NCBI RefSeq assembly: GCF_027595985.1
Contig: NC_073311.1
Span: forward strand, 51,623,292 to 51,687,291
Source of the DNA: Sorex araneus
Taxonomy: Eukaryota; Chordata; Mammalia; Eulipotyphla; Soricidae
Length of the DNA: 64,000 nt
Direction: 5' to 3'
The notes under the pieces are model-generated. The model worked only from the letters and a program-made list of their open reading frames with translations, was not told where the DNA came from and did not search any database. The position numbers and the translations under genes were made by a program. Positions 1 to 64,000 of the stretch are shown in pieces (the stretch's first letter is position 1; each line of letters begins with the position of its first letter).

Positions 1-1250
1 ATTTTCTTTTTATCAATGACATTGTCAACTTTATTGTAAAACTTATCCACTTTCAATCTAAAATTACTGATCAAGTTCTTAGAATTTTCTGAAATTTTAT
101 TGATTGAAAATTTGGGGGTATGGTACTGACAGCAGGTCAACCTGTGTCCATGCAGCAAGTGTATCAACAGTCTTTTGGTGTCCTCAGGCTTCCTCGTACC
201 CCAAAATTGCCACTGTCTCTGGCCGAACCCCAACAACTTGGTACCAAGTTTCCTGAGAAATTAAACAGCCAAAAGTTAGGTACCTGGGAGCCACACCCAC
301 AAACCACCTCCAGCCCAGCTATTGAAAACCTTTTTTTCAGAGATCCATTAACAAATCTTGAAAGAGATCAAAAGCCGAAGTGAATCTCAAACCTTTCCAG
401 GCTGAACAGACCAGTGGAAATTAGAGGGCGTAGGTCATCCTGGTGCCTGCCCAAGCCAAGCCCCTGGCAGCTGCTTGCTCCCATAATCCAAAATCGCTAC
501 TATGACCCTAGCCTGACTCAACCATCTCAGGACAGACCACACCAAGTCAATAACATATTGAAAATGTTGGTTTGGGGTTTTGTGACTGGTCTACAGGTTT
601 TCCTAGGGAGGAGATGGGCACCTTCCCCCACTTTCCTATACTCCTGGAAGCTCTAGCAGTACCCCATGAACCAACTTCAGCACCACCATTTAAGCTCTTC
701 TACAGAGACCCATGAATAAATAAAAAAGAGATCAAAAGTGTTCTGTTGTAGAGAATGTGGAGTGTCTTCTACAGAAATAAAGGCTGCCATTGTGAAAAGA
801 CAAGCTGGCTGTGGTCTGGACAGACTGGTCTATGAGAGCTCACAATGAAAAAATGAGTGAAAAAAAGTAACACATTATTGAAGTGTCACTTAAAATTTCA
901 ACAGGAAACCCTTAGACTTGTATTTTCAAACTGGTAGCAGACACGCCTCAACAATGCAGAGACTCTGAGTTTCTAGTCTGTCATTTGGTTTGTCCATTGG
1001 CAAATGCTTCTGAGAGATTGTTCCTGTAACAGTAGGTGTTGGGGTACAATAGACTTGACCATCCTTTGCAGTTGAACTACTTCCATCTCTGCACAAATAC
1101 TAAAAACTTAGATACAATCTCTAAATTTTGGTATAATACAACTTTCCCTCATCCTTTCATGATGGCACATTTACTCTAAGAAAAATATTTCAAAAATTAT
1201 GGTCCATTAATAATATTTCATCTCTGATACACTACTTATTTTCTGAAGAA
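1..1250. other. Unclassified non-coding sequence with a repeat-like block
   Basis: No KLR exon or SINE was found here. Bases about 110-720 are less AT-rich than the surroundings, hold two chance open frames and end in an A-rich AATAAATAAAAAAG stretch. That suggests the 3' end of a retroelement, possibly an old L1 3' UTR, but I cannot name the family. The rest is AT-rich intergenic DNA. Confidence 0.3.
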
Positions 1251-1594
1251 TTTCTACATGTTTAATTAATTACATTTTCAAATTTATTGTGACAACAAAA
1301 GAATTGTCAGTTCTCCTAACTACTGTCAAGTTTTGGATATTTCTAAAATTAAATTTTATTTTTATAAAAACCTTGCAATTTCACATTCAAATATGTCTAT
1401 GGGAAATATAAAGCTTTAAAATGTACTCAACGAAATCATAAATTTGATTAAATGTGAGATAATACTCAGTGCGATATTCAGCGACTTCTTATCTAATGAT
1501 AACTAGCTGTCTTTCTTTATATGAATGTTTATTAGAAATATTACAAGTCATAGTCTAACTTATTTAGGCAGAAATAAAGATGCTATTATCTATC

Positions 1595-2330
1595 TATGTT
1601 TTGTTTGGATTTTGGGTGTCCCCAGCAGTACTCTTGTTCTGTGCTCCGGGATCATTACCGGTTAGCACACAGACCAAATAGGGTACAGGGATCAAACCTG
1701 GGCCTGACTCATACAAGGCAGTTGGACTCCAGGATAATTATTTTAAAGCAGGGAGGGCAAACTCAGCAGTACTCAGGGTTTACTTCTGATTCGGTGCTCA
1801 TCGATGACTATTTGAAGTACTCAAAGGGCCATATGTGGTGCCAGGATCAAACCAGGTTCAACTGTACAGGGCAAACTCGATACTCCCTGCACTAGTACTT
1901 GGGCCCATCCAAGATACTATTTTTAAAATAGCACTTAATAAAAAGTTGGACAAACAGAAAAGTAGCTTTTGATTTTGTGTTTGTTTTGGTTTGGGCACAT
2001 TCTGCAGTGCTCAGTGTTTATTCCTGTTCTTTGGCATCATTCCTGCGGGTGCTTGGGGGACCGTATGGGATGTCAGGGAGGGAAATTGGAAGGGCCAGAT
2101 ACATGGCAGGTGCCCTGACTATCTTTCAGCTCTATAGGAATAACAGATTGAGAGTAGGGGTTGGGGGGGTAGTGGTTGTTTTGTGGTCACACCTGGCTAA
2201 TTTATCCAGGCTCTATGCTCAGGGTCACTCCTGGCTGGGACTTGGGGACCATAAGTAGTGGCAGAGACAGAATCTGAGTTAGCCATATGCAAGGGACGGA
2301 CCCAATCAACTGTCATTTGGCCCCGAAAAG
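1595..2330 (-). mobile_element. Cluster of old, diverged SINE fragments
   Basis: Four consecutive diverged SINE-like segments lie in antisense orientation. They are recognised by reversed B-box sequence (GATCAAACCTGGG, GATCAAACCAGG) and by CAGTGCTCAG, CTCCTGGCTGGGA and GGGACCATA body motifs. The same cluster recurs in duplicon copy B at 15110-15860, so it was present before the duplication. Confidence 0.65.
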
Positions 2331-2689
2331 TAGACCCTTAAATCACAAATCAAAAGACACAATGACATCAGAAGATATAAATCAATAATTCTTGGGATCT
2401 AGTTTATACCTATTCCTAAAGGATTTTAGTGATTTCCCATTTTGTATCATTCCTGTGGAAATTCACTTCTAAACCACTCATTTGGAGACTGAATTTAGAC
2501 AAAATCTAGCTTTATCTTTATAAAAGCTAGGGAATTTCACAAAACTTATTGCTGTATTTTAAGAATCTATACTAATTGTAAAGCTTCTGTCAATGGAAAA
2601 TGGCTCAGTATATGCATTTTTCTAATGATTCCATTTTTATTGAGTTAAAAGGAGAGTAAAAGAGAAGAAAAGTGCCTGCCATAAAGGTA

Positions 2690-2795
2690 ATCTGGGTCTG
2701 GGATGAAACAAGGGAAATTGGGGGCAGTGTTGATGTGAAATATACACTGGGTGAAGTGACAGGTGTCACAGCATTAAACAATTATATGAAAGTTT
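2690..2795 (+). mobile_element. L1 3' tail fragment, old
   Basis: This segment runs from a GGGAAATTGGGGGCAGTG-like part through TACACTGGGTGAAGTGAC to a diverged end. It resembles the 3' end seen on younger elements here (CACTGGTGAAGGGATGGGTG then GTGATTCAATAAAA). A counterpart sits at 16470-16565 in copy B. Confidence 0.45.
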
Positions 2796-2799
2796 TTAA

Positions 2800-3935
2800 C
2801 TTCTGATTAATCATTTTGTAAAACTGTAAAACTAAAAGTCATTCACCAATTCACCAAATTGGGTCATGCTCACTAATAATGCCATTTTAAATCGAAATAT
2901 TTAAAATTTAACACTCATTTTTATCACTTTGTTTTTTTTTTAAATTTAGTACTGTTACATAAACAATACATTTGTTACCTGTAATTTCATGGTTTTTAAA
3001 ACATGTTTTTTAAAATATGTGCAGCTACTTAAAAAGTGAAATAATAACTATTTTAAAATAATTGATGATTATTTACTTATTATGATATCACTAAATACAC
3101 ATATTACATTTTTATGATGATGGCAATGCCTAGTGACCAGAAAAATGAATATTTTGGAAATCTAACATTAAATTAAAACATAATGCCCGTGGCACTAAAA
3201 ATAGATGTTGTGGAGAAACTAAGACTAAGTTCAAAGAATTAGTAGCATTCAATATAAAAAGTAACATATGTAAAATTAATCTATCAACATTTTTCAAACC
3301 TAAATAAAAAATGCATAGTTCTTATGATATAAAATATTTATTTGCAAAATAAATATAATTAGAAAATAATTTACATTCAATTAAAATATTTATATGAATG
3401 AATTTTTATTACAGAGACATAAATAATAATATATAGAGCGATAAACTTTAAAACATGAAAGAATATATTTAAAAATGAATTAATTGAATCAATGTTGCAA
3501 AAATGATGGTTTTATAATGATGTATACAGCTGCAATTGATTTTCAATGGTTTATGAGAGCCTTGTGAACATAATAAAATAACAGATTTGCAAAAGTAAGA
3601 AATAAAAATCAAAAATAGAGAATTAAACAATTTTCACTGCTTATAAAACAAGATGATCCACCAGGATAGATTTTTATTCACACACAATCTGTACTGTATA
3701 CACATAAACAATGCACATAATCATAACATATAAGTAATGATTCTATGCATGATAAATACACAAATAAGATAAACTTTTATGTTCACATACATCATAGCTG
3801 CAGTACAAATTCATAATTCTTATGATATTATAACATTACTGAACTGTGATGTTCCTCCAGCAGACACTAGACAAGATCACCTGTAATGTAGACATTAAAG
3901 TTCATTTTAAGTTAATTAAATAAAATTTAAAATTA
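2800..3935. other. AT-rich duplicon sequence without a gene
   Basis: Very AT-rich DNA. It is shared with copy B (16570-17300) up to about 3490, after which copy B lacks about 1.9 kb present here. I see no exon, RNA gene or intact mobile element. Confidence 0.5.
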
Positions 3936-3939
3936 AAGG

Positions 3940-4652
3940 GGGCCACCACTTTTGCAAGGCCATTTTCTCGGGGCCACTCCAGTTGGGGCCACTCCAGCTG
4001 GGTGCAGGTGCCATCCCTCGCCTGCCCCCTAGGAATCCCAGCGGCTGTCATCTTCTAGAACTCGGCAAAAAGCTCCAGGTACGGGTCATGGTGGTTGGAA
4101 ATGCCAGACCTCACGAGACAGGTTGAGTCGGTCCTTCTCCTACCCCCCTCCCATGGGACTCTGAGATGACACCCACACACAGCCACCATCTGCTTAAGCT
4201 CCCACACGGTCATGATCCAGAGACACACAAATGAATCTTGGACCCCAGAAACTTGCTGCAGCGATCTCTCCAGACCCTAATTATGAAAAGTTTAGAATTC
4301 CTAGAGCTCCAAGCCGCTCTTGCAGCCACGTGACATTGTATTGTATCCATAACAAGCAATACAAAACACATTGTCTAGCATTGCATTTTTGGCAGGTATG
4401 AGGGGTGGTGGGACTGGGCTCAAATATCAAAGGTGACCAACTTAGAGAAAGAGTATTGTGCAAATTGTCTGCCATGTAGTCAAGGGTAGGTGTGGAATGG
4501 GGGTGGGGATGGGGATACTGGGGACTTTGGTGGTAAAAAACGTGCACTGGTGAAGGGATGGGTGTTTGATGATTATATGAATTTAGATTTTGTCTAAATT
4601 CAAACATGAAAGCTCTGTACTGTACCTCATGGTGAATCAATAAAAAGGGGGG
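3940..4652 (+). mobile_element. Composite retroelement with L1-type 3' tail
   Basis: GC-rich sequence starts at about 3940 inside an AT-rich background. It ends in the tail motif CACTGGTGAAGGGATGGGTG, then GGTGAATCAATAAAAAG, as on L1 tails elsewhere in the window. AAATTAAA followed by GGGG occurs on both sides, but the right-hand copy abuts a SINE starting GGGGCC, so the target-site duplication is only tentative. The 5' part does not read like L1 coding sequence. The element is absent from copy B. Confidence 0.5.
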
Positions 4653-4659
4653 AAATTAA

Positions 4660-4832
4660 AAGGGGCCAGAGCAGTAACCCTGAGGGTGAGGAGCTTGCCT
4701 TAGACTTGGCTAATCTGGTATGACCCCCTGAGCACTGCCAGGAGTGCTCCCCGAGCACAAAGTGAGGAGAAAATCCTGAACACCACCAGGTTTTACCCTA
4801 AAGCAAAAATAAATAAAATAAAAATTAAGAGT
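4660..4832 (+). mobile_element. SOR-type SINE, sense, diverged
   Basis: It starts GGGGCCAGAGCAGTA, has a degraded promoter region, and continues through CCCTGAGCACTGCCAGGAGTG to an A-rich end (AAATAAATAAAATAAAA). It directly follows the composite element. Confidence 0.7.
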
Positions 4833-5131
4833 GGTTACTCAATCACAGAAGTCATATTCAAGAGAAATGTAGGACATTCCTAGTTTGCAGAAATTTTTCT
4901 AACAGGAGTTTACCTAAAAGTGCAAGGAATACCAAATACATGAATATTCTTTTATGGCTTAAAATTCACTAATACATCCCTAATTAACTCAGCAATTAAG
5001 GTTAAATGGACAGAATGAATTATCACATTACGTATAAATGGAAAGAAAATTATGAAATTAAGTCTATTGTGTACAGATATAAATAGGAAGGGAGGAAGGA
5101 GAGAATAAAAAGCAAAAAGAACTCAAGAAAT

Positions 5132-5215
5132 GAGAGAGAGAAGGAGAGAGAGAGGGAGAAAGAGAGAGAGAGATAAAGAGAGAGAGAGATACAGAGATAA
5201 AGAGAGAGAGAGAAA
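5132..5215 (+). repeat. Purine-rich (GA)n tract
   Basis: Interrupted GAGAGA repeat with GGAGAAA and GATAAAG variants. It is followed at about 5270-5440 by an old SINE fragment in sense orientation (CCCAGGTGGTTCTATCC, then GACCCCCTGAAATTGCC). Confidence 0.8.
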
Positions 5216-6069
5216 TAAACTATACAAAAGAAAACTGGAAGGCTGAATTAGGGGCAATGCAAGGAAAGTAAAGGGTCAGAGAGCAAGCACAGAGCATAAG
5301 GATGAGGGACAGGCAGACCCAGGTGGTTCTATCCTTAGAACCACATGTGACCCCCTGAAATTGCCAAGAATGATCCACAAGCACAGTGCCAGAAATATCT
5401 CTTGAACACCTTGGATGTGGCTTAACAGTCCAGGTTTGGGGAAAAAGAAGTAGCAAAGGAAGTAGAAAGAAGAAACTGATAATTACTAGAAACATCAGAA
5501 TGGCAATTAGGGAGCACCAGAGCCAAGATGTTTTCATGATAATACCGAATAATGGTAAAAATGACTTTTGAGAACGTTGGAAAAACAAAAAGCTTCATTT
5601 TCAGCTGTGATGCTTTTTATGCACATAAACAGGTAATAATACAAAATTATAAATATATTTTAATGTCTACAGCAACTGAAAATCTTAGAAAATGAAAATT
5701 ACAAAAATGCATTACAACAAATAGGCACAGAGTCCTTAGCACTGTTCAATTTGACACCAAACAAACGCATAAAATATACATGGTCAGTGCTATCTTCCTT
5801 TCAGTTGGATCCTGCTTGATCTTCAGCACTTTGTATGTTCCCCAAATCATTGCTAGGAATGACCCCTGAGCACGGCTGGAGTACTTTATTTCCTGCCCGA
5901 TATATATATGAGCACCCTTCAATGATATAGACATATATATGATATAGGTATAGACATATAGTTATCTATATGTAAATATGTCAATAATATAGACGTGTGT
6001 GTGTGTGTGAGTGTGAGTCCTATCATACAATTATTATATGGTGATACAATAAGCAAATGCTTTCTTATG

Positions 6070-6320
6070 TACAGCACTGTACAGCACTGTCATCCCATTT
6101 TCATCAATTTGCTTGAGTGGGCACCATAATGACTCCATCGTGAGACTTGTTGTTACTGTTTTTGGCATATCGAATACGCCAATTGTAGCTTGCTGGGCTC
6201 TGCCGTGTGGGTGGGATACTCTCAGTATCTTCCCGGGCTATCTGAGAGGGGTGGAGGAACCAAACCTGGGTCAGACACGTGCATGGCAAACCCTCTACCT
6301 GCTGTGCTATTGCTCTACCT
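6070..6320 (-). mobile_element. SOR-type SINE, long form, antisense
   Basis: It reads CAGCACTGTCATCCC, then GAGACTTGTTGTTACTG, GGCATATCGAATACGCC and the reversed promoter region ending TGTGCTATTGCTC. It is flanked by CTTATGTA on each side. It is absent from the matching place in copy B near 18165, so it was inserted after the duplication. Confidence 0.85.
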
Positions 6321-6434
6321 TATGTAGCTTCCTTATGTCACCTTGATAAAATCTAAGTATAGAGTTATAAATAAAAACTTACTCTAGTCTGTGATATTGT
6401 CTTAAAAAAATCTCAAATAAATATAGATACACAC

Positions 6435-6635
6435 AGATTTTATGTTTTTTTGTTTTTGTTTTCTCTTTGGGTCACACCTGGCGATGCACAGGGGTTGTCC
6501 GGGCTCATGCACTCAGCATTTACTCCTGGCCGTGCTCAGGGGGCTCAGGGAGATATGATTATGGGATGCTGGGAATAGAACCCAGGTCGGTCGTGTGCAA
6601 GGCAAACGCTGTGCTATTGCTCCAGTCCCCAGAGA
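6435..6635 (-). mobile_element. SOR-type SINE, short form, antisense
   Basis: T-rich start, GGGTCACACCTGGCGATGC, reversed B box GAACCCAGG and reversed A box TGTGCTATTGCTCCAG. Near-identical ACACACAGATTTTA and GACACACTGATTTTA flank it. Copy B near 18270 carries only one such site, so this insertion is younger than the duplication. Confidence 0.9.
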
Positions 6636-7039
6636 CACACTGATTTTAAATACAAAAATAGTACATCCACTCACTGCAGTTTATTTTAGAATTAATGGTA
6701 AACTAATTTTACCATTAGTTTACAAACACAAAATGGAAAATATTTGTTATTCCAATCTAAACAAAAACAATAAAAATTATCACACTGATAGAATTATAGC
6801 ATCTAGTAGAAAAATGGGAATATTCTTCTATTGAAGAAAAATGTAAATTTCTTTAAGTATGACAAAAATTCAATAAGCCTTATATTTGGGATAAAATATA
6901 GAAATAATTTCCCTGAAATAGGAAAGGTACATATAGAAACTTTACACTAATTACTAAAACTTTACTTTTGTACACTTCAATTTTATTTGGTAAGGTCATT
7001 ATTACATGCAAAATGAGCTAGTATCTTTAAGATTATTAA

Positions 7040-7045
7040 TTTATT
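7040..7045 (-). promoter_or_regulatory. Candidate polyadenylation signal of KLRC
   Basis: AATAAA on the minus strand, 25 bases after the KLRC stop codon. The same hexamer is kept at 18644-18649 in copy B. A further AATAAA lies at 6982-6987. Which is used cannot be told from sequence, and 25 bases would make an unusually short 3' UTR. Confidence 0.3.
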
Positions 7046-7069
7046 CAACAGAATTCATATGTAGCTGTA

Positions 7070-7184
7070 CTAATTCTGAAGTTTATGCTTGCAATAATAA
7101 GAATGTGGATATGTGCAAATGTCTGCATTGAGGCTAGGTGAGACAATAACACAGTTAGATTCTCCAGCTGATTTTTCTTTAATC
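7070..7184 (-). CDS. KLRC1: KLRC coding exon 6 (CTLD third part, stop)
   Basis: The acceptor is TTATAG at the upper end. The exon begins in phase 2 and encodes residues from [11 protein letters not shown] to [10 protein letters not shown], then TAG. It carries the last CTLD cysteines (ESNCVIV, DICTY, YYCKHK), matching the human NKG2A order. It ends two residues beyond the human CKHKL terminus. Confidence 0.93.
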
Positions 7185-8590
7185 CTATAATGGAAAAATA
7201 TGCATAAATATGTTAGCACTTTTTTAGCAGGCAACCCACTAATCAATAACATTTCTTTTGTAAAGGAAGTAACTAAAGTATTGAAAATGGAGAAAAGATA
7301 ATTTCCAAAAAATTTGGATTCGAAATCTAACCACTCCATATTTTAATATTCATATGAAAAAATGCTAGCAAACAGTAATTTCTTCATGCTATAATTTAAC
7401 AAGTTAAGATTATTATAAAATGTTATATTTTCTCTATACATTTCAAATATTTAAAGAAAACAAAAACTTACTTTAGTTTGGAAATTGAACCATTTATTGA
7501 CATCCATGGATGATGTGTGGTGTTACGAAATATTCCAACCCAACTTGGAGGTAATATGGAGACCAGAAATTTCTATTTGAAAATATATAGTGTTCATTAC
7601 GAGGAATTTTATTATTTAAAAGATGCAAGTAGCTATTTTTTCAAAGATTCTTAATTTAAAAGTGAAAGGCACTGCTAAATTTCTATTTGACTAAAATAGA
7701 GATTAATGATTTTCAAATTGCCTAAAATTGTGTTACAATTTTGCTTCTGATTTAAATTTCTGGATATAAAAAATTAGTGGCTTGGGTCTGTTTCTTATTT
7801 AACAAGGAAAATGAAGTGCACATAATTTATTTATGTTGATCATTTCCACAGACCTTGAAACCAATTAATTGTCACTGTCATCTCGTTGCTCATCCATTTG
7901 CTCAAGCGGGCACCATAAATGTCTCCATCATGAGACTTGTTGTTACTGTTTTTGGCATATCAAATATGCCATGGTAGCTTGCCAGGCTCTGCCTTGGGGG
8001 CAAGATACTTTCGGTAGCCTGCCTGGCTCTCCGAGAAAGAGATGTAAATGTAAATTGTTACGTTACATTTTTACTTTGAGTTTGATTTTATAAGGAAACT
8101 AACAAAAGATTTCATAACGAGTTGGCAGTCAGAAAATGATAACTGGATATCTAAAATTATTTAATTCAGGGCTACATCTAGTTGTGCTCAGGGATCACTC
8201 CTGGAGGTACCAGAGGACATATATGGTACATATATGGACATATATGGTCAACTAGGGTTAGTTTCCTCAAGGTCATAAGGCCATACCTTACCCCTGTACT
8301 ATCTCTAAGCCAACTGCTCTCTAAGCCAAGATAAGCAAAGATCAATGCCTCTTCACTGAAACAGCAATCTGTTCAAGCTGCCATACTTATTTCTCTAAGT
8401 TCGTTCCTGCTAATAACATTTTTTACTAAAATTCTAACGTAAAAGTTAAAGGACTCTGAAAGACAAAAAGTTTTCTCCAGAGTTATAAAACAACAGGTAT
8501 GGAAAACACTACTATAGATGACCCAACAGAAGAGCTAGACTTGCTGCTTCCCAACACCAAACTACAGAAGAGGTGGCTCAGGGAAGCCAT

Positions 8591-8625
<35 letters not shown>

Positions 8626-11600
8626 CTCTGGCTCTGGCTCTCTGGCTCTGGCTTTCTGGCTCTCTCTCTCTGACTAATAAACAAAGGTTATAAATTACTC
8701 TCAATAACGTTGTGAAGGCATTTGAAAAGATCATCACCATTTTGTTAATTTTTGGAAAATGGTGACATCCAGGAATATAGTTCAAGTGGTAGGATCCTCA
8801 TGTTCTGTAAATATGAAGTTGTGGATTCAACCCCAGCAACGTAAAACATATATATTTATATACAAAACAAAAGAAAATATTGATAGAAGGGATATATCTA
8901 GAAGTAATCAAAAGACATACATAGTTAATGTCATCAACAGTGTTTAAATGTAAAGAGATTTTTCTGGAAAAACACACTAAATACTAACACGATTAAATGA
9001 ATAAGCCTGTGCACCTTTGCATACCTATAAACACTTTGAATAATCTATATTAGAGTTGTAACAATGAATTTTATATGGTTGTATGTTTATTTTTTAAGAA
9101 AATTATAATTTTCCAAATGTATATACAATATGTAAGTTTAATGAAAATACCAACACTGAAGCAACCATTCCTAAAAGTGAAAAAAAACATATCTATATAT
9201 ATTTATAATAAATCATATATAAAAAAAAATTTGCATCCTACAGACCTGGTGGGTTTTTTATTTTTATTTTTATTCATTTCATGAGACTGGAGCCATAGCA
9301 CAGCGGGTAGGGTGTTTGCCTTGCACAAGGCTGACCCGGGTTGATTCCTCCATCCCTCTTGGAGAGCCCAGCAAGCTACCGAGAGTATCCCACTGGCATG
9401 GCAGAGCCTGGCAAGCTACCTGTGGCGTACTCAATATGCCAGAAACAGTAACCAGTCTCACAATGGAGATGTTACTGAAGCCCACTTCAAGCAATCGGAC
9501 GACAGTGCTACAGTGCTTTTCCTTTTATTAAATTTATCTTGCTAGAATGTTTAGAAATTGTTTGATAATTTTGAATGTACTGTTCATACTTTGCTTTCAC
9601 TATCCAAGATTCTCATTTGACTTTTTGATGATAACAGAGTGACTGACAGAACGGCCTTTGAAGCATGGAGTGTTTTTATGTCACTGGCAGACTGAAAAAT
9701 GTGCCAATTTCTTATTGCATTTGTGAGCACAGAATAACACTTGATTCATTTGAAGCTAACTAAATCCACTTAAATGGCTATCACTAGGTGTAATATCAGC
9801 AAATATTATATCTTTAATTAGCTTAAATGGAAGAAAAAATTTAAAAACAGTTGTGAAAACATGTTTTTCTAGAAAAAAGTAAGAATGATAAATCAAATGT
9901 GCATTATGACATGAAAGAAAATTGTAGGACTGAAATATTAAAAGTCAATATGTACAGTGTACAAAATATACAGTAAAAATATGCGAAAGTGAATAAGTAT
10001 TAACTCAAATGTCTTTTGTAATGTTGTTGTCACGTTAAACACTTACCATTTCTTCTTCACTCTCTATATAAAGCAGGCGAGACCGGCGAGAATCACAGGC
10101 CACCACACTCTCGATCCATGACATTTTTTCATGATTTGTATAGTAGCAGTTGTTGAAATATGTAAATCCCTCAGGAGGACAGTGAGCACAAGGAGGCACC
10201 AGAGAGTTATTTTCAGCTATTAATAGGAAAGTTAATTACAAACATCAGATAGAACTGCTACACGCGCATAGGTAAAAACATGCATGTATATTGCATATTG
10301 TGCACTGTCAGGATGTGGTACATCACAGCACAAGTCTCATGCAAACACACCCAGTAAGGGTCAGTTCTCATCCCTTAATTTAAATGTTGATATAAGACAA
10401 ATACAGCACTAAAAATTCCCACTCTATATATCTACATTAGCCACAAACAAACAATTTTATCGTTGAATAACTTATTCATTTTTAGCTGTAAGATATTTGA
10501 ACCAAAATTTGTAAAGAAAATTATAATAAGTAAGTTATTCTTTATATGTTGTTGCATACCAATTACTTTTTATGAACTCTCATTTCCTTATTTTTTAACT
10601 ATGTTTTCTCTTAAATTGGCTAGCATTTCTACTTAGTCCAAGATATACAAACTCTAAAATGTACTATAAAAACTTTTAAAATCAGTATTCACCTTTCTGA
10701 GTGCTCGTTGTATTAATTGCGGAAGAATTATTCTGCCTTAGAGTCTGGGTAGCTAGAAGAAAATTAAGCACAACCTATAAATATAAATGGATTCAACTAT
10801 ATCACAATAACATTAGTGTATTAGAGGACAATTTTTGCATTGTTAAAGATTAGAATCATATTCAATAAAATTGTGTGTAAAGTAAAGTAGTATTATTGAG
10901 AGAGGGTACTAATTCTAAGAAGAATATGGACAGAGAGACAATAGCAGAAAGAAGGAAAGAGAGAAGTAGAGAGAAGAGAAATAAAGCAAACCCAAAAAGT
11001 ATAAAGACAATTCAGACTGAACTTCACATTCTCAGCAATCCCAGAACAGAATACTTTAAAATAAGAGGAAGAGAAATTACGCTGGTGACTCCATCTAAGA
11101 AAATTAATTTTACTAAGGAAAACAATATAAGAATAAGTTTGAGTGGAAAAATATTTTAAAAGCTTACAGAAATGAAGTTACATCTCCCTCTGTATTTGGT
11201 TTAACAAAGTTAAAAAAATTTACATTTCCCAATAAGGTATTTTAGTATCCAAAATATGTTTTTATTACAAATTCAAAATAATCAATCCACGCTAGTCTAT
11301 ATATACTTGCATTAATGAGAGATCTGTTCCTTAATATTATAAAATCTTTGACAAAGAGAAATTACGCAGGTGAATTCATCTAAGAAAATTAATTTCACTA
11401 AAAATAACAATATAAGAATTAAGTTTGAGTGGAAAAATATTTTAAAAGTTTAAAAAATGAAGTTACATCTCCCTCTGTATTTGGTTTAACCAAATTAAAA
11501 ACAATTTACATTTCTCAATAAGGTATTCTGGTATTCTAAATTATGTTTTTATTATAAATTCAAAATAATCAATCTACACTAGTCTATATATACTTGGATT

Positions 11601-12317
11601 AAAATGAGAGATCTGTTCTTTAATATTATAAAATCTTTAGTGGAGGTGAGATCATCTGTAAAAGTTTCCTTTTTTTAAAAATTTTAAAAATTTACTTACA
11701 ATGAGTAGTAATCACTCTAATTATTATAATGCACACCAAGACAAAGCAAATTATTCCCAGGACCCCAGCAATGAGCTTCTCTGGAGGTGACAGTAATCCT
11801 ATGGGATTGAAATGAAAACACTGAGAATAGAAAGATGGAGAGAACTATTTAGAAGTGCGATTCTGTTACCATTTTGGACTCTAGGTCCATTGCAATCTTT
11901 CTCCCAGAACACTGCATTGCATTTTTAGCAAGTGCATAGCTCTATGATTTGTTCAACAATGCCTAAACAAAACTAGTCTTCAGAATTCATATTAGAATAT
12001 CATATTCAAATTAACTCTCTGATTGTCCAAAATGAAAAATACTGAGTTTCCTCTCTTCTCTCTCCCAACACTCTGCAACCCAACTGCCCGTTCTCGAACT
12101 GTTACATCTTACATGTATATAAAAGTTTACCTTTGCAGTGGTAGTTCTTGTCATTTGCCTGAGGAGACTGAGTAGCATTTTGAAGATTTAATTCTGCATA
12201 GTATATTTCTTGTTCTGTTCCTGAAGTGAAGCCTTTAGCACCTCTAGGTTTTATTTGTTGTTTTTTTGACTTTTTAGTCAAATTTAGCTCTGCATATGTT
12301 GTTTTTTCATTACTCAT
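7070..12317 (-). CDS. KLRC1: NKG2A-like NK receptor (KLRC family), complete gene
   Basis: Coding exons: complement join of 7070-7184, 7472-7572, 10047-10216, 10693-10752, 11700-11798 and 12131-12317. The total is 732 bases, 243 residues (human NKG2A has 233). All junctions are GT-AG, with phases 1,1,1,0,2. Residues 1-62 are cytoplasmic, with TTYAEL near residue 8 and IYYAEL near residue 40. The transmembrane segment is about 71-92 and carries Arg90. The stalk has NNSS and NTTS N-glycosylation sites. The CTLD keeps CAHCP, NNCYY, SWIE, the WVG motif, HHPW and the C-terminal CKHKL. By family knowledge it is a type II membrane protein of NK cells that pairs with CD94 and binds MHC class I-type ligands, recruiting phosphatases through ITIMs. 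Met at 12317 is chosen over the upstream in-frame Met at 12344 because the protein then aligns with human NKG2A from its first residue. Paralog naming (KLRC1 against another KLRC) is by motif content only. Confidence 0.92.
7472..7572 (-). CDS. KLRC1: KLRC coding exon 5 (CTLD second part)
   Basis: This 101-base exon has acceptor AAATAG and donor GTAAGT. It encodes [15 protein letters not shown], then [14 protein letters not shown]. The WVG motif and HHPW are the family hallmarks. NTT and NGS are potential glycosylation sites. Phase is 0 in and 2 out, as in human KLRC genes. Confidence 0.95.
7868..8045 (-). mobile_element. SOR-type SINE, long form, antisense, 5' truncated
   Basis: It starts TGTCACTGTCATCTCG, passes through GAGACTTGTTGTTACTG and GCATATCAAATATGCC, and stops after CTCCGAGAAAGAGA without reaching the promoter boxes. 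It is absent from copy B near 19765. An older SINE fragment shared by both copies follows at about 8165-8310 (CAGGGATCACTCCTGGAGG). Confidence 0.75.
8593..8672 (+). repeat. (CT)n / (CTGG)n microsatellite
   Basis: A CT dinucleotide run passes into CTCTGG and CTGG repeats. A longer, differently interrupted CT tract stands at the equivalent place in copy B (20284-20395). Confidence 0.9.
9283..9522 (+). mobile_element. SOR-type SINE, long form, sense
   Basis: It starts GAGACTGGAGCCATAGCACA, has an A box (TAGCACAGCGGG) and B box (GGGTTGATTCC), then GAGAGTATCCC, GGCGTACTCAATATGCC and a GACAGTGCTACAGTGC end. It lies just past the last base at which copies A and B can be aligned. Confidence 0.9.
10047..10216 (-). 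CDS. KLRC1: KLRC coding exon 4 (CTLD first part)
   Basis: 170 bases, acceptor TTAATAG, donor GTAAGT, phase 1 in and 0 out. It encodes [19 protein letters not shown], then [20 protein letters not shown] and SEEEM. By alignment with human NKG2A, the first Cys of CAHC is the candidate for the disulfide with CD94. The CPPEGF position has Phe where human has Trp. Confidence 0.95.
10693..10752 (-). CDS. KLRC1: KLRC coding exon 3 (stalk)
   Basis: A 60-base exon, phase 1 on both sides, acceptor TTCTTCTAG and donor GTGAAT. It encodes [20 protein letters not shown] and aligns with the human NKG2A stalk (NNSS and TQK shared). It contains two N-glycosylation sequons. Confidence 0.92.
11071..11640 (+). 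repeat. Tandem duplication, two units of about 285 bp
   Basis: GAGAAATTAC begins units at 11071 and 11356. Both run through ATCTCCCTCTGTATTTGGTT, CTAGTCTATATATACTTG and ATTATAAAATCTTT. The array lies in the KLRC intron between coding exons 3 and 2, and ends about 60 bases before the exon 2 donor. Confidence 0.92.
11700..11798 (-). CDS. KLRC1: KLRC coding exon 2 (transmembrane)
   Basis: A 99-base exon, phase 1 on both sides, acceptor CCCATAG and donor GTAAGT. It encodes [18 protein letters not shown], then [15 protein letters not shown]. The stretch from about residue 71 to 92 is the membrane span. Arg90 sits where human NKG2A has Ile and one residue from the membrane Lys of human NKG2C. The start GLLSPPEKL resembles NKG2C more than NKG2A. 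Confidence 0.95.
12131..12317 (-). CDS. KLRC1: KLRC coding exon 1 (cytoplasmic tail)
   Basis: 187 bases from ATG to the donor GTAAAC, ending in phase 1. It encodes [13 protein letters not shown], then [21 protein letters not shown] and NDKNYHCK. It is collinear with human NKG2A over all 62 residues. The second tyrosine motif (IYYAEL) fits the ITIM consensus. The first (TTYAEL) has Thr at the -2 position. Confidence 0.95.
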
Positions 12318-12359
12318 CTCTGCAGCTAAGTTAATGCCAGGCACTGCGCTCTAAGGTAA

Positions 12360-13405
12360 GTAGATTTGAGAAAAATAGTACATAACAGCAACGTGGTAGA
12401 ACAGGAACTGGGTGGGGTGGAGGGTGTGTACTAGAGTTCATTCCACAGTTGAAGAATCTACAGCTATTATATAAATTCTTGGGTCCTTAAATAAGGGTCT
12501 CATGGCAAAAAAAAATAAGAAAAACTTTATTTATAAAATATTCTATAATTGACAATATTTTATTACTGGAATGATACACATTGAAAATCTGTGAGGAATC
12601 AAGATTCTGACAGTAATATGCCTATTTATTTAAAGTCAGATTGTAATGATTTAATAACATGAAAATGAATACCTGTGTTAAAATTAAAACTGTCATCAAA
12701 AAGTCACTGGTGATTATCAGTATTTTGAAATATAATAATCACTAAAGACAGTTTATAATCTTCAAATTATAATAGGAAAGTAATTATTGAATAGCTTGAG
12801 GCTGAAATAGGAAAATGGCATACATTTCAAGTTATTGCATTATGCACATTACATTGTAATTATTTACATATTTAGCATCATAAAAGTAATTTATTAACAA
12901 TTTAGTAACAATAGTAGGCAACAACTTCTGAATGTGAGTGGACAGAGAACTGGAAAAAAATCTTAAGTTCACAAAATATACAACATCAGGTATAATGTCT
13001 CAAGAATTCTAAATCTAAAGTTGCTATTTATCATTATTTATCATTGTTCATCTTATGGGTGGTTATCAGCTATAGCAAATAATAATTGTTTAAAATAAAT
13101 AAGCTATACACAAAAGAGATTGCTAAGTGGTCTTTTTACTTATAATATTGAGGATTTTAAGGAAAAATGTAAAGAATACCATGTTGTAAAATGTTACATA
13201 ACATAGTAAATTTATTCAAAATATAAAACTGAAATCTAAAATATAAAAGAAATCACAAATGTACTTACTTTAGATAAATGAGTTCAACAAATGAAAGTGT
13301 TGGTTTACAAAAAAACATGTGGGTGCCAATTTCCAGAAATATCCTATGATCAGTGAAGTTCACTTCAGCTATCTAAGTGATTTAAATAATTCACATAAGG
13401 TAATT
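12360..13405. other. AT-rich DNA upstream of KLRC exon 1
   Basis: No coding exon was found. Any 5' UTR exon and the promoter of the minus-strand KLRC gene would lie here, but I cannot place them. From about 13410 the sequence becomes duplicon copy B. Confidence 0.4.
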
Positions 13406-13685
13406 TCTAAGTCTTTTGTTAATTACCTTTTCAAATTTATTGTGACAACAAAAAAATTGTCAGTTCTAACTACTTTCAAGTTTTTGAAATTTCTAAATTA
13501 AATTTTATGCTTATAAAAGCTTGAAATTTCACATGAAAATATGTTTGTGGGAAATATAAAGCATTAAAGTATACTCAACTAAATCACCATAAATTTGATT
13601 AAATATGAAATAATTACTCAATGTGATATTCAGTGACTTATTATCCAATGATACCTAGCTTTCTCCCTTTACATGAATGTTTATT

Positions 13686-13703
13686 AAAATGTTACAAGTC
13701 AAG
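13686..13703 (+). repeat. Target-site duplication, left copy
   Basis: The 18-base AAAATGTTACAAGTCAAG is repeated exactly at 15046-15063. Copy A at about 1536-1555 has one diverged version and no insertion. Confidence 0.92.
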
Positions 13704-13853
13704 TCCCACTTCGCCGCGCCCGCCGCTCCAGTATGACTGAGGAGGACAAGAGAGCTGCTTTGGACACCAGCATTCCACTGAACAACCTGCAGTATATGAT
13801 TTGAGCGTTTCCGCCAGGCCCCCCGTGCGGGGGCCCGGCGTTTCTCTTTTTTT

Positions 13854-13902
<49 letters not shown>

Positions 13903-15045
13903 TCTCCTGGGCACAGCACAGCTTCCACCCCACTTCTCTGAGCACAAAATGGAGACACGCACCCAACTGCATGGCGTGGCTGGCGGGAGATCGATGGTGG
14001 GGAAGTACCGGTCTCCGTCCACCTCGGACACTTTCCCACTTCCGCCCGTGCAGGGGCCCGGTATTTCTCTAGGTTTTCCCATCTTATTAGCACCATAAAA
14101 GGATAAAAGATTGTAGCGATAGAATTTCAGGCAGAATTTTCCCTGGACTTTATACAGAAACCCCAAACCGCGCGACCTAATGTCATCTAATCATCAGCAA
14201 TATGAAATGGTTCCTTTTTAACGGGTCGGACTTTGGTGGGAAACCCTAACAAGAATAGTAAGTTTTTTGTTGAAATATTGAAGGCAACCAAAATGGTAGC
14301 CATCTCTCTAGATTGAACTAAGCCATATCCCCACGCCAGTTGAGAAGAAATATCTTTCTTTCTCGGGAAGAAACGCGGCGTGGCGTTAACCATAGTATGA
14401 TGTCCATTAAGTTGACACGGACCTGGTGGCATGGGAATGGGATACAAGGGAATAAAGTATTATGTACATGGAACAGCGGGACGCTGGTGGAATCACGAGT
14501 CGGGGCCGATACCAGCGCACTACTTTTGGTTCCAGAAACTGCAGACTTTCTACCAGACTATCAACTAAGCCAGAGCCCCACGCCGGCTGATGACAGGATA
14601 TAACCATCTTTTCCGGTTTTTTTTCCTTTGTCAGGCACCGTGGTGAATACTAAACAGGCGTGAACTCAGTGGCGCGGGACGAGGGGGGAAAAAATAGAAA
14701 AGATATGTAACAAACAACGGGACTTAATATCTTTACATTCTCAGCAATGGAGAACTATCAAATGATTCCTTGACAATAGGACTGTCTTTTTCCTATTGGC
14801 GGGAAACCCCAGCAACAATAGCGAGTTATGTGTTGAAACATAGAATGTAACCAAGATAAACGAAATGAAACTTATCAATTACAAGGGCGGGGACGGGGGG
14901 GTGCGGGAGGGGGCAGGAGGTATACTGGGGTGGTTGGTGATGGAATAGGGGCATTGGTGAAGGGAAGGGTGTTTGAGTATTGTATAATAGACATAATCCT
15001 GAGAACTATGTAACCCTCCACATGGTGATTCAATAAAATGAAAAA
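13704..15045 (+). mobile_element. Composite non-autonomous retroelement with L1-type tail
   Basis: A 1342-base insertion between exact 18-base direct repeats. The 5' end is CpG-rich (CGCCGCGCCCGCCGC) and is followed by a hairpin-like GGCCCCCCGTGCGGGGGC, then (CT)n at 13857-13898. The middle holds paired modules: GTGGGAAACCCTAAC near 14237 against GCGGGAAACCCCAGC near 14799, and GAACTAAGCCATATCCCCAC near 14316 against CAACTAAGCCAGAGCCCCAC near 14563. The 3' end, from about 14880, matches L1 tails in this window and finishes GTGATTCAATAAAATG plus A's. No reverse-transcriptase-like frame is visible, so mobilisation by L1 in trans is inferred. Confidence 0.8.
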
Positions 15046-15063
15046 AAAATGTTACAAGTCAAG
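15046..15063 (+). repeat. Target-site duplication, right copy
   Basis: Exact repeat of 13686-13703, directly after the A-rich tail of the inserted element. Confidence 0.92.
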
Positions 15064-15109
15064 ACCTAACTTATTCAGGCAGAAATATAGATGCTGTTAT
15101 CTATCTACT

Positions 15110-15860
15110 TGTTTGTTTGGATTTAGGGTCTCACCCAGAAGTACTCTGGTTCTGTGCTCCGGGATCGTTACTGGTTGGCACATGGACCAAATGAGGTACA
15201 GGCGATCAAATCTGGGCCTGACTTATACAAGGTAGTTTGGCTCCAAGATCATTTTTTTTAAAGCAGGGAGGGCACACTTGGCAGTACTCAGGTTCATTTC
15301 TGAGTCAGCGCTCATGGATGACTATTTGCAGTGCTCAAGGGGCCATATGTGGTGCCAAGATCAAACCAGGGTCAACAGTGCAGGGCAACCTCCCTACCCA
15401 CCTTACTATTATTTGAGCTCATTCAAGACACTATTTTTAAACTACCACTTAATAAAAAAGGGGACAAACAGAAAAGTAGCTTTAATTGTGTTTGTTAGGG
15501 TTTAGGGCCACACTGCAATGCTCAGTACTTATTCTCATGCTTCGGGATCATTTTTCTGCAGTTGCTCAGGGGACTATCTGAGATGTCAGGGAGGGAAGTT
15601 GGAGGGGCCAGGCACATGGCCAGTGCACTGACTACTGCTGTCCTATCTCTCAGCTCTATGGCAAAAGCAGATTGGGAGTGGGGCAGCGGGGGAGAGCTTG
15701 TTTTGTGGTGACCCCTGGCTATGCTTACGGCTTACTCCAGGCTCTATGCTCATGGTCACTCCTGGCTGGGATTGGGGCCCGACAAGTAGTGACAGAGACT
15801 GAATCTGATTCAGCCATGTGCAAGGGCCCGACCCACTTCATTATCATTTGGCCCCCAAAA
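15110..15860 (-). mobile_element. Old SINE fragment cluster (copy B)
   Basis: Counterpart of 1595-2330, with the same order of four diverged antisense SINE-like segments (for example GATCAAACCAGGGTCAAC near 15360). Confidence 0.6.
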
Positions 15861-16024
15861 GTAGACTTTTAAATCACAAATCAAAAGACACAATGACATC
15901 AAAAGAAGTGCATCATTAAATCTTGGAGTCTAGTTTATACCTAAAGGAATTCTTTTAATGATTTCCCATTGTTGTATCCACAAAGAAGTCTATCATTCCT
16001 ATGGAAGTTCACTTCTAAACTGCT

Positions 16025-16264
16025 CACTGTCACTGTCATCCCCATTGTTCATCGATTTGCTTGAGCAGGCATCAGTAACATCTCCATTGTGAGACTTGTT
16101 ACTGTTTTTGGCATATTGAAGATGCTGCGATTAGCTCACCAGGCTCTGCCTTATGGGCGGGATACTCTCGGTAGCTTGTCAGGCTCTCCGAGAGGGGCAG
16201 AGGAATTGAACCCTGGTCAGCTGTGCATAAGGCAAATGCCCTATCCGCTGTGCTACCGCTCACT
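16025..16264 (-). mobile_element. SOR-type SINE, long form, antisense
   Basis: It starts GTCACTGTCATCCCC and ends TGTGCTACC. It is flanked by GCTCACT at 16022-16028 and 16258-16264. It is absent from copy A near 2478, where the two flanks are joined. Confidence 0.88.
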
Positions 16265-16734
16265 GGAGAATGAATTTAGACAAAATCTAGCTTTATCTTT
16301 ATGAAATCTAGGAAATTTTCACACAATTCATTGTTGTATTTTAATAATCTGTACTAATTTAAGGATTCTATAAATGGAAAATGGCTAAATATATGCATTT
16401 TTCTAATGATTCCATTTTTATTAAGTCAAAAGGAGAGAAATAAAAAAAGCGCCTACCATCAAAATAAACTGGGCATGTCGTGGTAGAAGGGAAATTGGGG
16501 ACATTGGTGGTGGAAAATGTACACTGGGTGAAGTGACAAATGTTGCAGCATTAAAAAGTTAAATGATATTTTTCACTTTCCATTAGTCATATTATGAAAT
16601 TGTAAGACTAAAATCATTCACTAATTCACCAGATAGGGCCATGCTCACTAATGCTGCCCTTTTTAATTTGAAGTATTTGAAGTTTTATACCCATTTTATC
16701 ACTTTGTTTTCTTTTTAAATTAAATAGTGTCACA

Positions 16735-16810
16735 TAAAAAATAATACAATTTGGGCGTCCTGGTGGGAAAGAAAAAAAATTAAAAAATAATAAAAAATAA
16801 TACAATTTGG
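16735..16810 (+). mobile_element. 36-base micro-insertion with 20-base target-site duplication
   Basis: TAAAAAATAATACAATTTGG occurs exactly at 16735-16754 and at 16791-16810. Between them is a 36-base insert that starts GCGTCCTGGTGGGAAAG and becomes A-rich. A long exact direct repeat around a short A-tailed insert is the signature of an extremely truncated L1-mediated retroposition. Copy A near 2955 has no such insert. Confidence 0.75.
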
Positions 16811-17382
16811 TACATGAGAATATATGGTTGATTCTGGAGTTATTTACAAAATAAAATAAAATAATAACCATTTAAAAATAATTGATTATTATTCACTTAT
16901 GATGATGTGAGTAAATACACATATTACTATTTAGGATGATGGCAATACGAAAAATGACTATATTGGAAATCAAAAATCAAATTAGCATATAACATATGTG
17001 GCACTAAAACTATACATTGTGGAGAAACTAAAACAAGTTCAAAGAAATAGTAGTGTTCAGTATAAAAGAGTAACTAACTTATATGTAAAATTAATTCTAT
17101 CAATATTTTTGAAACCTAAAAATATGCATAGTTCTTATGACATAAAAATATTTATTTGCACAATAAATGTAATTGGAAAATTATTTACATTCAATGAAAA
17201 TATTTATACAAATATATTTTTATTTCAGAAATACATTTAATAAACATTTAGAATAATAAAGTTTAATACATGAAAGAATATATTAAAAAAAGAAATCAAT
17301 TGAGTCAGATTTGGAAATAAAAAAAGGAGCAAGGAAAGTAAAAGAAAGAAACTGATAATTATTAGAAACATATGACATTATC

Positions 17383-17632
17383 AGGATGGAGCAATTGCAC
17401 AGTGGGTAGGGCTTTTGCCTTGCATGCAGTCAACCTGGGTTCAATTCCTCCGCCCCTCTCTGAGTGCGAGCTACCGAGAGTATCCCACCCGCACGGCAGA
17501 GCCTGGCAAGCAACCTGTGGCATATTCAACATGCCAAAAACAGTAACAACAGGTCTCACAGCAGAGACATTACTGGTGCCTGCTCAAGGATATTGATGAA
17601 CAAAGGGACAACAGTGCTACAGTGCTACAGAA
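17383..17632 (+). mobile_element. SOR-type SINE, long form, sense
   Basis: It starts GGATGGAGCAATTGCACAGT, has B box GGTTCAATTCC, and ends GACAACAGTGCTACAGTGCTAC. It is absent from the matching place in copy A near 5500. Confidence 0.88.
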
Positions 17633-18044
17633 ACAGATGATAATGCAAAATTGTAAATACATTTTAATCTCTACAGAAACTAAAAAATCCTAGAAAATGA
17701 AAATTACAAAGATGCAGTACAACAAATAGACACAGAACTCCTTTGCACTATCCAATGTGACACCAAAGCAAACAAAATATACATGGTAAGGGCTATTTTC
17801 CTTGCAGCTGAATCCTGTTTGATCTACAGCACCTCATATGTTTCCCCAGATCATTGCCAGGAATCACCCCTCTTCAATGCTCCTGAGCACTGCTGGAGTA
17901 CTTCAATATCTGCCGTATATATATATGTATATATACATATATATGTACACATATATATGAGCACCCTTCAATGGTGTAGACATATATATGATATAGACAT
18001 AGACATATATAGATGTCTATATGTCGATATGTCAATGATACAAA

Positions 18045-18049
18045 CCTGT

Positions 18050-18088
<39 letters not shown>

Positions 18089-18115
18089 TGTCTGTCTGTC
18101 TGTCTTTCTGTCTGT
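18045..18115 (+). repeat. (GT)n followed by (TCTG)n microsatellite
   Basis: A GT run passes into TCTG repeats. Copy A has only a short GT run at about 5995-6010, so the tract expanded in copy B or shrank in copy A. Confidence 0.92.
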
Positions 18116-18673
18116 GAGTCCTATCATACAATTACTATCAGGTGATATAATAGTGAATGCTTCCTTATCTAGCTTTGATAAAATCTAAGTATATAGTTAT
18201 AAATAAAAACTTATTCCAACCTGTGATATTGCGTTAAGAAAACATCTCAATATAAATATAAATACACACAGATTTTAAAAACAAAAATAGCACATCCACT
18301 TACTGTAGATTTATTTTAGAAGTGGAGGATTATTTTAACATTATTTCACAAACATAAAATGGAAAATATTTGCTATTCCATTTAAAAAAAAATAAAAACT
18401 ACCATCACTCTTTATTGAATCTAGTAAAAAAATGGGAATATTTTTCTATTGAAAAAATGTGAATTACTTTAATGTAAGTATGAAAAAAATTCAATAAATC
18501 TCATACTTGGGATGAAATATAGAAATAATTTCCCTGAAATAGGAAGAAACTTTACGGTAATTACTAAAACTTAATTTTGTACATTTCAATTTGGTAAGGT
18601 CATTATTAGATGCAAAATTAGTTGTTCTCTTTAAGATTATCAATTTATTCAATAGAATCCATATATAGCTGTA

Positions 18674-18791
18674 CTAATTCTGAAGTTTATGCTTGCACCA
18701 ATATGAATTTAGACTATTGCAAATCTCTGCACGGAGGATAGATGAGAATAATAAAACACAGTTACATTCTCCATCTGAAGTTTTCTTAATC
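18674..18791 (-). CDS. KLRC paralog coding exon 6 (CTLD third part)
   Basis: 118 bases, acceptor CCATTACAG. It encodes IKKTSDGECNCVLLF, then SSILRAEICNSLNSYWCKHK and LQN, then TAG. It is one codon longer than the copy A exon. The three conserved cysteines remain (NCVLL, EICN, YWCKHK), and an extra Cys (GEC) lies two residues before the first. Confidence 0.85.
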
Positions 18792-18982
18792 CTGTAATGG
18801 AAAAAAAGGCATAAATATGTTAGCACTTTTTAGCGGCAAACTCACTAGTCAGTAACACTTTCTGTGTAAAAAAAAATTAATGTATTGAAGATGGAAAAGA
18901 TGATTGGGATCAGAAGACTAATCACTCCATACTTTAAAATTTATATGAAAAAATCGTTAACAAGCAACAAGAGATTAATAGA

Positions 18983-19260
18983 GCACAGTTATGTTCTCAA
19001 AATGATTTATTTAAATTCTGTAATGAGAGTAATGCATAAATACATTGTCAGTTTTTAGCAGGAGAATCACTATACAGTAACATTTTTGGGGAAAGGAATG
19101 TAAAAGGAATAAACTATTATATTAAAAGTGACAAAATGAAATTTTCAAGTATTTTGAAGTAAGGACAACTAACCACTTCATACTTTAATATTTGCATAAA
19201 AATTCATTTAAAAACAATATTTTCTTTATGCTATTATTTAGCATGTTAATTAAGATTATT
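18983..19260 (-). pseudogene. Remnant of a further KLRC exon 6 with its upstream intron
   Basis: CACAGTTATGTTCTCAAAAT near 18984 and GCATAAATACATTGTCAG near 19032 repeat, in diverged form, the acceptor-side end of exon 6 and its intron at 18757-18975. The exon-like part is only about 35 bases (18984-19017), so this is a local tandem duplication that copied the exon edge but not the rest. Confidence 0.7.
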
Positions 19261-19318
19261 ATGAAATCTTGTATTTTCTCTATACATTTAAAATAGTTAA
19301 AGGAAATAAAAAACTTAC

Positions 19319-19419
19319 ATTAGTTTGGAAGTTGAACCATTTATTGATGTCCATGGATGGTGTCTGCTGTCACGAAATATATCAACCCATAATGGAGGTG
19401 ATATGGACGCCAAAAATTT
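19319..19419 (-). CDS. KLRC paralog coding exon 5 (CTLD second part)
   Basis: 101 bases, acceptor GGGATAG, donor GTAAGT. It encodes KFLASISPPLWVDIF, then RDSRHHPWTSINGS. Asp replaces the conserved Gly of the WIG or WVG motif, and Leu replaces Ser before it. The FRNTT glycosylation site of copy A has become FRDSR. Confidence 0.88.
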
Positions 19420-20283
19420 CTATCCCAGAAACATTCAATGTGTATGATGAGAAATTTTATTATTTTAAAGATGCAAATAGTTGTTTTTTCAAAGGATTCT
19501 TAATTAAAAAATAAAAAAGCAGTGCTTTTTTCACTTTGACAGAAATAGAGATAGATTATTAATGCTTTTCACATTGTCTAAAATTTTATTATTATTTTGT
19601 TTTGATTTAAATTCCTAGATATAAAAAATTAGCAAGTTTGGTCTGTTTCTTATTTAACAAAGAAAATGAGGTGCGCATAATTTATTTATGTTGATAGAAA
19701 TAACACACTAAATACATTTCCAGCTACTGTGACATTTATTTCCCCAGACCTTGACACAAATTAATGATAACTTTTACAGTTTTACTCAAGATTGATTTTA
19801 CAAGGATTTAACAAAAGATTTTATAAGGGATTGGCAGTGAGGAAATTAACAATAATTGGATGTCCAAAATTATTTGTTTAGGGGCTACACCAAGTTGTGC
19901 TCAGGGATCACTCCTGGAGGTACTTGGGGGACATATGTGGTACCAGGGGTCAAACTAGGGTTAGTTTCCTCAAGGTCATAAGGCCGTCCCTTACCCCTGT
20001 ACTAGCTCTAAGCCAACAACTGCTCTCATTTTTAGCAAGATAAAGCAAAGAACAATCCCTCTTTACTGAAAGAGTCCAACAATTGGGTCAAGCTTCCATA
20101 GACTTATTTCTGTTAGTCCCTGCTAATAACATTATTAAATGAAATTCGAATAGGTGAAAAGTTTTCTCCTGAGTTATGAAACAACAGGTATGAAAAAACC
20201 ACTATTACAGATCACCAACAGAAGACCTAGACTTGCTGCTTCCCAACATCAAACTACATAAGAGGTGGCTCAGGGCAGCCATT

Positions 20284-20395
20284 CTCTCTCTCTGTCTCTC
20301 TGTCTCTCTCTTTCTCTCTCTGTCTCTCTCTCTCTCTCTCTATTGCTCTCTCTCTCTTTCCTTCTCCTTCTTTCTTCCCTCTCTCTCAACTAACC
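20284..20395 (+). repeat. (CT)n-rich tract
   Basis: Pyrimidine-rich run of CTCT, TCTG and CTTC units, the copy B counterpart of 8593-8672. Confidence 0.9.
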
Positions 20396-20399
20396 ACAA

Positions 20400-21125
20400 G
20401 TGTGTGTGGGGCTGAGGGTAGGTAAGATAGAGAAGAGACCAGTATGACAATAATAGCTGGAAATGATCATGCTGGACAAGATCTGGGGGTTAAAAGTAGG
20501 TAAAGGGTTATTCTTAATGACCTTTCAATATCAATATTGCAGCCATTCTCATTTATAAATCTCAATTTTCACCAGTGAATTTTACCAACTGCTTATAATT
20601 TCAAAAACAAACTTTTGCCCTTTTATTCATGCCTCACTCTTCAAATAAAAAAAAATAGATCGTGGAATTCATGCTCAATTCAATCAGCTTAATTAATGGC
20701 TGACTAGATTGCAGTACTACGTTTAAAAAAAATAGATTGACAAATCAATTAAACAAAGGAGGGGAAAAGGTTCCAAGTAATTTTATATGGACATCATTAC
20801 CCTGATAATGAAAAAAGAAGACTAGGATAGCACTCAAAACCAAAAAATAGCAGTATTTCTGATATATAGAGATGTAAAGTTCTCAACAAAACACTATCTT
20901 TCAAATACAACCGTGTTTTTGAAAGATCACTTATCATTGCCAAGCAAGTGTCTTCAAGAAAGTCAAGGCAAGTTCAACCTACGCAAAATTTTACCAGATA
21001 GTTGTTTACAGTGGCCTCTGTGAGCCTTTGTATTTCTATATTTATTGTAATATCTTATTATTTATAATGTATATTGGAGTTTTCACTCTTCTTTATAGGT
21101 TCTATCATTGAACAAAAACACAAAG
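20400..21125 (+). mobile_element. L1 fragment insertion, sense
   Basis: Present only in copy B. Bases about 20790-20960 resemble the part of L1 ORF2 that reads GATACCAAAACCAGACAAAG to CTCAACAAAATACTAGC in other mammals. The frame is broken by many changes. The flanking parts look repeat-derived but are not identified. Confidence 0.6.
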
Positions 21126-21287
21126 ATGATACATTAATCTCAATAACGTTGTGAGGGCATTTGAAAGGATCATCACCAGTCTGTTAATTTTTGGAAAATG
21201 GTGACATCCAGGAATATAGTTCAAGTGGTAGGATCCCCATGTTCTGTAAATATGAAGTAGTGGATTCAACCCCTGCAAAAATGTAAG

Positions 21288-21426
21288 GAACACCGAGGGG
21301 CGAGTGCACTCGGGCTCTCCGGGCGTTCTGTGCCCTGGAATGGCAGTGTGGATGGCCGGTTGGTCCCGATTTGTTACTTTTTATCCAATCTTTAAACTTC
21401 CATTTCCTGCACTCTCCTTCCCCATC

Positions 21427-21493
<67 letters not shown>

Positions 21494-21557
21494 CCTTCCT
21501 CCCTCCCTCCCTCTCTCTCCCTCTCTCTCTCTCTCTCCCTCCCTCCCTCCCTCTCCC

Positions 21558-21623
<66 letters not shown>

Positions 21624-22638
21624 CCCCTTTTTGCTCATGGCACAATACATTGACGTCACCAAAGGCACCAAAAGATCTTATAGGAAGAACAATGAGGCAG
21701 CATTATTCTCTTGTATCTGCAGGCCAGTAATCTAGGCCTCTGGAAAGAAGATACAAAACCAAAACAGAAGCCTTCCTTGGGCTGAAAGCACTTGGATTTA
21801 CATACCAAAGACTGGGCTGGGCTGCCACATGAAATCTACATTGTCAATTAAAGAATAGGCAGCACGAAATCTACATCCCAAAGACTAGGCTGGGCCAGAG
21901 CCTGGAATCTACAATGTAGCAGAACACCTATTCTCTAGCACAGATACTCTTTCAGTAGGACCCATCAATGATGAAATCCCATGCTGTGTTTCTCCTCTCC
22001 TTGTCCAACAAACATATAAGCATTCATAATATTAATCGTTTTGTATGGGCATAGCAAGAGATGCATTAAACTTTTAGAATTGCTCTCCTGGGGTCATCTC
22101 AATTTCAGACTACAGTGCTCAGGCCAGATTAGTCTTTCCTATCCCTAGCAGGGTCCTAGTCTCGTCATTACTTTAAGATCATGACAGCACTTGTCCATGA
22201 TCAGACTCTTAAGTTATAGTTAAGAATGAGGCACTTTGGCCAGGCCCATCTTGATGCCAGGGTAGCACATAACTTACCGCTTGCCCTGGGTCCTTCTCGT
22301 CCCACGTCGGGACCCTGCTTTGGGGGTGCTAGGAAGTAAGGGCAGCTGAGGCTTAGGTCAAGAGAACAGATGCCCTGGAGGAAAATATCATGTAGGACAA
22401 ATGACTCCCAGGTTACAAAAGCATAACATTTGTTAAGTCTTCCTGTGTCCACACAAAAAGAACTTGCTCTGAATAAACTATGCAAAGGACTCAAGGAGAA
22501 GAGAAAAACATTATTTACAGTCAACAGAATACTAAGAAAGAAGCTACAAATAAACACAGAGGAATGGGAGCACTGTGATGGGAGTAACCCAATAAACCTA
22601 AACTACCTAAAGCTATGTAATCCTACAAACCCCAACAT
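21288..22638 (+). mobile_element. Unclassified insertion with CpG-rich start and CT array
   Basis: About 1.35 kb inserted into copy B relative to copy A (site near 8842). It opens with a CpG-containing stretch (GAGGGGCGAGTGCACTCGGG), then a long CT/CCCT array at 21428-21620, then about 1 kb of unique-looking sequence. It has no clear L1 tail and I could not see a convincing direct repeat. It could be more than one nested element, and an LTR origin is possible. Confidence 0.4.
21428..21620 (+). repeat. (CT)n / (CCCT)n microsatellite
   Basis: About 190 bases of pure pyrimidine: a CT run, CCCTCCCTTCCT blocks, then CT again. Confidence 0.95.
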
Positions 22639-23094
22639 CATAAAACATATATATTTACATAAAAAAGAGAAAATATTGATAGAAGGGATATTTCTAAAAG
22701 TAATAAAAACATATACATAGTTAATGTCATAATCAGTGTTTAAAATTGAAATGATTTTTCTTGAAAAACACACTAAATACAAACATGATTAAATGAATAA
22801 GCCTGTGCACATTTACATATCTATAAACACTTTGAATAATCTATATTAGAGTTGTAGCAATGAATTTTACATGGTTGTATGTTTAATTTCTAAGAAAATT
22901 ATAATTTTCCTAATGTATATATAATATGTAAGTTTAATATACCAGCACTGAAGCAAATATTCCTAAAAGTGAAAAATAACAAATCTATGTATATTTATAA
23001 TAAAATCATATATAAACAGAAAGGCTTCCCAAAGAAGAATAATGAAAATTTAAATGACCACATGGGAGACATTTGGTGAAAATGTCTAATGGAT

Positions 23095-23594
23095 NNNNNN
23101 NNNNNNNNNNNNNNNNNNNNNNNNNNNNNNNNNNNNNNNNNNNNNNNNNNNNNNNNNNNNNNNNNNNNNNNNNNNNNNNNNNNNNNNNNNNNNNNNNNNN
23201 NNNNNNNNNNNNNNNNNNNNNNNNNNNNNNNNNNNNNNNNNNNNNNNNNNNNNNNNNNNNNNNNNNNNNNNNNNNNNNNNNNNNNNNNNNNNNNNNNNNN
23301 NNNNNNNNNNNNNNNNNNNNNNNNNNNNNNNNNNNNNNNNNNNNNNNNNNNNNNNNNNNNNNNNNNNNNNNNNNNNNNNNNNNNNNNNNNNNNNNNNNNN
23401 NNNNNNNNNNNNNNNNNNNNNNNNNNNNNNNNNNNNNNNNNNNNNNNNNNNNNNNNNNNNNNNNNNNNNNNNNNNNNNNNNNNNNNNNNNNNNNNNNNNN
23501 NNNNNNNNNNNNNNNNNNNNNNNNNNNNNNNNNNNNNNNNNNNNNNNNNNNNNNNNNNNNNNNNNNNNNNNNNNNNNNNNNNNNNNNNNNNNNN
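23095..23594. other. Assembly gap (500 N)
   Basis: Exactly 500 N's, probably a nominal length. The left flank leaves duplicon homology about 70 bases before the gap. The right flank is unrelated repeat sequence, so order, distance and orientation across it are not guaranteed. Confidence 0.99.
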
Positions 23595-24780
23595 CCTCCT
23601 TAGCAGGCACAGAATAATTTATTTTATATTGTTACAACTGAATGGCTAATGAAATGATCAAAAATACGTTTGCTGAAAAAATCTTGTGAAAATTGTTGTA
23701 TTGCACTGCGGGGTTGTTAGTTCCTTGTCAATGATTTATTAAGCTGTTTGTTGCTAGTTGAGCCTTCTGCGCTATTGTTTTTATTTGCGGAGTTTAGTTG
23801 GCTTCTGTGTTACTTTCCCATCTAATTTGTTGTGCGCTACCAGAATTTCAGTACTGTGAGGTGTGGAGGAGTCAATGTGACTGCTGGTCCAGAGCTTTAA
23901 GGTCTGTGGGACTGGGCTGACAAATGGACATGGTGGTGACCGCGGGCAGTGGGCACGGCTGTGAGGGTTTCCGGAAGCAGGGGCGGGCTTAGGGGGCTGT
24001 ACATCCCCATTTAAAGCAGACCCCTCTGAAGGGGTTCTTCTCGGTACCTGATGACCGAGTACTCCAATGTTTCGCTGTTTGGTGTCTCTGCAGAGATTAC
24101 AGTGGCGCGGTGGAGTAGGGCCAGTGGCCTAGTGGGAGCTGTTAGGGGTGGGGGTGGCAGCTGGGGCTTCAGTAGGTGGGGACTCAGCTTGCCCCCTTCC
24201 CAGGGCACCCAGGGAGTTTTCAGTTGGGGGGACTGCTGTGTCCATGAGTTTCAGCTGCTTGGCTCGCAAGTCCTCGGAGACTTAGTCGTGAATCGGAAGA
24301 GCAGGGCCGGTGGGTGAGCTGAGCTGGCAGTGACCGGGGCTGGTGGGCCTGGTTTGGACCTTACCCGAAGGCTGTTTTCCTGTACCTGACCCCTATCACT
24401 AGAAATGATTGAGAATATTTACAGAAGTGGCAAAAGGAAAACGATGAAGCCCGTAACTTCTGATAGGAAATGTGACTAAGGTAAGCATCTATTTTCACAG
24501 ATTTCTAAAACTATAGATCCAAATAGGTTCTTCTGTGTCCCACAATACCATGAAGTTTCTTTCTATGATTCCTTTGCCTAAATTATCTGCAATTACCTAA
24601 ATTATCTAGGTTATCTGCAATATTTGATCATTTTTATAGAAAGATAAGTCGTTTTTTTTGGTTCAGGTAATTAGTCACAGACTTTATCTGTTCTCAGAAT
24701 ATTTTTGTTTATTTGAAATCAGAATATTTTTATTTATTTGGAATCAAACTATTTCTTCTGGTGTTCACAAATATATTTCT
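23595..24780. other. Repeat-derived sequence with GC-rich block
   Basis: Bases 23595-23790 resemble 41325-41720 (GGCAGACACAAAATAATT, GAGCTGTTTGTTGCTA types), a family seen next to L1 tails. Bases 23900-24360 are G-rich. A short stretch at about 24400-24478 sits between an AG and a good GTAAGC donor, but matches no KLR exon I know. Confidence 0.4.
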
Positions 24781-24965
24781 TTTCTTTTTTCTTTTTTTTT
24801 GGTTTTTTGGGTCACACCCAGCGATGCACAGGGGTTACTCCTGGCTCTTCACTCAAGAATTACCCCTGGCAGTGCTCAGGGGACCATATGGGATGCTGGG
24901 ATTAGAACCCGGGTCTGCCGCATGCAAGGAAAACACCCTACCCGCTGTGCTATCGCGCCAGCCCC
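24780..24965 (-). mobile_element. SOR-type SINE, short form, antisense
   Basis: T-rich start, GGTCACACCCAGCGATGC, reversed B box GAACCCGGGTC, reversed A box TGTGCTATCGCGCCAGCCCC. ACAAATATATTTCTTT flanks it on both sides as a target-site duplication. Confidence 0.95.
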
Positions 24966-25329
24966 ACAAATATATTTCTTTAATGGCAAAGTCTCATAAT
25001 TCTCTCCACACATCTTCTGAGTGGAGTACCTCAGCCACAGTTGTCGTTTATTTCTGTCACTATGAATCAATTGCAGTTCAGAAAGTACAGAGAAGATCAT
25101 CTTATTTTGCTTGAAAGTCCATATACATTTGAATTTAAGAGTTTTGTTATTTGGGACATAATTTTAATTGCAGAAAATTGTGCTTATGCCTTATGAGGTC
25201 ATATTTGGACTTGGAACCATTTCTAGGGAGAATCAGAAGAAAACATCTTGACTTTGAGCAGTTAGCATTAAATGGTAGGAGGGAACTCCAGCATCTAAAA
25301 AGTCCAAGTTACAGTTATTTTTGCTTTTG

Positions 25330-25495
25330 TATTATAGTGAGGAGGGTGATTACCCTCCTTGCATGTGGCTAAACTGGGTTTGATCCCAAGTATCCCTTAT
25401 GGCTCTTAAATTCTACCAGGAGTGTTTCCCTGAGCACAGTATAAGCCCTGAGCTTGCTGGATGTGGCTCAAGAAAAATAACACAATTAAAGAAAA
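25330..25495 (+). mobile_element. Old SINE fragment, sense
   Basis: CTCCTTGCATGTGGC, then GGGTTTGATCCC, CTACCAGGAGTG and an A-rich end. The promoter region is degraded. Confidence 0.6.
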
Positions 25496-25869
25496 ATAAA
25501 ACTACATGCTGTCATGTTATGTGAGTGGCATTGGGGGATGCTTACATTAATCATGTAATTCCACTGTGATGATTTAGTAAATAATAAAATTGTATACAAT
25601 AGTCATTTATTGAGATGCTGTTCTAGATGCTAGAGGAAGTCATTATTTGTCAACATATGTTTACTTGAATAACAATTTATTATAAACTACATGTTAGTGT
25701 TACATGTCATTTTATAGCACATACATACATGTTAGTATTACATGTCATTTTATGCACATACAAATATAAAATTACATGTATAAAAATTAAAAGGGCAGCT
25801 TGAGAATGAAAATGACAGGAATAGCAGGTTTCCATAAAGATATAAAATATAAAATTATATTTTAGGTAT

Positions 25870-26690
25870 AACATGGTTATGAGAGTGTTAGGGTTTATGG
25901 TATTGGGGTACAAAGTTACAGCACTCAGCTACCACCAAAGTTTGTAAGATTTACTACCAATGTTCTTATGTCACTTCTAGCTCACCTCATTCTCAGCCTC
26001 CCTTTTCCCCATTGTTTGGTGTTATCCAAGGCCAAAGGTTTGTTATTGTTTTGATACTACTTATTCCTTGTTTTGTTTTCCTCTGGGCTGGAGCGATAGC
26101 ACAGCGGTAGGGTGTTCACCTTGCACGTGGCCAACCCGTGTTTGATTCCTCTGCCCCTCTCAGAGAGCCTGGCAAGCTACCGAGAGTATTTCGACCGCAC
26201 AGCATGGCAGAGCCTGGCAAGCTACCCGTGGTGTATTTGATATGCCAAAAATAGAAACAATAAGTCTCACAATGAGAGACGTTACTGGTGCCCGCTTGAG
26301 CAAATCGATGAGCAACAGGATGACAGTGACAGTCTCTCTCTATGACACGGGTGGGTGAGAGCACCCATTATTTGTCCTTCTCCCTATAACTTATTCACTT
26401 CACATGATGCTCTTGAATCCCAGCCATGGTGCAGTGAACTGTCTGATTTCATTTCCTCCCACAGTGCATCTCTTTTCAGTGTCTTTTCCGGAGCAGAGTT
26501 CCACATTGCACTGCAGCTATCTCCAATAATTTCTGCCGCTGTAATTTTGTTTTGATGTAGGTAATTAACATTTTCTTTCTTTGAACCACTCTTGCAATGC
26601 ACCTCATGAATTAATTTCTACCATCTGGCTTCACATACGCATATACTCTCCCTTTAATTAAAAATGATTTATAGAAGATCAGCTCTCCTC
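25870..26690 (-). mobile_element. Old L1 fragment interrupted by a SINE
   Basis: Both sides (25870-26075 and 26340-26600) read like reversed L1 3' sequence (GTGAGAGCACCCATTATTTG, GTCCTTCTCC). A SINE lies between them. Confidence 0.45.
26083..26335 (+). mobile_element. SOR-type SINE, long form, sense
   Basis: GGGCTGGAGCGATAGCACAG start, B-box-like GTTTGATTCC, GAGAGTATTTCGACC and a GGATGACAGTGACAG end. Confidence 0.9.
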
Positions 26691-27257
26691 CAGGCATGGT
26701 ATCGCCGGGGCCGGCGATGCTAAGAACACACTGTAGTTTTGTTTTTGTTGTTTACTGCAGTGCTTCTCCCACTACACCGAAAGAAGGAAATATGGTCAGT
26801 TGCTTCTCTTCTTGCGAATGGAATATACAAAAAAGGCTGGTGTGGGAGGATATTGTGGCTTTTGGGGAGAGTGACAGAAACTGAAGATAAAAAAATGGTC
26901 AGAGGCCAGATAATGAGAAAATGTTGTGACTAGCCTATGGGGGGAGTCATTAAAAGTTTTTAAAGGAAGAAAGAAAAATATCAGGCTCTTTAAAGTTTAG
27001 TTGATTTTGTGTTGGAAGAAAAAAATTAATATTCAAGCAGGAATATGTTACTGTTATCAGCAAATAATAAAACATTTAAGACAGTACATATGAGTAAATT
27101 GAAGGAACTTTTTATTTGGTTAGTTGTGGCATGAGCAATCATAATAATAGTTAATTAAAATAAATTAAATTTTTGTAAGTTTTTATAGGTTCATAATGAT
27201 ACCTAAAGGAAAAAAGTTTGTGGGTATAAGTAGTTGTGATCTGAAAGAATATGCTAG

Positions 27258-27455
27258 GGTTTTTTTTGTTTGTTTGTTTTTGTTTTTTGCTTTTTGGGTC
27301 ACACCTGGCAAGGCACAGGGGTTACTCCTGGCTTTGCACTCAGGAATTACTCCTGGCAGTGCTAGGGGACCATATGGGATGCTGGGAATCGAACCCGGTC
27401 GGCTGCGTGCAAGGCAAACGCCCTACCCACTGTACTATCGCTCCAGCCAGGTTTT
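27258..27455 (-). mobile_element. SOR-type SINE, short form, antisense
   Basis: A long T/G-rich start, GGGTCACACCTGGCAAGGC, reversed B box GAACCCGG, and ACTATCGCTCCAGCC. Confidence 0.93.
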
Positions 27456-27799
27456 ATTTTTTTTTTAAAGATAAGTAAGTTAATACACTTTCTAACTATG
27501 AATTTCCTCCCTCATAAAATATACATATAGTTTATGAAATATGGAGGAATATTTGTTTTAGTTATATTAGAAAAAAATAGAACAGTAAAAGCAGAAATAA
27601 AAATAGGTGATTGTTTATATTGAGAAAACAGAAGAGGGGAAAGAGAGTTCAACGTAGGGTTTAAGATGGTGATTTTAGCCAAGTGTCTTTGATAGCTCTT
27701 TTTTTCTGGCTATACATTTTCTAAATGGCCCCCAAGTTTCAATAATGCAATAAAAGTTATGATGCATAACAGAATCTAGCAAAACATATAAACTAGATG

Positions 27800-27945
27800 A
27801 TCTCATCTGCATGGCAGAGCTTGGCAAGCTCACTGTGCCGTATTCAATATGCCCAAAACAGTAACAAGTCTCAAAAGGGAGATGTTATTGGTGCCTGCTC
27901 GAGCAAATCGATGAGCAAAGGGATGACAGTGACAGTGACAGGGAC
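27800..27945 (+). mobile_element. SOR-type SINE long form, 3' part only
   Basis: It begins within the body (CATGGCAGAGCTTGGCAAGC) and ends GATGACAGTGACAGTGAC. The promoter boxes are missing, so it is a 5'-truncated copy. Confidence 0.8.
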
Positions 27946-27949
27946 AGTA

Positions 27950-29150
27950 TAATAATGATAGCATTGTACATAATGAAATGTGATTGAGACATATATCAGT
28001 TTGAGATTTAGATTTAAAAAATCCAGTATCTTTGTGATAAGTGGGAATTTATAATGTCTCATTCTAATAATAAATCAAGCTAAATCTCAAAACAAAAGTT
28101 AACATTAACATACTGGTTTATAGCTCAAGTTAAAACTCTGTGGGAAAATGACAAATTCTGACTAAAAATCAGTTCTGATAAACCACTTCCTGAATTGTTT
28201 TGATTTTCCCTTCCTTCCTCCCTGAATTACTGCAAGGCTGAGAAAGTACCAAAATTATCAAATTATCAAAGTAGTATGTAGCTGCTGGACAGTGCAAGGA
28301 CAATTATAGTCATGGAAAAACATAAAAATGATAGAAAGAACAAGTTAAATGTAGTTTAGTTCTATTTTAGTGGCATTAGTTTCTTGTAGTAATTTTTTGT
28401 TAGTTTGTGTATGTGTGTTTTGGATATTCAAAGTAATTAGATTCACTTGCAGTTTAATTTTGTAGAAGACAGTTTGAGTTACTAAGTTGAAATCAATTTT
28501 CAAACATTTCAGTAAGTTTCCAGTTCTCATTACTCTAGAGTTATTTATTTCTGTGCAACAAATGTCCCTCCCTTACCTCACACATACAGCAGCAAGAACC
28601 CACCTAACCTGGAAATTGGCTCACACAGCTTCCTTCAGGATGTGGTGGGACTGGGGTCCAATGCCACAACTTGATGAAGTTCAAAAGCTCACCCCAAAGG
28701 CTGTGGGTCAACCACAGGCTCGTCACAGTATTGATCTCATCAGCTCCCGACCGCTGGGCTTCTACCTAGAACTATTCCCGTCATGGTTTGTTCCTAGAAG
28801 AAGTATTGGAAGAAAAAAAGATGAAAACTAGCCCGAACTCCTGGGAAGATTACACAATGGGGAGAATCCCTGGACGTATGAATGATGATTGGGGGTCATT
28901 GTCGAGGGGCTTGCATCATTAGCATACAGCGTGTAGAATAACGTAGACTATATGCATGCTAGTAACTATTATTCTCCCCTTGCAAGTCTTTAGTCCAATT
29001 TGTAATGGTCAGTTGGTTTTGTGTTCAGAATCCTTGCGCTGAAACTCCTGTCTGCCTTCAGTGCTGGATAGAACAGTCAGCGCAGGAGCTGCTCCAGAAA
29101 TTCAGACTGTCTGAAGGAACAAGTAGCATTGGAAACAGTCTGTAAGCTTT
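27950..29150. other. Intergenic DNA, no gene seen
   Basis: Mostly AT-rich. Bases about 28530-28850 are less AT-rich and look like an ancient interspersed repeat (possibly an LTR-type remnant). No exon with plausible splice sites and homology was recognised. Confidence 0.35.
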
Positions 29151-29156
29151 ATTATA

Positions 29157-29630
<474 letters not shown>

Positions 29631-29634
29631 GGGC

Positions 29635-30390
29635 ATTGTGAGTTACTGCATTCATAGTTGACTTTCAGGCATACAGTGTTCCAGCACCAGTCCCACAACC
29701 AGTGTCAACATCCACCCACCAGTGCCCCCAGGTTCCCTCCCAATCCCACCCCACCCCCCAGCCTTCCTCTATGACAAGCACGTTGTAAAGTTTGGATGTT
29801 ATAGTTTGGGTCTCCTGCTTCTGGTGTCGTTTATTTTGCAGCTGAGATTATCCACCTATACCTCACCTCTACTCCACCAATGTGCCCAAGGGCCTGACCA
29901 CACCCCTGTCATCTCCTGTCCACCTCTTCTCACTCCCCCAGCCCCTGTGTTTGGATTCTTTCTTCCCTGTCCCTATCCTTTCTATTATCTAGGGTCAAGT
30001 GTAATATGCACATTACACCTCCACTTTGATACCATGCATTCCCTCCCTCTGTTATTCTTCTTATACCACAGATAGGTGAGAGCATCAAGTGTTTGTCCTT
30101 TATCTTCTGACTACTTGACTTAAAAAATCCTCCAGTTCCATCCAAGTTGCAGCACAAATGCATCATTACATCCTTACTTGCAGCTGTATAGTATTCCATT
30201 GTGTATATATATAAATCATTTTTTGATTATCCACTTGCCTGATGTTGGACACCTAAGCTGATTCCACATCCTAACTGTTGTGCTGAGTGCAGTAGTGGTC
30301 TGCGTTTATTTCTTGACTGAATGACTTTGACACTTAGCAGTTCCACTTCTTTGTATCTACCCCAAGGCACAAAAACAAATGCTGCTTCTT
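29635..30390 (-). mobile_element. L1 3' region, antisense
   Basis: It starts with a reversed tail (GGCATACAGTGTTCCAGCACC, then CATCCACCCACCAGTGCCCC). Further in is GCAGCTGTATAGTATTCCAT, the reversed form of the L1 TGGAATACTATGCAGC region. It is truncated and non-coding. Confidence 0.8.
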
Positions 30391-30639
30391 AATTCTACTC
30401 TTTCTTTCCTTCTTAGTCCTTGTTTCCTTTCCTTCCTAGTCCTTGTGCTTAAACCTTGGATTTGTAATTTTCACAGAAGCCACCAGATGGCAATACAACA
30501 CAAACCAAGTTGCAAATTCATGATATATTTGAATATTGAAGATAAGAAGGAGTCCCTGGGGGGTGTGGTCATTGGGTACATCCATAAATGTCCACCAGCA
30601 CCCTCCTCACCACCCCAGACTTATAGCTAGATATAGATA

Positions 30640-31260
30640 AAAGTCTATATCTAGCTTATATCTATGCCACTTCTTATTTCTCCTAGGAGGGAAAAAGAAA
30701 CCATTATTTGACACACTGGTATTATTTCAGGTTAACAAAAAATTAGTACTATAGTAAACATATAACCTAAATGACAATTATTTAGTGAAAAAAAGCTTAA
30801 AGACTTTTCAAAAGGTTTATTAGTAAAAATATAGTAATATAGCACCAGTAAAATAATATCAACTTCTTTTTAGTATTAATTCAATTGTTATATAAATAAA
30901 TTTTTGTATTGATGTGACTGCACTTTTGAGTTAGTAATTTTGTTTTTTATTGTCTAATGTTTTCATGATTCTACTTCAGAAAATAATATATGTGAAGGAA
31001 ATGCTTTACACTTAGCTTTTTACCTCAACATTATTTGAATTGCCTAATATTGAGATAAGCCTTATGACTAACAATATTGAAGGAATTAAATATATTAGGC
31101 AACAACTGGAAAACATAAAAGGTTAGAAATTATTTTTACAAAAACAGTTGTTATACAAAAAATGTTTCTGACATGTAATAGTAATTAAAGAACTGGACTT
31201 GGAAACACCAAGATCAAGAAACAATCTGAGCATCCATCCATGGATGGGTGGTTGAATAAA
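30640..31260. other. AT-rich intergenic DNA
   Basis: No gene, SINE or RNA seen in this stretch. Confidence 0.5.
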
Positions 31261-31267
31261 TAATAAT

Positions 31268-31440
31268 GTGACTGGAGAGACAGTTTAGGGAAGATAACGC
31301 TTTCTTGGCTAACCCTACTTGGGATTGTCTCCTGAGTTCTACCAGGGTCGGTCCTGAGCACAGGGCAGGAGTAGCCCCTAAACACCGTAGGGTGTGGCCT
31401 CTAAACCAAAAGATTAAAACAAAACAAAACAAAACAAAAC
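31268..31440 (+). mobile_element. Old SINE, sense, ending in (AAAAC)n
   Basis: ACTGGAGAGACAGTTTAGGG start, CTACCAGGGTCGGTCCTGAG body and CTAAACCAAAAG, followed by ACAAA repeats. A (GT)n run follows at 31446-31478. Confidence 0.7.
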
Positions 31441-31444
31441 AAGA

Positions 31445-31480
<36 letters not shown>

Positions 31481-31564
31481 ATGGAACGTAACCATGGTAG
31501 TGGTTTTATTTTTGGTTTTTGGGTTTTGGGGCCACACCCCACTTGCTCAGAGAATGGTGTTTTA

Positions 31565-31700
31565 AAAAAGTGGCAATTTTGCCATTTGGTGACAATAGGG
31601 ATGAACTTTGAGGGGAATGGTGTTAAATGAAATAAATCAGATGAAAAAAAATGAAACTGAAATCTCACTGGTAGATGGAATTTAAGAAAACAAAACAACT
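31565..31700 (+). mobile_element. L1 3' fragment, sense
   Basis: GGATGAACTTTGAGGG, then AAATGAAATAAATCAGA and CTCACTGGTAGATGGAATTT follow the usual order at the end of L1 ORF2 and the 3' UTR. Confidence 0.65.
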
Positions 31701-32164
31701 ACACGGACCTAGAAAATGGGAGGAGAGCAGGCTGGGGGAAGGAGAGAAGGCTGGGGAGTGATTGACATAGATGAACAGAAATTAGGTAACGTTATAGATA
31801 TTGTTACTGAAAAGCGGCTTGTTTGAGTTTACCAACGTTTGGATTGTGGTGCTGAGATGAATTCAACTAGCATGGCTTTCATAAGGTTTTCCCTTCCTTC
31901 TCTGGAAATCAGTGTGTTAGCAAGAAGGAGTATTAGAATTCCAGGTGAATATTTTTTTACATAAACATACTAAGAGAATCCATATTCAAGGGACCGACTT
32001 CATTATTTTGTTGCTTTTTGTTGTTGTTGTTGTTGCACCCACCAGTGTTCAGGGTATAGCAAGCCCTGTGCTCAGAAATCAGTCCTGGTGGTACTTAGGG
32101 TACCATACTGGCTATTTTTTATTCTAATCAAGCCGTGCAGGTTCCAAGAGGCCAAATTTAAGCC

Positions 32165-32412
32165 AAGGTACTGTCAGCACTGTCAGCCCATTGTTCATTG
32201 ATTTTGCTTGAGCGGGCACCAGTAACGTCTCCATTGTGAGACTTGTTATTGTTTTTGGCATATCGAATACACCACGGAAAGCTTACCAGGCTCTGGTTGT
32301 GGGCAGGATACTCTCAGTAACTTGCTGGGCTGTCTGAGAGGGACAGAGGAATCGAACCTGGATTGGCCACGTGCAAGGCAAATGCCCTACCTGCTGTGCT
32401 ATTGCTCAAGTC
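32165..32412 (-). mobile_element. SOR-type SINE, long form, antisense
   Basis: It starts GTCAGCACTGTCAGCCC, then GAGACTTGTTATTG, reversed B box GAATCGAACCTGG, and TGTGCTATTGCTC. Confidence 0.9.
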
Positions 32413-32529
32413 CAAGGACTAAGCCAAGGATTGAAGGATAATTCTTGGGCCCATGTTATTAAAAAATATCTTTAATTTCATTTCTGGGACTTGCATGGAA
32501 GTGTAAATATTGTCTGCCTTGGAACCAGG

Positions 32530-32665
32530 GGAAGGCTGGGAAAGGGGGTATTGGTGTTAGGGAATGTGCACTGGTGGAGGGATGGGTGCTTGATCATTGT
32601 GTGATTGTAATCCAAACATGAAAGCTTGTAACTATCTCACAGTGATTCAATAAAATTAAAAAAAA
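32530..32665 (+). mobile_element. L1 3' tail, sense
   Basis: GTGCACTGGTGGAGGGATGG, then CATGAAAGCTTGTAACT and CACAGTGATTCAATAAAAT. It is a typical 5'-truncated end. Confidence 0.75.
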
Positions 32666-32674
32666 TTTTTTTGA

Positions 32675-32945
32675 ATCTATCACTATCACTATCATCCCGT
32701 TGATCATCGATGTGCTCGAGCAGGGCAGTAGCATCTCCATTCGTCCTAGCCCTGAGATTTTAGCAGCCTCAATTTACTCGTCCTTTCCAACGGTGCCACA
32801 TTGGAGGATCTTTCAGGGTCAGGGGAATGAGACCCATAATTGTTACTGTGTTTGGCATATGAATATGCCATGGTGAGCTTGCTAGGCTCTCCTATGCAGG
32901 CAGGGAACTCTCAGTAGCTTGCCAGGTTCTCCAAGAGGGAGAACT
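32675..32945 (-). mobile_element. SOR-type SINE with an extra 100-base module, antisense
   Basis: SINE body (ATCATCCCGTTGATCATCG) in which the usual TGTGAGACTTGTT is replaced at about 32741-32840 by a module that starts TCGTCCTAGCCCTGAG and ends GGGGAATGAGACCC. The same module is at 56488-56587 and 60086-60184. Confidence 0.8.
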
Positions 32946-33014
32946 ATGCTATAAGAGCTCATTCACAGCTGCGCACTTCCTGGAGCTTGGTTATGTTATT
33001 AAAAAAATCATCTT

Positions 33015-33162
33015 TTGGGGCTGGAGCAATAGCACAGCAGGTAGGGTGTTTGCCTTGCATGCGGCTGACCCGGGTTCGATTCCCAGAGTCCCATATGGCC
33101 CCTGAGCATCGCCAGGGGTAATTCCTGAGTGCAGAGCCAGGTGTGACCCAAAAAGCCAAAAA
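33015..33162 (+). mobile_element. SOR-type SINE, short form, sense
   Basis: GGGGCTGGAGCAATAGCACA start, B box GGGTTCGATTCC, GACCCAAAAAGCC tail and A's. AAAAAAATCATCTTTT on both sides is a clear target-site duplication. Confidence 0.96.
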
Positions 33163-33164
33163 AA

Positions 33165-34100
33165 AAAATCATCTTTTACCTTATTTTGGGGGCTTGCATG
33201 GAAGTGAGGAAGGAGAGGAGACTTCGAGCCTTCGAGGGGTCTCCCAGCCGCTCAGAGATGCGTCCTTTGCTCTCGGGCTGTTGAGACTTCCTGTGAGGTT
33301 TTAATTCAGGTACTTTAGGGAGCCCGAGCTACATCTCTTTCTACTTCTACTTTCCACTTCTCGTTCTCTGCGGGACTAGACCTAAAACCTCTCAGGAAGT
33401 ATCCGAGTCTATTTTTAGATTCTAGTTTAGGTTCTAATTTTCATAGAGCATTTTGTAATGTCTCTTAACATTTTTTTTTCTATCTAAGTTTTTTAATTGA
33501 ATCACCGTTGGATACAATTTTATTTGGATACACAATTACAAAGTTGTTCATGATTGGGTCTCAGTCATATAATGTTTCAACACAAATCCCTTCACCAATG
33601 TAATAACTTTTATACTTTTAATTATCTCATAGTAACTCAAACAGTTGGTTTAACACAAACTAATCATGTGGTACCTGATTAGTTTGTATTTTAGTATGAT
33701 TTGAATATGTTTTCACAAAGCAATGTCTAGTGACATTTTCAGAGCTTCAATCAATGACTGGTCAGTGAGGTAGGCCAAGAAGATGCTAGAAGGAAAAGAG
33801 TGAGCATGGGATAATGCAATTGTAAATTAATTAAGCTGAAATCACTGGTGTGTGTCATTGAAAAGGGAGTCAGAACTATATACTTGTCTAGGCTTTGAAC
33901 TGACGCTCCTCCCTTTTCCTGGGATATTATCTTAGCTGAGGGGTCATATCTGTTAGCCTGAACCCAGAGATTATTATTTTCCAGGTACCAAAGATTGGGG
34001 TAAAAGAAGAAATATGCAAAAATATGATCAAGGCAAATTCTTACTCTTAAAAAAAATATAATGTGGTAAAACACAAATGGTTCAACAAATCCCTATTGAT
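33165..34100. other. Intergenic, with an L1-tail fragment
   Basis: Bases 33180-33420 are less AT-rich and unclassified. Bases 33475-33605 read like a reversed L1 tail (TTGAATCACCGTTGG, then CTTCACCAATG). No gene was seen. Confidence 0.4.
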
Positions 34101-34109
34101 TGATTGATT

Positions 34110-34278
34110 GATTGCTTTTTGGGTCACACCCAGCAATGCACAGGGGTCACTCCTGGCTCTGCACTCAGGAATGATCCCTGGCAGTGCTCAGGGACCATAT
34201 AGTATGCTGGGAATCGAACCTGGGTCGGCCACGTGCAAGGCAAATGCCCTACCCGCTGTGTTATTGCCCCAGCCGCAT
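34110..34278 (-). mobile_element. SOR-type SINE, short form, antisense
   Basis: It follows a (TGAT)n run. GGTCACACCCAGCAATGC, reversed B box GAATCGAACCTGGG, and TGTTATTGCCCCAGCC. Confidence 0.93.
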
Positions 34279-34869
34279 GATCCCTATTTTTTAAAATCTA
34301 GATTTAGAAATAATGTTATATCCAGGTCCCATTTTCTGAAGTATGGACAGAATGATTATTAAAGGTTTAGTTTCTCATTTTTTATTTGTCTCACGTGTGA
34401 GTTTAGTTAGGGTATTTTCATAATTGTGACTCATTCGTTTGTTTCCAAATAAAATGTCACTGCTGCAAAGAGAAAAGAAAGAAAACTGGGGTGTTTTAGA
34501 GTTTAGTTGTAGGGCTACCCGAAGGAGGGGAAGAAGTCAAAAGAGGGTAAATTTACAGTGAAATCAAACAGAATTTCTAACACTCTGGAAGAATAAGAAA
34601 AACATTATTAGACTATGAGTCTGTCATCTTTGAAGCAGAAACTATTTCTGATGCAAGAAAAGGCAAATTAAAGATCAATTCATTAGAAGATAATCGATTA
34701 ACTGCATGTTGCACTCTGGTCCCCACAGCTCCTGTGGTCAGCTCAGCCAGCACTCAGCCGTTGGTGCCAGAACGTAGATACTTTCGTAACCTAAAAGGGG
34801 AAATTTGCTTTTTCCTTTATGACTTAGCTCAAAATACCTCTGCAGATTCACCTCCTCTGAGTCCCCCCC

Positions 34870-35052
34870 GCTTTTTTTTCTCTTTTGGGTTATACCTGGC
34901 GATGCACAGGGGTTACTCCTGGCTCATGCACTCACTAATGCCAGAATTACTCCTGGCGGTACTGGGGGGACCATATGGGATGCTGGGAATCGAACCCCGG
35001 TTGACTGCGTGCAAGGCTAACCCCTACCCTCTGTGCTATCGCTCCAGCCCCT
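34870..35052 (-). mobile_element. SOR-type SINE, short form, antisense
   Basis: TTATACCTGGCGATGCACAG, with a duplicated CATGCACTCACTAATGCC segment, reversed B box GAATCGAACCCCGG, and GTGCTATCGCTCCAGCCCC. Confidence 0.93.
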
Positions 35053-35059
35053 GAGCCCA

Positions 35060-35810
35060 ATTTTTATATGTAGCCTAAGCATACTTACTCTTTTTGATCA
35101 AGAATATGAGATTTTGGTGCCTTAGAATTTCTTCCTCTAGTGAAAGAAATTGCTCTTTGTATCTTCAGATGAGTCATGCTTTCTGACTAAGTCCTGTATT
35201 TCCAATAGAATCTGCTTTTAGGATGAAGGTTTATAATATGGATCACATTCAGGTACACTCCTTTCTCATGGAGCAACAGGTTCTGCCTGTTCATCTTCAC
35301 TGGGATCCCACAGTAGGACAGAAAATTCAGTTTGATCCATTCTTGGTCGGAGGAGGGGCAGGAGGATTATCCCTTTATAATTCCAGTCCTGTCCCACATC
35401 AAAGGTCCAGGTTTCCTGCCTTCCTTCGGAGAGAGCTTAACATGTTCAGAACCATTGAGAAGCTACACTGTCCACAGGTAATGGAGAAGTGATAGGAAAA
35501 TGTACCCCAAAACAGCTGGGTTATGTCCTACTTCCTGTTCCATCACATCCATAGTTCTCTCTGCCTATTCTCAGGTCTATTCCCACTTTATTTGTTTTCT
35601 GCATTTCCCTACCCCAGTGCCTGGGGGAAAACATATGGTTTAACAAGTGACCCTCAACTACTTCTGCCTTAGAAAAAGCACTTTCTTTGCAGCCATGTTC
35701 CAGGCTGATTGAGACAGATTTTCATGGTTGAGTGAAAAGGAAGTACAAACCAGGAGAACGAGAAAATAAAGAGGTAACAGCCCTAGGCGCTTCCTGTGTT
35801 TGAATGCATC
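35060..35810. other. Intergenic DNA with an unassigned open frame
   Basis: An 89-codon frame (35223-35492) is preceded by an AG and followed by an in-frame CACAG-GTAATG donor-like site. It has no homology I recognise. The remaining sequence shows no feature. Confidence 0.3.
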
Positions 35811-35814
35811 TCTT

Positions 35815-36110
35815 TGTATATGGTATGAGAGAATGATCTAGTTTACTTCTGCACGTGGCCATCCAGGTTTCCTAAAGCCATTTGTTAAAGAGACTTTCCT
35901 TTCTCCATCGTATCTCTTAGCTTCTTTGTTATCAATACATAGCCCATATGCTTGTGAATTTTCTTATGGACTCTCACTTCTATTCCCTTGAGATGTGTAG
36001 TAATGGCATTTGCTTAATCAATCACATCAGAAACATTATTAGGTGAGAAACAAGATCTAATTATTTGGCTTAGATTTATTTTCCCCAGTTATTCCACCTT
36101 ATTTATTCAA
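35815..36110 (-). mobile_element. L1 ORF2 fragment, antisense
   Basis: GGCCATCCAGGTTTCC, GCCATTTGTTAAAGAGAC and CCATCGTATCTCTTAGC follow the order of reversed L1 ORF2. The reading frame is broken. Confidence 0.65.
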
Positions 36111-36514
36111 ACATCCTCAGTTCTAACCAAATTTTATTTTATTTGTTGGTTTTGGGGCCACACCCAGAGATGCTCAGAGGTTACTTCTAGCTCTGCTCTC
36201 AGGAATCACTCCTGGCAGTGCTTGGTGGACTATACAGTGTGCTTTTTTGTATTGCTTGTTATGAATAATCTGCTGAAAAATTATTCAAAAAAGTTACTTT
36301 AGAGTTAGGTGTGTGAGGATTGTTGTATCTCACTCTGGAGATATTAAGCTCTTGTATAAGAGATTATTAACATGTTGGTGAAAGTTGAGTCTGTGTGCTA
36401 ACATATACTTTTTTGATTGAGATTAGTTGCCTTCTACTTTACACCTCATCAAATGCATATTCCACTTTTAAAAACTGAGCTCTGGCTATTACAGTAAGTT
36501 ATTTACATTTCCAG

Positions 36515-36800
36515 AATAGAGCAGAGGATGGACATTATGTAATGATCAAGGGATCAATTTATTAAGAAGGTATGACACTTGTTAATGCATAAAAACTAAC
36601 GTAGGATGTGCATTGGAGCATAAAACAAATATGAACAGACAGAGGGGAAAAAACAGTCAGAAACACAGTCACAATGGGAGACCTGCTAGGGCCTTGCAGA
36701 GCAGTTTTAAAGAGGCAGGAGTGACACGAAGTAATCAACAAAATCTTAACTTGATCTGAGCACATCAGAGTGCTGAGGTTACAAGCAACCAAGTCGAGTG
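36515..36800 (+). mobile_element. L1 ORF2 fragment, sense
   Basis: ATGATCAAGGGATCAATTTA, GCATAAAACAAATATGAACA and CACAATGGGAGACCTGC follow the L1 ORF2 endonuclease-to-RT order. The frame is interrupted. Confidence 0.65.
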
Positions 36801-36934
36801 ATGTCCAAAGGGGGCAGGTGCACCTCTGAGGTGAGCTGGGAACCACAAGTGGTTTCACTTCTGACAGAAAAGGAAGAGTGGGTGCTATCGAGTTGATAAG
36901 ACAGAGATAGTGGAAAATTTGAACACACTCTTTT

Positions 36935-37105
36935 ATTTGTTGGGGGCGGGGGTGGCAAACCCAGTGGTATTCAGGGCTTCCTCATGGTTCTGCGCTCAGG
37001 GATCACTTCTGTTGGTGCTCACAGTGGGTGCCAGGGATCGACCGTGGGTAGGCTGCATGCAAGCCCTGCCTGCCCTACCAGCTCTTCAGCCGCCAACACA
37101 GTGAA
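36935..37105 (-). mobile_element. Old SINE, antisense
   Basis: CTCAGGGATCACTTCTG, GGGATCGACCGTGGG (reversed B box) and TGCATGCAAGCCCTGCC. Diverged from the young copies. Confidence 0.65.
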
Positions 37106-37666
37106 AGGCTCGGTGTACATTGTCAGGGCACTGTGAAGCCTCAACCTCTGAGCTGCAGGACAGGTCAGAAGACTGGGAGGCGGAGAGGTGGGTGGGGACT
37201 CCCTTAGTGATACGGAGATGTGAAACCTCAACAGTTTCCTATTCATTTCTCACTTGACCAAAGCTTCGAGAGGGAGAAACCAGGGCACCCCCTGCTCCCA
37301 GGAACCAGAAAACCCTTAAAACGTTCGGGCCAAGGTCATACAAATATTTCTTCTCTTGGGGAAGGGATGCATATACCTCTTTCTTTTGATTTGTGAGAAC
37401 TACAGTGAGTCCAGGACAGGGAAGAAGCACCGCTTTCTTGTAGCTGGGGAAACACAGACCACTCTTGCACGTAACCACAAGCCCCACAGCAAGAAGCAGA
37501 CGGCAACAGAGCTGCAGGAAGCCCCGACATCAGTGATCCCAGACCTGTTATTGGGGAAAGAATAGAATAAATAGAGGCTCAACCCTCTGGCGCCAAAGAC
37601 AAAGATCTCATACTGGTATACGGCCTGGTTCTGCCATGCAGGTAGAAAGCAATTCTATTTACTGGG

Positions 37667-37720
<54 letters not shown>

Positions 37721-38660
37721 ACACTATAGGGAAAAACCTGACACTGAGGCGGAGTTACTCTTTCAAGGGGAAGGCACACAGGACATGACCAAGATTGAAG
37801 GTAACCAACAGGCCCAAGAATTTCTTGCTCCCACATTAAAAAAAACTTATTTTCTTTTACGATATAGAGACAAATGCATATTCATGACAGATTTTAACTT
37901 GTTTCTGTTTCTGTTAAAACTCTATGCTCGAAAATATAATTTGAACGACTTGTTCTTGCCAGATCCTGAAGAATCTGAGACTGTTGTCTTCTTGGGAAAG
38001 AAGAGAGAAACCAACAAAAACCTTTTCTGTAGGTTCACAGAAAAGGGGTGTCTTCATTACTGACTTGATGATTTGCTATTGTGACAATTCAGTAATTAAC
38101 ACTTCTTTTCCTATCCCATAAATACTTGTGAAATTTTGGTCGAATTTGAAATGCACCATTGGCATCGTTGTTTTTCTTATATGCATGATGGTAAAATAAA
38201 AGCTGTTACTCTTCAAGAAAAAAAAAAGAGTTTTCTTGCTCCCCATACTCTTCCATTTCACATAACAAACTCGTGGCACTGCCTTAGCAGAGCCAAGAGT
38301 CTGGGACTAAACCCCTTTCTGCATCTAAGAGGACAAGGCCAGCTTGTACAAATTCTACCATGGAAGAAAACCTCTCAGAAGAAAACTTCCTCCCCAGACC
38401 TCACACTTGGTGCTAAGCAGCAGCTGCACATCTCAGCTAGTGTGTGCTGAGGATAACCACAGGAACAGCGATGCTCACCCGATGCAGAGCTCACATTACT
38501 GAGGAGCCTGACCGGAGAAGTGTCTGTTTGCAGCTAGACATACAGCGCTGTTTGCAGGATGCTACCCATATACGTGCAAGAGACCAGGACGCCTGTAGAA
38601 TGAGTGAATGACTAGAATTAGCTTAGACCTGTTCAAGGAATTGGAATAAACTGTAGGAAA
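37105..38660. other. Intergenic DNA with (CA)n and a possible retrocopy
   Basis: The (CA)n run is at 37668-37719. Bases about 37850-38228 end in AATAAAAGCTGTTACTC followed by about ten A's, as expected for a retrocopy of some transcript. The parent is unknown and the frames are short. Confidence 0.35.
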
Positions 38661-38669
38661 ACTTGAATA

Positions 38670-38850
38670 ACATCTTTTTTTTTCTTTTTGGGTCACACCC
38701 GGTGATGCACAGGGGTTACTCCTGGCTCTGCACTCATGAGTTACTCCTGGCGGTGCTCAGGGGACCATATGGGATGCTGGGATTCAAATCTGGGTCCGCT
38801 AAGTGCAAGGCAAACGTCCTACACACGGTGCTATCACTCCAGCCCCAGAA
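38670..38850 (-). mobile_element. SOR-type SINE, short form, antisense
   Basis: GGGTCACACCCGGTGATGC, GATTCAAATCTGGG and GTGCTATCACTCCAGCCCC. GAATAACATCTT on both sides is the target-site duplication. Confidence 0.95.
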
Positions 38851-38984
38851 TAACATCTTAATGTGTCAAAGAGCGAGTAGAAAACTAGGACACCTCACAC
38901 AAACATATGAGAGAACCTTTATTGGGAACAGAAAGAAGGTCTGAGGCTTGTTTTCTTTGTTATCTTAAAATTTAAGGCCGGTGA

Positions 38985-41165
38985 GTTTTTTTTTTAATTG
39001 AATCACTGTGAGATAGTTGCAAACTTTCATGATTAAGTTTCAGTCATACAATGACCGAGCACCCATCCCTCCACCAGTGCGCATTTTCCACCACCAATGT
39101 CTCCAGTATCTGTCCCGCCACCCCCACCCATCCCACCCCCTGTCTCTGCGGCAGCCACCTTCCTTCTTACTCTCTCTCTATTTTTGGGCATGACGGTTTG
39201 CAATACAGATACTAAGAGGTCATCATGTTCCGTTCTTAGTCTGCTTTCAGTGCACATCTCCCATCCTGAGTGATCTCTCCAACCGTCATTTACTTAGTGG
39301 TCCCATCTCCATCCCAACTGCCTTTCCCCCCAGCACGTGAGGCCAAAGAGCCATGAGTTTTAAAGTTGTTGATAGTTAAGTTTAGACATATGTTGTTTCA
39401 ACACCAATCCCACCACCAGCATCAGCTTCCAGTGTTCCCATGCTCCGTCCTGCCCCTCCTCCCATGCCTACCACCTCCTGCCACCTTGATAGACACATTA
39501 TAAAGTTCAGTGGTTGCAGTTTAGATCTCATGTTTTCAGTATTGTTGACTCTGAGCTTTGAATATGCAGCTACGACACTCTCCCACATCATTGGTATGAC
39601 CAAACCCACGACCCACCTTTCTCATCATCTTCCTTCCCCTTTTTGATTTCTGTCCTTCTGTCATTCTTCCTTCCCCACTTTATTTTTTTCTTCCTCTCTC
39701 TCCTTCTCCTCCCTATTACCTGGGGTCAAGGGTGATCTAGGCATCGCCCCTTAACAGTAATTTCCTCATCCGGTTATTCTATTTACCACAGATAAGTGAG
39801 ATTATCCTATGTTTCTTTCTTCCCGCTTACTTCACTAAATAAGGTATCTTTCAGTTCCAACCAGATAGCAGCAGATTGCATGATTTTATTATTTCTTGCA
39901 GCTGCATAGTATTCCATTATGTATATATTACATCTTCACACTATTCATCTGTCATTGGACATGTAGGTTGATTTAATATCTTGACTATTGTTCTAAGTGC
40001 AGCAATGAATAATGGTGTTCATCTGTCCTTTTGAACACTTTTTTTGTTGTTGTTGCTATTCTGGGGATAAATGCCCACAAGTGAAATTGCTGGGTCATAT
40101 TTCAGCTCAATTCTAAGTTTACTGAGAACTCCCCATACTGTTTTCCATAGGGGTTGAACCGGACAATATTCCAATATTCCAACCAGCAATGGCTGAGAGT
40201 TCCTTTTTCACCACACCCACAAACACAAATTGTTTCCACTATTTTTGATGTGTGCCATTCTCACAGGTGCAAGATGATATCTCCTTGTCTTGATTTGGAT
40301 TTCCCTAATGATAAATGATGCAGAACATTTTTTCAAGTGTCTACTAGCCATCTGCCTGTCTTCTGAGAAGTGTCTGTTCATTTCCACTCCCTTTTTAAAA
40401 TATGATTTTAAAATAAGGTTTTGGGTTGATCTTTGTGAGTACTTTGGTATTCTGGATATCAACCTTTTATCAATATGTTTAATGCAAATATTTACCCTCC
40501 CAACCCCATTAAATTAGCTGTCCCAGTTTAGCCTTTTTTCCCCTACCTTTGTCACGAAGAAACTCTTTAATTTGATGTGCCCTATTTTAATTTTGATTCT
40601 GTTGCCTTTGCCAGTGGTTTTATATCACTGAAGACACCTTCGAGGTCCAAATCTTGGAGTATTCTACCTATATTTTCCTCAACATACTTTCTAGTAGTTG
40701 GTCAGATCTCAAGGTCTATAATCCATTTTGAATTGACATTTGTGTAAGGTCTTAGATATGAATCCAGTTTTAATGTTTTACATATGACTATCCAGTTTCT
40801 CCAGCACTGTTTGTTGAAGAGGCTATCTTTACTCCATTTCATGTTCTCAGCTGCTGTATCATAAATTAACTGCCCATGTGTATGAGGTTTTGTTCTTGGG
40901 TATTTGATTCTGACCCTTTGATCAGAGATGCTCTCTTTATTCCAGTATCATGTCGTATCATGCTGTATAGAATCAATATACAGCTCTAAATTGGTAATGT
41001 ACACCAAATTTCTTATTATTTTCAGTATAATTTTGGTTATTTTGATTCCTTACCAACTTTATTATTGACTTTTCTAGGTCCTTGAAGAATCTCATCTGAA
41101 TTTGGATGGGGATTGCATTTAATCTATATAATAGCTCAGCTAAGATAGTCATTTTAACAATCTAT
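38985..41165 (-). mobile_element. Two L1 3' regions, antisense
   Basis: A first reversed tail is at 38985-39345 (TTGAATCACTGTGAG, CCATCCCTCCACCAGTGC). A second begins near 39365 (TTTCAACACCAATCCCACC) and continues into reversed ORF2: GCAGCTGCATAGTATTCC near 39899, CCAGCACTGTTTGTTGAAG near 40802. Frames are broken throughout. Confidence 0.85.
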
Positions 41166-41169
41166 TAAA

Positions 41170-41730
41170 AAAACATTTAAGCACTGTGGTTTACAAAGTT
41201 GTTCATCATATAGTTGTTTCCAGTATTCAGTGTTCCAACACAAGTCCCACCGCCAGTGTGATCTTCTCTTCACCATTGTCCCAGTCTTCCCTACCGCGCC
41301 CCCCACAAGCCTGCCCCTTGGCAGACACAAAATAATTCATTTAATATTGTTTGTTACAATAAAATGGTAAGTGGGATTATCAAAAATAGTTCAGTAAAAG
41401 AATGCAGTGCACTGTACTGTCGCACTATTATCCAGTTGTTCATCGATTTGCTCGAGCAGGCACCAGTAACATCTCCATTGTGAGACTTGTTGTTACTGTT
41501 TTTGGCACATTGAATACACCATGGGGAGCTTGCCAGGCTTTGCCGTGCAGGCGGAATACTCTTGGTAGCTTGCCGGGGTTTCTGAGAGGGACAGAGGAAT
41601 CAAACCTGGGTTGGCCGCTGAGAGGCCGCGGGCACGTGCTTTGTGAAAATTGTTACATGTCACAGTGGTGTTGTTAAAGTCATCAAGGATTTAATGAGCT
41701 GTTTGTTGCTATGTGAGCCTGAAGTGCTAT
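41170..41730 (-). mobile_element. L1-associated fragment with nested SINE
   Basis: A reversed tail (GTTCCAACACAAGTCCC) near 41230 is split by a long-form SINE at about 41405-41620 (GAGACTTGTTGTTACTG, GAATCAAACCTGGG). The right-hand part (GAGCTGTTTGTTGCTA) matches 23730-23760. Confidence 0.65.
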
Positions 41731-41734
41731 TGTG

Positions 41735-42850
41735 AATGATGCCCTATCAGTAACAGGATGTAAGCCAGGGTGACTAAAAGGACGAGAAAGAGAGCCTGCC
41801 ATGGAGGCCGGCTGGCACATGGGAGGGAAACAGGGGACATTGATAGAAGGAAGTGGGCACTGCTCAAGGAATTGGTGTTGGGACATTGTACACCCAAGGC
41901 TCCATCATGAATAACTTTGTAGCTTGGAAATTCATTGAGACTTAATAAATTAAAAAAAATCCCATAGTAAAGCAGAATGAAAATATAAATACTGAAAATA
42001 GAAACTACATATTATCCAGCTAATCAATCTACTTCAAGACATTTACCAGAAAAATACAGTAATTTCAAGAGAAATGTACTCAAATTATTGGAGTATTATT
42101 TACAATAGCCAAGAGCTGAAAACAGGTTAGTGCCTTTTATCTGTCAAATAAATACAGAAGTTTTGGTTTATGTCCATAATGAAATACTACTCAGCTACAG
42201 GACATACATAAAGTCATATATATTTGCAAAAGCATGCATGTATGGGCCTCAAGGGTTTTGGTGAAATAAATCCCGCGAAGGCAGACACTATTTTTGTGGG
42301 AACCAAATGAATGAAGTAAATACAACAAAAATAAACTTTATATTTTGAGACCAACTAGTGGTTAGCAGAATGTTAGGGAGGCTGGAATAGCTAAATTGGA
42401 ACAAAGAAGACAAAAGTATGATGAAGGAAAGAACTGAAGTTGTAGTGATTGCTCCATACATACACACTCTTCAGTGACACACATGTAAAACTTACCTAAC
42501 ATTATAATGTAATGTTATTTATAAAAATCATTAAGTCAATATTACAAAAGGAAAAAACCAATATCTGCATTTTAACAAAAGTATTTCTACATAGAAGATT
42601 TTTAGAATAAATTTATTATTAAAAATTTCATTTTGGGGGGAATGCCCTGCCACAGAGGCAGGGTGGGGTGAAGGGGACAGGGTGGGGGTGGTGGGAGGGA
42701 TGCTGGGACCACTGGTGGTGGAAAATGGGCACTGGTGGAGGGATGGACACTCGATCATTGTATGACTGAAACGTAACCATGAAAACCTGTGAGTCTGTAA
42801 CTTTGTCTCACGGTGATTCACTAATAAAATAAAAGTAAATAAAAAAATTT
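41735..42850 (+). mobile_element. L1 3' ends, sense, two copies
   Basis: One tail ends near 41955 (CATTGAGACTTAATAAATT). A second runs from about 42060 (ATTTACAATAGCCAAGA, TAATGAAATACTACTCAGC) to CGGTGATTCACTAATAAAAT near 42830. Neither has an intact frame. Confidence 0.75.
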
Positions 42851-43389
42851 CATTTTTTATGTCAGAAATACACTCTATGCAATCAATTTGGTTCTAGTCA
42901 ATCAAGTGAATAAAGCACAGGTAAACCTGTGAAGAGAGTTCTGGAGATTCTCAAATGTGCAATGATTATTTATGAGGTCATAAAATCATTTTGCTCTAGG
43001 AATAATGGTGGAAGGAATCTCTTAAGTATGGAAAGTTCTCTGAAAAGACTTTATTGGTATAGTTCACACAAGAATTTTAATTATCATTACATACAATTCA
43101 AAGTACCAGAGCTCTAGGGGCACTTTATTGATTTTTTTAAAACCATTTTTATTGAGGTGCTGGAGTTATAATATTGTTAGTCATACTATTCATTCACATA
43201 ATTTCAACACTACACCCATCTGTAGATAGCCTTTTCCTTTCACCAGAGTTTGTGGACCCTTTAGAGTCATAGATTTATACAGATAATATGAAAAAACAAA
43301 TTGCATTTGTTCCTATGCAAAGCTACTTCTGGGGTTGAATGGTCATGTAGCTTCTCATTGAATCATAAATAGTAATTCTTTATTTTTCT

Positions 43390-43648
43390 TTAGTGATAGC
43401 ACAGAGAGTAGGGCATTTTCCTTACATGCACGCGACCCGGGTTACAGGTTTGATTCTTCCATCTCTCTGGGAGAGCCCAGCAAGCTACCGAGAGTATCCT
43501 GCCCTCTCGGCAGGGCCTGGAAAGCTACCCGTGACGTATTCAATATGCTAAAAACAGTCACAACAAGTCTCATAATGGAGACGTTATTGGTGCCTGATCG
43601 AGCAGATTGATGAACAGCGGGACGACAGTGCTACAGTGCAGTGAAGTT
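43390..43648 (+). mobile_element. SOR-type SINE, long form, sense
   Basis: AGTGATAGCACAGAGAGTAG, a B-box region with a small insertion (GGGTTACAGGTTTGATTC), GAGAGTATCCTGCC, and GACGACAGTGCTACAGTG. Preceded near 43130-43230 by a reversed L1-tail fragment. Confidence 0.88.
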
Positions 43649-43654
43649 TAACAA

Positions 43655-44165
43655 GCACCAGTTGGTGCTGAGGGTTTACCCTTGGCTCTGGCTCAGAGAT
43701 CACTCCTGGTGGGCTCAGGACCACAGATGGTTCCAGAAATCAAGCCCAGGTCAAGTGTGTGAAGGCAAGTGTGTAAGCTGCTCTACTATTTTTTCCAGCC
43801 CAAACAAATAGCAGTTGCTTGTTTGTTTGGGGGCCACACCTGGCAGTGCTCAGGGATTACACCTGGCTCTCCTCAGGGATCACTCCTGGAGTGCTTGGGG
43901 GACCATACGGGGTGCTGAGGATTGAACCCAGGTAGGCTGTGTGCAAGGCAAGAGGCGAATCCACTGTCTATCGCTCTGACTCCACAAATAGTAACTTATA
44001 AGGTGCTATAATAGGACCAGAGAGACAGGTCAACCAGACGAGCACTGCTTTGCGTTTTTGGAGGACTGGCTTTGACTCCTGATATTGCATGGTTTCCCAC
44101 ATGCTAGGTGACCCCTGAGCACAGAGCCATGGGAACCCCCTTAGCATCTCTAAATGGAGTGTTCC
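43655..44165. mobile_element. Three old SINE fragments
   Basis: 43660-43800 antisense, 43815-43985 antisense (GGGCCACACCTGGCAGTGC, GATTGAACCCAGGTAGG) and 44020-44165 sense (GAGACAGGTCAACC, GACCCCTGAGCACAGAG). Confidence 0.65.
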
Positions 44166-44199
44166 CCACCCACTCAAATTGCTGTGACAGTTGTGGCTA

Positions 44200-45690
44200 C
44201 AAGTTGTGGAACAGGTGATTTTGACTTTGATGTTTAAAATAACTCCATTCAAAACCATTAAGTGTTTAAAGAAATTATTAATTTCTTTGTTTTGCAATTA
44301 AAGAAGAACACAGAAAGAAGTAGAAAACTGCTATGATTAAATCCAACCAACCTCATATGCATTTATGTTATGTAGAATAAAAGTAATTTTGGTATCTTGA
44401 AGTAGTAAAAGACAGAGGCTGTTTATGTGCATTTTGACATTTATCTATTTTTACCACAGGCATGTATTTATAGAACCAATGAGGATTCGCCATCATTCTA
44501 ATACAAGATACACTGTATAAATCATGCAAATCTAAGAGCATGATTATATCCTTTAACTTCTGTAATTTTGACAACTGTGTTTAACTTTTGAATCTCATGA
44601 CACTCTGAGATGATATTATTCTGAGTCCTCTGGTAACTGCTAAAGCGCAGATGTGAATTGATGTCTTGCCTATAAATCGAGCATTTTAATTGTCTGTAAT
44701 TCTGATGCAGGATGTGGGAGTAGATGAGATTCAGTCAGCAGTGGAAACTTTCTGTGTGGGAATGGTGCGTGCCATGTAGTCATTGGCTCACGTATCACTG
44801 TGTCTCTAGGGTCTCGTCATCACAATCTAGTTCCTCCTGGTCTCAGAGATCCAAGCCAGCACATTCTTGCAGTGATTCTGCCCAAGGTTGCGCTGCAGCT
44901 GGAGAAATCTGAAGGCGTGCACACAGGTACTTCATTATGAATATGTTTCCAAAGTCTCTGTTCTTAGACAAGGAGAAATAAGACAGAATTTGCTCTGGGG
45001 AAGATATTTAGAATGCTGAGGACTTTGGATTGTTGCGGAAAAAGAACTGACTGTGGGAATCAAGGTTAGTACATTTAATGGTTACTCTAATTCACAGGTA
45101 AATTTAGGAATATATCAGAATGCAAGTAGGCCAAAATGTTTAACTAAGAATATTATGAATTTTGAAATCCTCAGATTTTGGGTGACTAATTTTTAACACA
45201 AAATAAATGTTTCTTTTTTCTTACCTCTATAATGCTCCCTTATACTTAGTATTGGCTTATCTAAAGTTTTAAATACCATCATCAAAAGCTTACTTTTCTA
45301 TCACATAAGTGCAGCTTTATAGTTATAATTATTTTCTTATTATACAAATATTTAATTACAATGATTAAATAAAAGTCAATCAGCTACTTCAAGTAAGGTT
45401 TATCTTAAACTCTGGCACTATGGTAGAGAAACCATTTATTGAAAAACAAATGGCAGTTTATCATTATTTGATAAAATAGACTTTCCTGAAATTAAAAAGT
45501 CAATGGTTCAATGTTAAGATTTATTTCAGAATCCAATATTAAAATCTATGAGGTTTCATGGTTATCTGGTTCTTTCTACAAAATCAAAAAATAACATTTT
45601 AAAGAGATTTTTTTTCTCTTTAATTGATATTTACAGTAATTCTAGAGGAAGAGTATTATTATGTACACTTTGTAAAAGCATAAAATTTTG
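44200..45690. other. Intergenic DNA upstream of the plus-strand KLR gene
   Basis: No repeat dominates. Bases about 44710-44925 are less AT-rich and end GCACACAG before GTACTTC, a donor-like site. A 5' UTR exon of the downstream KLR gene could lie here, but nothing proves it. Confidence 0.3.
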
Positions 45691-45696
45691 CTTCTT

Positions 45697-45870
45697 GGGG
45701 GCTGGAGTGATAGCACAGCAGATAGGGTGTTTGTCTTGCACGCGGCCGACCCAGGTTTGATTCCCAGCATCCCATATGGTCCCCCAAGCACCGCCAGGAG
45801 TGATTCCTGAGTGCATGAGCCAGGAGTAACCCCTGTGCAATGCCGTGTGTGACCCAAAAAGAAAAAAAAA
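45697..45870 (+). mobile_element. SOR-type SINE, short form, sense
   Basis: GGGGCTGGAGTGATAGCACA start, B box GGTTTGATTCC, GACCCAAAAAG tail. Flanked by AAATTTTGCTTCT and AGTTTTGCTTCTTA. Confidence 0.95.
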
Positions 45871-46249
45871 GTTTTGCTTCTTAAAGACTCTGCTTATAAA
45901 AGCACCTAGTAGATAGTGTAACCGTTTTCATTATTTAGCACGTTGGAGCGGGTGCCGCACGCTGCTTCTTGCCATCCGGGGACCCCGGAATTGTGGTTAT
46001 GTTGGTTGGCACCGAACTAAAGTGTTACATGAAATTTTGACAATAACCATTTGCGTTGGGTCAGTCTGCCCAATGGGACACGCAGGAGTGAGCCCAACAT
46101 CAAGTCTGTGCTGGGGGCACGTGCTGAACAGAAGCCGTGGTGCTGACGTGACAATGACAAGCCTGCCGTATTCAGCATTACTTCTTCAACTCCCATCTCT
46201 TGAATTCCAAGATTCCTATATTTTTCTCACGAAGGAGTTAGTCCATTTT

Positions 46250-46662
46250 GTTTTGTTTGGGGCCACAGCAGGCTGTGCTCAGGTCTTACTCCTGGCTCTG
46301 TGCTCAGGGATCACACCTGGTGGGACTTGAAGGTGCTGGGGTTGGAACCCAGATTGGCTGCATGCAAGGCCAGCACCCTGGCTGCTATCTGTCACTCCTG
46401 GTTCTATCTATCACTACACTGTAGCACTGTCGTCCCGTTGTTCATTGATTTGCTCAAGCGGGCACTAGTAACGTCTCCATTGTGAGACTTGTTGCTACTG
46501 TTTTTGGCATATTGAATACGCCACGGGGAGCTTTGCCAGGCTTTGCTGTGCTGGTGAGATACTCTCTGTAGCTTGCCGGACTCTCTGAGAGGGGCAGAGG
46601 AATCGAACCTGGATCGGCCACATGCAAGGCAAATGCCCTACCCACTGTGCTATTTTTCCAGT

Positions 46663-46665
<3 letters not shown>
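46250..46665 (-). mobile_element. Old SINE followed by long-form SOR SINE, antisense
   Basis: 46250-46400 is a diverged copy. 46415-46665 is a long-form copy (GTAGCACTGTCGTCCCG, GAGACTTGTTGCTACTG, GAATCGAACCTGG). A (TA)n / (CA)n run follows to 46740. Confidence 0.88.
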
Positions 46666-46707
<42 letters not shown>

Positions 46708-46764
46708 TATATATATGACACACACATATATACTCACAAACATATTTACATTAAAATGTTTATT

Positions 46765-46927
46765 TATTTATTTTTGCTTTTTGGTTCATACCCAGTGATG
46801 CTCAGGGGTTCCTCCTGGCTCTGCACTCAGGAATTACTCCTGGCGGTGCTTGGGGGACCATATGGGATGCCGGTCGGCCGCGTGCAAGGCAAATGCTATA
46901 CCTGCTGTGCTATCGCTCCAGCCCCAA
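46765..46927 (-). mobile_element. SOR-type SINE, short form, antisense
   Basis: TTCATACCCAGTGATGCTC, GGTCGGCCGCGTGC and GTGCTATCGCTCCAGCCCC. AAAATGTTATTT-like sequence flanks both sides. Part of the B-box region is deleted. Confidence 0.92.
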
Positions 46928-47169
46928 AATGTTATTTTCTTATTAACTTCTATTATGAAATTCGGAGGTTGAGCTTCACATAGTGTGTAGTAGTCCCCAT
47001 TTCTTCTACCAAAATTCCAGGGCTATCCTGCCATCTGGAGCACCCCTCTCCTCTCCTCGGCCCCTCTCTGCCCCTTTCCCTCGTAAGCAGCACAGTTTCA
47101 CTGAGTCTGGGAGTGACTTTTGATGGACATTTATTTTTTGCTTCAGTTATTCAAACCTTGCATATTAGT

Positions 47170-47345
47170 GAAACTGAGCCAGAGTGATCGGACAGCGGGT
47201 AGGGCATTATGGCCTTGCACGTGGCCAACCTGAGTTCTAATCCCTGGTGTTCCATAGGATCCCCCAAGCACTGCCAGGAGTAATTCCTGAGTGCCGATCC
47301 AGGAGTAACCCCTGAGCATCGCTGGCTATGACCCAAAAAGAAAAA
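47170..47345 (+). mobile_element. SOR-type SINE, short form, sense
   Basis: GAGCCAGAGTGATCGGACAG start, CTGAGTTCTAATCCC B box, ATGACCCAAAAAGAAAAAAG end. Confidence 0.85.
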
Positions 47346-47459
47346 AGAAGAAACCATGTGCTTTCTTTTACTTTTTCTTTGCTTTCTTTTACTTAGCCAT
47401 AATTACCTCACATGCAATGTCTTTTGTACCAAAGGGCAGCGTTTCAGCTTCTGTTTTGT

Positions 47460-47630
47460 TTTTGTTTTAGGGCCACACTCCTGGGCAGTGTTAAGGGGTT
47501 ATTCCTGGCTCTGCATTCAGGGCTTACTCCTGACGGGGCTTAGGGTACCCCATAGGGTGCTGGGGATAGGATCCAGGTTGGTGCATGCAAGGTAAGTGCT
47601 GTACCCACTGTACTATGTCTCTGGCCTCCG
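47460..47630 (-). mobile_element. SOR-type SINE, antisense, diverged
   Basis: GGGCCACACTCCTGGGCAG, GGGATAGGATCCAGG, TGTACTATGTCTCTGGCC. Confidence 0.75.
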
Positions 47631-48149
47631 CAGTTTCACGTTTCAAATAGAAAAATCTCTCAAGTATTTATGCCCAAACTTCCTTACTCAATGTCTGCAG
47701 AGAAGTGCTTAGGTTGATTCTAAGTCTTGTCTGTCTTGACTAATGCTGTGATGGTCATTGGGTGCAAATAGAATGAGTGTTTTCTTTTTTCTTTTTTATT
47801 CATTTATTTTTTTTTTGTTTTTGTACCTGTGTACTTAGTTCCTATTTAAATCAATTTCCATCTGGATTCCATCACCAAGACCCATTATTTGCAAGTCAGC
47901 ATACACGTCGAGTCCAAAGGCTGAAACAGTGGTGTAGGGATTAGTAATCACTACCATGCCCAGGCAAGTGTGGTCATCAGCAACACCCTTTCCCTCACGG
48001 TACTGCAGTCACCGGAAACTTGTGACATGCTCGACTGCCCTTTTACAACACCCGATCAACCTTGTCCAAGCAAAATTCTATTTTTTGAAAGGGTTACTTC
48101 TAAACTTGGGATTATTATTAGGGATGGAGTCATCCAATATGAATGTTAC

Positions 48150-48603
<454 letters not shown>

Positions 48604-48614
48604 ATGTTTTCTTT

Positions 48615-48796
48615 TCTTTTTTTTTTTTCTTTCTTTTTGGGCCACACCCGGCGATACACAGGGGTTACTCCTGGCTCTGCACTCAGGAATCACTCCTGGC
48701 GGTGCTCAGGGGACCATATGGGATGCTGGGAATCGAACACAGGTTGGCTGCGTGCAAGGCAAATGCCCTACCCGCTGTGCTATCCTCCAGCCCCCT
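48615..48796 (-). mobile_element. SOR-type SINE, short form, antisense
   Basis: GGGCCACACCCGGCGATAC, reversed B box GAATCGAACACAGG, GCTATCCTCCAGCCCC. CTGAATGTTTTCTTTT and CTGAGTGTTTTCTTTT flank it. Confidence 0.95.
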
Positions 48797-48839
48797 GAGT
48801 GTTTTCTTTTTTAAATGCTGTAAAGTTTAACTTAATTAA

Positions 48840-50275
48840 AATGTTTACAATTTTATTTAGCCCCCATGAAATTACAAAGTTATTTATTATTGGGTTTCAG
48901 GCACCCGGTGTTTCAACATCAATCCCTTCGCTCATGCCCACTGCCCTGTCCCATCACCCGTGCCCCCCTCCCCACTTCCTTTTCCTCCCACCCACCAGTC
49001 GACCTCTACAAGAAGAGATTGTTTTAGTTTTGTTTTGCTTTTTGGGTCACACCCAGCAATGCACAGGGGTTACTCCTGGCTGTGCACTCAGGAATTACCC
49101 CTGGCAGTGCTGGGGGACCATGTAGGATGCTGGGAATCTAATCTGGGTCAGCCTCGTGCAAGGTAAACGCCCTACCCGCTGTGCTATCGCTCCAGTCCCC
49201 GAGAAGAGATTTTTTAAAAAAAATTATTTATTTTTTTAATTAGTGAGTCACCGTGAGGGTACAGTTCCAAATTTACCCATCTCCGTGCTGGTGTTTCCCT
49301 CATACAATGTTCAAGAACCCATCCCTCCACCAGTGTCCATTCTCCACCACCAGTGAAGCCAGTATCCCTCCCACCCTCCAATCCCGTCGCCCCCCCCCCC
49401 CCCGCCTCTATGGCAGGGTACTCCCTTTTGTTCTCTCTCTCCTTTTGGGTGTTGTGGTTTGCGATAGGGGTATTGAGTGGCCATCGTGTTCAGTCTCTAG
49501 TCTACTTTCAGCACGCATCTCCCTTCCCGCGCGGGATCTCCAACCACATTTAACTTGGTGTTCCCTTCTCTATCCGGGCTGCCTTTCCCCCCAGCGTGTG
49601 AGGCCAGCTTCCAAGCCATGGAACCAACCTCCTGGTATTATATACTACTATTCTTGGGTGTTAGTCTCCTACTCTGTTATTTTATATCCCACAGATGAGT
49701 GCAATCTTTCTATGTCTGTCCCTCTCTTTCTGACTCATTCCACTTAGCATGGTACTCTCCATGTTGATCCACCTGTTGCACTATGATTTACAGTACTGCT
49801 GCTGGTAGCGTTTCATGCATGACATTTTAGCATCTTTCAGCACCATCTCCTTCTTCCTTGACCACTTCCCTCCACCATAGTGGTTGCCCCCTCCCTGCTC
49901 TTTCCCCCAGTAACCTGTCCCCATCCCCCACCTGCGGTGTTTCCTCCTGAGTTCTTCTGTTCTTTGTTTCCATTGTTTCTGAGTATTTGTTATTCTATCA
50001 TTGATTATACCCTGTGTATGAGGGAGATCATTCTGCACCCATCTCTCTTCCTCTAACTTCAATCAGCATAATACTCTCCAGCTTCATCCTCGAAGTAGCA
50101 AATCACATGTTTTACTTCTTATCTTTTTTTATGGCCAAGTAATATTCTATCATGCATACATACCATACTTTCTTTATCTAGTCACCGATTTTTGGACACT
50201 TGGGTTGTTTCCAGATTTTAGCTATTGTGGATAGTGCTGCAAGGAACATGTATTTTCTCCATTTTGTTTTTGGGA
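48840..50275 (-). mobile_element. L1 3' regions, antisense, with nested SINE
   Basis: A reversed tail at 48870-49000 (GTTTCAACATCAATCCC). An antisense SINE at 49030-49200 between AGAAGAGATT repeats. A second reversed tail from 49235 (TGAGTCACCGTGAGG, CCATCCCTCCACCAGTG), continuing to TAATATTCTATCATGC near 50140. Frames are broken. Confidence 0.8.
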
Positions 50276-50279
50276 TAGG

Positions 50280-50690
50280 ATGAGTGTTTTATTCTTCCTT
50301 ACTCATGTAATTAACTATATTAATTAATATAATTTTATTAATACAAACACAATCTATATTTATTTTATTAATATAAGTACAATGTATATTTAATATTATA
50401 TATTAATTAATATAATTTTAATTTTTATATATTTTAGGGAATATCCAAACCATTGTTTTAGAGACAACACCAATTTATTTTTCCAATGTCATAGTAGAAT
50501 CACATTTTATAAGAAAAAACTTTAATTTTTTTATATCCTTAGACAAATATTTTTAAAAATCACTTATTTAATTTTATTTTTCTTCCCAGTTACTCTCACA
50601 ATTTCATGATGGATATTTCCATTTAAAAATATTATCTTTTATACATTATGAAGCTCTACAGATATTCCTTTCTGCATTTCCCTTGTTACC
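50280..50690. other. AT-rich DNA before plus-strand KLR exon 1
   Basis: No exon seen. A pyrimidine-rich tract and CCCTTAG acceptor at 50682-50695 stand three bases before the KLR ATG, implying an unseen upstream 5' UTR exon. Confidence 0.5.
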
Positions 50691-50697
50691 CTTAGAA

Positions 50698-50779
50698 ATG
50701 AATGCAGAGAATGAAGTGATATATGCCAACTTGGAACATCCCCGCTTGAGGAAACAGAGAAACAGACACAAAAGGAAAG
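50698..50779 (+). CDS. KLR (Ly49-like) coding exon 1, cytoplasmic ITIM
   Basis: It encodes MNAENEVIYANLEHPRLRKQ, then RNRHKRK, ending in phase 1 at donor GTAACA. Placement of the ITIM (E-V-x-Y-x-x-L near the N-terminus) is like Ly49, whose tails begin with an EVTY-type motif. Confidence 0.85.
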
Positions 50780-51512
50780 GTAACATTTTCTTCTGCTTTT
50801 CTGATTTCTGAAAATATGATGTCAAGTAAGAAAAATGATCAATATAAGTATCTAAACATATTTGATATTACATGAGTAATTATATACTAAGAGTTATATT
50901 TAAATGAAATATCCAATGTTTTGTGATCATAGAAAATAGCACTTTCAACTGTTACCTATTTTGTTTTAATCATGAGGGCTTTGCTATGTTCATTGCTTAC
51001 TATATCGCTCTCTGTATATATAATAATATAATATATATTATATGTTATATAATTATATATTATCTTTTTGATTTTGTACAGAAGTTTCAAGCAATATCTG
51101 CATAGAAAATCTAGGAATTGTGTGTTTTTTTCTACTGTTGTCGAACGCAGTCTTAGGATATTTGTGTGAGTACCAAGTGCACAACACTGAGCCAGGATGG
51201 GAAATGAGTCTGTCACTGTGGAACTAAAGCAGAACCTTTCAAAGTTATAACGGTCTCGAAAAATGTTTGTGATCATGGTAACTGATAGCCGTACTGACAA
51301 TTTGATAATGATGGTTTTATTATTTTACTCTCACAGGTTTTTTTTAACCATATTTATTATTTATTAAAGTTATAGTATAACATAGAGGTAAAAGGATGGA
51401 ATGAAGTATAATGTAAAAGATAGATAAAATATAAACTGGGGGATGTGATTCAGTGGTAGAGCACATCAATTGCTAAAAAATAATGGTTACACAAAGCCCA
51501 AAAGGGGTGGGG

Positions 51513-51602
<90 letters not shown>

Positions 51603-54600
51603 CAGAGAGACAGAGAGAGACAGAGAGACAGAGACAGAGATAGAGACACAGAGAGACACAGAGAGAGAGAGGGGATAGGCAGGAGGTGGGGAGTGGGGGA
51701 TGATAGGAGGGAAACTGGACACACTGGTGCTGGGATGGGTGTGGTAAAATGTGCGAGGGTGGAGGGATGGGTGTTGGAAGACTGTATGATTGAAACCTAA
51801 TCATGAACGGCTTTGTCAGGGTCTATCTCACAGTGATTCAATTAAAAAAAATGGTTAAGGGTATAGCTGCATTTTCTTTGAAAATTGTCAAATTAGCTAC
51901 CCAATGAAAGAATGATAGAACACATGAAGGATGGATTATGCATACTTTTAACCAATCACTGGCTATCAAATTAAATTCTTTTATTAAAAAAATGGCTCAA
52001 AGAATCAACAGGGGAATTTTCTGGAAAAGTTAATGTGATAACTCTATCCCATAGAAGAGAAACATTAAAATAGGAATATAGGAAAGCTTTGACAGAGAAT
52101 AGTGGAAGATCATCATTGAGGAAGAAGTCCATCAGAGGGCTTAGAATTCCAGACTTATTCAGAGAAGAGCAAAATAGTTTTTTTTTTTTTGTAAATCTGA
52201 GATAGATGGATGAAATCTTATATATTTATAGTAAAAACAGCCAAGGAGAAATGGGTTGTATATACTTAGTATTTTAAGGCCGTCTTCTGAAAAGAAGAGA
52301 GTTCTAGACATGGAAATTCGTAATAGAATTTTATAAATAAACACTGAAGTTGGTGGAATGTTCTTAAGTGGTGGCAGAAATGGAAATGCCAATTTATAGT
52401 TGTTAATAAATTCTCAGTGGATAAAAATGACATCCACTAGAGATTGGAAACCATAATTTAATATCTTTAGACTATTTTCAAGTTTCTAGGAGAAACAATT
52501 TCTGAGATTTTTAACTCTTTTTAAAGCTTAGACATACCCTTCTGTGCTCTATATTTACCTATATTCAAAAAATATATTATAATTATACTAAACCTAGAGT
52601 CAATTCCATTTGTTTAGAATATGATTCCAAATACTAAGTAAAATACTGGATGCAAAATTTCACTTTTCTAATAATTTTCTTCGCTATTTAGAATTGATGT
52701 AAATCATCCTTGTAACTTGATGCATTAAAGTTATTCTTGATTTTGATTTTATAACATGATTAAAGTTTTTCAGTGCTTTTCTGAAAACAAAATTCAAGGT
52801 AACAAATACACAAATGGAAAAAATATGTCTTCATCAGGAATTGAAGATTTCACAACTTTACAACATAATCAAGGTATGCGGTAAATAATTAAATTGATAG
52901 CTTAATTTTTTCATGGAACTATCTTGTTCAACTCATTTTCAATATGTAACTTAAAAACATGAATTTCCTGGGGCTGGAGCGATAGCACAGCGGGTAGGGC
53001 GTTTGACTTGCATGCAGCATACCTGGGTTCAATCCCCAGCATCCCATATGGTCCCCTAAGCACCGCCAGGGGTAATTCCTGAGTGCAGAGCCAGGAGTAA
53101 CCCCTATGCATCGCCAGGTGTGGCCCAAAAAGCAAAAAAATAAAGAAAAGAAAACATGAATTTCTTTCTTTCCTTCCTTCCTTCCTTCCTTCCTTCCTTC
53201 CTTCCTTCCTTCCTTCCTTCCTTCCTTCCTTCCTTCCTTCCTTCCTTCCTTCCTTTCTTCCTTTCTTCTTTCCTTCCTTTCTTCCTCTAAGGAGTCTGAA
53301 AAATCCTTTAATAATTGTTACAATTTTATGTAATGTGTGCTTTCCTACAATAGGACAGTAAGAAAATGCCTTGACCCACGACTACACAAAACTCTTTCCT
53401 GATTTTACAATTATAATAAGCGCTGCTTGATTTAGACACAACAAAACACAACTTCAATGTAGATAGAAATGTCAAGAAATATGCTAAAATATTATTTTCA
53501 TAAATAATAAGGACAGTGAAATAAGTGATTAGAAAGTTCTAAATTCTGCCCAAGGTAATTTCAAAATGATTGATGAAAAATTGGAAAATCAGGATTTTAT
53601 AAACAATTCTAAGATATAGGTCAACGTATGCTATAATAAGGCAAATAAATCACATTTGAAAATATTTCAGTTTTGTCAAAAATTAGGACATGAGTATTGA
53701 TTAACTTTATATTCATCCATGGGTTATGGTAGACATCTTTTTTTTCACAGTTATTTAAAGGCTTGACTTAGATTTAGAAGCTTGTATTATATTGTCATAT
53801 AAATTTAATTATCTTTTGTGCTTGCAGATAGGTTTTTCCCAACATTGGGCTGGTTGTTTCCCAATGTTTCCCCAACATTGGCATCAATGCCATTCTCAGA
53901 CATTCGTTAAAATGGATTTCTCCAAATCTGGAGATTTTCACTTATTCTGGAGTTCATTTGTACTAGGAAAGTTAAGATTTCTAGATACAAATTTTACAAT
54001 GGTTTTATGTCTGTCAGAGCTAGTCTCGACTCCTTATTCTTGCCTACAGATTTTTACGGAATAACTATACCTGGCACATATTTGAGGTACAGATATACCA
54101 CCTTTTCTCTGGACATCAGTTTCAAGTGGGCTATAACTGTTATTTTTTTTTGTTTTATTTGTCTTTTTGAAGTGCTTAAAGAGCTCAAGGAGCATTTTTA
54201 ATAACATTTGCTTAAATGAGCCAAATTCTGTACTGGCCAGGTCAGGCCAGGGGGTTCTATCAGGTCTCCTGGTGCTGGGAACCCCCAGAGCCAATGGGTC
54301 GGGCTCAGTGGACCATGCAGTTCCAATGATCAGACCTGGGTTCCTGCGCATGCAAGGCATATGGCCCTGACCACTGACCTGCCCCCTTGCCTTCCTGAAT
54401 GGAGCAATCAAGTACAACAAAAATAAATATCTCCATGTTCTCTTGAGTTTGAGAATCATGATTATTTTGCTTCCTAGGGAAATATTGTGACATATACCCA
54501 GGAAAATGGTCCTGCTGTGAAAAGAGCTGTTATTATTTATCAACAGAAGAGAAAACTTGGGAACAGAGTAAAAAGTCCTGTCAAGGGCTGGAATCTACTC

Positions 54601-57600
54601 TCATTAAGATCACTGGCAAAGAGGAGCAGGTTTGTTTGCTTTAAAAACCGAAAGTTCTTGATGGAAAGTTTGCGGGTCTCAGTTTGGATAGTTGTTCAGA
54701 TTTTCCTCCATCATCCTTTGGAGAATTTTATTGAAAACACTTGTACACACTGCAGATCTGCATAGAGATGAGGAAACACGAGTGGAGCAGAGTTTCAGCA
54801 CAAGTGTAAATATTGCTTTAATTCAGAGAAATAACTTTGCTCTCAGTACTATGGACTTGAGTGATAGCACAGTGGGTAGGGTGTTTGCCTTGCATGTGGC
54901 CGACCTGGGTTCGATTCCTTCATCCCTCTTGAAGAGTCTGGCAAGCTACCGAGAGTATCCCACCCTCCCAGAGCCTGGCAAGCTACCCATGGCATATTTG
55001 ATATGCCAAAAACAGTAACAGCAAGTCTCACAATGGAGACGTTACTGGTGCCCGCTCGTGCAAATTGATGAACAACAGGACGGCAGTGCTACAGTGCTAT
55101 CAGTACTGTGGAACAACTGTCAGTGACACAGGCAGTTTAAAAGAGGAACTTGCTCATTGTACTGAGTACTTTTCTTCCATAATCCTTCTTTGGGAGGATT
55201 CACACAAGAGAAGCTAAAACTCTTACTACTAATATGACTTTAGATAAATCAGATTAAAAAATCACAGGTGATGACTTCAAAAAGTGAATATTTGTTTTAC
55301 TTGTCTTCATAAATAGATAAAATTCTTTTTTGTTGTTGTTTTTGTTGTTAAGCAATTCATTATTTATTTATTGGGAGGAGGTTGGTCCACATTTGGTGGT
55401 ACACAAAGGTTGTACCTTACTCTGTCCTTAGGGGACCATATGTGGTACTGGAGTTTCAAACCAAGGTTGTAGCTGATGTCGTTTCATGAGGCAAGTACTT
55501 TACCTCCTGTACTATCTTTCTGGCCTTTGAAACATCTCTGCAAAAAGAGAAACTCTAGGTCATGCTTGCCATAACTAAAAAATGTGGGGAAATCAATGCA
55601 AAGTCAATGTGATCATGCAGATTTTGTTCCAGTGATCCAATTTAGGTACAAAATTCCATTAATAATATTTAACTCCAGCAGTGTTAGTTATATTGGCATT
55701 TTGAGTACTTGTTAAAAACTTCATTTCCTTCTTTATAACTCAACTCATTAAAATAGCAACAGTGAGTCCTTTTTCTTTTGGGGTGGATCATATCTGATGA
55801 TGTGTACAGGTTACTCCTGGCTCTACACTCAAGAATTATTTCTGGAAGTGCTCGGGGACCATATGGGATGCTGAGGGTCTAACCTGGGTCTGCTGTGTGC
55901 AAGGCAAACATCCTTCCCACTGTACTATCACTGCACTATCGTTCCGGCTCCAACAGTGAATCATTCTTCAAAATAAGAAATAGCTGGATAAAGTAATAGA
56001 ATATCAACATAAATAGGAAAATCTGGATATAATTACAGTATTATGGTCATCTTGAACATCATGGTTTTCTTATTTTTTATTTTTTTGCTTTTGGGGTCAC
56101 ACCTGGCGGTGCATATGGGTTACTCCTGGCTTTGCACTCAGAAATTACTCCTGGCAGTGCTCAGGGGACCATATGGGATACTGGGAATCGAATCTGGTTT
56201 GGCCATGTGCAAGGCAAACACCCTATCCGATGTGCTATCACTCCAGCCCCAGAACATCATGGTTTTCAGTTAATTACTAAATGATTGTTTTTTGTTCTAT
56301 CATAAAGAAATTAACTTTATTCACATTCCATAATTTTTATTTGTGATTTCTGATTATTTTTTTCTTTATTTTTATTCTTCAGAGTTCTCTGAAGTTTCAA
56401 GCTTTGATTAAACTGGTTATAGTTGTCAATTACAGCAGAACCTAGCAAGCTTTCCATGGTGTATCCAATATGCCAAATACAGTAACAATGATGGGTCTCA
56501 TTCCCCTTACCCTGAAAGAGCCTCCAATTCGACACCGCTGGGAAGAACGAGTAAAGAGAGGCTGCTAAAATCTCAGGGCTAGGAGAATGGAGATGTTACT
56601 GGTGCCCGCTAGAGCAAATTGATGATCAATGGGCTGACAGAGATACAGTGATACAGTGACAGTTGTCAATAATCCTTTTATTTCAAACATATAATCTGGT
56701 TATTTTGAAATCTTTGAAAATTTTTCTCATGTTCTCATATCTCATTGTAAAATGACTTGACTGGCATACCTAAAACTGAAACACTGATAGACTATCAAAA
56801 TTGTTTCATATTTTGCCATAGAAGAACATACGTGTTCCACTAATAGTTTATTTAGGATATAAAAATTTTATAATGATAATGATACAAAGAAAAAGTAATG
56901 ACTTAAATCCAAAGATGTTTGAAAGTAGCAATAGACTCTTATATTACCCTGCACCACCCCCACCCACCCATCAATTAAAAATATTTTAGGGTTTGGAGTG
57001 ATAGTACAGCAAATAGGGCACTTTTCTTGCACCCAGCCAACATGGGTTAGATCCCTGACACCACATAAGGTCCCCAGGTACCACCAGGATGATCTCTAAG
57101 TGCAGAGCCAGGATTAAGTCTTGAGCACCGCTGAGTGTGGCCCCCAAACCAAAAATAATGCAATTAAAATTATAGTTTAATAGTCATGTTAAAATTTATA
57201 GTTTTTATGTACAAAGTTACTATGCCTTCATCATCACCAAACTGCCCAAGACTTTCCATTTCTGTCCTTATGTCACTTGTAATCTACCTCTTTCTTTTCC
57301 CTCAATCCTTCTTCCCACTTCTTGCTAATATTTTTGTAATCTAAGGTCAAAGTTAGTCCACCCACTTGTAAAATCATCCAGTATTGAAATTTTTATTTCT
57401 AGCTTATTTTTATTTGCACAGTTCCCTGGAGTACCTTCCATTTTTATGAATGCGAAAATTTAATTTTTTTTTTAGTGCTGAATAGTATTACTTTTATAAA
57501 TGACTATATTTCTTTCTTTAACCATTTATCAATGGACAGTTGGGTTGCTTCCATATTTTTGCTATACTATAATACTATGATAAGTATGGAGGTGAACATA

Positions 57601-60600
57601 ATATTTTGTGTTAATCTCTTCTTATATTTAAGATAGCCCAATAGTGGGATTTTTGAACTATATGGTAGTTCTATCTTTGCCTTTTTGAGAAAAACACAAA
57701 CTGTTTTCCTAAATATATAATTGTATATTGGTTTTACCAATAAACATTTTCACTGGAGTACAAGACAGTTTTTCTTTTATCCCAGTCCTCATTAACATTT
57801 GTTGTTCCTTGAAATGGACACCAATTTTCAGAGAGTGAGGTGGTAACTTGGTGTGACTGTACTTTGAATTTTGGAGAATCAGTGATTACGAGCATCATTT
57901 ATTATTTAACTTAAATTGCTGAAGATATCCCCATATTTGAAATTTCTCTTTTCATATTAGTTAGGATGCATTCTGAAAAAGGCTCCTGAGTTAGTGTCAT
58001 CAATTCTAAATGGAGTTCAAAGAGCATTACTTCTTTTCCTTGTTATATTTCATCCAGTTACAAAGAGTTGTTATTGATCCGTTTAGACCTTTCCATTTTC
58101 ACATTTTCTCAGAACACGTGCCTGGTTCATGTGAATCCTCTGTAAGTAAAATGTTATGGCTGTTATTATGAGTTACAGTGGAATTTCTAATTTTCCCACA
58201 GAGATTCATACAATTAAAAATAAAATACAGCTATTGGGTTGGATTGCATAAAAAGAGGGGGAGCAGTGTCTGGACGTGGCTAGATGGCACCAGGCCTTCT
58301 CCAGAACTGTAAGTTTTAGTTTCATTAACTTCCCTTTTCTTTCTTCCTCAGGAAACTACTTATGTATCATAGACCAAGAATTGTCAAGATTCTTGGAGAT
58401 TTGGGGAGAATCTTGTGATTCATCTCACTTTTCAAACATACGACCAAATGCTAACCTCAGAGCTTCGAAAAATCATATCCAAACAGTGTTCCTTTCTGTA
58501 TTGTTTAATGATGGTCTTTTCAAACACAGAAAAGTGATTTCCCTTTTGTATATTTCTCTAATATATTTTATGATATGACTTACATTTATAGGAATTATTG
58601 AAAATTTAAAAAATATAAAAAATTATATTTAAACCCAGAACTCCCTAAAATTTACAGTATTACTTTACCATAATGTAAAACTAAAAAAATTAAAAAATTC
58701 ACTTCCAAGTAAGACATTTATTTATCTTGACTATTTAGTAGCCTAATGGTAAGACATTGGCCTGCTAGTGTGGCTCTTAAGATTTTTTAAGCTTTAATTT
58801 GCACGCATACACTTAATTCCTGTTAATTCTCTCATTTGCAAGTGAGCATAAATAAGTTGGGTGTGTTTCAGGAAGAAGATTAAAAAACAAAGAAAAGACA
58901 ATCTGTATATATAAACCTACATAATTAGAAGACCAATATTATATCATTGGATTACTTAATATGTTTTTCACTAGTGCTTCCAATATGTTATGTAATATTG
59001 TAGGCACAGAAACTATAGTAATTAATAAATGTGCAAAGAATCCTGCTCTTACGGGTCATGCTTTCTAAAGCAGGAATGATATTGATCGAACAAAATGAAT
59101 GGCAAAGTGCCCAAACTGCTAATTAAATTTTAAGGTATATTAGAAGAGATAGATAATTGGTTACTAGAGAATATAATGACATTTTATGCTTCTTTACATA
59201 ATCCAAAGTACTGAATTGTGCATGGAGATAAGATGAAATTTTGCTCTTTCAAATGGGTTGGTCAGAACCAACTCCTTGTCACTGATAGTTGTACAATGTC
59301 TTTATGAACCAGCAATGTTGGCTACCATAATGATAGTACGTGCTCAGGGGAAAAGTTTGTAAAGATTGAACTGGTAGTATGTTTAGCATGCTTGAGGAAG
59401 AAGAAAAAACTCTGAGATGCTAGAGCAAATTGAGCAACAGCAAATTCCTTCCATCCTGACTGAAGGAAGCAAAGGTGAGTATACTTAAGATCCCTGGCAT
59501 TATAAAGAACTGACATAGAAGAATGACTCGGACTTCTATTTTCAGATTGTTTCTTGACACTGTTGAGATGAAATGGGGTGGTTTTATGTGGGATAGTGGG
59601 ATCAATTAACATGCAACAACTCTAGGTGAGGTTATCCTACGAGTGAAGGTGGGAGCTTGGTGAAGGTGGGCCAGCTTGGTGCTACTGATACGTGCTAGAT
59701 GACAAATATATTTCAAAGACATATGGGGAGGAAGAGAAACCAGGGAATGTTCCAAGGTGTTCAGCCCAGTCATTGCAGGAATGCTAATGAACAAATTTTG
59801 ACAGGGAAGATGTTGAGATTTGTTAACTAAGTGGTTTTAATAAATTAATTAAATATCTGTTTCTAGCAATATCACCTTAGTATCTGGTGCAGGACTAGGA
59901 TGGTTAAATGATAAATCTTTGGTGGGAATGTGAATTGAACTCTTCTAGGTGCACTGAGACTGCTAAGTAATAATCAGTAAGTCTAAGGCTGGAGTCCTTG
60001 CACACCCACCCACATGTTTAGGATCATTATCATAATCATCTCGTTGATTGTTGATTTTCTCGAGTGGTCTCAGTAACGTCTCCATTCGTCCTAGCCCTGA
60101 GATTTTAGAAGTCTCTCTTTACTCGTCCTTCCCAATGATGCCGCATTGGAGGCTCTTTTAGGGTCAGGGGAATGAGACCCATCATTGTTACTGGTTTTGG
60201 CATATGAATATGCCATGAGGAGCTTGCCAGGCTCTCCTATGCTCTAGTATAAAAATGTTTAAGATACGGATTACAAATTAGGGAGGTGAATATAAGTAAG
60301 AAACAATTAGAGCAGTAATGAAAAAAAAAAACAACCCCTGAAATAACATGAAGGATAATGGAATTTCTTAAATAGAAGTGCTGCTCTCTCTAATGTTATT
60401 AGTTTAAATGATTACTCTCATCTGGGGTGCTGAGGATGGAACCCAAGGTCTGACATATAAGAGACATGTGCTGTACCAGTGAGTCACATGCCTGTCTCTA
60501 TTAGAGCATCTTCTATAATCAAAGTAAGCAACACTAGAGACAATGCCCTGTGTGTCTATGTATTCTATGATATAAAATCAGTAATATTTTAGTATCTTGT

Positions 60601-61041
60601 TCAATTCTGTCCTAAAATGAATTTATTATATTTGACCATCCTAGAAGTTTCAGAAGTGTCTGAAGAACTCTTTAAATGTCCATGCAAAATCCATGTCTAG
60701 ATCTCACTCTGTTTCCGTATCCCTTTCCTTTTTCCATATTTTGAAGCAATATTTGCATTAGTTTTAGGTTATAGTTAGATTTTATTGCTCAAAGCTACTC
60801 ATTTGTCATAGATTTTTATATTCATTGAAATAATTGTATACATATCTGACACCTGGAGTAATCAAATATTTCCCAAGAATTATTATTCAAAAATAAATGT
60901 TTTATTTGATGCAGGAATTTTCAACCATTTACATCTGGATTGGATGAAAAATGTGGACACCTGAAACCAACCAACATAGTGGCGGCTCTTTGCACTAGAG
61001 AATTTTATTACATTTGTGAAAAGAAAAGTTCTTCATATTGA
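50698..61041 (+). CDS. Ly49-like KLR receptor gene, coding status uncertain
   Basis: Coding exons: 50698-50779, 51082-51165 (or to 51176), 52774-52873 (or from 52799), 54478-54629, 58202-58308, 60915-61041. The cytoplasmic tail is 27 residues, with VIYANL fitting the ITIM consensus and a basic run RLRKQRNRHKRK. The membrane span LGIVCFFLLLSNAVLGYLC has no Lys or Arg. The CTLD has WSCCEKSCYY, YWVGL, WTWLDG and YICEKK. These patterns (WxC-CYY, WVGL, WxWxD-PS) resemble Ly49 and its relatives KLRJ, KLRH and KLRI more than NKG2. Such receptors are type II NK-cell proteins that inhibit through ITIMs. The strongest donor of exon 2 and strongest acceptor of exon 3 are out of phase; two weaker choices restore 220 or 208 codons. 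All other junctions are GT-AG with the same phases as KLRC. I cannot assign one gene symbol. Confidence 0.8.
51082..51165 (+). CDS. KLR (Ly49-like) coding exon 2, transmembrane
   Basis: Acceptor TTTTGTACAG; strong donor GTGAGT at 51166. It encodes VSSNICIENLGIVCFFLLLS, then NAVLGYL. A weaker donor GTGCAC at 51177 would add eleven bases and end in phase 0. Confidence 0.75.
51430..51850 (+). mobile_element. (GA)n array and L1 3' tail, sense, in KLR intron 2
   Basis: A short tRNA-like fragment (GATTCAGTGGTAGAGC) near 51449, (GA)n with (CAGA) variants at 51515-51671, then a tail with GTGGAGGGATGGGTGTTGG and CACAGTGATTCAATTAAAAA. Confidence 0.8.
51860..52770. other. KLR intron 2, remaining part
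   Basis: AT-rich sequence with no recognisable element or exon. Confidence 0.5.
52774..52873 (+). CDS. KLR (Ly49-like) coding exon 3, stalk
   Basis: Strong acceptor TTTTTCAG, donor GTATGC. It is open in the frame CFSENKIQGNKYTNGKNMSS, then SGIEDFTTLQHNQ, and leaves in phase 1. This 100-base form needs a phase 0 entry, whereas other KLR stalk exons enter in phase 1. Using the internal AG at 52797-52798 gives a 75-base exon with matching phase. Confidence 0.65.
52968..53285 (+). mobile_element. SOR-type SINE, short form, then (CCTT)n
   Basis: SINE at 52968-53140: GGGGCTGGAGCGATAGCACA, B box GGTTCAATCCC, GGCCCAAAAAGC tail, flanked by AAACATGAATTTC on both sides. The (CCTT)n run at 53167-53285 follows the second flank. 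All lie in KLR intron 3. Confidence 0.95.
53290..54220. other. KLR intron 3, AT-rich part
   Basis: No exon or element seen, apart from a local repeat of CCCAACATTGG / CCCAATGTTTCC near 53838-53882. Confidence 0.45.
54225..54400 (-). mobile_element. Old SINE, antisense
   Basis: CTCAGTGGACCATGCAG, GATCAGACCTGGGTTCC and GCATGCAAGGCATATGGCC. Heavily diverged. Confidence 0.55.
54478..54629 (+). CDS. KLR (Ly49-like) coding exon 4, CTLD first part
   Basis: Acceptor TTCCTAG, donor GTTTGT, phase 1 in and 0 out. It encodes KYCDIYPGKWSCCEKSCYYL, then STEEKTWEQSKKSCQGLEST and LIKITGKEEQ. CYY, TWEQS, SC and the LIKI-x-EE end are standard CTLD features. The Cys of the usual CPxxW is Tyr here, with an extra CysCys three residues on. 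Confidence 0.9.
54850..55108 (+). mobile_element. SOR-type SINE, long form, sense
   Basis: ACTTGAGTGATAGCACAGTG start, B box GGTTCGATTCC, GGCATATTTGATATGCC, and ACGGCAGTGCTACAGTGCT. CAGTACTATGG and CAGTACTGTGG flank it. It lies in KLR intron 4. Confidence 0.93.
55365..56250 (-). mobile_element. Three antisense SINEs in KLR intron 4
   Basis: 55365-55530 is old (GTTTCAAACCAAGG). 55775-55952 is diverged (GGTCTAACCTGGGTCTGC). 56080-56252 is young (GGTCACACCTGGCGGTGC, GAATCGAATCTGG) with GAACATCATGGTTTTC on both sides as target-site duplication. Confidence 0.85.
56435..56665 (+). mobile_element. SOR-type SINE with the extra module, sense, 5' truncated
   Basis: CAGAACCTAGCAAGC start, module at 56488-56587 (GGGTCTCATTCCCC to TCTCAGGGCTAGGAG), then AGATGTTACTGGTGCCCGC and an ACAGTGATACAGTGAC end. 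Confidence 0.8.
56990..58080 (-). mobile_element. Old SINE and old L1 fragment in KLR intron 4
   Basis: 56990-57155 is a diverged sense SINE (GTTTGGAGTGATAGTACAG). From about 57190 the sequence reads like reversed L1 3' DNA (GCTGAATAGTATTAC, CCATTTATCAATGGACAG, GGGTTGCTTCCATAT). The strand given is that of the L1. Confidence 0.6.
58202..58308 (+). CDS. KLR (Ly49-like) coding exon 5, CTLD second part
   Basis: Acceptor TTCCCACAG, strong donor GTAAGT, phase 0 in and 2 out. It encodes RFIQLKIKYSYWVGLHKKRG, then SSVWTWLDGTRPSPE. YWVGL and WTWLDG correspond to the WIGL and W-x-W-x-D signatures of Ly49-type CTLDs. Confidence 0.92.
58310..60015. other. KLR intron 5, first part
   Basis: AT-rich. The frames here have no recognised homology, and no SINE was seen. 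Confidence 0.45.
60020..60245 (-). mobile_element. SOR-type SINE with the extra module, antisense
   Basis: ATCATCTCGTTGATTGTTG start, module at 60086-60184 (TCGTCCTAGCCCTGAG to AATGAGACCC), and GGCATATGAATATGCC; truncated after CTCTCCTATGCTC. Confidence 0.8.
60915..61041 (+). CDS. KLR (Ly49-like) coding exon 6, CTLD third part, stop
   Basis: Acceptor GATGCAG, phase 2 in. It encodes NFQPFTSGLDEKCGHLKPTN, then IVAALCTREFYYICEKKSSS and Y, then TGA. The KCG, ALC and YICEKK cysteines match the closing part of a CTLD. No AATAAA stands close after the stop; one lies at 61902-61907. Confidence 0.92.
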
Positions 61042-61094
61042 AAATAATGGATATACTAAAACTCTATATTTTTATCATTTAAAAGATGGGGATG

Positions 61095-61855
61095 ATGGTG
61101 GTGGAGACTTATCGCAGATAGGGCTTGCACACAACTGACCTGGGTTCAGTCCGTAGCATCCCTATGATCCCTTGAGCCCTGCCAGGAGTGATCCCTGAGC
61201 AGAGAGCCTCAAGTAAGCCCTAAGCACTGCTGGGTGTTGCCTCCCAAAACAAAAAAAAAAGGTTTGGGGTCCCACCTGGCAGTGCTTAGAAACTGAGTCC
61301 TGACTGTATTCAGGGATAAATCTTGGACCTGCTCAAGGGATCTTATATAGTGCTGGGGATTGAACCTGGTCAGTGACAAGCCAAGTGTTTTACACACTGT
61401 ACTATCTGTCTGACCAATTCATTTTTGTTTTTGGGCCACACCTGGTGATGCTCAGGAGTAACTTCTGGCTCTGCACAAAGAAGTCGTTTCTGGTGCTGCC
61501 TCAGAGACCATATGAGATGCTGGGGATCGAACCCAGGTTGGCCATCTGTAAGACAAGTGCCCTACCCATTCTACTATCTTTCTGGCACCTTTCTGGCCAA
61601 TTATCATTATCTTTAATAGCTATTAGGAAAAAACCTTTGAGGATTTCACTGTAACTTGTCAACTAAGCATAATTGGGAGTGGGATGATGTTTGGACCACA
61701 CCTGGCTGTGCTCAAGACTTATTCCTGGCTCTGTACTCAAGGGTCACTCCTGGAAATGCTCAGAAAAACACCTGTGCTACCTGGGACCAAACCAGAGATA
61801 TTTGCAATCAAGACAAATGCCTGAACCACAGTGCTAGCTCTCTGGCCCCAACTAA
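61095..61855. mobile_element. Four diverged SINEs
   Basis: 61095-61260 sense (CTGACCTGGGTTCAGTCC). 61263-61425 antisense (GGGATTGAACCTGG). 61428-61590 antisense (GGGATCGAACCCAGG). 61690-61850 antisense (GGGACCAAACCAGAG). They lie directly downstream of the KLR stop and probably in or after its 3' UTR. Confidence 0.75.
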
Positions 61856-61859
61856 ACAT

Positions 61860-62435
61860 AATTTATAAAGAATGATGATCTCTCAAACATTTCTGAGGAA
61901 GAATAAAACAAGAAATTGTATCCATTCTTAAATTATTAATCCCCAAGAAACTTTGCTTTTTGAAATACAAGAACCCAATAGCATAGACAATGTTAAACAA
62001 ATTCCATTTGATTGATTTATTTGTATTTAGTTTTCCTAATTATTTTATTACATTTATTTGACCAGGTAATTAAATAATAATATTGTTCAAAATATGATAT
62101 ATAATGGTAAACAAATTCTCTTAATCCATTTTGTCTTCTGTTTGCCTACTTATTTTTTCTTAGAGTTAAACTCATAATTGTCTTCTCAAATATTATACCA
62201 GATATAACGTAGAAAAGTACAGTTATATTTTCATATATATAATTTTTGCTTAACTATATTACTAGATAAAAGTGTAGTTCTATATATATTTTAAATGTCT
62301 TTCTGATTGTTGCATATCTGATTGTTGCATATTGTTGCATCAGAGTACTTTTAGTAAATAGTTGCAAGTGATGTACCAACATTTATCTAATGACTTTTGT
62401 TTCTAAAGATATTTAAATATGATTTTATTTTTAAT
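61860..62435. other. AT-rich intergenic DNA
   Basis: No gene or clear repeat, apart from a small local TTGTTGCATATCTGA repeat near 62308-62339. Confidence 0.5.
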
Positions 62436-62439
62436 TTTT

Positions 62440-62605
62440 TTGGCTTTTGGGGTCACACTTGGAAATGCTCAGGGATTACTCCTGAGTCTGCACCCAGGAA
62501 TTACTCCTGGCAGTGCTCAGGACCCGTATGGGAAGCCTGGTATTGAAGCTGGTTGACCACGTGCAAGGCAAATGCCCAACCCACTGTACAATCACTCCAG
62601 CCCTT
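62440..62605 (-). mobile_element. SOR-type SINE, antisense
   Basis: GGGGTCACACTTGGAAATGC, GAAGCTGGTTGACCACG, CAATCACTCCAGCCC. Confidence 0.88.
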
Positions 62606-62609
62606 ATAT

Positions 62610-63640
62610 TTAGATTTTAACTATCATTTTGCTAGAGTAGAATGTATTCTCAATGAATAAAATTTAGTACGTCTTTCATTGCATATATCCATTGTGTAAG
62701 TCTCTAGCAGTACAATTACTGTGTCAAACATGTGTTCATTAAATATTAATACCTATTTGGAAATTGCCCTTCATGGAGGTGGTACCCTAGTCATCTTTAT
62801 GGCAACTCTCAAAAATGCCTGCTTCCTCCCATCCCTCCACCAATCTGTTTCCAACTTGATTTTCACAATTAACTATCCAATAAAAAAGCATATCTTGAGT
62901 CATTTAGATGTGTAATTTCCCATTATTAATGAGATTGAGCATTTTTGTATGTGATATATATTATTTAAAATGTCTATTTATATCTTTTTTGCATGAAAAT
63001 CACAAATATAATTTTGGGCAAATGAAATGACACATCAAATGATTCATCCTATAAAATTCTGTTGACTTATAAAGTTCAAGACCAATAAAAATAATTTCCA
63101 TGGTTAAAACTTAAGACAAAACTAACTGGAATATGGTTAATTCCCAGAAGAAACAATAATGGTGAATAAATAGCTATTTTACTGCAAGGGATTACTGCTG
63201 GGACACATTATTCCATGCTAGTAATATTGCACTTAATTAGCTGAACGCTGGACACTTCATGTTGTATTTGTGTCATAGGTTTAACATAAAAAACACAGTT
63301 TGGTTGTTTTGTAAACAGTAGAAAAAATTTTCGTATGCTAGTTCAAAATCTAAGTATCAGCAGAAGCATATTCCATTTAAGTATATTTGTTTAGATCTTT
63401 CCCTAAGGATCGATTTTATTACATCTACAAAAATCTTATTTGAAGTAAGTGATTTATTTTAAAGTTGCTGCAGGTGAAAAACATCAATCTATGTTTTTTT
63501 GTGGGGACAAAATAGGTAGATTTATTTTTTCAAAATTCAAGAAATTGTATAAATGGTCTTGCAAATTTTTATATGGTTATTGTATTTCTATAAGCTTAAC
63601 AATAAGTTTTTTTAATTAGGAAAACACTTTTATTATGTTT
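62610..63640. other. Intergenic DNA, possible old L1
   Basis: Bases 62610-62960 have the feel of reversed L1 3' sequence (CATCCCTCCACCAATCTG, GAGATTGAGCATTTTTGTATG) but are too diverged to be sure. The rest is AT-rich, with no gene. Confidence 0.35.
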
Positions 63641-64000
63641 TTTTTAATTTTCATAAAGTTGTTCACAATAATGGATTACATTCAATATTTCGACACCAGT
63701 TCCACCACCATCACACTTTCCCACTACCATTATTTTGAATTTTCCACCACCACTCAAACCTGCCAAAGAGGCAGATGCTAGATTGCTACATATTTTATTT
63801 GTATTGCCCACCGCAGTTTTAGAAATCTAAAATTTTAGATAATTAGGGCCTGGAGAAATCTCTGCAGCAAGGTGCTCGTTCCATGATTGTTTTGTGTGTC
63901 TCTGGGTACTGGCCATGAATGGGCTTAAATAGTCGCCTGGAGGCAGCTCATGGGTGTGCATTCAGAGTCCCATGGGGGCGGGAAATGGGAGGGACTGGCC
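63640..64000. mobile_element. Reversed L1 tail and truncated SINE at window end
   Basis: 63650-63770 reads CATAAAGTTGTTCACAAT, then CGACACCAGTTCCACCACC, a reversed L1 tail. From 63846 a sense SINE-like start (GGGCCTGGAGAAATCTCTGC) begins. Confidence 0.5.

What the first reader, a model, noticed from the sequence alone, without database searches (positions are those of the whole stretch)
11700..12317. NKG2A-like chain with ITIM-type motifs and a transmembrane arginine
The KLRC protein carries two tyrosine motifs in its tail (TTYAEL, IYYAEL) and also Arg90 within the hydrophobic span (CIIIIRVI). In human receptors these are separate: NKG2A has ITIMs and no membrane charge; NKG2C has a membrane Lys one residue away and no ITIM. 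A basic membrane residue is the usual contact for DAP12 or DAP10. One chain could therefore carry both inhibitory and activating potential. I recall receptors of this mixed type being reported in some other mammals, but cannot cite them. The sequence is direct; dual signalling is inference.
Basis: partly seen in the sequence, partly recalled or inferred. Interest (0 to 1): 0.78.

Follow-up and report, generated by a model that had tools for sequence, protein, structure and literature searches.

The report
NKG2A-like receptor with membrane arginine
A recently duplicated, intact copy of an inhibitory natural-killer-cell receptor gene has gained one positively charged residue at the outer edge of its membrane span, a mixed inhibitory/activating layout already described in cattle, carnivores and a bat.

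Summary
The window holds an open six-exon KLRC (NKG2-type) gene on the minus strand (12317 down to 7070): introns GT-AG, 243 aa, tail motifs TTYAEL and IYYAEL, Arg90 (AGA) near the end of the hydrophobic stretch. Its lectin domain matches human NKG2A best. The new evidence concerns Arg90. Four close paralogues in the same genome have the same kind of tail but Thr (ACA) there, so by parsimony Arg is derived in this copy. An older pair shows a similar Thr/Arg difference. Only Val-Ile separate Arg90 from polar residues; in the solved NKG2C-DAP12 complex eight residues follow the lysine. A 19-residue span ending just before Arg90 scores as well as one including it. DAP12 pairing is therefore not the natural inference; an inhibitory receptor with at most FcRgamma-type coupling, as in KIR2DL4, fits better, and is untested. 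The mixed layout is published for cattle NKG2A-07, carnivore KLRC3 and rousette bat NKG2. Verdict: new member of a known kind. No expression data; the genome server stopped answering before a census of the cluster, and the siblings' lectin exons were not read.

The parts
12131..12317 (-). KLRC coding exon 1: cytoplasmic tail with TTYAEL (ITSM-like) and IYYAEL (ITIM); phase-1 GT donor
   Evidence: exon 1 recurs at 95-100% in four other places
11700..11798 (-). KLRC coding exon 2: membrane span [25 protein letters not shown] with Arg90 (codon AGA)
10693..10752 (-). KLRC coding exon 3: stalk ([19 protein letters not shown])
   Evidence: AG acceptor, GT donor, phase 1-1
10047..10216 (-). KLRC coding exon 4: first lectin-domain exon, with the CAHC cysteine pair at the stalk/domain junction
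7472..7572 (-). KLRC coding exon 5: lectin domain
7070..7184 (-). KLRC coding exon 6: lectin domain end and stop codon

Best explanation
Shown: gene structure, tail motifs, lectin domain, and a Thr-to-Arg difference at residue 90 against four close paralogues. Inferred: the product pairs with CD94 (KLRD1) and binds an MHC class I-like ligand; the tail tyrosines, once phosphorylated, recruit SHP phosphatases, so the net output is inhibitory. Arg90 sits at the outer membrane boundary; it either only anchors the helix end or lets part of the receptor pair with an adaptor whose acidic residue is equally shallow, FcRgamma rather than DAP12, as in KIR2DL4. Chain and charge together look like the first step of an inhibitory receptor on its way to an activating one.
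For: Six-exon gene, one open frame, 5 of 5 introns GT-AG. Lectin domain best match NKG2A, 3.7e-34, ahead of NKG2D and CD94, 7 of 7 cysteines shared. Of five near-identical copies 1 has Arg and 4 have Thr (ACA). Over exon 1 to exon 2 the window copy matches L004 at 610 of 617, L003 609 of 618, L001 603 of 618, L005 602 of 617 aligned positions; its closest copy has Thr, so Arg is derived by parsimony. NKG2C with DAP12 (2L35): lysine followed by TIVLIPFL; here Arg followed by VITTH. Position rule (DAP12 partner lysine at 9, FcRgamma partner arginine at 4) in PMC8102735, passages read.
Against: No expression, binding or signalling data. The outer-boundary argument rests on hydropathy with recalled scale values and an ad hoc weighting; a basic side chain can snorkel, and both spans score alike. 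NKG2C's lysine is only one residue away counted from the cytoplasmic side, so DAP12 is not excluded. The position rule is for type I KIR; its transfer to a type II chain is mine. The intermediate-state reading has no test here.
Confidence: 0.6

Rival explanations
1. True dual receptor: Arg90 lies in the bilayer and recruits DAP12 (or DAP10), while the tail recruits SHP phosphatases; output depends on ligand strength or on which adaptor is present.
For: Both signatures on one open chain. Arg90 is one residue from the NKG2C lysine counted from the cytoplasmic side. A 22-residue span including Arg90 scores almost as well as the best span. Mixed chains are reported in cattle, carnivores and a bat.
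Against: Only Val-Ile separates Arg90 from polar residues on the outer side, against eight residues in NKG2C. DAP12 binding is untested; PMC11484026 says nothing is known about the signalling of such receptors (passages), and PMC11376593 reads the bat genes as inhibitory (passage).
Confidence: 0.15
2. Arg90 is functionally silent: it sits just outside the bilayer as a helix-end anchor, and the gene is a plain NKG2A paralogue. (This overlaps with the first branch of the best explanation.)
For: Best-scoring span is the 19-mer that stops before Arg90. The Arg is found in 1 of 5 close copies.
Against: An older paralogue pair shows a Thr/Arg difference in the corresponding place.
Confidence: 0.3
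3. The clustered changes around Arg90 are a short gene-conversion tract from another receptor gene of the cluster that bears Arg, so the charge was copied rather than mutated.
For: 3 of 14 private substitutions of this copy lie in 12 nt (simulated P 0.012 with 3100 places, and 0.017 with the 2530 usable columns). PMC5350243 invokes conversion among KLRC/KLRH genes (section 21 read).
Against: Control: L001 too has three private substitutions within 5 columns, so 2 of the 4 close copies (L001-L004) show such a cluster; the cluster was also looked for after the fact. No donor in the window or in the eight loci held. The genome-wide search did not complete.
Confidence: 0.12
4. Assembly or base error, or a non-expressed copy.
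For: There is a 500-base gap 11 kb away, and a second KLRC copy whose homology ends just before it. Near-identical copies are prone to collapse.
Against: The gene itself has no gap. The changes are substitutions and the frame is fully open.
Confidence: 0.08

Closest known systems
Cattle NKG2A-07 / bota_KLRC1-4 (Birch and Ellis 2007, not seen; as cited in PMC5350243, passage seen)
   Same: KLRC1-type chain with two ITIMs and an arginine in the predicted membrane region, inside a recently expanded KLRC array
   Different: The exact place of the cattle Arg was not available for comparison. The cattle chain is known from a cDNA; no transcript was seen here
Carnivore KLRC3 'dual-purpose' receptors (PMC11484026, passages seen)
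   Same: ITIM(s) plus transmembrane Arg in a KLRC gene
   Different: Presented there as specific to Carnivora. Here 1 of 5 near-identical copies has the Arg, so by parsimony it arose within this family; no carnivore sequence was compared
Egyptian rousette NKG2A/B-like genes (PMC11376593, passage seen)
   Different: Majority of the putatively functional bat genes, read there as inhibitory; here 1 of 5 copies of this family, plus one of an older pair
KIR2DL4 (PMC8102735, PMC1193534, passages seen)
   Same: ITIM tail and a shallow membrane Arg; couples to FcRgamma
   Different: Immunoglobulin-type, type I chain, unrelated fold; an analogue only
Human CD94/NKG2A and CD94/NKG2C
   Same: NKG2A: exon plan and two tail tyrosine motifs (recalled), lectin domain 56 of 117 columns identical. 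NKG2C: basic residue one position away from the cytoplasmic side
   Different: NKG2A lacks the charge (recalled). NKG2C lacks ITIMs (recalled) and has eight further residues outside its lysine

Membership tests
KLRC (NKG2) family | C-type lectin-like domain closest to NKG2 chains | tested here: met
   PF00059 at 1.7e-10; best PDB match NKG2A 3.7e-34, NKG2D and CD94 weaker
KLRC (NKG2) family | Type II chain with tail, span, stalk and three lectin exons, intact frame | tested here: met
   six coding exons, 5 of 5 introns GT-AG, 243 aa; the exon plan of human KLRC1 is recalled
KLRC (NKG2) family | Cysteines for the domain and for the CD94 link | tested here: met
   7 of 7 cysteines of the aligned NKG2A stretch shared; which of them makes the CD94 link is recalled, the link itself untested
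KLRC1 / NKG2A (inhibitory) | Two tail ITIMs | tested here: inconclusive
   IYYAEL fits; TTYAEL has Thr at -2 and fits the ITSM pattern given in PMC11484026 instead
KLRC1 / NKG2A (inhibitory) | No basic residue in the membrane span | tested here: inconclusive
   Arg90 at the end of the hydrophobic stretch; not met if the span includes it, met if the span ends before it; the two score alike
KLRC2 / NKG2C (activating) | No ITIM in the tail | tested here: not met
   ITIM present
KLRC2 / NKG2C (activating) | Basic residue deep enough in the span to pair with DAP12 | tested here: inconclusive
   two outer hydrophobic residues against eight outer residues in 2L35
Dual-purpose KLRC ('KLRC3' of carnivores, cattle NKG2A-07) | ITIM(s) and transmembrane Arg on one chain | tested here: met
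   with the caveat on where the span ends
Dual-purpose KLRC ('KLRC3' of carnivores, cattle NKG2A-07) | Descent from the same ancestral dual gene | tested here: inconclusive
   4 of 5 copies have Thr, which argues for a separate origin; no carnivore or cattle sequence was available for a tree
Dual-purpose KLRC ('KLRC3' of carnivores, cattle NKG2A-07) | Expression and both signals | not testable with these tools
   no reads or cells

The most novel reading that the evidence does not exclude
In this genome inhibitory NKG2A-type receptors gain a membrane arginine repeatedly, at the same outer position, by a C-to-G change in a Thr codon: once in the window copy and once in the older pair L006/L007 (direction not established there). 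The shallow place would couple an ITIM-bearing CD94/NKG2 receptor to FcRgamma, so each Arg copy and its Thr sibling, nearly identical in tail and span, form an inhibitory/dual pair. This would be a live view of the first step by which activating receptors arise from inhibitory ones.
Probability: 0.16. Interest if true: 0.62.

Novelty: new member of a known kind. Interest (0 to 1): 0.36.

Why it matters
Mixed ITIM-plus-charge receptors are known by sequence in several mammals, but PMC11484026 states that their signalling is unknown and suggests some may be evolutionary intermediates (passages). Here close siblings differ at that residue and at only a few others in exon 2 (three differences to L004 and to L003, six to L001), so swapping that one residue could test whether the charge changes adaptor use and net signal. 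It also argues against such KLRC receptors being specific to Carnivora, as the cattle and bat cases already do.

Tried and rejected
DAP12 as the default partner: not adopted, because the charge is at the outer end. 'Unjoined exons or pseudogene': rejected on the gene model, though no transcript was seen. Conversion donor: no second match in the window at up to 3 mismatches; in the eight loci a loose 10-base motif gave only the window copy itself (L002) and an unrelated place in L008. Clustering as evidence for conversion or selection: weakened by its own control, since L001 has a cluster too; after this check I lowered the conversion rival from 0.2 to 0.12 and the novel case from 0.17 to 0.16. 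A match at window 25322-25354 with an Arg-containing stretch (tblastn E 5.6) was taken as chance. PDB search with the membrane span alone gave only unrelated chains at E 0.6 or worse. Structure prediction was not run: the tool takes proteins read letter for letter from DNA, a spliced chain is not that, and I did not send one. Abi-Rached and Parham 2005 is not held; it is cited within PMC5350243. The cluster census failed: six weak exon-2 relatives (47-50% identity, E 0.02 to 0.49: C10 51472311, 51550774, 51601049, 51618322, 52005135, 52022408) were located but never read. One further weak match, on C1 (E 0.65), was not pursued.

Full report
What is there. The finding's coordinates are exact: 12317 is the first base of coding exon 1 and 11700 the last base of coding exon 2 of a minus-strand gene. 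The gene continues to 7070: exon 3 (stalk) 10693-10752, exon 4 10047-10216, exon 5 7472-7572, exon 6 7070-7184 with stop. All five introns are GT-AG, phases match, and the 732-nt coding sequence gives 243 aa. Arg90 is encoded by AGA. Pfam finds Lectin_C at 1.7e-10. The best solved relative is human NKG2A (3bdw_B, 3.7e-34), then another KLRC1 chain (8umo_K), NKG2D and CD94. In the alignment printed there 56 of 117 columns are identical and 7 of 7 cysteines agree. It is a KLRC gene.

The motifs. IYYAEL is a proper ITIM. TTYAEL has Thr two places before the tyrosine; by the patterns given in PMC11484026 (ITIM I/V/LxYxxI/V/L, ITSM S/TxYxxI/L; passage) it is ITSM-like. 'Two tyrosine motifs' is right, 'two ITIMs' is slightly generous.

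The paralogues. The window lies in G000 at C10:51623292-51687291. Exon 1 has eight matches, all on that contig: five at 95-100% (window included) and three at 49-51%. Exon 2 has 14 matches at E up to 1; the five good ones (83-100%) sit by the same five exon-1 places. I could read exons 1 and 2 of L001, L002 (the window gene), L003, L004 and L005; their lectin exons were not read. All five have TTYAEL; 4 of 5 have IYYAEL and L005 has ICYAEL. At residue 90 the window copy has Arg (AGA) and 4 of 4 others have Thr (ACA). From exon 1 to exon 2 the window copy matches L004 at 610 of 617, L003 at 609 of 618, L001 at 603 of 618 and L005 at 602 of 617 aligned positions. Since its closest copy and all others have Thr, Arg is derived in the window copy by parsimony.

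Clustered changes, and a control against them. Of the 14 private substitutions of the window copy in the aligned locus, 3 fall within 12 nt at the end of exon 2 (one silent, Thr-to-Arg, Ile-to-Thr). Under uniform scatter a triplet this tight somewhere has probability 0.012 with 3100 places or 0.017 with the 2530 usable columns. The test is after the fact, and among the four close copies L001-L004 a second one, L001, also has a triplet, within 5 columns outside exon 2. So the cluster is weak evidence for conversion or selection.

A second case. L006 and L007 (C10 about 51.40 and 51.42 Mb) have identical exon-1 proteins with VTYAEV and ITYTEL. Their exon 2 reads VIVTRVIP in L006 (AGG) and IIVTTAIP in L007 (ACG). 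So a second ITIM-plus-Arg chain may exist here, with a Thr sibling, differing by the same kind of C/G change, though the neighbouring residue differs too (Val/Ala). The place corresponds to Arg90 if a one-residue gap is allowed in the span; I placed that gap by hand. Which state is older there is unknown. I read only exons 1 and 2 of these genes. L008 has VTYEEL and ITYAEL in exon 1; its exon 2 was not seen.

Where the charge sits. The NKG2C span in the solved complex with DAP12 (2L35) is [29 protein letters not shown]: eight residues, TIVLIPFL, follow the lysine before Glu. In the window copy Arg90 is followed by VITTH. In a crude sliding score (recalled scale, ad hoc end weighting) the best span is the 19-mer [19 protein letters not shown] that stops before Arg90 (-6.17); the 22-mer ending RVI is nearly equal (-5.99). 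The three Thr siblings scored (L001, L003, L004) prefer a 23-mer ending VII. So Arg90 is at the outer boundary, in or just out. PMC8102735 (passages) gives the rule for KIR: lysine at position 9 pairs with DAP12, arginine at position 4 with FcRgamma (KIR2DL4, macaque activating KIR). Mincle, a type II lectin, couples to FcRgamma through a membrane Arg (passage); its place a few residues from the outer end is recalled. By analogy the shallow Arg90 fits FcRgamma better than DAP12. This is inference.

How it most likely works. As a CD94-paired inhibitory receptor whose tail recruits SHP phosphatases, with Arg90 either inert or giving conditional FcRgamma coupling. Shown: gene, motifs, the Arg/Thr difference. 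Inferred: pairing, ligand, signalling. Not shown: expression.

What is known. PMC5350243 (passages; section 21) reports cattle NKG2A-07 = bota_KLRC1-4 with two ITIMs and a membrane Arg, after Birch and Ellis 2007. PMC11484026 (passages) names carnivore KLRC3 dual-purpose receptors, calls them specific to Carnivora, says nothing is known about their signalling, and suggests some may be intermediates. [quoted passage not shown] Mouse lemur NKG2 chains show varied combinations of these motifs, and DAP12 raised surface expression of two of the five functional chains (PMC2757895, passages). KIR2DL4 is the immunoglobulin analogue (PMC1193534, passage). I found no report for a shrew by the listings (titles and abstract starts) of three searches: 'shrew'+'KLRC' (7 of 7 listed), 'Sorex'+'natural killer'+'receptor'+'lectin' (3 of 3), and Eulipotyphla/Soricidae with NKC terms (15 of 1,132). 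The library is partial and subscription journals are mostly missing.

Verdict. Observation confirmed, interpretation partly supported, kind already known. The added value is that the charge is a recent difference in one of five near-identical genes, which gives close natural comparators, and that a second ITIM-plus-Arg chain may lie in the same cluster. The census of the cluster is incomplete because the genome server stopped answering.

Noticed in passing
window 19321-19419 (exon 5) and 18677-18793 (exon 6), minus strand: Exons 5 and 6 of a second KLRC copy (73% and 56% identical in protein). Homology to the window gene's intron runs up to about 23022, just before the 500-N gap at 23095-23594; exons 1-4 were not found in the window.
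   Followed up: partly
window 1249-9229 against 13402-23022: Tandem duplication, colinear pieces at 76-92% identity, that includes the 3' half and the 3' flank of the KLRC gene.
   Followed up: partly
window 54483-54629 and 60910-61038, plus strand; possibly 50698-50781: Lectin-like exons of another KLR-type gene on the opposite strand: the first is closest to NKG2D chains among solved proteins (9.8e-13), the last matches only weakly (CLEC9A, 0.013). An open stretch at 50698 reads MNAENEVIYANLEHPRL, an ITIM-like tail that may be its first exon.
   Followed up: partly
L006 (C10:51401130-51404318) and L007 (C10:51415345-51418533): Older KLRC pair with identical two-motif exon-1 proteins; L006 has a membrane Arg, L007 Thr in the corresponding place. 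L006's exon 2 donor is GTACGT instead of GTAAGT.
   Followed up: partly
G000 C10 51472311, 51550774, 51601049, 51618322, 52005135, 52022408: Six weak exon-2 relatives (47-50%, E 0.02 to 0.49); five of them lie about 17 or 34 kb from one of the five KLRC copies as if duplicated in units, and the copies beyond 51.97 Mb are in inverted orientation.
   Followed up: no
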